A stretch of 64,000 nt of DNA from Coffea arabica. Its lineage: Eukaryota > Streptophyta > Magnoliopsida > Gentianales > Rubiaceae. The notes below the pieces were generated by a model that searched no databases, was not told the DNA's origin, and saw only the letters and a program-made list of their open reading frames with translations. The DNA is taken from assembly GCF_036785885.1 (NCBI RefSeq), contig NC_092310.1, forward strand, positions 7,688,001-7,752,000, read 5' to 3'. Of the stretch, positions 1 to 64,000 are shown one piece after another; the stretch's first letter is position 1; every line of letters begins with the position of its first letter. Position numbers and translations under genes: made by a program.

Positions 1-573
1 GACAGTAAACTCTTTTGTCATCAATGTAAACAAAAACGTATTCACAAAATATTGAGAATCCTATCAGCTGAGTTAGTAATTACTTATATTATACTCGTAC
101 AACATGCATTTTATATATATAGTTAAAAAATCTTTCGTAGTTCACACATTTCAAAAATACTCTTTAACACATTGTACTTTTTAATTAATAGTTCAAAACA
201 CATAATAAATTTTGACTTATTAAACATCACGAATTATGTTTTAATTTTCAAAAAAACTTTAAAATTTGTAAAAGTATAATCACATACATTTAGAGTCAAA
301 ATAGCAATGACAAATATTATGATTTATAGATGTATACATATAAAATAATATGGTGATAATATTTTAATAAATTTGACACCAACAAAGTTAAAATTCGAAA
401 TTGGTAAGAATGTAGCATAATCTTCGAAATTAATTGTAATTTTACCTGTTTTTCAGTCTCATAATTTTCAAATATATTCGTAGCATTCACATATGAATTT
501 ATATGTGTGAACTCATATTTTTGCACTGAATTTTTAAGCATACTTTTGAAAGAAAAATTATATATACATACGC
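1..573. other. AT-rich intergenic sequence
   Basis: No gene is visible. The stretch is strongly AT-rich with stops in all frames; the single short minus-strand open frame at 317-541 has the low-complexity composition of chance AT-rich translation. Confidence 0.7.
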
Positions 574-581
574 ATAATATC

Positions 582-1167
582 CTCTGTTTTAAAACTCGGA
601 CCCGACCGGACCGGCCGGTCGAACCGGAAACCGGCCAGATAGCCGGTCCGAGTCATATTAAAAAACCGGAAATTTAAAACTTGGTCAAAAACTGGGTTTG
701 ACCGGGAAAAAATCGGTTTTTCCGGTTCAACAGTAATTTTTTTTTAAAAAAATTCAAACTTTTTAATATTATGTTTTGATCCCCTAAATTGTTAAAACTT
801 ATTGATATACCTCAAATATTTGATACTTTATAAATATTGTCCTAAAATTTGATGTTATTTTTCAATTAAATTCATAATTTTAATTCTAAACTTGTTAATA
901 TTTATTAAATAATATAAATTGCTACTTGATTGTTCTAATTTCTTTGTATTTTCTTGTTAAATATATTTGAAACATCAAATATATATGAATATACCTTTAT
1001 TAATATCAATATATTATTAGATATTATATATATAATATTTTAATTTTTAAATAATTTTTATTTATGACGTCATCCGGTTCGACCCCTATCGACCCTCGGT
1101 CGAACCTATTGACCCCTGACCCCTGACCTCGGCCGAGTCACTATCCGGTCCGGTTCTGAAAACATAG
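582..1167. mobile_element. hAT-type MITE with 8-bp target-site duplication
   Basis: A 586-bp non-coding element. Its ends are imperfect terminal inverted repeats: the left starts CTCTGTTTTAAAACTCGG and the reverse complement of the right starts CTATGTTTTCAGAACCGG. It is bracketed by the identical 8-bp duplication ATAATATC (574-581 and 1168-1175), the length typical of hAT transposons. Both subterminal regions are rich in CCGG and GACC words, while the interior is AT-rich and carries no coding sequence. It would need a transposase supplied elsewhere. A related end lies at about 6047. Confidence 0.85.
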
Positions 1168-1447
1168 ATAATATCTCATATTATATCTGTCCCATATGTC
1201 ACTAACTATGACCATCAGGATATTGAACGCATAACACAATTAAAGATGGATTGCTCTCCTTGCTTTCCCGCGCTTTTCATAACTTCATGATATATTATTT
1301 AGCTACCTGTCAAAAAGGGGAAAAAAAAAGTGTAGGTGCATTACTACAAAATCATATGAATTATATTAAGGATTCTTACAAATAATAGTTACATATAATT
1401 TCCTCATGACATTGCTACAGTCTCACCGATAATGGCACCTGATTTTT

Positions 1448-1618
1448 CAGGTTAATTCTACTTTGCCCCCTCAAACTATACGCGAAATCCCACTTTAGTA
1501 CCTAAACTTTAAAATCAAACACTTAAATCCCTAAACTACAAGATCCGTCCCAGTTAAGTAAATTCATTAACATAATCTAGAACGTTATTAGTGTTCTTAG
1601 AGTGTGAGAAACATGCAC
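1448..1618 (+). repeat. Left TIR of the outer MULE-type element
   Basis: This is inverted-repeat partner of 6905-7057. Recognisable shared blocks are the stretch ending in CAAACTATACGCGAAAT, a central block with TTTAGTACCTAAACTTTAAA, and the inner end GTGTGAGAAACATGCACC. Several substitutions and small indels separate the arms. Confidence 0.8.
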
Positions 1619-1825
1619 CATTAACTGAGGTCATTGAGCGAATTTCACAAAAATATAAAAAAAAAGGAAATTAAGGAGAATAAATGAGAGAAATGTTTCC
1701 TTCCATCTAACCACCCCATTTATTTGACTGATCCAAGTCCTAAAAGTGCATCCATGTGCCTTGTACATGTAGAAACGAAGTTGTTGAATCTTCAGGGGGA
1801 GACTAGGGATGGCAATAGAGTAAAA

Positions 1826-1913
1826 ATGGGGCAGGGCAGAGGCAAAATATTTTTCCTTGCCTTAAAATGGGGCGGGGGGTGGGGCAACATACACCCGCCC
1901 CATCCCCGCATAC
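1826..1913. other. G/C-rich left subterminal region of the hAT element
   Basis: Runs of GGGGC and GGGGCGGGGGG alternate with CCCGCCCC, so the strand can fold on itself. It mirrors the larger G-rich block at the other end of the element and is probably where the transposase binds. Transposase binding is an inference from other hAT elements. Confidence 0.5.
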
Positions 1914-1919
1914 AATAAA

Positions 1920-1928
<9 letters not shown>

Positions 1929-1962
<34 letters not shown>
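1929..1962. repeat. (TA)n microsatellite
   Basis: About 17 uninterrupted TA dinucleotides following a poly(A) run at 1916-1928, inside the hAT element. Confidence 0.95.
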
Positions 1963-1965
<3 letters not shown>

Positions 1966-3092
1966 CAACCCTAAATTTCCTAAAATTGCACCCTTACTTA
2001 CAAAGGCCAAAGCTCTCAGTGCCAACAGGCAATAGCTGCACTCCCGCAACAAGCCAACAACTAAAAGAATAATTAAGCAAGCTATTTGGATCAGTTCCCT
2101 TCCTCCACAGTCCACACTTCAACTTTCTCTTTAGTTTTAGTTTTTCTATTTTTTTTTCTTTTCTTCTCACCAGAGTGGCCGAGCCCAGCCTGCAGCAGTA
2201 GCACGAATTTTGGCCTGCCATTCTGTTCTTACAGTCCCCAAATTGGCGCCCTGCTGTTCATCTGCCGCTAATCAGCATTCAGGTACGTTTTAATTTTCCA
2301 CTTCATATTAGGTTGGGGTTCTTTTGCTTCTAGTATGATGGTTTCTTGTGGGCTTGCTATAAATTTATCCACTTTAGCATGATTCAGATCAAGTAGGAGA
2401 AGTGATAAGGCTTAAAGAAGACTAATTTGGTCATGGATGATTTTGTCAACTCTAATTCCATTGCTATTTGTGATTTACTTGCAATTTCAGTTCTTAAACG
2501 GGAGTAGTTCCCTTGGCAGTTTTGACTTGTCCTTTCTCGTCAGAATTGATGATGAGGCTGCCATGTAGCTCTGCCTATTTCGACTCTCTAGTGGGTTAAA
2601 GGGCTTTTTCAGCTTGTTTAACTTGGCAATTATTCAGCCTTTCAACATTGTTAGCAAGTGATGATATTGGTTTCTACCTGTTGTCTATAGCTTTTGCCTT
2701 GTGGTTGCTTATTAGGATTAGGAAGTTACCATTGTGAGTTAAAGTATTTCTTGGAGGAGTCCATTTGAATTGAACCATTGTGGGATTCATCTTTTGCCAG
2801 GAACTTTTTGAGTTGGCTGCTTCAGAGTTTTGTTGGCATTTGGGTCTGGTATGGATCCCTCTTCAATAGTGTGGCTTTAAGTTTATTGTGCCTTAGTAAC
2901 TAAGACAAGCTTTTATTCAACTGATTGCTTCTTGGAGTCTGTTAAAGCTTGTCTGCAATTTTATGTACTAAAAAAAACAAAATTTTATCCAAATTTGTTG
3001 TATTATATGATTTATTTTGAAATTCATCATTGTGAGCAGTCTATTTATTGTACTATTTACTTTCTTGTCTTTGTAGAATTCTTATCACCATG

Positions 3093-5111
3093 AATCAGTC
3101 CAAAAATCTAATTGCATCTGAACAAGGGGATAATTCATCAACTCCACAATCAATGAATGTTAAATCAATTGACTTGACAGATGCAGTAGAAGAAGATGAA
3201 TATGAAATTGAAGGAGGAAAAAGAAAATCAAAATCAAAAGTTTGGGTACGTTTTGATGGAGAGAAAGGTGAAGATGGCATTTTTTTATGGTGTGTGCAAG
3301 TATTGTAAAAAAAAAAATACAAGACAGGTAGCACTCATAGGATGAGTACCTTACATGATCATTACAAAGGTGTGCTAAAAAGCCTAAACAAGATATCAGG
3401 CAAATGTTACTTCAAAGTGGTAGTAAAAAAAATGATGGCAAACAAAAATTGCACAATTATGTGTTCGATCAACAACAATCACGCCATAAACTTGCATCTG
3501 CAATTGTATTGCATGAGTATCCATTATCTATTGTGGATCATATAGGCTTTCAAAATTTTGTTAAGAGTTTGCAGCCATGTTTTAAACTTGTTTCAAGAAA
3601 TACAATTAAAGGAGATATTTTGAAGATCTATGAATTGCAAAGATTGAAGAATTGTAATATCTTGGAGAAGCTTGGAAGTAAGATAGAAATTACAACCGAT
3701 ATGTGGACTTCTAGCAACACAAAGAAAGGCTTCATGGCTATCACTACACATTATATTGATGATTCTTGGATCTTACAAAGTCAAATTTTGAGGTATGTTT
3801 TCAAAAGTTAAAAACTTGAATTATGTTTATTGTTTGTTATACATGAGCAACTTATTTTTTTTTTCTTGTATTTAGGTTTATCTATGTTCCTACTCCACAT
3901 ACCAAAGAAGTGTTAAGTGATATGCTTCTTAGTTTATTGATGGATTGGAATATTGATCATAAGATATCTACAATTACCTTAGATAACTGTTCCACCAATG
4001 ATGGTATGATTAATTGTTTGTTGGAAAGTTTGAATGTGAGTGATTTGTTGATAGATGGTCTAGTGCTTCAAATGCGTTGTGCTGGCCATATCTTAAATTT
4101 GATTGTCAAAGATGGTTTAGAAATGATATCAGGTGGTATTAGAATTCGTGATAGTGTGGTGTATTGGACTGCTTATGCTGCTAGAATTGAAAATTTTGAA
4201 GAAGCTGCTTGCCAATTGCGCATTTCTTCTACTAAAAAGTTGTGTTTGGATTGTAAAACCCATTCGAATTGGATTTTTTTAATGTTACAAACAGTTGCAA
4301 TTTATAAAGACGTATTTCCACGGGTTAAAGTACGTGAGAAACGCTACACTAGTTTGCCAAATGATGATGATTGGGTAGTTTGTAATGCTATTTGTGAGAA
4401 GTTGAAATTATTCTACCAAGTCACTGAAATGTTCTCCGGTACTTGATATCCTACATCAAATGAATTTTTTGCAAAAGTTTGTGGCATTAAAGTATCATTG
4501 GCTCAGTGGATGAAAAGTCCAAATTGTTTAATTAGACTAATGGCAAAAAAGATAATGGCAAAATATCAAAAATATTGGGAAGATTGTAATGTGATATTTG
4601 GCATTGCTGCAGTTTTGGATCCTAGATACAAAATGAAGTTGATTGAGTATTATTTTCCTATCATTTATGGTGATGAATCATTCATGAAATTGAAGCAATT
4701 CGTCAAAATTGTTATTCTTTGTTGCATGATTATCAATATCAATCTAGTTTGGGTGGAAATAGAGTTGATAGTCAGTGCATGGCTTCACATAGTGAGCATG
4801 TTAGTGGGAGTCATGATAAGAATGAAGTTGAAATGGATCGTCTTGCTGATTTTGATAAGTTTGTGGCTTCTAACTCTAGTGATGTTACTTCTAAGTCGGA
4901 ATTGGATTTTTATCTTGAGGAAAATGTGTTACCAAGAGTTCCGACTTGTGACATACTTGGTTGGTGGAAAACACATGGGGTTAAATACCCCACTTTACAA
5001 AAAATGGTTAAGGATATTCTAGTTGTACCTGTCTCAAGTGTGGCATCTGAATCTGCATTTAGTACTTGTGTAAGAATAATTAGTCCTTACTCGCACTTGG
5101 CTCTGGAATGA
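3093..5111 (+). pseudogene. hAT transposase (BED zinc finger, RICESLEEPER-like), broken
   Basis: Homology runs nearly end to end. A BED zinc finger is split by frameshifts at a T run (about 3276) and an A run (3307-3317). The central RNase-H-like part includes EITTDMWTSS near 3685-3715 and, after a GT-AG intron (3793-3875), ITLDNCSTND and MRCAGHILNLIVKDGL. The C-terminal dimerisation region carries VSSVASESAFST near 5025-5065. Defects are the two BED frameshifts, further reading-frame changes before about 3404 and near 4690, and an in-frame TGA at 4444-4446. The intron joins in phase to give LRFIYVPTPHTKEVL. The family cuts and pastes DNA in the nucleus; this copy cannot make an active enzyme. 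Confidence 0.85.
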
Positions 5112-5682
5112 AATAAATAGTATACAAAAGATGTAACTTCTACTTTTAAATTTATACAATTTTTTTTTGTATTTCTTTATTTAGTAAATTAGTGGCTATT
5201 TTTTTATTTTGGTGCAGCTACTTGCTCTACTTTGGAAGGGATATCATGTAATACATTGTTTGATGAAGAAGATGATGTTGATTGTGTTACTGAATAGGTA
5301 TTAAAGAAATTTGATTCATCTAAATTGATTTTCTCCAATTGTTTGTTATACATTATAGCCTGGTGACAAGTTTCTTCTTTTTTTTTTAGCATCAAATGTC
5401 AGGGTTGCTTTATCAAGTGAGTTATCACATCTCAAGATTGATGAAGAGCAAATGTTCTAAAGTTGTTGAGTTATGTTAATGACAAGAAAAACTGGATTTA
5501 TTGTTAAGTGTTTTTAGTTTGTTAAATATGAGAAATCAACTCGACTGAGTTTGTTGAATACAGAATGGATGTAACTTGACTTGTTATGCTTTTATTTCCA
5601 TCTTGACAGCTTTTAAATTTTATTTAATGTTGTTTACAATTGTATTATTGTAAATGAACATTTATGATGGGTTGATTTCTTT

Positions 5683-5837
5683 CCCCGCGGGGGATTGCGG
5701 GAGAAACGGGGCGCGGGCGGGGTAGGGGGTGGGGGCAAGGGGAGGGGAATGGAGCGGAGGATGGGGGGAGTTATTTGACAACGGGGCGGGGGATGGGGGA
5801 AGGATCCCCCGCCCCAACCCCGCCCCATTGCCACCCT
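5683..5837. other. G/C-rich right subterminal region of the hAT element
   Basis: About 150 bp dominated by runs of four to six G, then a self-complementary block in which GGGGCGGGGGATGGGGG is followed by ATCCCCCGCCCC. It can form hairpins and has several closely spaced G-runs on the plus strand, the pattern that favours G-quadruplexes. It stands out sharply from its AT-rich surroundings. Confidence 0.6.
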
Positions 5838-6046
5838 GGAAGACCGAAGAAAAAAATGCAAATCCGGGTCCACTTTCTCGGATTTCAATCTGACTCTACC
5901 AAACCAGATTTCACTCTTTTTTCTTACTGCAACAATCAGCAGCTATTAAGGGCTATGAAGGTTCACTTGGGCCTATTCTTCAGATTTTCGACAAGAAGGA
6001 ACAGAACAACGAAGACTAAGGGAGGTGGGTTAACTTCTGGTTTTTG

Positions 6047-6235
6047 ATAGTGTTTTAAAAACTGGACCGGATCGGCCAGTTCGACCGATCAGATCACGAA
6101 CCGGCCTTAGCTCTGGTCCTGTTCATGCTTTGGGTTGATTATATTTAAAAACTGTATTGAACCGTGTGAACCGAATTGAACCGTTGAACCAGCGATTTTT
6201 TTGTTTTTGTCTATTAAATTGAAAAAAAATTAAAA
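6047..6235 (+). mobile_element. Partial hAT-MITE end related to the element at 582-1167
   Basis: Begins TAGTGTTTTAAAAACTGGAC and continues with GGACCGG/GACCGATC words like the left end of the 582-1167 MITE. I could not find a matching opposite end or duplication before the outer MULE's right TIR, so this is a truncated copy or a divergent relative. Confidence 0.5.
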
Positions 6236-6904
6236 AGAATATATTTTCCTTAACGCTAAAGACTAATTATTAAATGCCACATTCACTCACTTTCTTCTCA
6301 TTATTTTGCCTCTTATCAAGTTTATATTTTTATTTTGTATTTTCTTGAAATAAATATTTCTCGAAAATATGCTTAAGTTTTAGGAGATAAATAGAAATAG
6401 AGAGAAAGCTAGCTTGGGGGGAAAGGGTAAGGGGGCCGATGGACAGAGTGGTTGTAAGTTTTTATGTAACAAAGAGATAGATTCACTGAAGGGGCTGCGT
6501 CGGGATTTGATTAATTAATGGGATTTTTTTTGGTTTGGTGGAGAATTGCTTTTGTTGCAGATTTGAATATTATAGTGATTAATGGTATTAAAAAAAAGAA
6601 GAATGAAATTAAGAGGAACGTGGAAATACAAATGGAAACGGCGACTGCCTCTGACTGACTGACTCGCTAATATGGGTTTTGATTGTTTAATTGCATTAAA
6701 CAATAATTTAAAAACACAAGAGTAGGAGGGAGGATTCATTAAATTTGTGTTTTGACTGGGGGAAAGGGCTAGAGTGACAGCTTGGGTTTCAAATGAAATA
6801 AACAATGATGAATCACTTTTTTATTTGTTTGTTAAATTTTTAGGGTGAAATTACATTTATATCCTCGTTATTTTGATTTTCAACACTAATAAAACCACAC
6901 TAGA

Positions 6905-7057
6905 GGTGCGTGTTTCTCACACTCTAAAAATACTGACGGTTCATCAATTTTAATAAGACAGATCTTGTAGTTTAGGGACTTAAGTGTCCGATTTTAAAGT
7001 TTAGATACTGAAGTGGAATTTCGCGTACAGTTTGAGGGAGACAAAGTGAAATTAACT
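6905..7057 (-). repeat. Right TIR of the outer MULE-type element
   Basis: Reverse-complement counterpart of 1448-1618, beginning inside with GGTGCGTGTTTCTCACACTC and ending at TTAACT before the CTGATTTTT duplication. Confidence 0.8.
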
Positions 7058-7066
7058 CTGATTTTT

Positions 7067-7580
7067 TGGATAGTTTAGCCTTAACCATTTTCTAACTACC
7101 CAAATCCTTTTTTCCACGCCAGTGAATGACTTTTGTTAAGTGACAAACCTTAATCTCGAGAAAACCACAAAAGGCGGCAACTCTTGAGGTTTCTCAAGAG
7201 ACTTATAAATTAACCCAAATCCCCCCCCCCCCCAGCCCCGATGTGGGATACTAACTTCGCAAATCCCATCCTTAAGAAAGTTGGGAAAAGTACAGAGTGA
7301 CTTTTGGCCACAAGTATCACTCTTGACAGAAAGTTGTATGCTTTTTGAGAATTAGCAAAGTTGCGATCCCCTTAGTCAAAATTTTCCCAAGTTCCTTTTA
7401 GGAAAGCATCATCCTCAACTTTCCAAAACCTTTCTCGATATATAAAGAAACAGAAGTACCAAAAAGAAAAACGGAAAAAAGAAAGAGGAACTTTCCAAAA
7501 TTGTTACCACTAATCATACAACGTTGATTAATTTTCCTGGTAGATTTCCGAACCATCAAAGGACAAAGACACTGCATAAC
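7067..7580. other. Upstream intergenic region of the B3 gene
   Basis: No transposon or gene is recognised. It contains a run of 13 C (7221-7233) and a second TATA-like TATATAAAG at about 7438. It presumably includes the distal promoter of the B3 gene. Confidence 0.5.
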
Positions 7581-7588
7581 TATATAAA
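7581..7588 (+). promoter_or_regulatory. TATA box of the B3-domain gene
   Basis: TATATAAA lies 135 bp upstream of the preferred ATG, followed at 7597-7604 by ATGCCGCA. The paralogue at the window end has the same order (TATAAA, then TTGCCGCA 16 bp after it), which argues the promoter was duplicated with the gene. Confidence 0.6.
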
Positions 7589-7715
7589 CGCTTTCAATGC
7601 CGCACAATTTTAGTATTCTAGACCTCTTCGTTTCTTCAATTTCTTTTGTGTAATGTTAGAATAAACTATAATAGCAGCAAAAAAAAGTATGATGAACTTG
7701 AAAAAAAAATCGAGA

Positions 7716-8546
7716 ATGGCAACGTTTAGTTTTCGTCGGCGCCCTCGAAAGTGCAGTCATCCACTTAGATCCTATACAAATTCGATTCAAGATAAGTTTC
7801 TGTATTGGCCCCTGATTGAAGAAAAAGTAACAACTTTGAAGAAATCTCGTCAATCTAATACAAGAAAAATTGAGGGGTCGTCAAAAAATACTACCAGGTT
7901 GCCTAATCTTGATGATCATCGACAGAAAATCAATCAAGAGAAACGCATGCAGGAAAAATTACCTTTCAAGAACTCTACTGGAAAGCGACATTCTGAAGTG
8001 ATACCAAACGGGAAAAGAACAGTGAAGAGGAAAGTAGTGAATTCTGATGAGCAGACTGTGTTGCAGAATAATGGGGAAGGCAATGTTCATGAAAATCTTG
8101 TGCTGCGGAATGGTATTAATATTAATCGTCCATCATCACAAGAACAGCCTGAGAAGTTGAAGAATTTTGTGAGGGGTCTTGGAGATACCGGGGACCCTGT
8201 TTTGGTGATCAAGAAGAAACTATACACATCAGATGTGGATCCTGGACTTCAGAGATTCTCAATACCATGTAAGCAAGTGGTGAATGAATTCTTGACAGAA
8301 AAAGAGAGGAAAAGATTCAACAAAGGGAACAAACAAGAAGAAATCGATGCGATTCTGATTGGATCATCGTTTGTTCAATATAACATCAAGTTGAGAAAAT
8401 GGTACATGTCAAGTTCTTCCTCGTACGTTTTGGTGAGTGGTTGGAATGAGTTCGTGGAGAAGAATGGATTGGAATCCGGGATTGACGTGCAGCTCCGGTC
8501 ATTCAAGAGGGGATCGAAGTTGTATTTTATTCTGATTAAGGTCTAA
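7716..8546 (+). CDS. B3-domain-containing protein (DUF313-like B3 subfamily)
   Basis: Encodes 276 residues in one exon, ending in TAA/TCTAA-free context at GTCTAA. Roughly the last 120 residues form a B3 DNA-binding fold: VLVIKKKLYTSDVDPGLQRF, an IPCKQVV strand, an EFLTEKERK helix, a KWYMSSSSSYVLVSGWNEFV core and DVQLRSF near the end. This fits the small plant-specific B3 group annotated as At1g05920-like; members are predicted nuclear DNA-binding proteins, mostly without known targets. The N-terminal half is basic and low-complexity, with RRRPRK near the start as a possible nuclear signal. I chose ATG 7716 over 7689 because the paralogue at 63677 starts at the same aligned Met (MATFSFRRRPRK versus MAVLNFRRRPRK). 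It sits between two MULE elements and looks intact. Confidence 0.85.
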   Translation: MATFSFRRRPRKCSHPLRSYTNSIQDKFLYWPLIEEKVTTLKKSRQSNTRKIEGSSKNTTRLPNLDDHRQKINQEKRMQEKLPFKNSTGKRHSEVIPNGKRTVKRKVVNSDEQTVLQNNGEGNVHENLVLRNGININRPSSQEQPEKLKNFVRGLGDTGDPVLVIKKKLYTSDVDPGLQRFSIPCKQVVNEFLTEKERKRFNKGNKQEEIDAILIGSSFVQYNIKLRKWYMSSSSSYVLVSGWNEFVEKNGLESGIDVQLRSFKRGSKLYFILIKV

Positions 8547-10077
8547 TTAGTCACATGATTACTAGTGTTTAATTAATTTGTTAATTGAATTCTTGGACAG
8601 TAACTGTGTTTACTCTTAGTTAATCATGTAAACGCAGAATTAATACTATTCATCTTGTTGATGTTTTAAAGGTTGGATATATTGCTATTACTAATTTTAA
8701 ATTCCAACTGTAATGGGATTTTTGGAGTTTGGACAATAATCAGATTCCCATGTCTTTGCTAGCAATTTGTTAGTTAATATAAACTTAATATGGTAGAGAA
8801 GAGAGAAAGAATCGATTTGTTGTTATTTGCATGAATTATGTCATGAGTAGATATTTAACGTAAATTAGCCATCGGAGACATACCACTTTAGTAACTAAGC
8901 TGCCCTAATACAGTTTGCACCAGAGAACTGCATTTATCAATCGCCTAGTCTCATTCCCTTAAGTAGTCAGCTAAATGAAACACAAAATATCTATCAAAAA
9001 GAGATCATAAATCATAATACTAAACCAAATGGCAGCTCCGGGGCACATTACTCAATTGACATATTCTATAATACGAAAATGAGAAAAAGTAGGCAATATA
9101 GATGTATGGAGAATTGTAACAGTTTGGAGGTGGACTATGCCACCCCCTTGTGCTTAGGCTTGTATTCTGAGCTTTGTATTCTTAAAAATATTTTTGTGCA
9201 AAGGTAGTGAGTTGATGGCTAGACCTGCATATGAGCCTTTGTATCTATATGTTGATACTGATTGCTCGTTGTATTGTTTGAGGGATTCCTACACTTGTGT
9301 TATGTGCTACCACTTTTCTATTATTAATACAATTGATGCTTAAAAAAATGGGATTAATTTTTATGCACTAATAGTGTAGTAATTTTTTTGTCTATTAGTT
9401 ATGGATGTATATCCTATGTATATGATTTGAATTTCAATTTGAATTTATATTATGTGACAATAATTTAAACCTGCTAGTATAAAAAAAATGTATACTAACA
9501 GTTTATAAAAAACTGACAAAAAAAGGAGAAATAGTGGCTGCTGCATTATCCTTCATAGGAGGTACAAAAGAAAAGAGGAAAACAAAATGAAAAGTTTGAG
9601 AAAATAAAATTGTAAATGTAACCATTTCTTCATTTCTTTTTTTTTTCCTGGGTTTCAAAAAAAAAGAGTAAGTGGAAGTCTACCATTTCAAGACTGCTAG
9701 CGGCAAAATTTGAACCCTAACTTTCATTAAGTTGAACGCAGCCTTAAAAATTCAGCCGCATCCACATAGGCTACTTTATGATTAGTCTATTTATTTCAAA
9801 TTTGGGGTAAAATAGGATTGAAGGGCCACATTGCAAGATTTCGTTCAATTTGGAGGACCAAACTGAAACTCTGTAAGTTTGAAGGGCCAAAATGAATTGG
9901 TGTATATTAGCCTACGGTTTGGAGATTTTCACTTAGCAAATAAGTAAAAACAAAGTCCAAAAACTAAAAAGCAAACTATTCATGAAAAGAAAACGACAAA
10001 ATATTAGGACACGATGGCAGAATTGGGTTGGATTTACTAGACCCAGATCGATCAGGCCTACCAAATTTCTTTATACT
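8547..10077. other. Intergenic region with a possible LINE 3' tail
   Basis: There are no open frames of interest. The stretch 9117-9349 ends in ATTATTAATACAATTGATGC followed by A7 and resembles the 3' untranslated end of a heavily 5'-truncated plant L1 LINE, but no coding part remains to prove it. The rest is AT-rich and unassigned. Confidence 0.4.
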
Positions 10078-10086
10078 TAGATTCAA

Positions 10087-10396
10087 GGGAGAATTGTAAT
10101 TTTGATCCCCAATCTATAGTGTATGCGCGTAATTAGTCTCCAATCTATTTCGAAAATCAATTTTGGTCTCCAATCTATTCAATTTTGCACTAAAAGTGGA
10201 CAATTAATGGAATTTCTTCAATTTCAACCGGAACTAAGTCACGTGAGATCATATGCCGGCACTAAAATCCCTTTTTCAATTTTTTTAATTTCTGAAACAC
10301 GTTTTTTTTAATATTTTCAGCTTTGTCTTGCCTTTAGACATATTAAACAAAGGCATTAAAGGCTAAAATTCACTAATCAATGAGTGGACCCCACCA
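10087..10396 (+). repeat. Left TIR of the MULE
   Basis: Pairs with 15845-16152 along its whole length, with scattered substitutions. It contains one G-box CACGTG (10240-10245) and ends inside at GGACCCCACCA. Its inner edge lies about 210 bp upstream of the GRF start codon, so it probably serves as that gene's promoter. Confidence 0.92.
10240..10245. promoter_or_regulatory. G-box (CACGTG) in left TIR
   Basis: Palindromic CACGTG, a binding site class for plant bZIP and bHLH factors. The corresponding position of the right TIR carries two copies (15984-15989 and 15994-15999); here the second one has become CATATG. Confidence 0.4.
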
Positions 10397-10605
10397 TGTG
10401 TAGAAATAAATCACAAAACAAAGTAGGACGATGACGTCCTCTACTGCCTTCTTTCCTCATCTTCTTTCTTCCAACTCAAGAACAAACCCTAGGAGCCTCA
10501 ATCCCTTTCTAATCAGACAAAAAAATTTGTCATTCTAGCAAAAAGTTGCAAGATCTGGGCAAAAACTTGGGGTCGAGTTTCTTTTTTTTTTCAATTTAGC
10601 TCGTC

Positions 10606-10995
10606 ATGGAACCAATGAAAAATTGCGACTACAAGCAGCAAGCAATAATGGTTACTTCTTGGACAGACAATAATCCTAGGAGAAGATATTTCACTTGTGC
10701 AATCAAGAAGGTATGGTTGTCTCTATTTTTTATTTCGACTTTTCTGTCTCTATTTCTGAGTTTTGAGCTAAAGCTTTATGATGTTGGCTGTGAAGGGTGA
10801 CAGAGGGAAAGATGCGATTATTTTGAATGGCATGATCCAAAAATGTGTAGAACGTCAACAGCTCTGATTCCTAGACTACTATGGAGCATGAACTCTAAGA
10901 ATGCTACAATTGATAGGCTAAGAGCAAGGGAAAGAAAATTATTGTTAGCAATTTTGTTATTGGTACTTCTGCTGGTTATTGTGTTATTGGTGTAA
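10606..10995 (+). CDS. GRF-type zinc-finger protein with C-terminal membrane helix (MULE cargo)
   Basis: Two exons, 10606-10710 and 10804-10995, joined by a GT-AG intron (AAG|GTATGG ... GACAG|AGG) in phase 0, give a 98-residue protein. Residues 7-50 match the GRF zinc finger: TSWTDNNPRRRYFTC, then RCDYFEWHDPKMC after the intron, with C7, C31, C39 and H45/C50 as candidate ligands. A charged helix (IDRLRARERK) follows, then a leucine-rich membrane segment to the end. Short plant GRF proteins with this layout (finger, coiled segment, C-terminal hydrophobic helix) are common and often travel in MULEs; their function is unknown. The usual first CxCG pair is reduced to a single Cys. The frame has no stops, unlike the transposase beside it. 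Confidence 0.82.
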
Positions 10996-11085
10996 AAGGC
11001 AGAAGGTTGGATAGTCTTGGTATCAACTAAGCAACTCAAGGAAAATGTGTTAAGTATTAGGCTAAGCTAGGTACTGTCTAAACTT

Positions 11086-11320
11086 AGAGATGAAAGACAT
11101 TCCTCCTGTTCTGTAATTTTGGTAGTTTTTGTTGGAATGGGTGAATGTGTAAGTTGTAATCTACTATCAGGCTAGTACTTTCTGTTTTCTTGAATGAATA
11201 GAGATGAAAGACATTCATCCGGATTGTAATTTTGGTATTTTTTGTTGGAATGGGTAAATGTGTAAGTTGTAATTTACTGACATCGGCTAGTACATTCTGT
11301 TTATTTTGAATGAATGAATA
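11086..11320 (+). repeat. Tandem duplication (114-bp period) downstream of the GRF gene
   Basis: Two copies starting AGAGATGAAAGACATTC at 11086 and 11200 and ending near TTGAATGAAT. They lie about 90 bp past the GRF stop, probably in its 3' untranslated region or terminator. Confidence 0.8.
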
Positions 11321-12157
11321 TATTTGATGTTCTAATCTGCTTCTAATTGGTTGTGCTTTTAAAGCTCATTTACAAGTTAACTGGATGTTGAGTTCATTTA
11401 CATATGTAATTTCTAGTTTATGCATGAACATGGGTTACATATCATTGGATTAAACAGTCCCAAAAATCAGAATAGGAAATTCACTGCAATCCTTGCATTG
11501 CAGATGTAAAGAAACATGGAAAAATAATAGGAATTCAGTGCATCCAAGTCATCCACAGCTAGAAGCATACTTTCACAACCACCATCCCATTGATCAAATA
11601 AAGGCGTTTTCCTGCCTAGAATCCTATATAAAACTTGAAGCATCTATTTATGATAATTTCCACAATCTAGAACGACCAGAAAACAGAATGAAAACTGAAC
11701 TTCAAAAACCTGAACGTCATATGTAATGGAACAGAACGACCAGAAAACAAAATGAAAACAGAACGACCAGTAAGCTACTATAAAACCTGAACATCATATG
11801 TAATGTTGGATAGTAAAACAAAACAAATGATAACATACCAAAAAACAAAAGAATACCAAAAGATAAAAGAAGATTTCATTACTGGCTTGGAACTAATGTA
11901 CAAAAGACACATTCAGAATTCATTACAATCACCAAATAGACACTACTTTGTCATTTGGCAGAAATGATTACAAACTTCAAAACTGTCATGTTCACGCTGG
12001 CTTGTTCTCAAGATACATCAGTTCCAAATACTGACAATAGCTACTAATCTGACAAAAGCTACTACTAATCAAATTCAGCAACACAACCATCCAAAAGGTG
12101 CTGATTAGCAACATTAAGCTAGGTACTGATTAGCAACATCCAAAAGGTGCTGATTAG

Positions 12158-15100
12158 CTACATATCAGTTAGCTTTCCCTTTGTCATTGCAAGGTGGATT
12201 TGAACATCTTTGATCCTAAAAGGTATCCCTGTTCTTCCTTGGCCAACTGATTGACTGCTATGTACCACAAAATGCTCTGGAATCCCAAAAGCTTCATGCA
12301 GGTTTGGTTGAGCAGTAGGGGCAAAAGATATTATGCTGTCATCACTAGTTGCTGGGTTTTTCTATGATGAATCTATTTGCTTTACACCTTGTTTGGTTCC
12401 ATTTCCCTGCAATACATCAGCATTTAACCACTAAATATTGAACTCACAAGAAACAATAACTAAATGTACATTAAGTAATAAAATTACAACAGATTTTCTT
12501 GATTTTTTGTTCTCCTCTTCTTTGCATTTGAAGTGTTGCCCCTGACTTGCAACAAAGCACAAAATGCATTAGCTGCTACAATGTTACAAACACAGGTATA
12601 TCTATTTACACAAATTACATGCTTGACTTACAGAGTTATCTACTCTCATGTCATCTAGTTGTGAGAGACTCATATTCTCTTGATTTGATTGTGTTTCCTG
12701 CCCCTGTTCACTCATTTGACTGGCTGCAACACCTGCTTCCTCTCTAAACTTATATGTCCGTGTGTTATGACCTTACTCACCACAGAATGAGCATTTATGG
12801 ATTTGACCAAATCTCCTCATCTTCTTGCCCTGCTCCTTTATTTGCTGTATCTCGTCAGCAAATTTTCTCCTCTGTTTCTTTGGTCTTCCTGGTGCTCTTC
12901 CATAAGTTTGTGGTAGGGGTAGCTGAACATCTACATCTTCCCACTCATGCTCTCCATTCACAGGTAAAATGCAAGGGTCATAACACTTAAGATACGTTTC
13001 AACACTGTAACAATCATCAATGTACTGCATAGGGTCCTTCATAGCAATCCACAAAGCTGAAATTGCATGAGCACATGGTATCCCTGTCAAATCCCATTTC
13101 CGGCATGGGCCAGTCCTATCCTCAATATTGACTACCCACTTTTCACCATAAGGACAAGCAACTTCAAAATTGACATCGTTTGATTTGTAAGACACACAGT
13201 AAGTTGCCTTGTCAATATTGTCCTTCATCATTTTTCTAATTTTTGGACAAAAACCAAATTTACTCCGCTTTTCCCTAGCTCTTTCTCTATTTTCTTGCAT
13301 TCTTTGCATGAAAACATGCCTAAATGCGTCCATCATGACAACAATAGACCCTTTCTTGGCATCTAATATTTTGCTGTTAAATGATTCACATATGTTATTC
13401 AACAACATATCACATTTAGGGAATGTTCTGAAATGTGATCTACTCCACTCTGCTGGATTCTTGTCCTCTAACCATTTAATTGCATCAACATCTAGTTCTG
13501 CTATGGCTTCCATTCTTCTTATGAATTGTGCATGAGTAGTTGGCTTAGCCGCTTTCCATAAGGCTTGCCTCATGGCTGTCCCTTTGAATCCAGTAGCTAC
13601 CATATTGCTATGCATATGCTTCACACAAAATCTATGATCAGCCCTTGGAAAAACTGAATCACATGCCTAAATTATGCCCTTCTACTTGTCACTCATTATG
13701 GTCCATTCATAGTCTTTTTCAATTTTTAGATCCTTCTTAAGTAAAGCAAGAAACCAAATCCAGAAATCCTTAGCTTCTCCCTCAGTTGCTGCATAAGCAA
13801 TTGGATACAAACCATTATTTGGATCAACTCCAACTGTTGTCAATAATACTCCACCAACCGCACCTTTGAGAAAAGTCCTATCTAACCCAAACACAGACCT
13901 GCAAGCATCTAAAAATCCTTTTTTCACCCCAGCAAAGCACATGTCCACTCTCTGAAATTTTCCTTGTTTGGTGACTGAATCAAGAATCAAAGTAGTCTTC
14001 TGCCACCTTCATCACTACAGTACTACCTGGGTTGCTTCTCAAGATTTCATTGATATATTTAGGCAACTTATTGTACTGGTCCACATCACTACCTTGGGCC
14101 AACTCCCTGCCAATTTTTTTAGCTTTATAGCCTTGATGTCTACTCAAATAGCACTTGTTCTCTTTCATTACCAGGTTTTTGAAGCTAGCATAATCCATCC
14201 TGGGATTCTCCCTAAATGTGTTAACATATTTTCTGCCAACCCACCCAGATTTCACACTCTTGTTATGATATGAAAACCCACACTTGTGCTTCTGTTGGAA
14301 TGTTCTAACTTCCAATTTGCCATCACCTTTCATCTTCCTAGCATATATGCACCAGTCACATCCTTTGTTAGGACAAATTGCCCTGCATCTAATGGTGTCA
14401 CTCTTGGTAAATTTAAATGGTCTACCCCGCTTCATATTCCAGGTTCTAACTGCCTCTTTAAACTCCTTGAATGTGGTAAATACCTGCCTAATTTCAAGGT
14501 TGGGTTATCTGCATTCTTGGGGTCATACATAGGGGCTCTTGAAAGGCCCTTTTCATCTGAACCTTGGAGACTATCAATATCTGAACCTGAATCTGGTGCA
14601 ACATCTATGTCGGAGTTGTCATAATTAGTATTAGAATTACTCACTGTTTGTCCCCTAGTTTCCTCTACACATTCCTTTTTTTCATTCATCTTAAGCTGCT
14701 CTTTCCTGTGATTTTCTACCCCTAACCATTCTAAATTATGATCAACATTTTCTTCATAGTCATTGTCATCAAAATTTTGCTCATAATCAGAATCTTTTCC
14801 TGAGAATTCTCCAGAATCAAAACCCTCTATATATTCACTATTAGATTCATCATCTTCATCTTCTAATACAAAATCTTCTTCATCAACATCAGACCCCCAC
14901 TGTGATGCTAATAACTCGCTAAAAGAAACCTCTATGTACAAATCAACTATCTTTCTATACTCAAATTGATCAACACAATAGGCATGCAATTCTCTATCAT
15001 GCTGTAACCGACGGAAGCCATGTTCCTCTATCAAAATGTGGTGCTTTTTGTCACCTATAGCCCCAACCTGACTTTCTAACATTCTATCCATTTCAAAAAG

Positions 15101-15184
15101 GCTTATACCTGTGACCTCTACATGATCAAACACCCTTAATTCACCTCCCTCATAATGAACATCAGGTTCAGTTTCACATTTTCC
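12158..15184 (-). pseudogene. MULE transposase (mudrA-like), multiply broken
   Basis: Order on the minus strand: an acidic N-terminal region with FDHVEVTGISLFEMDRML (15133-14490); a DNA-binding domain with IRCRAICPNKGCDW and ELRTFQQKH-like sequence (14435-13982); the DDE catalytic core starting GLDRTFLKGAVGG and running through DFWIWFLALLKKDL to the WTIMSDK motif (13990-13682); and the helical C-terminal part with a SWIM finger ending CRKWDLTGIPCAHAISAL (13624-12773). Defects are frameshifts at about 14486 and about 13990, in-frame TAG at 13682-13684 and 13667-13669, and TAA at 12773-12775 inside a zinc knuckle (KCSFCGE|GHNTRTYK). Coding potential continues past this to a GTAAGT donor at 12631 and a likely last exon (12407-12158). 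The element can move only with help from another copy. Confidence 0.88.
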
Positions 15185-15844
15185 CTATAAGTGACACTTC
15201 ATAGTCACTGTCGTGCTATCACTGTCTACATTTTTAAAAAAAAAAAGAAACAACAAACAACAAACAACCAACACAGACCATAATTTAGATGACAGAAATA
15301 GCAAAACTAACAAACTGACAATAAAAAATGCATACTTTAGCAAAGATTCAAAGACAAGGACCATCAATTGCAGTAAAATAAGTCCCACTTGTATAGTATG
15401 AACCAGCATGATAAAATCCCATTTAGAGACACACATGGGACCACATCACAAATGACAAATTTTTTTAGTGCTTTTTTCAGGATTGGTCATTAATAAAGCC
15501 TTCATTACAGATTTTTTGTCCCCTCAAGTACAAAAAACATCTTTTCCACTATATTCTAACATTATAGTTGACGATTGTGCATATATATCACAAAAAGAAG
15601 GCAAAATCACATACCATAATTAGGTATTGCCAGCTTGTTCATTTCCTTAGGTCTCACTGCCATTTCTGCTTTGCAATGCCATGAGCAGCTTCAGCTTGAC
15701 TGAATTTGACAAGATTTTTCCGTATTTTTTCACGTTTTGATTCTTGATTTTGGCTCTTAGGCTTTGTTGTTCTTTTGCTGAAGAGAAGAGATCAGGTTGA
15801 GAAATACGAGAGCAAATATTTCTTTTTCTGACATTCAACCTTTT

Positions 15845-16152
15845 TGGTGGGGTCCACTCCTTGATTAGTGAATTTTAACCTTTAATGTCTGTGTTTAATA
15901 TGTCCAAAGGCAAGACAAAACTGAAAATATTAAAAAACGTGTTTTAGAAATTAAAAAAATTGAAAATGGGGTTTTAGTGCTGGCACGTGATCTCACGTGA
16001 CTTGGTTCCGGTTGAAATTGAAAAAATTCCGTCAATTGTCCACTTTTAGTGCAAAATTGAATAGATTGGGGACCAAAATTGATTTTTGAAATAGATTGGG
16101 GACTAATTACGCGCATACACTATAGATTGGGGAACAAAATTACAATTCTCCC
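15845..16152 (-). repeat. Right TIR of the MULE
   Basis: Reverse complement of 10087-10396. It contains two G-boxes 10 bp apart (15984-15989, 15994-15999) and lies upstream of the transposase gene, whose leader probably runs through 15640-15840. Confidence 0.92.
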
Positions 16153-16161
16153 TAGATTCAA

Positions 16162-17377
16162 CTTTATATCATACCCAACTCATGACCAAATATAAACTAA
16201 TATTGCATAAATTTAGACTTTACCCAGACCTATTATTCTTTTATAGGATCTAGATCTGGATAGATTTGAATTTTATAAAAACCCATAAAAAATATGATAG
16301 GTTTAAATTGGTTTCGGGTTAAACCTAACTCATTAACATGCCTATCTAAAGGCTAAATTTGTCTCATTTATTACACTTACATTGAATAAATTCATTTCTT
16401 TTATGCATGAGAAAATATCATTTGTTGGTAAAAATAAAAGCAAAAATACCTATTTTTATTAAATCAACTGTTCTGTAAATTAAAGAATGATTTTGTCTTG
16501 ATATATCTTTTCCTACTATGTGGTAGTCTATTGTACCTATCGAATTTAATCAAGTACTTACATCTATCAGATCTATTATATTTCTTTAGGTTGCTTAGTA
16601 AAGATATTTGGCCTACAGTTTAATAGTAATAAACAAATTGTCAGAACCAAAAGAAACAAGAAAAATAAAGTTGGAACTCTTGCAACACTTTGAATACAAC
16701 TTTATGGATGATATGCTATAGATGAAATGCAAAAGAATAATTAAGTTCACATCTCAAGACGAAAGTATGCATAATAGTTTGATGTAAAAAGGAATCATTT
16801 TATATTGACCGAAGTAACAGAAGCTTCAAAGAATACAAAAGTTTTCGCATTACTTGATTTTTGAAAAAATAGAGGGTTAAAAAACATGCACAAGTTATAT
16901 GATAAGGAAAGAGTAAAATTGGTGGAGGAAAATCAATAAGTGTGTCTGGATAAGAGATGATTTGGGACAATATTTTTAAAATATTCATGTAGTAGCTTTT
17001 TGATTTGATGTATGTGTAATAAAAAAGTTGTTACAAAGTATGTTTATGATGTAAGCAGATAAATTTGTGTGATTAGTTTTTTATCTAATCTAAACATACT
17101 CAATATTCTTATAACCAAACCTGTACAGATAAATTGGCTGCTTAAATATGAAATGGATCCATGCTAACTTTCTTGGTGGTAGAGTAGTATAAAAAAAAAA
17201 GGAAAGAAAAGAAACCACAGCCCTTAGATTGATTCAAACACAACATTATCTTCTACACCTTTATAATTGCTTCATCTGTTCTTATCATGCACGAATCAAC
17301 TATCAATTTTATAATTAATAATTTTCTCAGTATTATCTTAGACTAAATCTATTTTTCATATCCACATGCAACCTACG

Positions 17378-17430
<53 letters not shown>

Positions 17431-18350
17431 TGGATCTGAATATATGACGCGAGTAAAATTTGAAACTCAAAAATAAATTAATATTAATTGTGGTCCCTTC
17501 ATTCCAATCCCTTAATTATACACAGTTGAGTAGCAAAAATCAATTCTCGAAAGAAAATTCATTGATGCAATCTATTCTACTAGCTGTCGGATGCAAGAGA
17601 CCCAGCTACCCTGCATTTTAAAATCAAAACCCAGGCTCTTGTTCACTTATTTTCTCTTTTCGTCCTCGCTCATCCTTTTTATGCCCCAACAGTGAATACA
17701 ATTTGCCAAGTATTTACTCTCGGACTCTCCGGGGCTAAAACTGTCCAAGAAGCCCACAAGGGAATTTCAGTTAAAACAATAGAATTACCTAACTCAATCA
17801 CCACGATGACCAACACCGCCACCACTGCTGCCAGACAAGCTCAGCACACCAAGTTAGAAGCAGCAGCTGGTAGCGATAGAGATCAAGTGACATCATCCAA
17901 AGTACACGTTGAAAAATTGACTTGGCAATGAAGTGAGTCGTGGGCGTATTTTACTATCAGAATTAGAGCATAAGAATTGCTTTGAAGGAATTAGCTGATT
18001 GAGTTGAATAAGAAGGTTGGTCATGTATTATTCAGTTGGTGAAAATTGAACCGTAAGATTGGTCGATCAAAATCCTCATATATGCCACAAAAGAAAAAAA
18101 AATTGCATTCTATACCAGAAATTGCACATTTTATTGTGGCTTTAAGAGAAAAAAGTAGAAAAGAACTTGAAACTCAAGCATTTGATACGTCCATAAAGTT
18201 CAAATTGTATGGTTTACAACGATAAAATATAATAACCTTAAAAATATGCTCAAAATAACCGATAAATGGATAACACTCAAAATAACTTATTCTCAATTAA
18301 TTCTACATGGAATCCATTTGCCAATAGCTTTTGGTTTCAGATTTTTCTTA
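16162..18350. other. AT-rich intergenic sequence with a (TA)n microsatellite
   Basis: No gene is recognised. A TA microsatellite occupies about 17383-17427. A GTG-initiated 79-codon open frame at 17692-17931 has fairly protein-like composition but no recognisable family, no ATG and no supporting splice context, so it is not called as a gene. Confidence 0.55.
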
Positions 18351-18352
18351 GA

Positions 18353-18580
18353 GCTTTGGTTGGAGATATACTATTATTCTTGACATACCGAAATCGCAAG
18401 CCTATTCCTCAAAAGTTTGATTTAATTTCATTCTACTTATTTAGAATCTAAATAAGTAGAATGACATTAGCGCTTTTGGTTGGAGATATACTGTTATTCT
18501 TGACATACCTAAATTGCAAGCCTATTCCTCAAAAGTGAGATTTAATGTTAGTCTACTTATTTAGGATCTAAATACAAAGA
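18353..18580 (+). repeat. 120-bp tandem duplication containing a long palindrome
   Basis: Two copies offset by exactly 120 bp share TTGGTTGGAGATATACT, TTCTTGACATACC and CAAGCCTATTCCTCAAAAGT. The first copy ends in a perfect 17-bp-arm inverted repeat (18429-18445 with 18447-18463, one-base centre); in the second copy the corresponding site keeps only one arm. Confidence 0.85.
18429..18463. repeat. Perfect 17-bp-arm palindrome
   Basis: CATTCTACTTATTTAGA is followed by one A and then its exact reverse complement. It would form a strong hairpin or cruciform. It has no T-run or gene beside it that would make it a terminator. Confidence 0.9.
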
Positions 18581-19910
18581 GATTTCTTCAAGCTCATCAT
18601 TTTCATTGATCTAGATTATAGGCCAAGCAAAAGTTTTCACATACCAGAAAATACAGTATGGGAGTAATAGATATGGAATGAATGCCTTTTGCAAGTAGGC
18701 AATGAAAAATGGGTGCAAAATGCTTCATGAAAAGATATCACAATTCCTTATTTAAATAGCTAAATGAATATCCTTAAAAATTTGAAGAGTGATTTTCTAC
18801 AACAAATGGTAATATAATTTGCAATTATATTTGTTAGAAAAAAATTTGAAGTTTTTGCTTTTGTTACATTATAACTTTAATCACAAATTCTGACCAACAC
18901 AACATGAATAAAAAAATTTGTAGTTGGTTAAAGATTGAAATCAGCTATATAAGCTATTTTTAATACTAATAATAGTTGTTTTTCTGATGACAGCTAACAA
19001 TGGAATGCGTTATTTTGGTTCCCAAGAAAATTTTAGCTAATTATATACGTGCATCACACGTGTATTTTTCTGGCAAATCAAAAGTTTTAGTCATTTTTAT
19101 GTAATTTTGTCACATCAAATGAGGTACAAATAACAAATATTTAGTTGTACCAAAAATCTACAAACCAACACGCATTGTAAGTATAAACTAATATTGTTGC
19201 ACCCTCTGAACAAAAATCTCAGCTCCACCACTAGCAGTAAACACACATAAATGAGCAGTGCTTAAATCACTGTTCACCCCTAAAACTATAAATACCACCA
19301 TGCCTAACCCAACTAAGGTTTTGAACACTCTCCACTTTCTTTCTCTAGAATTGTGGTTTTACTCGGATCTAACTTGAGCATCAAAGTGACTCTAGGGGAC
19401 AAAGCCTTGACACCCAATATGCTTCTTAGTGTTCTGCAGGTCATCTGATCAGCCAGCTAGTAACCTTCTAGTCTATTCTGTTCTGATAATCAAGGAATTG
19501 CTTCTTCATTATGCTTGTACACTGAGATCAATGATGGAAATGTGCACACATTCTCATTTGAATATGCACAAGACTAAAGCAAAAGCTATACATTCTTTGA
19601 GATTTTTTTTTTATTTTTGTTCACAAATGTTCCTTCTTCCATTATTGATATATAAAACTCCCTCTTTTTTGACAAGATTGTTGCATTTGGGCCCATGTGT
19701 TCTTGGATAAAAGATTATTTGCAAAACATTTCAGGATAATCTTAAAGAACATTTTGTGATGTGAAGTGATATATGAGAGATAGAAAGATATTTAAGAAGA
19801 TAAAAATGTAATTGCAAAACAAATTTATAATGTGCTCTTATAACCATTCTCATCCCGATTCAAGTCCTCCTATTTGCTAGACCTGGATTGCTGGCTGAAG
19901 CGCAATCGAT
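18581..19910. other. AT-rich intergenic sequence with a possible old LTR fragment
   Basis: No gene is recognised. Around 19190-19440 the sequence has a CTATAAATACCACC TATA-like stretch followed by TTGAGCATCAAAGTGACT, reminiscent of the transcribed ends of plant gypsy LTRs. Without a partner copy this stays tentative. Confidence 0.35.
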
Positions 19911-20117
19911 TTAGTTCGACCCAACCTTAAAAGTGGGTAATGCCCGTTGATAAACCTGATTTCTTGTTTCCTTGATAGAATTTATCCATGGGTATTCTCT
20001 AATCGCATGAATTACAGTTTCATTTTCTCTGCCACAAATTGAGCATGCCAGATTTCTATGTAGATGTTTCCCATATTTTTCCCAATTGGTGGGGATTCTA
20101 TAGTGTCTAATCAAGCA
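19911..20117 (-). pseudogene. LINE fragment (reverse-transcriptase zinc-binding domain)
   Basis: A short minus-strand remnant reading HRNLACSICGRENETVIHAI then ECPW-like REYPWINSI, the zinc-binding region that follows reverse transcriptase in plant L1 elements (CxxC ... H ... C). The final Cys is replaced. No flanking LINE parts were found. Confidence 0.7.
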
Positions 20118-21838
20118 TAACTAAATTTGCCATCTTATAGGCTCTTTGACCTACGGTTGTAAATTAATCAAGTTACTTGACTCGAATTTGTGAGTATCAT
20201 AGTCAAAGGCTCTACTAGAAGCCAAAATTAACTAAGTTTGAGGTGCATAGCATATGATCTTTGGTTTGATTTTGTTCCTAAATTGGTTTTGATATGATAT
20301 GGTGATATTTATAAAATGCCTAATTAAGGATACATGTCTTATAATCAAAGTAGGTTTTCAGCCTTGACGCTATGCATCAGGTGGTTAAGACTTGTTATTT
20401 TACTACAATGGGTATGAGTTTGAAATATTGGAGTGTGGAAAGAATAGTTCAAAGGAAAGGAAAAGCCAACAGGGAAAGGTTCGAGTGTGCCGGTGGTTTG
20501 CATTGGTGTCAATTAGGTGTTGTTTGCATGTCTTTGTAGTACTTGGTTTCTAATTTATCTGAGCAGGTTTGCTGCTTGTATTTCATGTGTTAATTGCATC
20601 AGGAAAGAATTGCCAAGTAGTGCTGAATTTCTTTATACGTGGCCAATTTGTTGCTAATATATATGAGGATCATTGTCCTTGGGAGTAGACATATTGCAGT
20701 CCCTAGTCAACTAGAACACTTTCTTATTCTTCCTTTCCTTATTACATATTGACGACAATGTGTGTATTAAGTGTTGGGGTGGGATTTGAAGACTTTGTGC
20801 ATTGTTTGTGATTGATTGTTGTTTGGAAATTTTGGAATTGATCTTGCTAATATATTGTGCTTTTAATTAGTTTAAATTTGGATTTGCTAGTAAGAAGTTT
20901 CGTCCAATTACAAGAGAAGACTCTGCCAAAATTTTTTCAAAATGTTGTTCAAAATTTTTCAATTTGGTCCAATTAGGAAAAAGTTCTCAACCATTAGGAA
21001 TTCAAATTCTCTTACTTTTGAAATAAATATATGTGATTTGAAAAATTCATTTCTCAATTAGCTTGAAAATAACTATTATAAGATTGGGACTTTTGCATTT
21101 AAGGAAAGCATATCTTGTAAAATAAAGGAAATTATAGCTAGAATTTTGCATGATTGATGAAGTTTCTTCTTTTTATTTGATTTTACAAAGTTGAGTGATA
21201 AGTATGATCAATAAATGAAATACTCTTCGCATAATTATTCGTTAGAGGGAATATCTATTTATTATTTTTACTTTTGAAAAAAAAAAAGAAAAGAGAATAA
21301 GAGTTGTACTTCTATTCTAATGGTTCATGTACTTAATAATTAGGAGTATTCATCTAAAAATATCAACTTTTGTGTAAAACAATACTTGACTTGAGAACAT
21401 GCAAAGCAATTCAATTATGTGATGTGTTAAATAATCGAGAGTGTTCATCTAAAAATGTTGATTCTCGGGTCAAAAAGCCACGTTTGCAATTTGAGTAAGT
21501 ATTTGTTATATAAAAATAAATCCCTCTTTTTTATTCGTGCAAAAGAAGATCATAGGTTGAGGAAGTTAAATCTTGACTATATGATTTATTTGCTTGTGAA
21601 AATGGGATAGGATAAGGAATTGAGTTGAACTTGTTGAAAATATGGTATAATTCTCTCTCTCTTTGCTTGATATTATGAGTATTTGAGGTAAAATGAATGA
21701 ATGTATAATGGTTATCTAGTTAGCTTTGAGGAATTAAATTCCAAGGGTGCACACATGTTTATTTCAAATGTTTGAATCAGTGTTGGTTTGTATTTCCTAT
21801 CACTTGAGAAAAAGCAATGATTCAAGTATAATGAAATT
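20118..21838 (+). mobile_element. 3' internal part of an older Athila-like element
   Basis: Non-coding sequence leading into an LTR start at 21839. It includes a purine-rich stretch near 20785 (GTGTTGGGGTGGG) typical of the 3' half of Athila/Tat-type gypsy elements, and the motif CTTGAGAAAAAGCAATGATT just before the LTR. That motif closely matches the one before the right LTR of the younger element (54919-54940). The 5' boundary is uncertain and no coding sequence survives. Confidence 0.5.
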
Positions 21839-23712
21839 TGATAATATTTTGCATAATTTTAGCATGTTTTATTGCCTGAATTTTTAATGTGTTTAAGTTA
21901 TTTTAGGAGCTAATTAACTAGGTTTCTAGTTAATTTTGTACTTTGTGGTTAAGTTAGCAAAATTTCATTTCTATAAATTAATGTGGTTTAAACTTCATGT
22001 TTTTGTACGTTTTAATGACTAAATCATCAAATGGAGTGAAATGAGAAAATTTGGATTATTCTTAATGATTTCAAGTGATTTCAAGTGACATGAAATACAA
22101 TATGATTAAAGTATGAAATGCAATCAAGTTCAAATGAAGAAAAGCATTGACAACCCTAACAAGTTCTAGTATTTCAGCTATAAGTTGAACTATAAGTATT
22201 CAATTGAGATTATTCTTAGAGCATTTTGGAGTTAGACCAAGGGCTACAATTATTATAAAGACATCGAAATCCAATTCACACATTGCAAGGATCAAAAAGC
22301 TGAAATACTGAGGTGCATTTTGGCTACCAAGATCTGAAGTTGCATTTCGACCAGTTAGGGGTATTTATATCATTTCTCAGTCTACAGAGCTCCTATTAAC
22401 ATGACTCTTGCATTGAAAAACTAGCTCAACAACTTTTATGTTTTGTACAAGTGCTAGTTTGACTTCCATTATCAAGAAATTTGCAACTTAAATTAGTGGA
22501 AAAATAGAGCAATTTCAGGATTAATCATAAAAGTGCAAACCTATAGGAAAGAATAAAATGCAAGCAAAAAGGGGCCTCTACTCACTTTTGTCACCCGTGT
22601 ATTTTTGTTTTGGCTATATTATAACTAGAACCAATTGCACTTCAACTTGCAACTGTTTCCTACTACTTTTTATATCAATTTTTTGAATAGATTTTGGTTG
22701 GAAAATGCAAGAAGCATCTTGCATTTTGGAGAATCAACTATTGGGAATCTCAAAATACAATTTGCACAACTTGAAACATGATTATTTGGGAAAAAATCTT
22801 CTATAAATAGGCCAATTATTTTGGAGTCTAGAGAAACTACACCAAAATGTAGTATTTCATTAGAACTCCCTAGTTCATTAGTTAGTATAGATAAGCACAG
22901 TTTTATCTAATCTTTGTGTAAGCTAGGCATAGATAAGGTAGAAGTTGAAGATGGAGAAGTTTGGAGCTCATCTGACAAGGGTGACATCTTGCCTATCACT
23001 TCATTTCTTGTATTGATTCTTATGTTTAGTTGTAAAACAGGTTTGGATCTTGTTTTCATGTCTTTTATATTTTGCTACTTTTTACACCTAGAGTTGGATG
23101 AACCTTCCATGACTGTTATGTGAGGTTTTCATGGCCATTTGAGTTATATCCTGAGCAAGTTATTTAGCATCATGATTAACTGATCAGTAATTGTGAATAT
23201 TTAAAGGTGTTATATTATCATTAAAAGTTGTGATTTAATACTAGTTTAAGAAAGTGTTATACCTAGGGATTATTCTCACAAAAGTAGAGAAACACTTTTG
23301 TGGCCTTAATCAGGTAATTTACTAGACTCTAATGAGTTGATAACTAATTTCTTCATTATGAAATGTAGGTGAAGGATAGTTATAGGTATGGTCAGTACGT
23401 CAGTAAAAGCAAGTATCACATACATTAGGAAATTAGCCATGACTTAGCCAAGATAATGAACTTCATTTATCTAGTAATTTTCATTGAAAAGAGCATATAG
23501 AAATCCCATAATCTTAGGTATATTTTCCTTATTACTTTTACTACTTTTTATGCATCTTTCTAGCATAAATTTACTTACTTTAATCGTGATAGTCTAAATT
23601 ATAGAGGAGTCTGAATCACATTGATAATTGACAATCTTACTTGTGGGATCGATGCTCAAAAACTTCCAATACTCATATATGATCTATACTCGTGTACGAT
23701 CAGTGCACTTGC
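21839..23712 (+). repeat. 3' LTR of the older Athila-like element, interrupted at its end
   Basis: Starts TGATAATATTTTGCATAA directly after the polypurine-like stretch. It has a TATA region CTATAAATAGGCC near 22802 and ends in a GGGATCGATG ... GTGCACTTGC stretch typical of Athila LTR 3' ends. The younger element inserted at 23713, very near this LTR's end; its remaining tail continues at 61353 (AGTATGAAATTTTGAGTTATG). Confidence 0.6.
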
Positions 23713-25291
23713 TGATAAGGGCTAATTTTGTGACTATTTTAAAGGTGTTTCATGTCATTTTTGAGTCAATTTATGGAGTTAAAGGTTATAAGTTGCTCTA
23801 TTTGGCTTTTAATTGGCATCCTAAAATGAAGTTGTAGTTATGATTTCAACATTTTACTCGTATAATCTCTTTGTTTTTGTAGGGTAAAATGATCAAGCTC
23901 AAATGGGAATGAAATGGTGGACTAATAAATTAATGAATTAGAAACCTAAGAAGTCACAACGATGATGCAAAAAGGTGGTGCAACTCAAGAACTTGAAAGG
24001 ATGAAGAATGGAAAGTCATAAAAGAAAAAAGGAGAGAAACACTGAGTGTTTCTCAAAGTTTCTAGCAGTTACTACAAGGGGTTATAGGCAAAGAGTTCGA
24101 ATTCAAGGAGCAAAATAGGGGAAGGCAAACCTTAGGAGAATCCCCCGAGGGTTTCTCACAAACCCCTCACGATTCATACATAAACCCTTCCCAAGGATTT
24201 GTTGGCGGGTGTAATTTGCCAACTTGCTTGACTTTTTGTTTCTTTTCTAGCCTTGATGTGACATAAAGAAATATCCGTATAGGCCATTTGGGGTTCTAGG
24301 AGCTTCTTTACTTGACTCTTTGGCAAGAAATAACACATTATTGAGGAGAGAGTTTAGTTCTTGAACAAGAAGAACAACTTTTCTCTCTAACTTATTGTAG
24401 TTTTAGTTTTAGCTTTAGTTTTCATGTCTTTGAAGAAACTTGAAGAACTCTTGGTGTAACACAGAATTTTTTATTGCAATGAAAATGTTGAAACTTGGTG
24501 ATCATGTTTCTTCATTTGAATAAGCATTTCTTCCTCTTCATTCTCCTTATTGTTGCATTAATGTGTAGTTACATTAAAGATACTAGCTTTATTGTTGAAT
24601 CTACCTTAACTAAATTTCCTTGTTCTAGGGATAGATGAAGTTATTGTGCTTTGATTATGGTTGAATATAGTTGATTGTTACTATCCCTTGTACTTGGTTA
24701 TTCTTACTTTTATACTTGTGAATACTTGATCACCATTTGCAAGACATGATAGTCGTTAATTTATGAAAGCAGTTGACAATGATGGAAATGCAATAGTTGG
24801 AACCTAAAGAGTAGACCCACAAAAGCAATGATGAACTTAGGTGGATGATTTTGACATTTTTTGTGCTTGATTAAGTTTTCACTTGTGATTTCATTACAAA
24901 AGTAAGGAAACTATAATGTTGACTAAATTTGATTCATCAGCGAGAGCAAGTTCCAATGACTTGAATGAAATGCATCTTTAACAAAACAAGTGCATTAGTG
25001 ATAATTGACTATTTCATCCATAATTAGGTACATTTAGTGGATTCTATGCCCTAGCACATTTGTGTTTAGTTGAATTTCTTCAAATTGTTAATTTTCCTTG
25101 CATTATTGTTATTTTATTTAGTTAAAATTCTTGATTAGTCTAGACAATTGAATGAGCTAAAATCCTTTGTAGTTGAAAGTGATTCTCATGGGATCGATCT
25201 TAACTCCCTAATACTATGAGCCATGAATTGTATACTTGTAGTGAATGAGGAAATTAGGTTAAAATTTAGAACGTAGGTTAGAATCTTGTCA
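23713..25291 (+). repeat. Left LTR of the Athila-like element
   Basis: 1579 bp, matching 54955-55089 plus 59890-61347 along its length, for example GTCACAACGATGATGCAAA and TTGAGGAGAGAGTTTAGTTC. The interruption of the right copy is obvious by comparison with this intact one. Confidence 0.85.
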
Positions 25292-25297
25292 ATTTTT

Positions 25298-25315
25298 TGG
25301 TGCCATTATAGGGAA
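25298..25315 (+). promoter_or_regulatory. Degenerate primer-binding site (tRNA-Asp type)
   Basis: TGGTGCCATTATAGGGAA lies 6 bp after the LTR. It matches 12 of 18 positions of the sequence complementary to the 3' end of plant tRNA-Asp used by many Athila/Tat elements. Several of the changes are C-to-T or G-to-A, as expected after methylated-cytosine decay. Confidence 0.65.
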
Positions 25316-25479
25316 TCACGGCAATATTGAGGCTAAGCAACCTTTATTAGTCTAGGCATTGTGTTATATTTTGATTATCTTTTGAGTTTGTAGATAGAGT
25401 AGTTTAAAATTATCTTACTGTGTTGTCTTGTTTGTGGTCAATTTCTTGTGGTTTGTTGTAGTGCATCCATAGGGCTTTA

Positions 25480-26560
25480 CGCATAATAGTTCCATTGGAT
25501 CAGGAAATTGACAGGACTCTTAGGAAGCAACAAAAGTGAGCACTACAAGAAACTGTAGAGGCACAAGGCAAAGGAGAAATAACTATCAATCAGCAACCAA
25601 TTGAAACAATGGCTAAGGAAGCAAATAGGCAAGCACTTAGAGATTTTGCTCTATCAGGAGCTCAGGGTGCTCAAACTAGCATTTTGAAGACTAATGGTAA
25701 ATGTCAATAACTCTGAGATTAAACTTGCACTTGTACAACTGGTACAACAATCTCAATTTGGAGATAATGCTATTGAAGATTCAAATGCTCACTTGGATAC
25801 TTCTTGGAAATTTGTGATACTATTAAGCTTAATGGAGTTAGTGAGGATACAATTAGACTTAGGCTATCTCTTTTTTCGAATATAGTTAAAGTATGTTTGC
25901 AATCTCATGCGCTTAAAACTTTTATTACTTAGGATGATTTATCTTGTGTTTTTTTGAACAAATATTTTTCACCTAGAAAGACGGCTAAACTTAGAATAGA
26001 TATCACCAGTTTTAGTCAACATGTAGGTGAGTCATTATATGAAGTATGGAAAAGATTTAGAGAGTTGTTAAGAAGGTGGCCATACCATAGACTCCTTAAT
26101 TGGCTTATTGTACAAACATTCTATAATGGCTTAACTTATATGACTAAAACTAATGTTAATGCTGTAGCGAATGGAGCTTTAATGGGTAAATCACCCAAGG
26201 AAGCTCAAAATTTAATTAAGGAGATGGTAGTTAATAACTATCAATAGGCGAATGAGCAAGACAATCTTAGAAGACATGTAGGTATGTTGGAATTTGACAC
26301 CCTTAATATGCTAAGTGAGAAAATGTATAATGTTGTTAATTTGCTTAACAAGCAAGTTGGAGTTAGGTCTAGCTCTTATCTAATGTAAGTATTTTTTTTC
26401 TTGTATTATATGTGCAGGCAGTCATGAGAATAATGAATGTGCTGATTGTGAATAGGATCAGTCACCTCAAAACAACCCTTACTCAAACACATTCAATTCG
26501 GGGTAGAGAAATCATTCAAATTTTAGATGGAAAATCCAAATAACCGACAAAGCCTGACAA
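25480..26560 (+). pseudogene. Athila-like gag remnant
   Basis: Frames broken by stops still read the retrotransposon gag pattern: LALVQLVQQSQFGDNAIED, then KYFSPRKTAKLRIDITSFSQ, GESLYEVWKRFRELLRRWP and QTFYNGLTYMTKTNVNAVAN in the longest open piece (25954-26247). Gag forms the cytoplasmic virus-like particle. Internal stops and frameshifts rule out function. Confidence 0.85.
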
Positions 26561-27214
26561 ATTCACCGGACTCTCAACCACCTATGAAGACCAAATCGAT
26601 TTGAGAATTGGCAATTGAGAGACTAGCTAATGTGTCTAATGATAAGATTGATAAGCTAGCTAATGCCATTACATAAAAATTTGGAAGAATTAAGGGGAGG
26701 ATAGACCAACTTGCAAACCTGCATAGGAATGTCGAAGTCCAACTTCGGCAAATAGCCGATGTTGTAAACAATAGGAACCAATAAGAGTTTCCTAGTACAA
26801 CTGAGATCAGTCCAAGAGAGCGTGTTAAAGCTATCACCCTATGTAATGGTAAGCAATTGAGTGATCCTCCGATCATTGAGCGAGATAAATAAAGTGAGAG
26901 GGAAGAAGAAGAGATAAGCGAGGAAGTAATAAGAAGATGTGCAGGGGATAGGGATAAAGGAAAAGAGATTGTGAGTGACTCTTCATCTTCTGAGACTATT
27001 TCTATTCCATCATAGGTACCATTTTCTGAGAGTTTAAGGCAATCAAGGACTAACAAAGAGCTTTAAAATTTTGTAAAGATTTTTAAACAATTACATATTT
27101 ATATTCGCTTTGTTGATGCTATTTTGTAGATTCCCTCCTTTGTAAAATTTATTAAGGAGATAATGACCAAAAACGAAAGTTGGAGAACTGTGAAACAATT
27201 GCATTAATGGAAAA

Positions 27215-27634
27215 GTGCATGCTATTATTCAAAATAAATTGCCACTTAAGTTGAAGAATCCGAAAAATTTCTCCATTTCTTGCACCATTAATAAGGTTGA
27301 ATTTTCAAAGGCTTTATGTGATTTGGGTGTGAGTGTTTCTTTAATTCCTTTAACAATTGTTAGGCAATTAGAATTGAGTGAGTTGAATTGCACTAATATA
27401 TCTTTGCAACTAGTTGATCGATCTATTAGATATCTGATGGACATTCTTGAAACTATACTCATTAAAGTACAAAAGTTTATCACCCCTATTGATTTTGTTA
27501 AATTAGATATAGAAGGGGATGTTAACATATATTATTATCTTGATAGATCCTTTTTGGAAAGTATAGGTACAATCATTGACGTTCAGCAAAACCTAAGTTC
27601 CAAATTGGTGAAGAGGAAGTGGAGTTTGACTTGA
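27215..27634 (+). pseudogene. Athila-like aspartic protease remnant
   Basis: A 139-codon open piece with FSISCTINKVEFSKALCDLG followed by VSVSLIPLTIVRQLEL. This is the retropepsin core in which the Athila group carries DLGAS-type motifs; here DLGVS. It would cleave Gag-Pol. Upstream pol linker sequence is full of stops. A pre-RT piece (27790-28107) with HLRAIRWIIFNIKGISSAIC follows in the expected order. Confidence 0.8.
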
Positions 27635-28289
27635 ATCACATGAAAAAGTGCCCCCCTTGTATCGATCATGTTTATGCTATTGGCATAGTTGAAAATCTAA
27701 CCAAAGAGATGAGCTGAGTCAACCTCGACTATGATTCTCTTGAACTTTGTTTAAATGGTATAGGTATATAAGAGAAAGATACGAAAGAGATGACTAAGGA
27801 CTTGGATGCCCAATTACCTTACAAGAGAGGCAATTCATATGAAAGTTTAGAGATGAGCAAGGGACTTCCACCACCATCAGATCAACAAACTCCTAAGTTG
27901 GAGTTCAAGCCGTTTCAAAAGCATCTCAACTATGCATTTCTTAGAGAATGTGCGACATTACTTGTAATTGTGATTGTAAACCTTGTTGTGGAGCAACTTG
28001 AGATGCTTCTTAAAGTCTTGAGAAAACATTTGAGAGCTATAAGATGGATTATCTTTAACATTAAGGGTATTAGCTCCGCCATTTGCATGCATCAAATTTT
28101 TTTGTAAAAAATTACAAATCAATTATTAAGACTCAAAGACGGCTAAATCCAAATATAAAAGAGGTGGTAAGATTAGAAATTCTTAACTGATTGGACACAG
28201 GTATGATTTTTCTTATTTCTAATAGTATTTGGATAAATCCTATATATATGGTACCTAAAAAGGGTGAAATCACTATAATTTGAGGTAAA

Positions 28290-29400
28290 AATGATGAATT
28301 GATTCCCTCAAAACCTGTGATTGGATGGAGAGTACGTGTAGATTATAGGAAGTTTAATGCTGACACAAGAAAGGACCACTTTTCATTACCTTTTTTTGAT
28401 CAAATTTTGGAGAGACTAGTTAGTTATGAATTTTATTATTTTCTTGATGATTTTTTAAGATATAACGAGATAGTTATTGCTCTCGAGAATTGAAAAAAGA
28501 CCTCATTCACATTTTCCTATGGCACAGTTGCTTTTAGGCAAATGCCTTTTGGATCTACAATACCCCCGCTATATTTCAATGTTGCATGATGGCAATTTTC
28601 TTGGATTATATTGAGAAAATTATGAAAATTTTTACAGATGACTTTTCCATTTTTGGATCTACTTTCGATCATTGTCTAAATAACTTGGATTTGATTTTGT
28701 AGAAATGTAAAAAGACAAATCTCATTCTAATTAGGAAAAGTATCATTTCATGGTTCGAGAAAGAATTGTCTTAGAACACAAAATTTTATCCATAGATATT
28801 GAGATGGATAAAACAAAGATCGAGGTGATTGAGAGGATGCATTCACCCAGCAATATTAAACGAATTTGAAACTTTCTTAGACATGCTGGTTTCTATCAAT
28901 GATTCATTGAGAATTTCTCCGAATTAGCTAAGCCTTCATGTGATTTACTTACTAAAGATGTTCCTTTTAATTTTAATGATAAATATTTGTGTGCATTTAA
29001 TAGATTAAAGAAGGAACTCACTTCTATGCCAATTATACCATTACCAAACTGGAGCTTGCCATTTGAGTTGATGTGTGATGTTAATGATTTCATAGTAGGA
29101 GCATATTTTGGACAAAAATGAAAAGAGAGATTGCATGTTATCTACTAGCAATATTAGTAGATTAGTTAATGAATTGCAACTCAATTATGTAATCACAAAA
29201 AAGAACTCTTGATGATTATATTTGCATTAGATAATATTAGGTCTTATTTAGTGGAATCTAAAATTATCATTTATATGGATCATGCAACTCTTAAATGCTT
29301 ATTGAGTAAGAAAGATGCAATACCTCAAGTAATTCATTGAATTTTATTATTGCAGGAATTTGACTTTGAGATCAAGAACAAGAAAGGATAGGAGAATTTA
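28290..29400 (+). pseudogene. Athila-like reverse transcriptase and RNase H remnant
   Basis: Reverse-transcriptase blocks in order: GWRVRVDYRKFNADTRKDHF with LPFFDQILERL (28299-28440), FRQMPFGST near 28530, and an active-site region reading IFTDDFSIFGSTFDHCLNNL near 28627-28690, where the usual x-x-D-D becomes FTDD. RNase H follows with LMIIFALDNIRSYLVESK and IIYMDHATLKCLLSKKDA (29210-29325). Many in-frame stops separate the pieces. Confidence 0.85.
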
Positions 29401-30574
29401 GTGGAAGACCATCCTTCGTGTTTTGAATATGTCCCACATGAAGATCAAATTCCTATCAAGGAAAAGTTTTCGGATAAATTTTTGTTAGTAGTACAAAAGT
29501 CACCTTGGTATGCCGATTTGATTAACTATGTAGTTAGTGAAGTCATTCCAAAGGATTTGAACAACCACCAAAGGAAGAAATTCCTTCATGATGCCAAGCA
29601 TTATCTTTGAGAGGAGCCATTTTTCTACAAACATTGTCCCGATGGCATGATAAGAAGGTTTGTGCTAGAAGAAGAGATACATGATATTTTATTGCATTGT
29701 CATAGCCTTGAAATGGGAGAACATTTTAGTACATCAAAAATAGTGGCGAAAGTATGACAATCAAGTTTTTATTGGCCAACTATATACCAAGATATTAGAA
29801 ATTTTATCAAATGTCATGAGTGTCAAAGAACTGACAATATTTCTAAGAGAAATGAAATGCCTTTAACTATTTTCATGAAAGTTGGATTATTTGATATGTG
29901 GAGTATAGATTTTATGGGATCTTTCCTAATTTCTGTAATAATAAGTACATTCTTATATCAGTTGATAATATATCAAAATAGGTGGAAGTTGTTGTATTGC
30001 CTACTAATGATGTTAAAGATATAATTAAATTCCTTAAAAGGAATATATTTTGTAGGTTTGAAATTCCAAAGACCATTAAAAGCCAAAAAAGGTAAACATT
30101 TTTTGTAATAAATCATTTGACACTTTATTGTTTAAATATGGTTGCAGGTACAAGATTTCACTTCCTTAGCACCTGCAAGCGAATGGCCAAGTGGAGTTCG
30201 CTAATCAGGAGTTCAAACTTATCTTAGAAAAATGATGACCAAGTTGAGGAAGAATTGGGCAAAAAACTAGATGATGCATTGTAGGACTATAGGATGGCAT
30301 TTAAGCATTTGTTGGGAATGTTGCCGTATTGACTAATTTATGAAAAGCATGCGATCTACCTATTGAGATTGAGCATAAAGCGGATTAGGCCATAAAGGCT
30401 ATTAGTATAGATTTTCATCTTACAGGTGAGAAGAGATTGTTTGAATCAAGTGAATTGAAAGAACTTTCGTCGACTTCGTGTAAGAATGCCAAAATATATA
30501 AGGAAAAGATGAAATTTTAGCATGACAGGCATCCTTCCTAAACAATTTGAGGTTGGACAAAAGGTATCATTGTA
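29401..30574 (+). pseudogene. Athila-like integrase remnant, interrupted by the tandem array
   Basis: An open linker (29401-29610) is followed by the HHCC zinc region (HDILLHCHSLEMGEHFSTSK then FIKCHECQR, 29685-29830). The start of the catalytic core is FDMWSIDFMGSF near 29890, and the C-terminal part ends in GQK-like sequence at about 30560. At 30574 the reading is cut by the inserted sequence and resumes at 46131 with VLLYNSRLRLF. A second copy of this region lies at 48714-49600. Confidence 0.85.
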
Positions 30575-32051
30575 GATACTATGATGATTATTCAATATAA
30601 TTATGTGAACATAAAGAACCATAAAACCTTAAACTTCTCCTCCCATTATATGCCATCTTTTTCCTTTCACATTTTTCCTTTCTTCATGACAGCTCATGTC
30701 ACCCTTCCAAAGAGTAATCATTTCCTCCCCTAAACCTAAGACCTCCAAACCCTAATTGTCCAATTCCCTCATCTCTACTGTTTTCGGTCCTCTTTTACTC
30801 TCCTACTTTGCTAATGTTTAGATTTACAGCCGGCATCTATTATAGGGTTCAAAAGGCTAATGTTGAAGAGTCGCTCCACCATTGCTTCTTTAGGAGCGAT
30901 TTCGTCGACCGAAAGATTCCCTGTACGTTCATCGATATTCCAGTTAAGGCTGATTTTGATGTGGCAGTCGAAGTTGCAATGAAAGGAGGAAGGTGTTTTT
31001 TCTGCGTGCTGGGTACAGCCGTGGAATGTGAGGATGAGAAGGAAAAATGCAGAATCATCATGGAGAGAATCAATCGTATCCTAGACTCGTACATTGCAGC
31101 CAAATGAGGGCGGATATATGATGCCTATAATGTGCTATTACCCGAGATTGCCGAAAAAATATGCGGAGTCTTAAATTGTTTTCAATGTTTAGATAAAAAA
31201 AAAAGATTGAACACGATGACGTAACTACTAAACACATTTATTTAATCAAGAAGAGGGAGGAGATTAGGCTTTTGCTCGTAAAATACCATCACAGAACCAT
31301 GGATAGAACAAGATGGAATGAGACGACGAGAACTAATGACAGCAGGTGCCTCCAGCGGATGTATGATTTTTTATTATCCATTAAATCGTTGTTAGCTGTC
31401 GAGTGTGATAATTTTTGCTTGCAGGAAAACTATGCTAATTACACAGATATTCCTCTAAAACAACACCAGTAATGGTTTCTCTAAATTACACAGATGTTTA
31501 GTCCTCCTTATTTCCATTTCTTAGACATTTTCAAGTTCATATAGTCAAAAAGGATACACTTAAAAGATATCAGGATGCAATCAACAATCCGATAGCCAAT
31601 TTGCCATCTATGGGAGAACCAAATTTTGAATTGGCAAGTCAATTGGGTGACGATTATCTGTTGATCATTTATGAAATAGTTGCACCTGAGGATATGAGAC
31701 TATGTAACCTTTTGTATGTTATTTTAACAATGGTCTTGTGTGATGGTTTGATTTTAGAATTAGAAAGAAGAATTAGAGTTGACATCCACGTTTTATTTTT
31801 AGAATATGGAGGAAGAATAAAAGTTGACTACCATGCTTTGATTTGAGAATTAGAAAGAAGAGTTGGAGTCGACCACTTTTCATATTTTATTTGACAAGTT
31901 AATTTTCTTAATCATTATTTGAACTAGTATTAATTTTTACTTTATGGATAGAGGTTCTTTGCTGAACATCAAATGGCCTCACTTCCTCACTACTGAAATA
32001 TAATAGTACTTGCTAGTAATTTTTTTTTTAAAAAAATGTGTTATTGTACAA
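30575..32051 (+). repeat. Array unit 1 (only unit with 5' leader; internally deleted)
   Basis: Contains a gene-like leader (30575-30807, pyrimidine-rich, with an AAACCCTAATTG telobox-like word) and a 99-codon frame from ATG 30808 to 31107. The frame begins MLMFRFTAGIYYRVQKANVE and contains VKADFDVAVEVAMKGGRCFF. About 290 bp that other units have between AACTATGCTAAT and AACACCAGTAA is missing at about 31440. Further frames are 31272-31472 and 31601-31846. The product is unknown; the protein-like composition suggests a once-coding transcript. Confidence 0.65.
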
Positions 32052-33225
32052 TTCATGCCTTAGATTATTTTTCAAACAAATTAAAATTTAGGTGTTCCCT
32101 ATTCCATCATCGATGTTCCAGTTAATGTTGATTTTGACGTGGCAGTCGAAGTTGCAATGAAAGGAGGAAGGTGCTTTTCGCGCATGCTGGGTACAGCCAA
32201 ATGAGGACGGATATGTGATGCCTATGATGTGCTATTTCCTGAGATTATTGAGAAAATACGAGAAATTTTAACTTCTTTTCAATGTTTGGATAAAAAAAGG
32301 ATTGAACACGATGACGTGAATGCTAAACATTTTTTTAATCAAGGAGTGGGAGGAGATTAGCCTTTACTCGTAAAATACTATCATAGAATCGTGGGTAGAA
32401 CAAGATGGAATGAGACGATGAGGGCCAATGACAGTATATGCCTCCAGCGGATGTTTAATTCTTTATTATTCACCAAGTTATTGTTAGCTGTCGAGCGTGA
32501 TGATTTTTGCTTGTAGAAAAACTATACTAATGAAGGAATGCACTATCATCTGTTCCTATTCAATCATGCAGAAAAACATGTTTTTCCAACTCATATTTGC
32601 TCACGATTGATGGTTAGACATCAATCAAGTCGGATACGTGTGTTGGATACGCGCTCAGTCAATCAAGGAGAATGGACCAAGGAGACTAAGTCTATATCCA
32701 TTTGTGGCGTAATTTTTGACCATCCAAAAGAGAAATGGAGGCAGAAATATATGCAATTAAAGGAAGAGTTAAACAAGAGGATAACGAGTGGAGAAAAGAA
32801 TGAAAAAAAGATGAAACAACATTAGTAACAGTTCCTCTAAATTACACAGATGCTTGGTCCTCCTTGTTTGCATTTTTTAGACATTTTCAAGTTCATATAA
32901 TCGAGGAGAATACATTTAAAAGATATATGGATGCAATCAATAATCCGGCAGCCAATTTTTCATTTATGGGAGAACTGAATTTTGAACTGGCAAGTCAATT
33001 GGGTGACGATTTTCTATTGACTATCTATGAAAGAGTTGGAGTTGACTGCTATTCATATTCTATTTGCCAAATCAATTTTCTCAATCTTTATTTGAACTAG
33101 TATTAATTTTTACTTTATAGATAGAGGTTCTTTACTGAACATCAAATGGCCACGCTTCCACACTACTGAAATATAATAGCACTTGCGAGTATTTTTTTTT
33201 TTTAAAAGAAGGTGTTATTGTGTCA
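32052..33225 (+). repeat. Array unit 2 (short, 1174 bp)
   Basis: Retains frames at 32538-32825 (contains KEKWRQKYMQLKEELNKRI, predicted coiled coil) and 32864-33100. It lacks the segment that in other units runs from the VAPEDMRLCSLL-coding region through most of the minisatellite, which explains the short length. Confidence 0.8.
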
Positions 33226-34746
33226 TTCACGCCTTAGATTATTTTTCAGACAAACTAAAATTTAAGTGTTCTTTATTCCATCATCGATGTTCCAGTTAAA
33301 GTTGATTTTGATATGGCGGTCGAAGTTGAAATGAAAGGAGAAAGGTATTTTTTGCGCGTGTACAGCCGTGGAATATGAGGATGAGAAGGAAAAATGAAGA
33401 ATCATCCCGGAGAGAATCAATCATGTCCTAGATTCGTACATTGCCGCCAAATAAGGGCGGATATATAACGCCTATGATGTGCTATTGCTTGAAATTGCCG
33501 AAAAAATACACGGACTCTTCACTTGTATTCAATGCTTGGATAAAAAAAAAATTGAACATGATAATGTGCCTACTAAACATTTTTTTAATCAAGAAGCGGG
33601 AGGAGGTTAGGCTTTTGCTCGTAAAATACTATCACAGAATCATGGGTAGAACAATATGGAATGAGACGGTGAGAGATAATGACAACATATGCATCCAGCA
33701 GATGTTTGATTCTTTATTATCCACTAAATGATTGTTAGCTGTCGAGTGTGATAATTTTTGCTTGCAGAAAAACTATGCTAATGAAGGAACGTACTATCAT
33801 CTGTTCCTATTCAATCATGCGGAGAGACAGGCTTTTCTAACCCATATCTGGTCACAATTGAAGATTAGGCTTCAATAAGATCGAATGAGTGTATTGAATA
33901 CGCGTTCAAACTATCAGGGAGAATGGACCGAGGAGATTAAGTCTAAATCCATTTGTGGCGTAATCTTTGACTAATCGAAAGAGAAGTGGAGGCAAAAATA
34001 TATGCAACTAAAGGAAAAGTTAAACAAGAGGATAACAAGCGGAGGGAAGAAGGGAAAAATGATAAAACAATACCAGTAACAGTTCCTCTAAATTACACAG
34101 ATGCTCAGTCCTTTTTAATTGCATTTCTTCGGCATTTTCAATTTCATATAGTCGAGGAGGATACGCTTAAAAGATATCAAGGTACAATCAACAATCCAGC
34201 AGCCAATTTGTCATCTATGGGAGAATCGAATTTTGAATTGGCAAGTCAATTGGGTGACGATTATCTGTTGACCATCTATGAAACAGTTGCACTTGAGGAT
34301 ATGAGACTATGTAGCCTTTTGTATGTTATTTTAACAGTGGTCACGTGTGATGTTTTGATTTTAGAATTAGAATGAAGAATTAGAGTTGACTTTCACATTT
34401 TATTTTTAGAATAAGGAGGAAGAATTAAAGTTGACTACTATGTTTTGATTTTAGAATTAGAAGAAAGAATTAGAGTTGACTTTCACGTTTTATTTTTAGA
34501 ATAAGGAGGAAGAATTAGTTGACTACCATATTTTAATTTTAGAATTAGAAGGAAGAGTTGGAGTTGACTGCTCTTCATATTCTATTTTCCAAGTTAGTTT
34601 TCTCAATTTTTATTTGAACTAATATTAATTTTTACTTTATAGATAGAGGTTCTTTGCTGAGCATAAAATGGCCTCACATCCTCGCTACTGAAATATAATA
34701 GTATTTGCATATATTTTTGTTTTAAAAAAAAAGTGTTAATGTACAA
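33226..34746 (+). repeat. Array unit 3 (long, 1521 bp)
   Basis: Open frames at 33441-33731 and 33986-34375 (129 codons, containing NNPAANLSSMGESNFELASQ). The extra length is accounted for by two additional copies of the 45-bp minisatellite (five instead of three). Confidence 0.8.
34360..34572 (+). repeat. 45-bp minisatellite in array unit 3
   Basis: GTTGAC recurs at 34385, 34430, 34475, 34518 and 34563 within copies of a TTTTAGAATTAGAAGGAAGA-like repeat. Most other units have three copies. Confidence 0.85.
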
Positions 34747-36179
34747 TTCACGCCTTAGATTATTTTTCAGATAAACTAAAATTTTGATGTTCCCAGTTCC
34801 GCCATTGATGTTTCAATTACGGCTGATTTTGATGTGGCAGTCAAAATTACAATAAAAGGATAAAGGTGTTTTTTACACGTACTGGGTACAGCCGTGGAAT
34901 GTGAGGGTGGGAAGAAAAAACACAGAATCATTACAAAAAGAATCAATCGTGTCCTATACTCATACATTACTCCAAACGAGGGCAGATATATGACGCCTAT
35001 GATGCGCTATTGCCCGAGATTACAATGAAAATAGATGAAGTCTTAAATTGTTTTCAATATTTGGATAAAAAAAAGATTGAACACGATGACGTAATTGCTA
35101 AACATTTTTTTAATCAAGAAGAGGGAGGAGGTTAGGCTTTTGCACGTAAAATACTATCATAGAACCATGTGAAGAACAAGATGGAATGAGACGGTGAGGG
35201 CTAATGACAGGATATGCCTCTAGCGGATGTTTGGTTCTTCATTATCCACTAAATCATTGTTAGCTGTCGAGTGTAATAATTTTTACTTGCAGAAAAATTA
35301 TGCTAATGAATGAATGCACTATCATCTGTTCCTATTCATTTATGTAGAGAGACAAGCTTTTCTAACCCATATCTGCTCACAATTAATGGTTAGACCTCAA
35401 TCGAATCGGATGCGTGCGTTGGATATGCGCTCAACCTATCATGGAGAATGGACCAGGTAGATTAAGTCCAAATCCATTCGTGGCGTAATCTTCGACTATT
35501 CAAAAGGGAAGTGGAAGCAGAAATATATGCAACTAAAGGAAAAGTTAAACAAGAGGATGACAAGCAAGGGGAGAATGGAAAAAGGATAAAACAACATCAG
35601 TAGCGGTTCCTCTAAATTACACAGATGATCAGTCTTTCTTATTTGCATTTTTTAGATATTTTCAATTTCATATAATCGAGTAGGATACGCTTAAAAGATA
35701 TTAGGATGCAATCAACAATTTGGCAGTCAATTTGCCATATACGGGAGAATCGAATTTTGAATCGACAAGTCAATTGGATGACGATTATCTATTGATAATC
35801 TATAAATTAGTTGCACCTGAGGATATGAGACAATGTAGCCTCTTACATGTTATTTTAAAAGTGGTCTCGTGTGATGGTTTGATTTTAGAATTAGAAGGAA
35901 GAATTAGAGTTGACTTCCACGTTTTGTTTTTAGAATGAGGAAGAATTAAAGTTAACTACCATGTTTTGATTTTAGAATTAGAAGGAAGAGTTGGAGTTGA
36001 CTGCTATTCATATTCTATTTGCCAAGTTAATTTTCTCAATCTTTATTTGAACTAATATTAATTTTTATTTTATGGATAGATGTTCTTTGCTGAACATCAA
36101 ATGGCCTCATTTCCTCACTACTAAAATATAATAGTAGTTGTTAGTATTTTTATTTAAAAAAAAAGATGTTATTGTACAA
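34747..36179 (+). repeat. Array unit 4
   Basis: 1433 bp; first member of the central subfamily marked by TTTTAAAAGTGGTCTCGTG. Coding is heavily decayed; the longest piece, 35720-35938, matches the C-terminal frame of other units. Confidence 0.8.
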
Positions 36180-37609
36180 TTCACGCCTTAGATTATTTTT
36201 CAGACAAACTAAAATTTAGATGTTCCCTGTTCCACCATTGATGTTTCAGTTACGACTGATTTTGATGTGACAGTCGAAATTACAATAAAAGGAGAAAGGG
36301 TTTTTTGCACGTACTGGGTGCAGTCGTGGAATGTGAGGGTGGGAATGAAAAATATATAATGATCATAGAGAGAATCAATCGTATCCTACACTCATACATT
36401 GCTCCAAACGAGGGTGGATATATGATGTCTATGATGCGCTATTACTCAAGATTACAGAGAAAATACGCGAAGACTTAACTTGTTTTAAATATTTCGATAA
36501 AAAAAATTAAACACGATGACGTAATTGCTAAACATTTTTTTAATCAAGAAGTGGGAAGAGATTAGGCTTTTGCCCATAAAATACTATCACAGAATCATGG
36601 GTAGAACAAGATAAAATGAAACGGTGAGAACTAATGATAGCATATGCCTCAAGCGGATGTTTGATTATTTATCATCGACTAAGTCATTGTTAGCTGTCGA
36701 GTGTGATAATATTTACTTGCAGAAAAATTATGCTAATGAAGGAACACACTATCATATGTTCCTATTCATTTATGTAGAGAGACAGGCTTTTCTAACCCAT
36801 ATCTGCTCATGATTGATGGTTAGACCTCAATCGGTTCGGATGCGTGCGTTGGATACGCGCTCAACCTATCAGGGAGAATGGACCAAAGAAATTAGGTCTT
36901 AATCTATTCGTGGCGTAATCTTTGACTATCCAAAAGAGAGTTGGAGGCCAAAATATATACAACTAAAGGAAAAATTAAACAAGAGGATAACGAGCGAGGG
37001 AAGAATGGAAAAAGAATAAAACAACACCAGTAGCGGTTCATCTAAATTACACATATGTTCGGTCCTCCTTATTTGCATTTATTAGATATTTTCAAATTAA
37101 TATAGTCGATGAGGTACGCTTAAAAGATATCAGGATGCAATCAACAATCCCGCAGCCAATTTGCCATCTATTGGAGAACCGAATTTTGAATCGGCAAGTC
37201 AATTGGGTGACGTTATCTGTTGACAATCTATGAAATAGTTGCATTAGAGGATATGAGACTATGTAACCTCTTGAATGTTATTTTAAAAGTGGTCTCGTGT
37301 GATGGTTTGATTTTAGAATTAGAAGGAAGAATTAGAGTTGACTTCCACGTTTTGTTTTTAGAATAAGGAGGAAGAATTAAAGTTGACTACCATGTTTTGA
37401 TTTTAGAATTAGAAGAAAGGGTAGGAGTTGACTGGTATTCATATTCTATTTGCCAAGTTAATTTTCTCAATCTTTATTTGAACTAATATTAATTTTTACT
37501 TTATGGATAGAGGTTCTTTGCTGAGCATCAAATGGCCTCACTTCCTCACTACTAAAATATAATAGTACTTGTTAGTATTTTTATTTTTAAAAAAGGTATT
37601 GTTGTACAA
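36180..37609 (+). repeat. Array unit 5
   Basis: 1430 bp, central subfamily. The only notable open piece is 36624-36812. Confidence 0.8.
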
Positions 37610-39029
37610 TTCACGCCTTAGATTATTTTTCAGACAAACTAAAATTTTGGTGTTCCTTGTTCCACAATCGATATTTCAGTTAAGGATGATTTTGATGTGG
37701 CAATCGAAATTACAATAAAAGGAAAAAGGATTTTTGCGAGTACTGGGTACAGCCATGGAATGTGAGGGTGGGAAGGAAAAATACTGAATCACGACGAAGA
37801 GAATGAATCGTATCCTATACTCGTACATTACTCCAAACGAGGGCGGATATATGATACCAATAATGCACTATTGCCCGAGATTACAGTGAAAATACGCGGA
37901 GTCTTAAATTGTTTTCAATATTCGGATAAAAAAAAAGATTGAACACGATAACGTGATTGCTTAATCAAGAAGCGAGAGGAGGTTGGACTTTTGCCCACAA
38001 AATACTATCACAGAATCATGGGTAGAACAAGATGGAATCAGACGGTGAGAGCTAATGACAGCATATGCCTCCAGCGGATGTTTGATTCTTTATTATCCAC
38101 TAAATCATTGTTAGTTGTCGAGTGTAATAATTTTTGCTTGCAGAAAAATTATGCTAATGAAGGAATGCACTATCATCTGTTCCTATTCATTTAGGTAGAG
38201 AGACGGGCTTTTCTAACCCATATCTGCTCACGATTGATGGTTAGGCCTCAATCGGTTCGGATGTGTGTGTTGCATACGCGCTCAACGTATCAGGGTGAAT
38301 GGACCAAGGAAATTAAGTGTTAATCCATTCATGGCGTAATCTTTGACTATCCAAAAGAGAAGTGGAGGCCGAAATATATGCAACTAAAGAAAAAGTTAAA
38401 CAAGAGGATAACGAGCGAGGGAAGAATGGAAAAAAGATAAAACAACACTAGTAACGGTTCTTCTAAATTACACATACGTTCAGTCCTCCTTATTTGCATT
38501 TCTTAGATATTTTCAAGTTCATATAGTCGAGGAGGTACGCTTAAAAGATATCAAGATGCAATCAACAATCCGGCAGCCAATTTGCCATCTATTAGAGAAC
38601 CGAATTTTGAATCGCAAGTCAATTGGGTGATGTTATATGTTGACAATCTATGAAATAGTTGCATTAGAGGATATGAGACTATGTAGCCTCTTGAATGTTA
38701 TTTTAAAAGTGGTCTCGTGTGATGGTTTGATTTTAGAATTAGAAGCAAGAATTAGAGTTGACTTCCACGTTTTGTTTTTAGAATAAGGAGGAAGAATTAA
38801 AGTTGACTACCATGTTTTGATTTTAGAATTAGAAGGAAGAGTTGGAGTTGACTGCTATTCATATTCTATTTGTCAAGTTAATTTTCTAAATCTTTATTTG
38901 AACTAATATTAATTTTTACTTTATGGATAGATGTTCTTTGCTAAACATCAAATGGCCTCATTTCCTCATTACTAAAATATAATAGTACTTGTTAGTATTT
39001 TTATTTTAAAAAACGACGTTATTGTACAA
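37610..39029 (+). repeat. Array unit 6
   Basis: 1420 bp, central subfamily. Open piece 37991-38194, with a small deletion around 37960 relative to its neighbours. Confidence 0.8.
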
Positions 39030-40463
39030 TTCACGCCTTAGATTATTTTTCAGATAAACTAAAATTTAGGTGTTACCTGTTCCACAATCGATGTTTCAGT
39101 TACGACTGATTTTAATGTGGCAGTCGAAATTACAATAAAAGGAGAAAAGGGTTTTTTGCACGTACTGGGTGCAGTCGTGGAATGTGAGGGTGGAAATGAA
39201 AAATACAGAATCATCACGGAGAGACTCAATCGTATCCTACACTCATATATTGCTCCAAACGAGGGCGGATATATGATGTCTATTGTGCGCTATTACCCGA
39301 GATTACAGTGAAAATACGCGAAGTCTTAACTTGTTTTCAATATTTGGATAAAAAAAAAGTTGAACACGATGACGTAATTGCTAAACATTTTTTTAATCGA
39401 GAAGCGGAAGGAAGTTAGACTTTTGTCCGCAAGATACTATCACAGAATCATGGGTAGAACAAGATGGAATGAGACGGTGAGAGCTAATGATAGCATATGC
39501 CTCAAGCGGATTTTTTATTCTTTATCATCGATTAAATCATTGTTGGCTATCAAGTGTGATAATTTTTACTTGCATAAAAACTATGCTAATGAAGGAACGC
39601 ACTATCATCTGTTCCTATTCAATTATGTTCAGAGATAGGTTTTTCTAACCCATATCTGCTCACGATTGATGGTTAGGCCTCAATTGGTTTGGATGCGTGT
39701 GTTGGATACGCGCTCAACCTATCAGGGAGAAAAGACCAAGGAAATTAAATCTAAATCCATTCATAGCGTAATCTTTGATTATCCGAAAGAGAAGTGGAGG
39801 CAGAAATATATGCAACTAAAGGAAAAGTTAAACAAGAGGATAACGAGCGAGGGAAGAATGAAAAAAAGATAAAAGAACACCAGTAACAGTTCCTCTAAAT
39901 TACACATATGTTCGATTCTCTTTATTTTCATTTCTTAGACATTTTCAAATTCATATAGTCGAGCAGGATACGCTTAAAAGATATCAGGATGCAGTCAACA
40001 ATTCGGCAGCTAATTTGCCATCTATGGGAGTACTGAATTTTGAATCGGCAAGTCAATTGGGTGACGATTATCTGTTGATAATCTATAAAATAGTTGCACC
40101 TAAATATATGAGACTATGTAGCCTCTTGAATGTTATTTTAAAAGTGGTTTCGTGTGATGCTTTGATTTTAGAATTAGAAACAAGAATTAGAGTTGACTTC
40201 CACATTTTGTTTTTAGAATAAGGAGGAAGAATTAAAGTTGACTACCATGTTTTGATTTTAGAATTAGAAGGAAGAGTTGGAGTTGACTGCTATTCATATT
40301 CTATTTGCCAAGTTAATTTTCTCAATTTTTATTTGAACTAATATTAATTTTTACTTTATGGATAGATGTTCTTTGCTGAACATCAAATGGTCTCATTTTC
40401 TCACTATTAAAATATAATAATACTTGTTAGTATTTTTATTTAAAAAAAGGTGTTATTGTACAA
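39030..40463 (+). repeat. Array unit 7 (best-preserved run of frames)
   Basis: 1434 bp, central subfamily. Four consecutive plus-strand pieces (39117-39311, 39378-39638, 39666-39872, 40015-40221) cover most of the presumed coding region, separated by a few stops and frameshifts. Confidence 0.8.
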
Positions 40464-41896
40464 TTCACGCCTTAGATTATTTTTCAGATAAACTAAAATT
40501 TAGGTGTTCCCTGTTCCACAGTCGATGTTTTAGTTACGGTTGATTTTGATGTGGCGGTCGAAATTGCAATAAAAGAAGAGCTGAATTTTTGTGCGTACTG
40601 GGTGCAGCCATGAAATGTAAGGTGGGAATGAAAAATACAAAATCATCACAGGAGAGAATCAATCGTATTCTATACTCGTACATTGCTCCAAACGAGGGTG
40701 GATATATAATGCCTATGATGCACTATTACCCGAGATTACATAGAAAATACGTGAAACTTTAACTTCTTTTAAATAATTGGATAAAAAAAAGATTGAACAC
40801 GATTATGTGACCACTAAATATTTTTTTAATCATGGAGCAGGAGGAGGTTAGGATTTTACTCGTAAAATACTATTACAAAATCATGGGTAAAATAAGATGG
40901 AATAAGACAGTGAGGGCTAACGACAGCATATGCCTCCAGTGAATGTTTGATTCTTTATCATCGATTAAGTCATTGTTGGCTGTCAAGTGTGATAATTTTT
41001 ACTTTCAAAAAAACTATGGTAATGAAGGAACGCACTATCATCTATTCCTATTCAATTATGTAGAGAGACAGGCTTTTCTAACTATATCTGCTCACGATTG
41101 ATGGTTAGGCCTCAATCGGTTCGGATGCGTGTGTTGGATACGCGCTCAACCTATCAGGGAGAATGGACCAAGGAAATTAAGTCTAAATTCATTCATGGCG
41201 TAATCTTTGATTATCCGAAAGAGAAGTGGAGACAGAAATATATGCAACTAAAGGAAAAGTTAAACAAGAGGATAACGAACGAGGGAAGAATGGAAAAAGG
41301 ATTAAACAACACCAGTAACGGTTCCCCTAAATTACACATATGTTCAATTCTCTCTATTTGCATTTCTTAGACATTTTCAAATTCATATAGTCGAGGAGGA
41401 TACGCTTAAAAGATATCAGGATGCAATCAACAATTCGGCAGCTAATTTGCCATCTATGGGAGAATTGAATTTTGAATCGGCAAGTCAATTGGGTAACGAT
41501 TATCTATTGACAATCTATGAAATAGTTGCACCTGAGGATATGAGACTATGTAGCCTCTTGTATGTTATTTTAAAAGTGGTCTCGTGTGATGGTTTGATTT
41601 GAGAATTTGAAGGAAGAATTAGAGTTGACTTCCACGTTTTATTTTTAGAATAAGGAGGAAGAATTAAAGTTGACTACCATGTTTTGATTTTAGAATTAGA
41701 AGGAAGAGTTGGAGTTGACTGCTATTCATATTCTATTTGCCAAGTTAATTTTCTCAATTTTTATTTGAACTAATATTTATTTTTACTTTATGGATAGATG
41801 TTCTTCGCTGAAAATCAAATGGCCTCATTTGCTCACTACTAAAATATAATAGTACTTGTTACTATTTTTATTTTAAGAAAAGGTATTATTGTACAA
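40464..41896 (+). repeat. Array unit 8
   Basis: 1433 bp, last unit of the central subfamily. Open piece 41098-41370. Confidence 0.8.
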
Positions 41897-43304
41897 TTCA
41901 TGCCTTATATTATTTTTTACACAAACTAAAATATAGGTGTTCCCTGTTCCATCATCGATGTTTCAATTACGGCTGATTTTGATGTGGCAGTCGAAATTGC
42001 AACAAAAGGAGAGCTGGATTTTTTGTGCATACTAGGTGCAGCAATGGAATGTGAGTGTGGGAATGAAAAATACAGAATCATCACAGGAGAAAATCAATCG
42101 TATCCTATACTCGTACATTGCTCCAAACGAGGGTGGATATATGATGCCTATGATGCACTATTGCCCGAAATTACATAGAAAATACGCAAAGTCTTAACTT
42201 CTTTTAAATAATTGGATAAAAAAAAAAGATTGAACACGATTACATGACTACTAAATATTTTTTTAATCAAGGAACGGGAGGAGGTTAGGATTTTACTCGT
42301 AAAATACTATTACAAAATCATGGATAAAATAAGATGGAATAAGACAGTGATGGCTAATGACAGCATATGCCTCCAGCGGATGTTTGATTCTTTATTATCC
42401 ACCAAGTGATTGTTAGCTGTCGAGTGTGATAATTTTTGTTTGCATTATCATTTGTTCCTATTCAATCACGCAGAGAGAAAGACTTTTCCAACCCATACCT
42501 GCTCACGATTGATAGTTAGGTCTCAATCGGGTCGGATGCATGTGTTGGATACACGCTCTGCCTATCAGGAAGAATGGACCAAGGAGATTAAATTTAAATC
42601 CATTTGTGGCATAATGTTTGACTATCTGAAAGAGAAGTGGAGGCAGAAGTATATGCAACTAATGGAACAGTTAAACAAGAGAATAACAAGTGGAGGAAAT
42701 AACGGAAAAAAGATAAAACAACACCAGTAACGGTTCCTCTAAATTACACAGATGCTCGGTCCTCCTTATTTACATTTTTTAGACATTTTCAATTTCATAT
42801 AGTTGAGGAGGATACGCTTAAAAGATATTAGGATGCAATTAACAATTCGGCAGTCAATTTGCCATCTATGAGAGAACTGAATCTTGAATTGGCAAGTCAA
42901 TTGGGTAACGATTATCTGTTGACCATCTATGAAATAGTTGCATATGAGAATATGAAACTCTGTAGACTCTTGTATTTTATTTTAACAGTGGTCTCGTGTG
43001 ATGTTTTGATTTTAGAATTAGAACGAAGAATTAGAGTTGACTTTCACATTTTGTTTTTAGAATAAGAAGGAAGAATTAAAGTTGACAACCATGTTTTGAT
43101 TTAAGAATTAGAAGGAAGAGTTGGAGTTGAATGCTCTTCATATTCTATTTGCCAAGTTAATTTTCTCAATCTTTATTTAAACTAGTATTAATTTTTACTT
43201 TATGGATTGAGGTTCTTTGCTAAACAGCAAATGGTCTCGCTTCCTCACTGTTGAAATATAATAGTACTTGTTAGTATTTAAAAAAAAAAAGTGTTATTCT
43301 GCAA
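41897..43304 (+). repeat. Array unit 9 (chimeric between subfamilies)
   Basis: 1408 bp. Its 5' half resembles units 7-8 (GAGCTGGATTTTTTG-type sequence, AAACGAGGGTGGATATATGA). Its 3' half carries the TTTTAACAGTGGTCTCGTG marker of the outer subfamily. Open pieces are 41984-42178, 42410-42730 and 42859-43065. Confidence 0.75.
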
Positions 43305-44716
43305 TTCACGTCTTAGATTATTTTTCAGACAAACTAAAATTTAGGTGCTTCCTGTTCCGTCATCAATGTTCCAGTTAAGGTTGATTTTGATATGGCGATC
43401 GAAGTTGCAATGAAAGGAAGAAGGTATTTTTTACGCATGCTTGGTACAGCCATGAAATGTGAGTACGGGATGGAATAATCCAGAATCATTATGGAGAGAA
43501 TTAATCGTGTCATAAACTCATACATTGCAACCAAATGAGGGCGGATATATGATGCCTATGATGTGCTATTTCCCAAAATTGCCGAGAAAATACACGGAGT
43601 CTTAACTTGTTTTCAATGCTTGGATAAGAAAAAAGATTGAATACGATGATGTGACTGCCAAACATTAGAGGGAGGAGGTTAGGCTTTTGCTCATGAAATA
43701 CTATCACAGAATCATGGGTAGAACAAGATGGAATGAGACGGTGAGGGCTAATGACAGTATATGCTTTCAGCGGATGTTTGATTCTTTATTATCTGCTAAG
43801 TCATTGTTAGCTGTCGAGTGTGATGATTTTTAGTTGCAGAAAAGCTATGCTAATGAAGGAATGCACTATCATCTGTTCCTATTCGATCATGCAGAGAGAT
43901 AGGCTTTTTCAACCCATATATGCTAACGATTGATACTTAGGTCTCAATCGGGTCGGATGCGCGTGTTAGATACACGCTCGGCCTATTAAGGAGAATGGAC
44001 CAAGGAGATTAAATCTAAATCCATTGGTAGCGTACTTTTTGACTATCTGAAAGAGAAGTGGAGGCAGAAATATATGCAACTAAAGGAACAGTTAAACAAG
44101 AGAAAAACGAGTGGAGGAAAGATTAGAAAAAGATAAAAGAACACTTAATGGTTCCACTAAATTGCACAGATGGTCTTCCTTATTTGCATTTCTTAGACAT
44201 TTTCGAATTCATATAGTCGAGGTGGATACGCTTAAAAGATATCAGGGTGCAATCAACAATCCGGCAGCCAATTTATCATCTATGGGAGAACTGAATTTTG
44301 AATTGGCAAGTCAATTGGGTGACGATTATCTGTCGACGATCTATGAAATAGTTGCATCTGAGGATATGAGACTCTGTAGGCTCCTGTATGTTATTTTAAC
44401 AGTGGTCTCATGTGATGTTTTGATTTTTGAATTAAAAGGAAGAATTAGAGTTGACTTCCACATTTTGTTTTTAGAATAAGGAGAAAGAATTAAAGTTGAC
44501 TACTATGTTTTTATTTTAGAATTAGAAGAAAGAGTTGGCTGCTCTTCATATTCTATTTGCCAACTCAATTTTCTCAATTTTTATTTGAATTAGTATTAAT
44601 TTTTACTTTATTGATAGTGATTCTTTGCTTAACATCAAATGGCCTCGCTTCCTCACTACTAAAATATAATAATACTTGTTAGTATTTCTTTTCTAAAAAA
44701 AAGTGTTATTATATAA
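43305..44716 (+). repeat. Array unit 10
   Basis: 1412 bp, outer subfamily. It has one of the longest surviving C-terminal frames, 44111-44479 (122 codons), containing FRIHIVEVDTLKRYQGAINN. Confidence 0.8.
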
Positions 44717-46149
44717 TTCACACCTTAGATTATTTTTAAGACAAACTAAAATTTAGGTGTTCCTTGTTCCATCATCGATGTACCAGTTAAGGTTGATTTT
44801 GATGTGGTAGTCAAAGTTGCAATGAAAGGAGAAAGATATTTTTTGCGTGTGCTGGGTACAACCGTGAAACATGGGAATGGTAAGGAAAAAATACAGAATC
44901 ATCGCGGTGAGAATCAATCGTATCCTAGAATCGTGCATCACAACCAATGAGGGCGGATATATGATGCCCATGATGTGCTATTGCCCGAGATTGTCGAGAA
45001 AATACTTTAACTTGTTTTCAATGCTTGGATTAAAATAAGATTGAGCACGATGATATGACTGCTAAACATTTTTTTAATCAAGGAGTGGGATGAGGTTAGG
45101 TTTTTGCTCGTAAAATAATATCACAAAATCATGGGTAGAACAAGATGGAATGAGATGGTGAGTGCTAATGATAGTATATGTCTCCAATGGATGTTTGATT
45201 CTTTATTATCTACTAAGTCAATGTTAGCTATCGAGTGTGATGATTTTTGCTTGCAGAAAAGCTATGCTAATGAAGGAATGCACTATCATCTGTTCCTATT
45301 TAATCATGTAGAGAGGCAGGCTCTTCCAACCAATATATGCTTATGATTGGATGGTTCAGCCTCAATCAGGTCAAATGCATGTGTTGGATACGCGCTCAAA
45401 CTATCAGGGAAAATGGACTAAGGAGATTAAATTTAAGTTCATTTGTGGCATAATCTTTGACTATCAAAAAGAGAAGTGGAGGCAGAAATATATGCAACTA
45501 AAGGAAGAGTTAAACAAAAAAGATAACGAGTGGAGGGAAGAATGGAAAAAAGATAAACAACACCAGTAACGGTTCCTCGAAATTACACAGATTTTCAGTC
45601 CTCCTTATTTGCATTTCTTAGACATTTTCAAGTTCATATAGTCGAGAAGGATACGCTTAAAATATATCAGGATGCAATCAACAATCCGGCAGCCAATTTG
45701 CCATCTATGGGAGAACTGAATTTTGAATTGACAAGTCAATTGGATGACAATTATCTGTCGGCCATCTATGAAATAGTTACATCTGAGGATGTGAGACTCT
45801 GTAGCCTCTTGTATGTTATTTTAACAGTGGCCTCGTTTGAAGTTTTGATTTTAGAATTAGAAAGAAGAATTAGAGTTGACTTTCACATTTTGTTTCAGAA
45901 TAAGCAGAAAGAATTAAAGTTAATTACTATGTGTTGATTTTAGAATTAAAAGGAAGAGTTGGACTTGACTGCTTTTCATATTCTATTTGTCAAGTTAATT
46001 TTCTCAATCTTTATTTGAACTGGTATTAATTTTTACTTTATGGATAGAGATTTTTTGGTGAACATCAAATGGCCTCGCTTCCTCACTACTGAAATATAAT
46101 AGTACTTGCTAGTATTTTTTTTTAAAAAAAAAAAGGTGTTATTGTACAA
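44717..46149 (+). repeat. Array unit 11
   Basis: 1433 bp, outer subfamily. Open pieces 45131-45346, 45351-45569 and 45698-45937. It ends in T9 followed by about 12 A, directly before the integrase sequence resumes. Confidence 0.8.
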
Positions 46150-46398
46150 TTCACGCCTTAGATTATTTTTCAGACAAACTAAAATTTAGATATTCCAGTC
46201 CATTTGAGTTGACAAGTCTATTTTTCTATGGAGCGATAGAGATAACAAATGGTAAAAATGATTCTTTTAAGGTGAATGGGTAGTACTTAAAGACTTATTT
46301 AAACAAGTGAAATAGCCCCAAATGTGGTAGTTTAGTCAGGGCATTCTTCTTTTCATTAAGATGAATAGTGAAAAGTTCAATTTAATGACTTTAAACAA
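46131..46398 (+). pseudogene. Integrase C-terminus and 3' pol remnant after the array
   Basis: Reads VLLYNSRLRLF, then SPFELTSLFFYGAIEITNGK and SFKVNG, the standard C-terminal end of gypsy integrases (KVLLYNSRLKLFPGKL ... FKVNGxRLK). This shows that 30574 and 46131 were once adjacent. It stops at 46398 where a MULE end begins. Confidence 0.8.
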
Positions 46399-48712
46399 GA
46401 GATAATTTCAAAAACCTCCCCTGAGATTTCTGACTATTTCAGTTACCTCCCCTAAGGGTTTCAAAATTACACTAGCCTCTCCTGGTAAAATTTTGAGTCT
46501 ACTTCCTTACATCACATAAAATGAATTTACTACTATACCCACAAGATTTTGAAGTATCAAAAGACTAATATATAACAATTAGTACTTACGGCACAATTAA
46601 ATTATCTAGACTTGATTAACTATCAAAACTACCATTAAAATGCTCCTAATAGCTATTAGACAAATGGCACCAGCTGCTTATCTATTGTAGAACCAATTCT
46701 ACACCAATTTGACGCCATTTATTGAGTGAAATTAGTGACAAACATATTAAATCAATACATGATTGTAAAATAAGAAGAAGGCATTTCATCCAAGAAAGAA
46801 AATTAAGAAAGAATACAAGAGAGAATGAAGATTGAAAAACACAGCACCTAATTTCATAATTGTGATGGTATTTATTTTGACTTTGCAAGAGAAAGAAAGG
46901 AGTATAAAAAGCAACATTTGATATTTTTCTGCTGTAAATTACAACAAGGCACATAATACAGGTAAGCAATTTTTGTTGTCTCAATCTAATATAAGAAAGT
47001 CAACATAAGTTCCACACCATGAAAATTTGTAAGTTGATGATAAGAAGTTAAACCAACATGTGAAAACTATTGACTTAGCTAACTTATAAACAGCAAAGAA
47101 TAAAAAAAATGATCATCTATTTTAATGAGTGATGGTGTTGTATGATCTGATGATATGTAGAAAATATAGTTAGTTGCAGAGTTATGGTACTTGGGTATAA
47201 ATTTGGTTCTATATGTGGATGGATGATGACCTTTTCTATCAATGTTAAACAATACAATTATGTACATCATGTGTGTTTATAACAGGAGTTATTTGATAGA
47301 CTCATTGATCAGAAGAATATATAAATAATTTTAGCGTATGTGAGAGACATAAGTTGTTTGTAATTAATATTGATTTGTAAATCTGTGTTGTGTATTTATT
47401 ATTGGTTTGTTGAGTAAAATTGCATGCATATGGCAGAATTTTGACATATACTTGTTGGTAATTAACAATTATTGTGAATAACGTAAGATGGTCATTGGTG
47501 CTTATGACATAGTTGTGCACTACAAGGGAAACACAGTCAGGATCCCTAATATTGATCCTAATAAATACTTATACATTAATTTGCTATATGATGTAATTGA
47601 AAAAGTATTGAGAGAAATGCCAGAAAATGTGAATATGATGACACATACAAGGCATGAAATTTCTGGTGAAGATAGAATGTGTGATGTTAATGATGATAAT
47701 GCAGTTGTCAAGATGTTCAAAATGTATCAATTTGGAATTGTAATCAATTTACATGTATATGACATGAAAATTATTTCAACTAAATATGGTAATACCAATG
47801 TTAATAAAAATGTTCAAAGCACTCAAGAGAATTTAGACCTTGATCAGACTTCTAAAAGGATAGCTACTAACTTTGAAATATCTAATGATAAATATGAAGA
47901 TTCTGGTTTTGATGATTCATAAAAACATACATTTGACAATGACAATAAGATTGATATAGATAATAATATGGTGTTAGTGGATGGTAGTGAATCAAGCAAT
48001 GTCATTTTTTCGAGTTTTGGAGAAAATGAAGATGGTGAGATTGTTCTTGATTCTAAATTTGATCAAGAACCTCACCCTATGATAGAAGTGATGAGATAAA
48101 AAATGTGGATTTACAACCATAGAGATGATATAAAGTTTGAAAAAGGCCAATTCTTCACTAATGTGGATTCGTTTAGAGTAGTCTTAAAAGATTATATAAT
48201 TCAAAAATGATTTCCAATATCTAGTTTGAAGAATGAGAAAACTAAAGTGATTGCCATTTATGATGTTGATGGTTGCAAATGGAGGATTCATGCATTACTA
48301 GTGGCTGATTCCATCATTATTATGCTTAAATCCTACCAACTTGAACACACTTTTATGATGGATAGGAGTAATGTTGAGGCTACATCCGACTAGATTGCAA
48401 AGAAACTCATTCCTTTGATGAGAGATCATCTTAACATATCTAATGAAAGGATAGAAATTAAGATGGAAAAGTATGATGTTAGACCAAATTACATGCAGCA
48501 TTTTAGAGCAAAGAAAGAAAGCAGAAGAAGAGATTCAAGGAAACTTCAACGACTTCTACAACAAATCACCAAAATATGCTGAGCTTCTAAGACAACATAA
48601 TCCATCTAGTATTTATAAAATACATTACAATAGTCCAAATGTCCTAGTTGAGCCTAGATTTCTGAGATTATTTGTTGGTTTCATAGCACAAAAAATTAGT
48701 TTGCTTGATAGT
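46399..48712 (+). mobile_element. 5' portion of a second, unrelated MULE
   Basis: Starts GAGATAATTTCAAAAACC with repeated CCTCCCCTGAG and CCTCCCCTAAGG words, the look of a known type of plant MULE TIR. It breaks the Athila 3' pol sequence exactly there, as the duplicate at 49560-49590 shows. It carries a transposase N-terminal half. No right TIR is present: at about 48712 the sequence switches into Athila integrase. The leader 46500-47487 has no other gene. Confidence 0.6.
47488..48712 (+). pseudogene. MULE transposase N-terminal half, truncated
   Basis: A 144-codon open N-terminal piece (47488-47922, starting MVIGAYDIVVHYKGNTVRIP) is followed by the DNA-binding domain with stops (GCKWRIHALLVADS, SYQLEHTFMMDRSN, IAKKLIPLMRDHLNISNERI, 48270-48450). 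After a frameshift near 48510, 48473-48715 reads YNKSPKYAELLRQHNPSS and VEPRFLRLFVGFIAQK, which leads into the catalytic domain in intact MULEs. The catalytic core is absent. It is clearly different from the transposase at 12-15 kb. Confidence 0.75.
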
Positions 48713-48713
48713 T

Positions 48714-49795
48714 GATAATATATACATTCTTGTAGCAGTTGATTACATGTCAAAATAGGTAAAAGCTATTGTATTGCCTATTAATGATGCTAAATTTGTA
48801 ATTAAATTCCTTAAAAGGAATATATTTTGTAGGTTTGAAATTCCAAAGACCATTAAAAGCCAAAAAAGGTAAACATTTTTTGTAATAAATCATTTGACAC
48901 TTTATTGTTTAAATATGGTTGCAGGTACAAGATTTCACTTCCTTATCACCAGCAAGCGAATGGCCAAACGAAGTTCGCTAATCGGGAACTCAAACTCATC
49001 AGAGAAAATAGTGAACAAGTCGATGAAGGATTGGGTGATAAATTAGATGATACATTATGAGATTATAGGACGGATTTAAGACTCTATTGAGAATGTCACC
49101 TTATCGGCTAATTTATTGAAAAGTATGCCATCTACTTGTTGAGCTTGAGCATAAAGCAAATTAGACTATGAAAGCTAATAATATGGATTTTCGTCCTGCA
49201 GGTGAGAAGAGATTGCTTGAATTGGAGGAATTTCGTTTGACTTTGTATGAGAATGCCAAGATGATATATAAGGAAAATGTAAAGTTTCAGCATGATAGGC
49301 ATCCTTCATAAATAATTTGAGATTGGACAAAAGGTGTTATTGTATAATTTGTGTCTTAAATTATTTTCTAGACCAACTAAAATCTCGGCACTCTAATCCA
49401 TTTGAGCTGACAAGAGTACTTTCCTATGAAACGGTAGAAATAACAAATGGTAAAAATGAATCTTTTAAGGTGAATGGGTAGCGTTTAAAGACTTATTTAA
49501 CTTAGGAGTATTTCACTCAGGGGATTCTTCTCTTCATTAAAATAAATGGTGAAAAGTCCAGTTTAACGACTATAAACAAAGAACTAGTTGGGAGACAACC
49601 TAACCATTTAATGTTATTTCTAGTGTTTAGTATGCTTCTTGTATTTCTTAAGTTAATATACGTCTTTATGTATTTTGTAGATCACAGCATCAAAAAGGTC
49701 ATGGACATGGTCAAAATTGGATTTTTCCTCTTGGACAAGACATTAACAGAGTTTTATACTTATACTTTGTATTTTAGATATTTTTTTAAGGAGAA
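48714..49795 (+). pseudogene. Second copy of Athila integrase, with uninterrupted insertion site
   Basis: 48760-49345 closely repeats 29975-30574, including a long near-identical block around ATTAAATTCCTTAAAAGGAA. It then continues straight through GGACAAAAGGTGTTATTGTA (49325-49344) into the integrase C-terminus (TCCATTTGAGCTGACAAG, AATGGTAAAAATGAATCTTT), the same sequence found after the array at 46131. It is the unoccupied version of the array's target. 49600-49795 is probably 3' non-coding Athila sequence. Confidence 0.82.
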
Positions 49796-51465
49796 ATAAT
49801 ATTTTTTATTACCATAAAATTAAACAAGTACAAGAACTAATGGCCAAAATCTAACGTCAGCCGAAACAAAACTATCCTGGAGACAATATCATACGAACCA
49901 ATGGCAAACCTTGCGAATCTAGAATAAGATGAGCACGAACTAGAGAAGGCAACTACTGCATATGATCAAAAATTAACTCACCAGATGTCCTAATAGCTGC
50001 TAATCTATTTGAAGAGGAATTGACCTCCCAAAAATATGCCGTATAGAAGTTGAGAATCATGAATTAGTCTTCTAATCTTTCTCAACAGGTTACATAAAAG
50101 CCATTTAGCAAGTGATTTTGAGCCAAGCTACCAAACTAAAATTTGAGAATCTATTTCAATAAGTGCTAGACACACCCTTTTTAGTTGGCAGAGTTGAAGA
50201 CCAAATAACGACAAGCTTTCTGCCATCAAAATATCACACTCCCCAAATTCTTTATAATACGTGAAAACCAACTTCCTCTGATGATCGTGCATCAAACCTC
50301 TCCCTAATGCCTTGCTATGGCTAACTCGAGCATCTGAATTAAGTTTCAATGAACCATGAGGTGGTTTTTCTCAGACTACCACACAACATGATAACTTCTT
50401 TGGATTTGACAAAACATATCGCACCAAATAACAATCCGAATCACCTATAAAGTAGGAGCTGCTTAATCGTCCAGAAATTCCAAACTATTCGAATAATCGA
50501 TCAACCTGCCATACTATGTTGTCCATGCCCCAACTTACATTTCAAAAATGGCTGTGATTACTTACTAATCATAAAAACCAATAGACCACTACCGATATGA
50601 AAACATGAATATGATCCTTTGATGATATGAGATTTGAGAAAATCAAGGGACAAACAATGCTTTCAAGCTCGTGCACCTATGTAACAAAAATCCGAATCTG
50701 CTCAAGAATACTTCCTTTGCAACTGGCCCCTCTAAAAAACAAGGCAAAGTTGTTTCCTCCGTAGCATGACAACAATCACAAATGGAAGGAATGCTTAGGC
50801 CTCGTGAACGTAAAGTAACATCCAGTGGAAGAAAATTATGCACCAAACGCCATGTAAAAATGATAACTTCAGTGGTAGAATCGGGTTCTAAAACAGAGAA
50901 TCCACAAGGGATATCCTCCTTTGCCGCAATAGTTCCCATGCCAATTTCACCGAAAAAAGACCAATTTGTGACAGAAATCATATCATTCTATCAGCCTGAT
51001 CATGTTGAAAAAAAAAAACTCTTGGATAGCCCGTACCACATGAACCGGTACCCACTGTAAAAGACGTTGCTCATTCCAGGCCTCTCCTGAAAAGAACTCA
51101 ACCACCAAAAAATGTGGTGACTCAGATCTATCCAAAATGGAACACAGTGGCTCATCAAATAATCATCTATCTCTCCAAAAATTCACCAATCCCTCTCCCA
51201 ACGACCATCTAATATTCTGCTCCACCAAGTGTTGCATCTCCTCCAAGTGCCTCCATAACACTGTAGGGCAAGGGAAGGAGATTGAGACTGCATGAAGACC
51301 TTTTATGTATTTTTCATGCATAAAGTCAGCCCAAACAGACTCCTTAAACAGGAGCTTTCACCAAAACTTGCACGCAAATGCTTGAGACATATTCTCAAAT
51401 GGCTGAAAGCCTAGACCACCCTCCTTATCCCAAGATGACCTCTTTAATCTTGATATGAGGAAAAT
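49796..51465 (-). pseudogene. 5'-truncated L1-type LINE, minus strand
   Basis: Minus-strand pieces in LINE order: sequence like KEGGLGFQPFENMSQAFACK at the 5' break (about 51440-51370), the RT zinc-binding domain (50981-50643: TWRLVHNFLPLDVTLRSRG, SICDCCHATEETTLPCF), then an RNase H-like piece (50349-50128: KLNSDARVSHSKALGRGLMH). The 3' end is a poly(T) stretch on the plus strand (49798-49809). The reverse-transcriptase core and endonuclease are missing. Confidence 0.78.
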
Positions 51466-51470
51466 ATGGT

Positions 51471-54400
51471 TGTAGGACAGTGTTAAATATTTTTTTGATT
51501 GTACGAGTTGCTTACTTATGGAGTTAGGTTAAGGTGAGAGATTGAATTGAATATGATTAAATTTGAGTAGAATTGTCTCTCCTTTACTAGACGTTATGGG
51601 CATTTTTGTGAGGACTTGTAAAATCTCTTATATTTTTCTTAAAATTTCCCTTTATTTGGCATGTATTACTTTTTAAAAGTCTTACTACTTATTCACCCCA
51701 TAATAAGTGCAAACAAACATAGAATCAAGGGTTTTTCCTTTTGTTTTCTTGTTATCGTAAATTAGGATTTTTACGTCTTTACATAGTATGAGTAATCGGT
51801 ACGGAATATGTATTAAATTTGGTGATTAAGAGTGAGTTTTAGATGAGAAAATACTGTGTGATTAGAAGTAATAATAATAAATTAGTGAATGGTAAGTAAA
51901 AACTCTAGTACGTGCGAGTTGAGGAAAAACGGTGCGAACCGACGTGTACCGTTCACTACCGATTGAACACACCACTTGACCACTACTTTATTAATTTAAT
52001 CTCCTTGTCATTAGTGCCAAAATATCATCCCTAATCAGCCAAGAGAGAGAGAGCCAAAATTCTTGACCAAAAAAGAAAGGAAAAAGAAGAAAAATTCAAG
52101 ATGAAATCTTATGACGAAAAGTGGCGAACATTCCAAGGTTGTTGACCAACCAATTTCTTTCATATTTATCACCAAAAATCACTTCATTTGCTCTTCATTT
52201 CTGCCATTCCAGCCGAGCCTTGAGGGGGAAAAACAAGAGAGAAAGATCACTTCATTCCTTCTTGATTCCTAGCTTAGTTGAGAGAAAATAAAAAATTTAA
52301 ACCGATTAACTTCTAAATTGGGAGTTTAGGAAGCTTGGGGTGCTAAAGTTTGGAAAGGAAAGGTGAAGGATTTCTCTTGCAAGCATCTTAGAGAGGTACA
52401 TGGTTGCCTTTCCTTTATCTTTTTCTTAAACTTGATTAAGTTTGGATAACAATTCATACTTGTGCCAAATGATAGTTATTTAAGTGGTTTGAATGGATGT
52501 GGTGGATGTTTTTGAGTTAGGGTTGAGTTGTTCAATTGTATTTCTTGTTATTTAGATAGCATATGATATCTATAATCTTGTATAGGAAGTTGAAGTAGTG
52601 GTTCAAGCTAGAAATGTGAAAGTTAAACCTTGAATGCACTAAATTCCAGATTTAAGGAGTAAAACTGCCCTGTTCTGACCAGCTTTATTTGTGTATGTTA
52701 GAGGCCGAATTGGGCTTAGATTAAAACATGAAAATTGTAGGAAATGATGTTATATAATTGCCTGTAAAATTTCAGCTTGATCGGAGTACTGTATCATATG
52801 AAATGACCGAAATACCCCTGATTGCCAAAAGCCTCATTTCGTGGACAGTTTTGAGATTTCACAAGTTATTATCATTTGAATTCAGTACTGACAACCGTAC
52901 TGACAAGGACATTCTAGTTCTGTAATTTGTAATTTCGACCTGGATCAATTGTGAAATGGGTTGAATTGACTTCATGAAAGTTGTAACCCTTTGTCTTACC
53001 TTTTAAACGGTATAATGTGCACCCCAATCCGATAAACGTAACTCCAGTTGTGACCAAAATGATATAAGATGTCGAATCTGTTGTTTAGCTTTGGTCCTCA
53101 AAACTGATTTTTTGTTTGTTTTATTAGACTTGGGTTATAAATGGATGATTGTGGAGCCTAATTGAAGGGTTATGTTGATAACATTGCTTGTGTGTGTTTT
53201 GGGGCTGAATGAGAAAAATAATGAAATCATAAATGGTTGGAAAATAGGTAAACACAAAGGGCTTGCTGCCCAAATTTACACTCGAGAGTTAGGTTGAGAT
53301 ACTCGCGACTTGAGTACGAATTCGGGAACGAATCTTACTTGAATTATCTAGGGTATTCAAGTTTTCTTTCATAGAGGTATATAAGTTAGAATTTGGCCGA
53401 AACTTGTACCATTGGAAAACATGAAAGTAACGACTACTCGAAATACATTTTTCTCGTCACTTCGACTCAAACGGAGATTTCAAAGGTTAATCACTTTAAA
53501 GTTTCACTGTTTTAAAAGCGAGCATGAGTTTACAAAGATTCTCTAAATAAGTTTCAATTACGCGATTCTCGTTAAACGAAACATTTAAGTTTCGAACCTT
53601 AGTTACTTGTAAAAGCTTTTAAACAATGTTTTATCGCAGATTTGGACTCCAAACACGGAGTAATACCCGAACGTGACCCGTAAAGGCACTACATCTTTTG
53701 ATAAGTACTTCCAAATATCTGATTGAACTTAACACTTGTTTTCAATACTTGACTAATGTGATCGAATGATATTTGATTAGTATGGTCGGGTAAGGGTGTA
53801 CTTTATCGCACTTACCCTAATATGATATGTACGTGTTTATTGGTGCAAGTGATTTGATATACTTGTGCTTGATTTGTAAGTGCTGGAGCGGCAGCATGTA
53901 CCCCACTCAATCCGAGTGGGAGGTGCCTCTCATTCCCGTCTCCGTACTTTTATCTTGATTCAATCGATTGGAGATTTTATCTCATCGAATTCTTGGGAAC
54001 CCAAACCCCACTGGCTAGTTAATCAAGTCGAACCGGCAAGGGTTTGGTCGATTAGATAACGAACCATGGGTATCTAGTGTTATCGAGTAGAGTGTTATCT
54101 CTTTGACTAATCGTTATACTCGAGTATTACCACTAGTGTTTATCTTGGAGTTCGGGCCCAGTAAGGGGTTTGATTGATGGACGGAGATTGGAGTTAAGTG
54201 GTGTACTACTGGACTAATTACCTTACTTGAAAGTTGATGGAGTGTCAACTACTATTTGATCAAGTTATGGTGGAACTGGTTTACCAAGGCAACTGTATCC
54301 TTTTACATGAAATACTAATTATGAAATGTTGGCTGTACAAGTGTTTTGCTCATTTTCTTGACTTGTTATGGTCGCTATTTCACTACTATGTTACATTTAC

Positions 54401-54796
54401 TGTTAATTAATGGTCAATTTGCTATTTGGAACATCACTGAGCTATAGCTCACTCCTTAGTTTTGTTTTCCTTACAGGGGGTACGAGCGAGGTGTGAGACG
54501 TGTACAGACTAGCGTAGTCTAGTTGTTTTGAATTTTGAAATTGTACTCGCGCTAGCACCTGACTAGGGTTGTTTGTACTTGGATTGTAAACTCGTTAATG
54601 TATTTGGGCGTGTATGAGTCTTGTAGTTGGATTTGAACATCAATGTATATATATTAAGTTTGAATTTATTGTGTTATTTAGTTTCTATGGATGTAAGTTA
54701 TTTTCTCGAGTTACGAGTGAGTGAGTCCTGGCGAGAGTTGGGCAGGCGACTCGCTAAACCCTAGTGTACACCCTAGGGAGAGGTAGGATCGTCACA
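51471..54796 (+). repeat. Solo LTR, probably Ty3/gypsy chromovirus (Tekay-like)
   Basis: About 3.3 kb of non-coding sequence starting TGTAGGACAGTGTTAAATA and ending GGATCGTCACA. Internal words such as GAAATACCCCTGATTGCC, GAGCTATAGCTCACTCC and TTACAGGGGGTACGAGC are familiar from large Tekay/Del-type LTRs. No gag-pol and no second LTR are present. I could not find a clean 5-bp duplication, so the exact ends are uncertain. Confidence 0.5.
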
Positions 54797-54954
54797 ATTT
54801 TGGTGTAATTTGAATGGTTACATAATGATTGATTATCTAATCATGGGATTTGAATTTGAAAAAAAATATGTGCTTTGGATAGACACTTGAATCATTGGTT
54901 TTGTAGTTTATTGATATTGCTTGAGAACAAGCAATGATTTAAGTGTGGAGAAGT
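54797..54954 (+). other. 3' end of the Athila-like internal region with polypurine tract
   Basis: Ends CTTGAGAACAAGCAATGATT followed by AAGTGTGGAGAAGT directly before the LTR start TGATAAGCGC. The purine-rich GTGGAGAAG (54945-54953) is the likely polypurine tract priming plus-strand synthesis. Confidence 0.65.
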
Positions 54955-55089
54955 TGATAAGCGCTAATTTTATTATTAGTTTGAAAGTGTTTCATATTGT
55001 TCTTGAGTCAATTTGTGGAGTTAAAAGATATAAGTTGTTCCTTTTGGCTTTTAATTTGCATCTTGAGATCATAGTTGAAGTAGTCATGA
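54955..55089 (+). repeat. Right LTR of the Athila-like element, 5' part
   Basis: Matches the first ~135 bp of the left LTR (GAGTCAATTTGTGGAGTTAA, TTGGCTTTTAATTTGCATC). Continuity is lost after TCATGATT and resumes at 59890. Confidence 0.85.
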
Positions 55090-58000
55090 TTATGTTGGGT
55101 GCCAAACCAGCAAATATAAAAATTTCTACTCCAAAAATCTAAATTCAAGTATAATGGTAAGTAAGGTCAAATCCTCAGGAATTGTACATGTTATTTATTT
55201 TTCTTATAAAAATGACAATAAATGAAATGGGGGTTTTAAGTAAATTAATATAAGGTTGCATTTGATAAAACTGAAGTCTGAAAACTGAAATCTGAAATTT
55301 GAAGTCTAAATCCATTGAATTATTAAATTGGTAAGTATTAAATCAAATACGCTTGAGTGTATATCATATTCAATGATAAATGAATAACTTATCATTTATT
55401 TTTTGGAACAAGTTTTGCCTAGAAAGTTCAATACCACTTAATTAATTCAAATATTCAATTTTTAGTTATCAAACACATTTGAACATATTAAGATGTAAAT
55501 CCATTAAATTTAAGTGCTGAATGAGATTATCAAACAAGGGCTAAGTAACTTAAGCGATGAAAAATAATAATGCAAAATTGAATAAAAATAAACCAATATC
55601 AAACAATTCTCTAGTCAAAGGTTTAATCGCCACTTTGGTTCATTTAGTGATCATCGATGCTAAGAAATAAATCATTATTTATAAACAAATTGATTATGGT
55701 TTTCAACAAGTTCTGACTACCTGTTTCTCCTTACTTTGTCGATAACCACAATAAATTCTATGATTATTTTCCTTATCAATTAAGTAACCCTAAACAAGCT
55801 TTTAGGATTTAACCTGTTGACAACATTAAATATTAGAAAGACTACCAGCCCTAAACACTAGGTTTTTCCATGCCCAAGTTAAGCAATGACGCGTGCGTAG
55901 TTATATACACCGTATAAAGGATATGAATGGCGTGTCGGTAGACGAGCAGTTCCAGATAGAATCCATGGTGATTGAGTACTTCTCTGAAGTGTTGGCGCAA
56001 CAAGCACAAGTTCCAGTGGATCATTCCCTCCTAGACATTATCCCCTCAGTGGTTTCAGAGCATGACAATGAGATTCTTCAACAATTACCTACTGAAGACG
56101 AGATTCAAAGAGTGGTATTCCAGATGAATGGGGACAGTTATTCGGGGCCTGCTACGTTTACCGGCTCTTTCTTTACTACATGTTGGGACGTTGTGAAAAG
56201 GGATGTGTGTAGAGCGGTCGGGGATTTTTTTACGGGGGCGGAGCTACTTTGGGGGTACACAGCTACGCTGTTGGCTTTGATTTCGAAAGTACAAGGTGCG
56301 TCTTCTTTCTCGGAGTTTAGGCCAATTTGATCGTGTAATTTTGTGAATAAAATTCTCCTTAAATTGCTGGCACTGCGTCTGGAGGCTATTCTGCCTAAAA
56401 TAATCTTGCCCCAACAGAGTGGATTTGTGAAGGGCAGGCAGATATCTGATAATATACTACTGGCTCTGGAAATGTGTTCGGGGTTGGGAAGGAAAGTAAG
56501 GGGTGCTAATGTGGCATTAAAATTGGACATGGCTAAAGCTTATGATCGGGTCTCCTGGTGTTTCTTACTACAAGTTATGTGGAGGTTTGGGTTTGGGGAA
56601 TAGTGGATCGATATGATCTGGCGGCTGATCTCTTCTTGCCACTTCTCCGTACTGGTGAATGGGAAACCCTGTGATTTTTTTCACTCATCTCGGGGATTGC
56701 GGTAAGGGGATCCTCTATCTCCGGCTCTATTCATCATTGCGGTTGAGGTACTCTCGAGGGGTTTGAACGCCTTGGTGGGGAACCGGCAATTTTTACTGTT
56801 TCTGGTTGCTCGAGGTTGCCCCCGTTGACACAGTTAGTTTATGCCAATGACATTATTATATTTTGGAATGGGACTACACGCTTGCTGTCATGTGTGATGG
56901 ACGTACTAGATAAATACCAGAGATCCTCAGAGCAGCAGGTGAACGCATCTAAGAGTTGTTTCCTGCTGGGCAAGGGAGTGTCTCTTGCTCATCGCAAGGT
57001 GATCTCGCAAGTTACTGGTTTCTCCGCCAAGGATCTGCCAATCACCTACTTGGGTTGCCCGTTGTATGTTGGGAGATGGATGAAAGGGTTGTTCACTGGC
57101 TTACTGGATAAAGTCTCGCAGTGATTGACGGCTTGGCGAGGTCGATGGTTATCCATGAGTGCTCGGGCTCTACTCATTAAGCATGTGTTGAACTCAATCC
57201 CGATTCATCTTTTGGTAGTGCTGATGCCTCCGAGAGGGATAGTTGCTGAGTTGGAGTGGATGTTTGCTCGATTTTTTTGGGGGGAGTCAGAATTCGGTCT
57301 TAAAAGCCATGACTGAAGTTATGCCGTCCTATGGAGGAAGGAGGGGTAGGCTTGCGGTCTTTACAAGCAATTAGTGATGCTTTTTCTTGTAAGCTTTGGT
57401 GGTTGTTTAGGGGTGACCAGTCACTCTAGGCTACATTTATGCGGGGCAGGTATGTCGGTGGTTTACATTCTAATCAGGTGGCTATTTCGCCTAAGTTCTC
57501 GGCTAGTTGTGCTTGAATATTTGGGGTGCAGTGCTCGATGGAGATGTGGTTGCAATAGGACCTGTCTGGATGGGAGTCTTCCTTCTGGTGGGATAATTGG
57601 AGTGGGCTCGGACTACTGGCATGGAGGTACCCAGAGTTAGCGTCGGACGCGAAGATTAATGTTTTTTGGCGAGAGAATTGATGGGATCTTTTGGCCCTGG
57701 CATCCCTTCCTCCGAAAATTGTAGCGGTGGCAGCTGAATCCTTCTTTTGTTTTGGTACAGGTTCGGACAAGCCTGTTTGGACATTAGAACCCTCGGGAGT
57801 TTTCTCGATAAAGTCGGCCTATCAATTGGTTCGGACAGCTAGAGCCCGGGCGTGGACATTTGCATATATCTGGCACTCTGCAATTCCTCCAAAATTGTCT
57901 TTTTTCATGTGGCGATTGCTACAGGGGTGGCTGCCCGTGGATGCGGTGTTGGCGAAATTTCAGGTTCATGGCCCTTCTAAGTGCCATTGCTGCTCACGGC

Positions 58001-59889
58001 CGCAGTCAGAAACATTGCAGCATGTCTTCTCTACTGGCGATTTGGCAGACGAACTTTGGGCTTTTTTTGAATGGTTGCTTGGCATCTCTTCATCCCCTGT
58101 GGTTAATGTTAGGTCACGGTGCTTTAGATGGTGGTTCACCCCAGTCAGAGAAAGGGCACTGCGTTGGCTTTACCGAACGCTACCCTTAATTATTATATGG
58201 TTTCTATGGCGGGCCAGGAACACGGCCCGTTTTGAGGGTTGGAGGATCTCAACTGGACAGGTTCGGGGTTGGATCATTCATGAGGTGCGGTTGCTGGTCC
58301 AGGTGCATTTCTCGGCCATATCGCGATGGTCACTTCCGTGGACGGAGTTCCTTGATTCTTTGTCTGCAGTGCAGCGCCACTAACCTCGACGTTAGTGTGT
58401 TGGGTGTGTCCGGGGGATGGGTTTTTTAAGTTAAATACGGATGGCTGTGCCACATCTCGTGGGGGGAGCGGCGGCGGGGTGATTAGGGACTCATGCGGTA
58501 GGTTTATTCTGGCGTTTGCTAATATTTTTGGTCCTGTGAATGCCTTGCAAGTGGAGGCACGTGCTCTTCTACTGGGTCTTCAGCTGGGGTGTCAAAGAGG
58601 GATCTCCCATTTAATTGTTGAGTCTGACTGCCGTCTTGATCAATTGTTTACGAGGCTCCTGGGGGATTCCCGCTATCATTCGACCTGTCGTTCGGGCTAT
58701 TCGGGGGATTGCCCCTGAGGGTTATCGGAGGGGAATTCTGTGGCGGACTCACTAGCATATTATGCCAACGCGCGTGGTTTCTTTGAAGTGTTCTCTACGG
58801 TAGTTTAGCTACCGGGCCGCACTAGAGGGTTATTGGCTCTAGATATGCAGAATTTTTGTAACTTCCGCTTCCTTCCAGAGGTAAGGTGGCGGCCCCCCTC
58901 CGTGTTTTGTACTTTGGTCTTATCTCATTTTAATAAAAATTCTGCTCACATAAAAAAAAAAAGGACTAATAGCCCTAAGCAACAAATACATAAGCTTGAT
59001 TCATTTAAACTAGATTATATATTCTCGTGATTATAATCCAAAAGTTTCTATTTCAATCAAATTATATCACTCGCCACAAATACTAAAACTACCAAACAAT
59101 TATGGATTTGATATTTTGAGATGGCAATAGATTATTTCACAATTAAATAGTGATAAGGTATTTAACCGTAGAAAATAATCATATAAATAATGAACAGAGA
59201 ATATAAAAAATCTATAAATAAATGCAACCATAAGAACAAATTAAATCTCACAGTATTCATTGAACCAACACTTTGATTATACTTTGACTAGAACAAGGAT
59301 TTAGCTAAGCCTCATGGTTGAATTGCAGCCGAAGAAATAATTGTGGTTTGCTATTGCAGAGAAAAGAAAGAAAAAAGATAAGCGCTGGCTAATTTTTATT
59401 CCAATGAATGAAAAGCTTAAAGCCAAAGTCGTCAATTGTCTCTTAACTTGCATTCTTAATCTTTGTCTACAAAAGAAAGAAATTTGCCCACTAATGCTTG
59501 CCTACTTCTTCTCAAAAGGAAAAGAATCTTTTTAGCACTAAAATACTACCATCGTCACTAAAAAAAATAAAAGATATTATTTCTAAAAATTAATCAATAT
59601 CCAACTTCAAAAAAGGAAATAAATCTCTTGATTATTAGGAAATAATTAAGCAAGCTAGGCCCACTTCAAATTTCGTGATGTTCGGACTTCACAATAGGTT
59701 AAGACGTGCTCGTGTCTTGTAAAGTATAGTCCTCTGGAAATTTTAATGGCCTTTTTACTCCCTTTTCACAGCAATTTCCTGGAAGTAACACCAAAAATCA
59801 AACATGAGTAAAATCTCGTAATTAACACCATATCTTGGCAAAATAAAAAGGAAAAATATTCACAAATTATGTACACAATTAACCATCTA
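55090..59889. mobile_element. Unclassified insertion in the right LTR, itself hosting a LINE
   Basis: 4.8 kb absent from the left LTR. It begins TGTTGGGTGCCAAACCAGC at about 55091 and ends near AACCATCTAACAAATT. Both outer parts (55090-55857 and 58982-59889) are non-coding and AT-rich. I found no clear inverted or direct terminal repeat, and the target duplication is at most 3-4 bp (ATT/ATTA). It could be a non-autonomous LTR element or a Helitron-like sequence. Confidence 0.5.
55858..58962 (+). pseudogene. L1-type LINE ORF2, 5'-truncated
   Basis: Starts RFFHAQVKQ (55861) and continues after one TGA with VRSYIHRIKDMNGVSVDEQF. Reverse-transcriptase blocks follow: LPQQSGFVKGRQISDNILLA, ALKLDMAKAYDRVSW, and LVYANDIIIFWNG, where the catalytic YADD has become YAND (56840-56851). 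Then come ITYLGCPLYVGRW, a zinc-binding domain (57691-58383: FFMWRLLQGWLPVDAVLAKF, CHCCSRPQSETLQHVF) and RNase H (58395-58718: KLNTDGCATSRGGSGGGVIR). It ends in a poly(A) tail (58952-58962). The endonuclease is missing and several stops occur. Imperfect target duplication: AGACTACCAGCCCTAAACA (55839-55857) versus GGACTAATAGCCCTAAGCA (58963-58981), 15 of 19. Confidence 0.88.
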
Positions 59890-61347
59890 ACAAATTACAA
59901 TATTTTACTCACATAATCTCTATGTTTTTGTAGGCCAAAATGATCAAACTCAATTGAGAGTAAATTGGTAGACTAAAAGTGATGAATTAGAAACTTAAAA
60001 AGTCACAACGATGATCCAAAGAGGTGGTGCAACTCAAGAATTTGAAAAGATGAAGATTGGAAAGTCATAAAAGAAAAAGGAGAGAAATCTCGGAGGAATT
60101 CTCAAGGTTTCTAGCAGTTGCTGCAAGGGATTTTGGGCAAAAAGTTTGAATTCAAAGAGCAAAATAGAGGAAGACAAACCCTCGAAGAATCCCTCTAGGG
60201 TTTCTCACAAACTCCCCATGGTTTATTCACAAACCTCTGAGGATTTGTTGGTGGCTGCAAGTTGTCAACTTACTTGATTTTTTGTTTCCTTTCGCATCCT
60301 TGATGTGACATAAAGCAATGATTTGTATCAGTATTTTTGGGTTTTAGGAGCTTCTTTTCTTGACTATTTGACATGAAGAAACACATTGTTGAGGAGAGAG
60401 TTTAGTTCTTGAACAAGAACAACTTTCTCTCTAACTTAGCGTAGTTTTAGTTTTAACTTTAGTTTTCATTTCTTTGAAAAAACTTGAAGACCTCTTGGTG
60501 TAACAAAATATTTTTTATGGTAATGAAGATGCTAAAGCATAGAGATCTTGCTTTTTAAGTTGAATGAGAATTTCTTCTTCTTTATTCTCTTTAGTGTTGT
60601 ATTAATGCTTAGTTACATTAAAGATATGAACATTATTGTTGAATCTACTATGTCTAGCTAAATCTCCTTGTTCTAAGGATAGATGAAATTATTTGTGCTT
60701 TAATTATGGTTGAATATAGTTGATTATTGTTATGCCATATACTTGCTACTTCACTTATTCTTGCTTTTACATTTGTGAATGCTTGATCACCATTTTGCAA
60801 GGCATGATAGTTTTAATCTATGAAAGTAGTTGGTAATGATGGAAATGGAATAGGTGGAACCTAAGGAGTAGACACACGAAAGTAGTAATGCACTTAGTTG
60901 GATGATTTTGACACTTCCCATGCTTGATTAAATTTCACTTGTGATTTCACCAGGAAAGTAGAGAAACTATAGTATTGGCTAAATTCAGTTCATTGGCGAG
61001 AGCTAGTTCTGATGACTTAAATGAAATGCATCCTTAGCAAGACAAATGCATTAGTGATAATTGACTATTTCATCCATAATTAGGTACATCTAGTTGATTC
61101 TATACTTTAGGACATTTGTGTTTAGTTGACTTTTTTCAAGATGTTAATTTTTCTTGCATTGTTTTATGGTTGTTGTTATTTACTTAGTTAAAATTCTTGA
61201 TTAGTCTGGATAGTTGAGTGAGCTAAAAGCCTTAGTAGTTGGAAATAATTCTTGTAGAATTGCTCCTAACTCCCTGGTACTGTGAGCCACAATGAATAAG
61301 AGAATTGGCATGGGATAAAATTTAAAGCATAAGTTAGACTCTCATCA
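59890..61347 (+). repeat. Right LTR of the Athila-like element, 3' part
   Basis: Collinear with 23847-25291 of the left LTR, with many substitutions and short indels. It ends CTCTCATCA, followed by the CTTGC duplication. Confidence 0.85.
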
Positions 61348-61352
61348 CTTGC

Positions 61353-63420
61353 AGTATGAAATTTTGAGTTATGTTTAAAACTTGGATGCAGTTAAGGTTC
61401 AAACTCCCCATGCAATCACTAACTATAATTTTTTAGCACGCATGCTATTTAGGGATTGGTGATTTATTGGGTAATTTCTTTTATTCGTTGTTTCTTTGTT
61501 CATCAAGTCTGATTGGTTATAAATAGTGTGTTATATAAAGTGCTTTTAAAGAGAGTAATGAGAGTCTCCAATGAGCTTATCAGGGGATTATCAAGTGTTT
61601 ATTGTGGTGTGACTATTTTCATTAGTTCGAGATATTAATAAAGTTGCTATTTTGAATTGAGTTCTTTGTTCTCGTCTTTCTCTCTCTCTCTCTCTCTCAA
61701 CACACATAGATATATATATTGTGTAATTGTTTTATGCCTTCAATTATATATTTCTGCGCATTATTATTAGTAGAACTCATAAAATTTTTATTTTTTGGAA
61801 TTCTCCAAATTAACTGCGTGTTGTTAGACCTTATATTCCAAGCACATGAAGTCATGCCTTCAACTAATCAGCTAAACAAAGTACAAAAGATAAATAAATA
61901 AATTTATCAAATGAGGTCATAATAGCAACCGAACGCCAGCCCAGGTCAAATTACATAAATTAGGTTTTAATAGCATGAAAATGAAAACGTGGCTGCCAGT
62001 GCTGCTATCCTTCATAAGGAATAAATAAATAAATAAAGCAAGTCATTTTAACGGTCCAAAAAATGCTCCAAACAATCGATCTTTACTCAATATGGTTGAA
62101 AATAACGGTAGCACCTATAATCTAAAAATCTTTAACAACTAAATGCAAAAATTGCCCCCAATACAAAGTTAATTATCATTTTTGCATTATTCTTATTGAG
62201 ATGTCTACACTGTTTACTACAAAGTCTTGAAAATTATCCCCAGAACAAAAGGGAAAAGAACAACTCTAACGATGTTGTAATAAACTCCATCTAAATAATG
62301 ATTAATAAACCCAAAAATAATAAATAACTCCAAATGTGGTGTTTGGCATATCTTAAGAATATTCTTTGGATTTAAGTTTTGATTCGGTAATACTCGAAAT
62401 ATTTCGACTTTTTTTTTGCTTTAAAATGTAACATTGGAGAGACCAATTCAGTGGTAAAAGGAGGGAAAGTTTCCTTCTCTAATTTTTTGTCCTTCTTACA
62501 ATTGGTACACGTGGGGCATTTCATGCATGCTCTTTACTTTCATCAGTTTTGGTTAACACCGTTTAAAATTAGACTCAAATGGAACAAATATGAGAACATA
62601 GGGTTCAAAGTGTTCAATATGAGTTTAGAGTGCAAAGTGAGATCATATACAATTTAAAGGGTGCAAATTAAAATCAAATAGAAATTAAAGGGGTGTAAAA
62701 TGGAACTAGACTTTTTATTATTGTGTACACACTCCAATTAGTTTTGCTTACGATTTTAACAATTGGCCTCAAATGGGAAAAATATGAGAGTTTAGTGTCC
62801 AAATTGTTAAAAATTGAAAATTGAAACCCAAAGTGAAAGCTAGCTACAAGTTAGCAATCCAAAGTGAAATTAATCTAGTTTTTCGGTATCCACTAAAGGA
62901 TGCTTTGAGTACATGGAATTTGATCGATAGGCCACTGGTTTGAATTTTGTAGTTTAACGAAAAAAAAAAATAGCTTTTATAGGTTAATTGATTAGCACGT
63001 GAGTTATTAGTCCTTAATCTTGCTGTTTAAAAATGGTTACATTTTCTAAATATAGTTCTCAAAATATTAATACAGGCAACAAATTACCTTTACGCATTGA
63101 ACATCAAGTACTATTACTTAAACAATTTCAACATAAATACAGAAAAAGATATGTTCTTGCAAATTTTCATTCTCTTCTAATTATTCAGAAATAGAAAACA
63201 TTAATCCTCAAGGGTCAATCTAAAACCATTTTTAGTAATAAATCCGAAAACCCAGAAACCATTTTGACTTTTCACCGACAAAAACTAAAATCCCAGAACC
63301 AGAAAGCAAATAAGGAAACTTCCAAAACTATTACTCCCACAAACTAACATAACGGTAATATGCCCCACCTGAGTCCTAATAGGATTCAGATACCAACTTC
63401 GACTATCCAACACAAATAGC
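61353..63420. other. Tail of the older LTR and intergenic region upstream of B3 gene 2
   Basis: 61353-61374 (AGTATGAAATTTTGAGTTATG) fits as the displaced end of the LTR that began at 21839. The rest is AT-rich with a (CT)n run at about 61679-61698. A stretch around 62480-62880 with repeated AAATGGGAAAAATATGAGA-like phrases is probably repeat-derived. No gene is recognised. Confidence 0.5.
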
Positions 63421-63422
63421 TG

Positions 63423-63428
63423 TATAAA
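63423..63428 (+). promoter_or_regulatory. TATA box of the second B3 gene
   Basis: TATAAA in GCTGTATAAATTCTG, 254 bp upstream of the ATG, followed by TTGCCGCA at 63444-63451 as in the first B3 gene. Confidence 0.5.
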
Positions 63429-63676
63429 TTCTGAATCCTCACATTGCCGCAGAATTTCTTCGTAGGGATCCTTAAACCTAGTTTTCTTTTCAACATCAGC
63501 AGCAGTTGTTCTTGAGAAGAAGACGAGAGACAGAGATTTCTGATCACTGGGCTTCATCATTCCAGTTCCGTTTTAGGTTTTCTTCAATTATTTCTTTTCA
63601 TTGTTAGTTTTAGGTAATCATTAATAGGAAGAAATCGTAGTTCTAGCATCTAAGTTGGTGGAAGGGAAGATCAAGA

Positions 63677-64000
63677 ATGGCGGTTCTGAATTTCCGCAGA
63701 CGCCCTCGAAAGAGGAAGTATCCTCAAAGATCAAAGTTCGATTCTGCCCAGGATGAGCAGATATCTTGTCCCGTGATTGAAAAAACAGTACCTTTCAAGA
63801 AATCCACTGTGAATAAGGGTAAAAAGGAAGTTCTTTTGGCAAGACCCACTGGGATCAGTTCCCAGAATCACAATAATCTACGCAGAACCAGGAAAGGTTC
63901 CGCTGATGATCTTTCGGGATTTCGCACATTGACTGAAAAAACAGGGAAAAATTGGGAGAATAGAGGTAAAAGAACGGTTCAATTGGCAAGAGGTACCAAA
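63677..64000 (+). CDS. Second B3-domain gene, N-terminal part (runs off window)
   Basis: The first 108 codons are open to the window end. The start MAVLNFRRRPRKRKYPQRSK aligns with MATFSFRRRPRKCSHPLRSY of the gene at 7716, and CPVIEKTVPFKKSTVNKGK aligns with WPLIEEKVTTLKKSRQSNTR, so the two are paralogues. The ATG sits in a favourable AAGAATGGC context. This part is the basic, low-complexity N-terminus; the B3 domain itself would lie beyond position 64000, so the assignment rests on homology to the first gene. Confidence 0.75.
   Translation, partial: MAVLNFRRRPRKRKYPQRSKFDSAQDEQISCPVIEKTVPFKKSTVNKGKKEVLLARPTGISSQNHNNLRRTRKGSADDLSGFRTLTEKTGKNWENRGKRTVQLARGTK

Follow-up and report, generated by a model that had tools for sequence, protein, structure and literature searches.

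Comparison with described satellite systems

The birth of a satellite is usually reconstructed without its intermediates. Several described systems come close to the locus studied here. In Lathyrus sativus, satellites arose from tandem repeats native to dispersed LTR retrotransposons (PMC7004042), and composite satellites have been proposed to arise in "TE graveyards", each monomer combining short pieces left by several transposable elements (PMC12628747). The human D4Z4/DUX4 macrosatellite has a 3.3-kb GC-rich unit containing a retrogene whose open frame encodes DUX4 (PMC12376486), and LCORL retrocopies of equids were amplified after insertion to 17–35 copies (PMC10249811). Large gypsy-derived arrays, with units above 2 kb and lengths up to several hundred kb, are known in Coffea arabica itself, where no tandemly arranged regions with units below 2 kb were reported by Tandem Repeats Finder (PMC10805892).

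We analysed a window of Coffea arabica DNA (the whole stretch of 64,000 nucleotides, numbered from its first letter) in which 11 tandem units lie inside an interrupted retrotransposon integrase. Like the Lathyrus satellites, this array is located within a plant LTR retrotransposon and grew in place, whereas the source there was short native arrays and here the monomer is mostly a landed insert, at one locus. With the "TE graveyard" satellites it shares nested insertion, decay and a tandemised stretch in which parts of the insert and of the element around it are combined, but the insert here looks mRNA-derived, and the pre-amplification state and the breakpoint are preserved. The coffee unit resembles D4Z4 in being gene-sized and containing a retrogene, and differs in being from a plant, 1.43 kb long and AT-rich, with broken frames. 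The equid retrocopies share amplification after insertion and differ in being expressed and copied by segmental duplication, and their abstract mentions no surrounding retrotransposon. The other Coffea arabica arrays are likewise derived from retrotransposons, with the larger units and arrays given above. Tandem arrays of retrotransposon origin are a known kind, as are those built of retrogene units, and the remark in the original prediction that such arrays are not known as a described family is too strong. Among the titles and abstracts listed in searches of the open PMC literature, which includes few subscription papers, there was no array of plant retrocopies within a retrotransposon. The steps of this array, each of a known kind, are unusually well preserved.

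Structure of the array

Self-comparison of the window, with dominant offsets of 1432, 1420, 1435, 2851, 2867 and 4283 bp, revealed 11 direct, head-to-tail units on the forward strand between positions 30575 and 46196. A 70-bp sequence, the start of the right flank, occurs 11 times between 32033 and 46200 and was used as the marker defining the units. The comparison confirmed the predicted direct array of 11 units, which splits a single integrase end in two. The predicted length of about 1.43 kb applies to eight of the 11 units (1408–1434 bp): U04 (34794–36226, 1433 bp), U05 (36227–37656, 1430 bp), U06 (37657–39076, 1420 bp), U07 (39077–40510, 1434 bp), U08 (40511–41943, 1433 bp), U09 (41944–43351, 1408 bp), U10 (43352–44763, 1412 bp) and U11 (44764–46196, 1433 bp). 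It does not apply to U01 (30917–32098, 1182 bp, with an internal deletion near 31440) and U02 (32099–33273, 1175 bp, with a deletion near 33038), both shortened to about 1.18 kb, nor to U03 (33274–34793, 1520 bp), which has additional 45-bp subrepeats at 34350–34569; the regular spacing of markers consequently starts only at unit 4. Pairwise identity among units ranges from 83.2 to 90.7% (55 pairs).

A 342-bp head (30575–30916) precedes the first unit and is absent from 10 of the 11 units. It comprises a 239-bp leader and the start of a reading frame, with an ATG at 30814 picked by eye, and an open frame spans 30718–31104 in this region. At the other end, all 11 units finish with integrase-region sequence, as predicted, although its length is about 66 bp and not 60. 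The array, which had been placed up to 46130, reaches 46196 in its last unit, whose final 66 bp (46131–46196) double as the start of the right flank. The Rfam search gave no match in 30500–46300 at E≤0.01.

The interrupted element

The interrupted integrase region is of the Ty3/gypsy type; to the left of the array (29506–30574) it is degenerate, and the right part of the element (46131–48037) contains the integrase end and downstream sequence. Both halves match one unbroken stretch of the window, 48715–49500, at 83–84% identity, with 29938–30574 aligned to 48715–49344 and 46131–46302 to 49329–49500. This second copy of the integrase region (48715–49579), identified by self-comparison and by comparison with contig C2, carries no insert; it is an empty site in a paralogous copy and does not represent the allele. 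On C2, positions 29506–31439 correspond to 7205–5256 of a joined stretch (84.7%), in which the left integrase part runs into the insert (copy a), and 45868–47794 and 46507–48037 align at 84.7–85.0%. Pfam domains above the cut-off were RT_RNaseH_2 in 28903–29118, RT_RNaseH in 29173–29337 and Integrase_H2C2 in 29758–30021, and five of the eight pieces scanned for the element gave no hit. These domains agree with a Ty3/gypsy-type pol and do not establish the name "Athila-type" given in the original prediction, which presumably reflects a resemblance of the integrase end.

Origin of the insert

The insert is flanked by a 16-bp target-site duplication (30559–30574 and 46131–46146) with 14 of 16 positions identical, a level reached by none of 20000 random pairs of 16-mers drawn from the two flanks. 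Its length falls within the 7–20 bp or so expected of LINE-mediated retrocopies, and with this duplication the flanks rejoin without loss onto the unbroken homologous integrase stretch. A short run of seven A (46124–46130) lies at the 3' end of the insert in the last unit, directly before the right copy of the duplication. The runs at the C2 junctions have five, seven and six A; two of the three include the duplication's own A's and one is set off by GG. Additionally, the coding sequence of the insert is contiguous where a relative on contig C22 (L049) has two GT-AG introns, with splice sites read by eye; the first is also found in a relative on C12 (L053) and the second is joined in the same way by the gene model P0003, a comparison made among distant relatives with about 23–38% protein identity over stretches of at least 45 residues. 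The duplication, the absence of these introns and, less clearly, the short A-run make retroposition of a spliced mRNA the most likely source of the insert, an origin that its features strongly suggest. The predicted "foreign insert" is in this way supported and made more precise.

It is unlikely, in our judgement, that the insert derives from the coding region of some retroelement instead of being copied from a host mRNA. Neither the pieces of the insert nor its relatives gave a Pfam family above the cut-off, with the exception of the transposase part of P0003, and relatives on contig C17 adjoin copia-type frames, as read by eye. The matches listed in the genome searches included no parent gene, being the array, the C2 copies, fragments on C11 and C12 and distant relatives. 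Against a retroelement origin, the relatives that carry introns, on C22 and C12, have the appearance of genes, and no relative of the insert was found among viral contigs (two pieces searched) or in a phage collection (one piece), results that also led us to reject a virus origin. The parent may have been lost, and its absence speaks less against the retrocopy mechanism than against describing the insert as copied from a particular named gene. The C11 and C12 fragments indicate that pieces of the insert sequence were moved by other routes too. A parent protein of the IRE1/RNase L type (kinase-KEN), an idea suggested by motifs, was not supported: hhalign against IRE1 of the same genome scored 14.6, equalled or exceeded by 12 of 60 column shuffles, a weak negative since both profiles were shallow. 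PDB searches gave no support, the profile search returning no kinase among the matches listed, and a structure model had a mean pLDDT of 37.5, not good enough to search for similar folds.

Less likely still is an insert that is a DNA transposon or a Helitron, with an array made by rolling-circle amplification or by several insertions into one site. A review describes how satellites can arise by way of Helitron arrays and of double insertions (PMC12628747). However, the units neither begin nor finish at the insert ends, as 10 of the 11 lack the head and all carry target sequence; they are not bounded by element termini, and a target duplication is present. Duplications of 16 bp are not known to be typical of either Helitrons or the common TIR elements. 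No terminal inverted repeat was seen by eye, the introns of L049 are absent, and the four full-length insert copies seen all share one target site, further evidence against such an element.

Single-unit copies on contig C2

Contig C2 carries three copies of the insertion, at the same integrase position and with one unit each, which represent the pre-amplification state. Among the matches listed, the last coding part (E≤0.001) found only the 11 units and the three C2 copies (14 of 14), and full-length matches to 30575–31105 outside the window were limited to these same C2 copies. The whole-unit DNA search gave at least ten matches, the array itself not among them, so that the single locus is derived from the other searches. 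Among the matches listed, these searches found one array and three single copies and spoke against a dispersed satellite, one of the outcomes that the original prediction had left to be distinguished. The locus is one array with units 83–91% identical, not many long or dispersed homogenised arrays. A K2P distance of 0.226 separates the C2 copies from the array, and they are old relatives, not fresh controls. The unit frame also has weak matches, with E values of 3e-4 and higher and an identity of about 27%, in arrays of 2.6 kb (C7) and 3.0 kb (C3); these were judged to be chance or at most very remote, and the arrays in question may belong to the long ones of gypsy origin described for C. arabica.

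We also searched for the homeologous locus on C2. The probes 25500–27000 and 3300–5200 proved to be repeats, and 7600–8600 had no match above 74% elsewhere, barring short 76-bp pieces at 82%. The probe 50200–52200 found 12 copies at 93–94% on C2:8.447–8.718 Mb. In the 3 kb upstream of one of them (L064) the window matches only from 50321 on and at 8423–8508, so loss of the array there could not be told apart from its never having been present.

Founding duplication and growth

All ten internal junctions, compared by eye, share a common breakpoint with a 4-bp TTCC microhomology, indicating that one tandem duplication founded the array. The units are monophyletic with respect to the C2 copies (bootstrap 100). 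Support inside the array ranges from 15 to 85, and the order of duplications is therefore not fixed by the tree. Neighbouring units are alike, with a mean K2P of 0.137, and none of 10000 random orders had neighbours as alike. Similarity does not drop steadily along the array: K2P peaks at 0.179 at a distance of six units and is 0.160–0.166 at eight to ten units (three, two and one pairs). The common breakpoint, the C2 copies, the monophyly and the alike neighbours favour the original proposal of a single insertion duplicated with its flank and expanded by exchange.

We consider the following course of events very probable as a whole. A host gene family would have supplied a spliced mRNA that was reverse-transcribed and inserted, probably by LINE machinery, into the C-terminal part of the integrase of a Ty3/gypsy-type retrotransposon, leaving the 16-bp duplication. 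Larger duplications would later have copied the interrupted element, giving rise to the three single-unit C2 copies. A single tandem duplication in the lineage of C1 would have joined the TTCC located 66 bp past the insertion with another TTCC, some 342 bp within the insert, producing a two-unit array with a unit of retrocopy plus 66 bp of target, and unequal exchange among neighbouring units may then have raised the number to 11. The units would finally have diverged and decayed as presumably silent DNA, and methylation may have caused their excess of C>T and G>A changes.

A paralogous empty site, a single insertion and an array that can be compared base by base order the steps of a satellite birth, and suggest that one microhomology-sized duplication can turn a lone retrocopy and a scrap of target into a gene-sized tandem array. 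More tentatively, and with the balance slightly against it, the locus may be an example of a plant route from mRNA to macrosatellite whose stages all persist in one genome (an empty integrase, three single retrocopies and an 11-unit array from one duplication with 4-bp microhomology), the array predating the split of the two subgenomes of the tetraploid.

Coding potential of the units

Retrocopy arrays in dead retrotransposons can resemble local gene clusters, which is a warning for annotation. It is very improbable that this one is a live tandem gene family with units still making protein. Over the last coding part, ten of the 11 units have an open frame of 98–135 aa, and six have no stop within a 69-aa match; at 6–10% divergence, however, 36–54% of such stretches stay free of stops without constraint, so six of 11 is the expected outcome. 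In-frame stops occur in seven of 11 units both in the last part (frame 33971–34372) and in the C-lobe part. In the last part, variation at codon positions 1, 2 and 3 was 0.164/0.119/0.106; the corresponding values were 0.153/0.123/0.156 for the middle part and 0.232/0.157/0.174 for the first, and the C-lobe part had a slight third-position excess (0.138/0.143/0.186). No coding constraint is detectable, and the units look to have decayed free of it. An assembly artefact is the least credible explanation of all, as in the one assembly examined the units differ by 9–17%, and three public records each best match another unit: P0004 the U02 frame (91% identical), P0005 the U09 frame (97.7%) and P0006 U11 (100% over 57 aa).

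Organization of the tandem array

Self-comparison of the window, located at C1:7688001-7752000 in a genome of 1.198 Gb, is dominated by offsets near 1432 bp, which revealed a tandem array (window 30575-46196). The 70 bp directly to the right of the array were found 11 times and divide it into 11 units, with pairwise identities of 83.2-90.7% (55 pairs). The eleven direct units of the original prediction were recovered, but not their uniform length of about 1.43 kb: eight measure 1408-1434 bp, two about 1180 bp, and one, longer through extra 45-bp subrepeats, 1520 bp. A 342-bp head precedes the first unit; it is absent from the other units and present in three related copies on contig C2. Arrays of 45-bp subrepeats (2.6-4.9 copies; TRF) lie near the end of nine of the 11 units, for example at 34350-34569, and are a second level of tandem growth. 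Using periods up to 500, TRF picked up only these subrepeats in the array, so a scan of this type may miss an old array of 1.43-kb units.

Insertion site and state before amplification

The left and right flanks of the array align to one unbroken stretch, 48715-49500, a second copy (83-84% identical) of this part of the element rather than the allele. This agrees with the earlier proposal that the array lies between two halves of one integrase end. The flanks overlap there by 16 bp (left AAAAGGTATCATTGTA, right AAAAGGTGTTATTGTA), 14 of them equal, a match of the target duplication reached by none of 20000 random 16-mer pairs from the two flanks. Degenerate RT_RNaseH, RT_RNaseH_2 and Integrase_H2C2 domains are coded around the array (Pfam, three of eight scanned pieces), indicating a Ty3/gypsy host element.

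Three instances of the insertion are present at C2:8200-8223 kb, each consisting of the head and a single body between the same integrase flanks; copy b is short of about 200 bp in its body, and no tandem unit structure was seen in the three. Window segments 29506-31439 and 45868-47794 each continue unbroken into the C2 copies (about 84.7%), which indicates that the insertion was copied along with its host element. The C2 copies are part of larger duplications within that contig.

Founding duplication and growth

All ten internal junctions read TTTAGGTGTTCC up to the joint and CTGTTCCATC beyond it, or a mutated form of this (compared by eye), the right flank through TTCC being joined to the insert from TTCC onward. 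This single form indicates that one duplication with a 4-bp microhomology founded the array and, together with the single-unit C2 copies, supports the prediction that a single insertion was tandemly duplicated with its flank. In a tree with the C2 copies, the array units group together as a single clade (bootstrap 100); nodes within the array have support values of 15-85. K2P distance is 0.137 between adjacent units and 0.179 between units six apart, and goes down again to 0.160-0.166 at 8-10 units apart (six pairs in all); U04-U08 is the most similar block (mean 0.116). The neighbour likeness of the real unit order was equalled by none of 10000 random orders. Since adjacent units are the most alike, we take this as growth through exchange or duplication of adjacent units.

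The insert as a putative mRNA copy

The insert has the same orientation as the integrase and shows a 239-bp leader followed by an ATG, within the open frame 30718-31104. In the window, a run of 7 A stands directly before the right target duplication; the A runs at the C2 junctions measure 5, 7 and 6 and are partly common with the target duplication. An intron-bearing relative, L049 (C22:51755564-51756760), has two GT-AG introns at places contiguous in the insert, the first also present in a C12 relative, L053 (splice sites by eye). P0003, a public gene model from Coffea arabica that bears the name HARBI1 and includes a fused transposase domain, holds an L049-identical stretch (by eye) joined across the second intron. 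Comparison with these same-genome relatives suggests that the coding sequence of the insert is spliced.

The parent gene was not found in the genome, where relatives are about 23-38% identical over at least 45 residues. The transposase part of P0003 gave the sole Pfam match above cut-off among insert pieces and relatives. No PDB relative of the insert protein was found (three chance-level matches, E 0.38-0.62), nor a viral relative of the insert (two pieces searched against viral_contigs).

Relatives of the insert protein without the first intron occur in L050 (C17:4578001-4588000, 3707-4270, minus strand) and L051 (C18:1787001-1794000). The C17 relative adjoins copia-type reverse transcriptase/RNase H frames (by eye), as though a different type of retroelement had also captured this gene family.

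Genomic distribution

Searched against the genome, as proposed with the original prediction, the coding parts of the unit place strong matches at one array plus the C2 copies. At E<=0.001 the last coding part has 14 matches, all accounted for by the 11 units and the three C2 copies, and the 16 matches to the head and body start are 11 in the array, three on C2 and fragments on C11 and C12. The best 16 of 93 C-lobe matches (E<=1.2e-5; listing E<=10) fall in the array or on C2, the remainder being nearly all weak and located elsewhere. The whole-unit DNA search listed 10 matches without the array itself and is not exhaustive. The public records (ENA) P0004, P0005 and P0006 best match different units (U02, 91%; U09, 97.7%; U11, 100%), and this argues against an artefact of assembly.

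Each of the C11 and C12 fragments (L037 4147-4447; L038 4170-4460) spans about 300 bp of insert sequence in another context. Their loci are 96% identical to each other across 1.6 kb and form a distinct relative that covers part of the insert. The C11 fragment terminates in an A run at a place where the insert is also A-rich, and may have arisen by retroposition with priming internal to the message.

A weak match to the C-lobe query also uncovered arrays with periods of about 3005 bp (C3:59037478-59082801; C3:59456750-59495500, 2795-3022 bp) and about 2625 bp (C7:26143427-26156769; C7:26354694-26365195), which may correspond to the long arrays of gypsy origin known from Coffea arabica.

Age and decay

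K2P distances average 0.158 for pairs of array units and 0.181 for pairs of C2 copies, against 0.226 for comparisons of array units with C2 copies. Divergence is 4-8% for the flank copies of C1 and C2 and for the C11/C12 pair; provided that these are homeologous and that rates do not differ, the array would predate the subgenome split. Decay driven by methylation could make it look older than it is. In all, 426 of 794 changes are G>A or C>T (polarised by majority base). Variation at codon positions 1/2/3 is 0.232/0.157/0.174 in the first coding part, 0.153/0.123/0.156 in the middle, 0.164/0.119/0.106 in the last and 0.138/0.143/0.186 in the C-lobe, the sole part with a clear third-position excess. 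In-frame stops interrupt the last part in seven of 11 units and the C-lobe likewise in seven of 11; a 69-aa core is stop-free in six of 11, in line with drift alone, which predicts 36-54%. Judging from the sequence, we read the array as dead DNA, probably methylated.

Relation to known arrays

Published reports describe plant satellites born from retrotransposons (PMC7004042), composite satellites arising from nested remnants of TEs (PMC12628747) and retrogene macrosatellites (PMC12376486), which between them account for every ingredient of the array. For C. arabica, an assembly paper (PMC10805892) describes arrays derived from retrotransposons with units >2 kb, against 1.43 kb here; with Tandem Repeats Finder it reports none with shorter units. 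The original view that such arrays are not known as a described family is weakened accordingly. In the open PMC literature (titles and abstract openings), no plant array was found whose monomer is an mRNA retrocopy. We therefore call it an array whose ingredients are each already known and whose intermediates are unusually complete.

Other features

B3-domain gene matches (At2g31720-like) are clustered at C2:8439915-8725317 and at window 7689-8546, with 15 places on C2 versus four around the window on C1. A 1.3-kb flank has 12 copies at 93-94% in the C2 cluster, which is a segmental expansion on one contig. The window also contains snoR71, a plant C/D snoRNA (Rfam, 25987-26093, minus strand, 50.9 bits), in a stretch repeated across the genome, and a 1.4-kb direct repeat (23843-25223 and 59894-61289, 82.5% identical, 36 kb apart).
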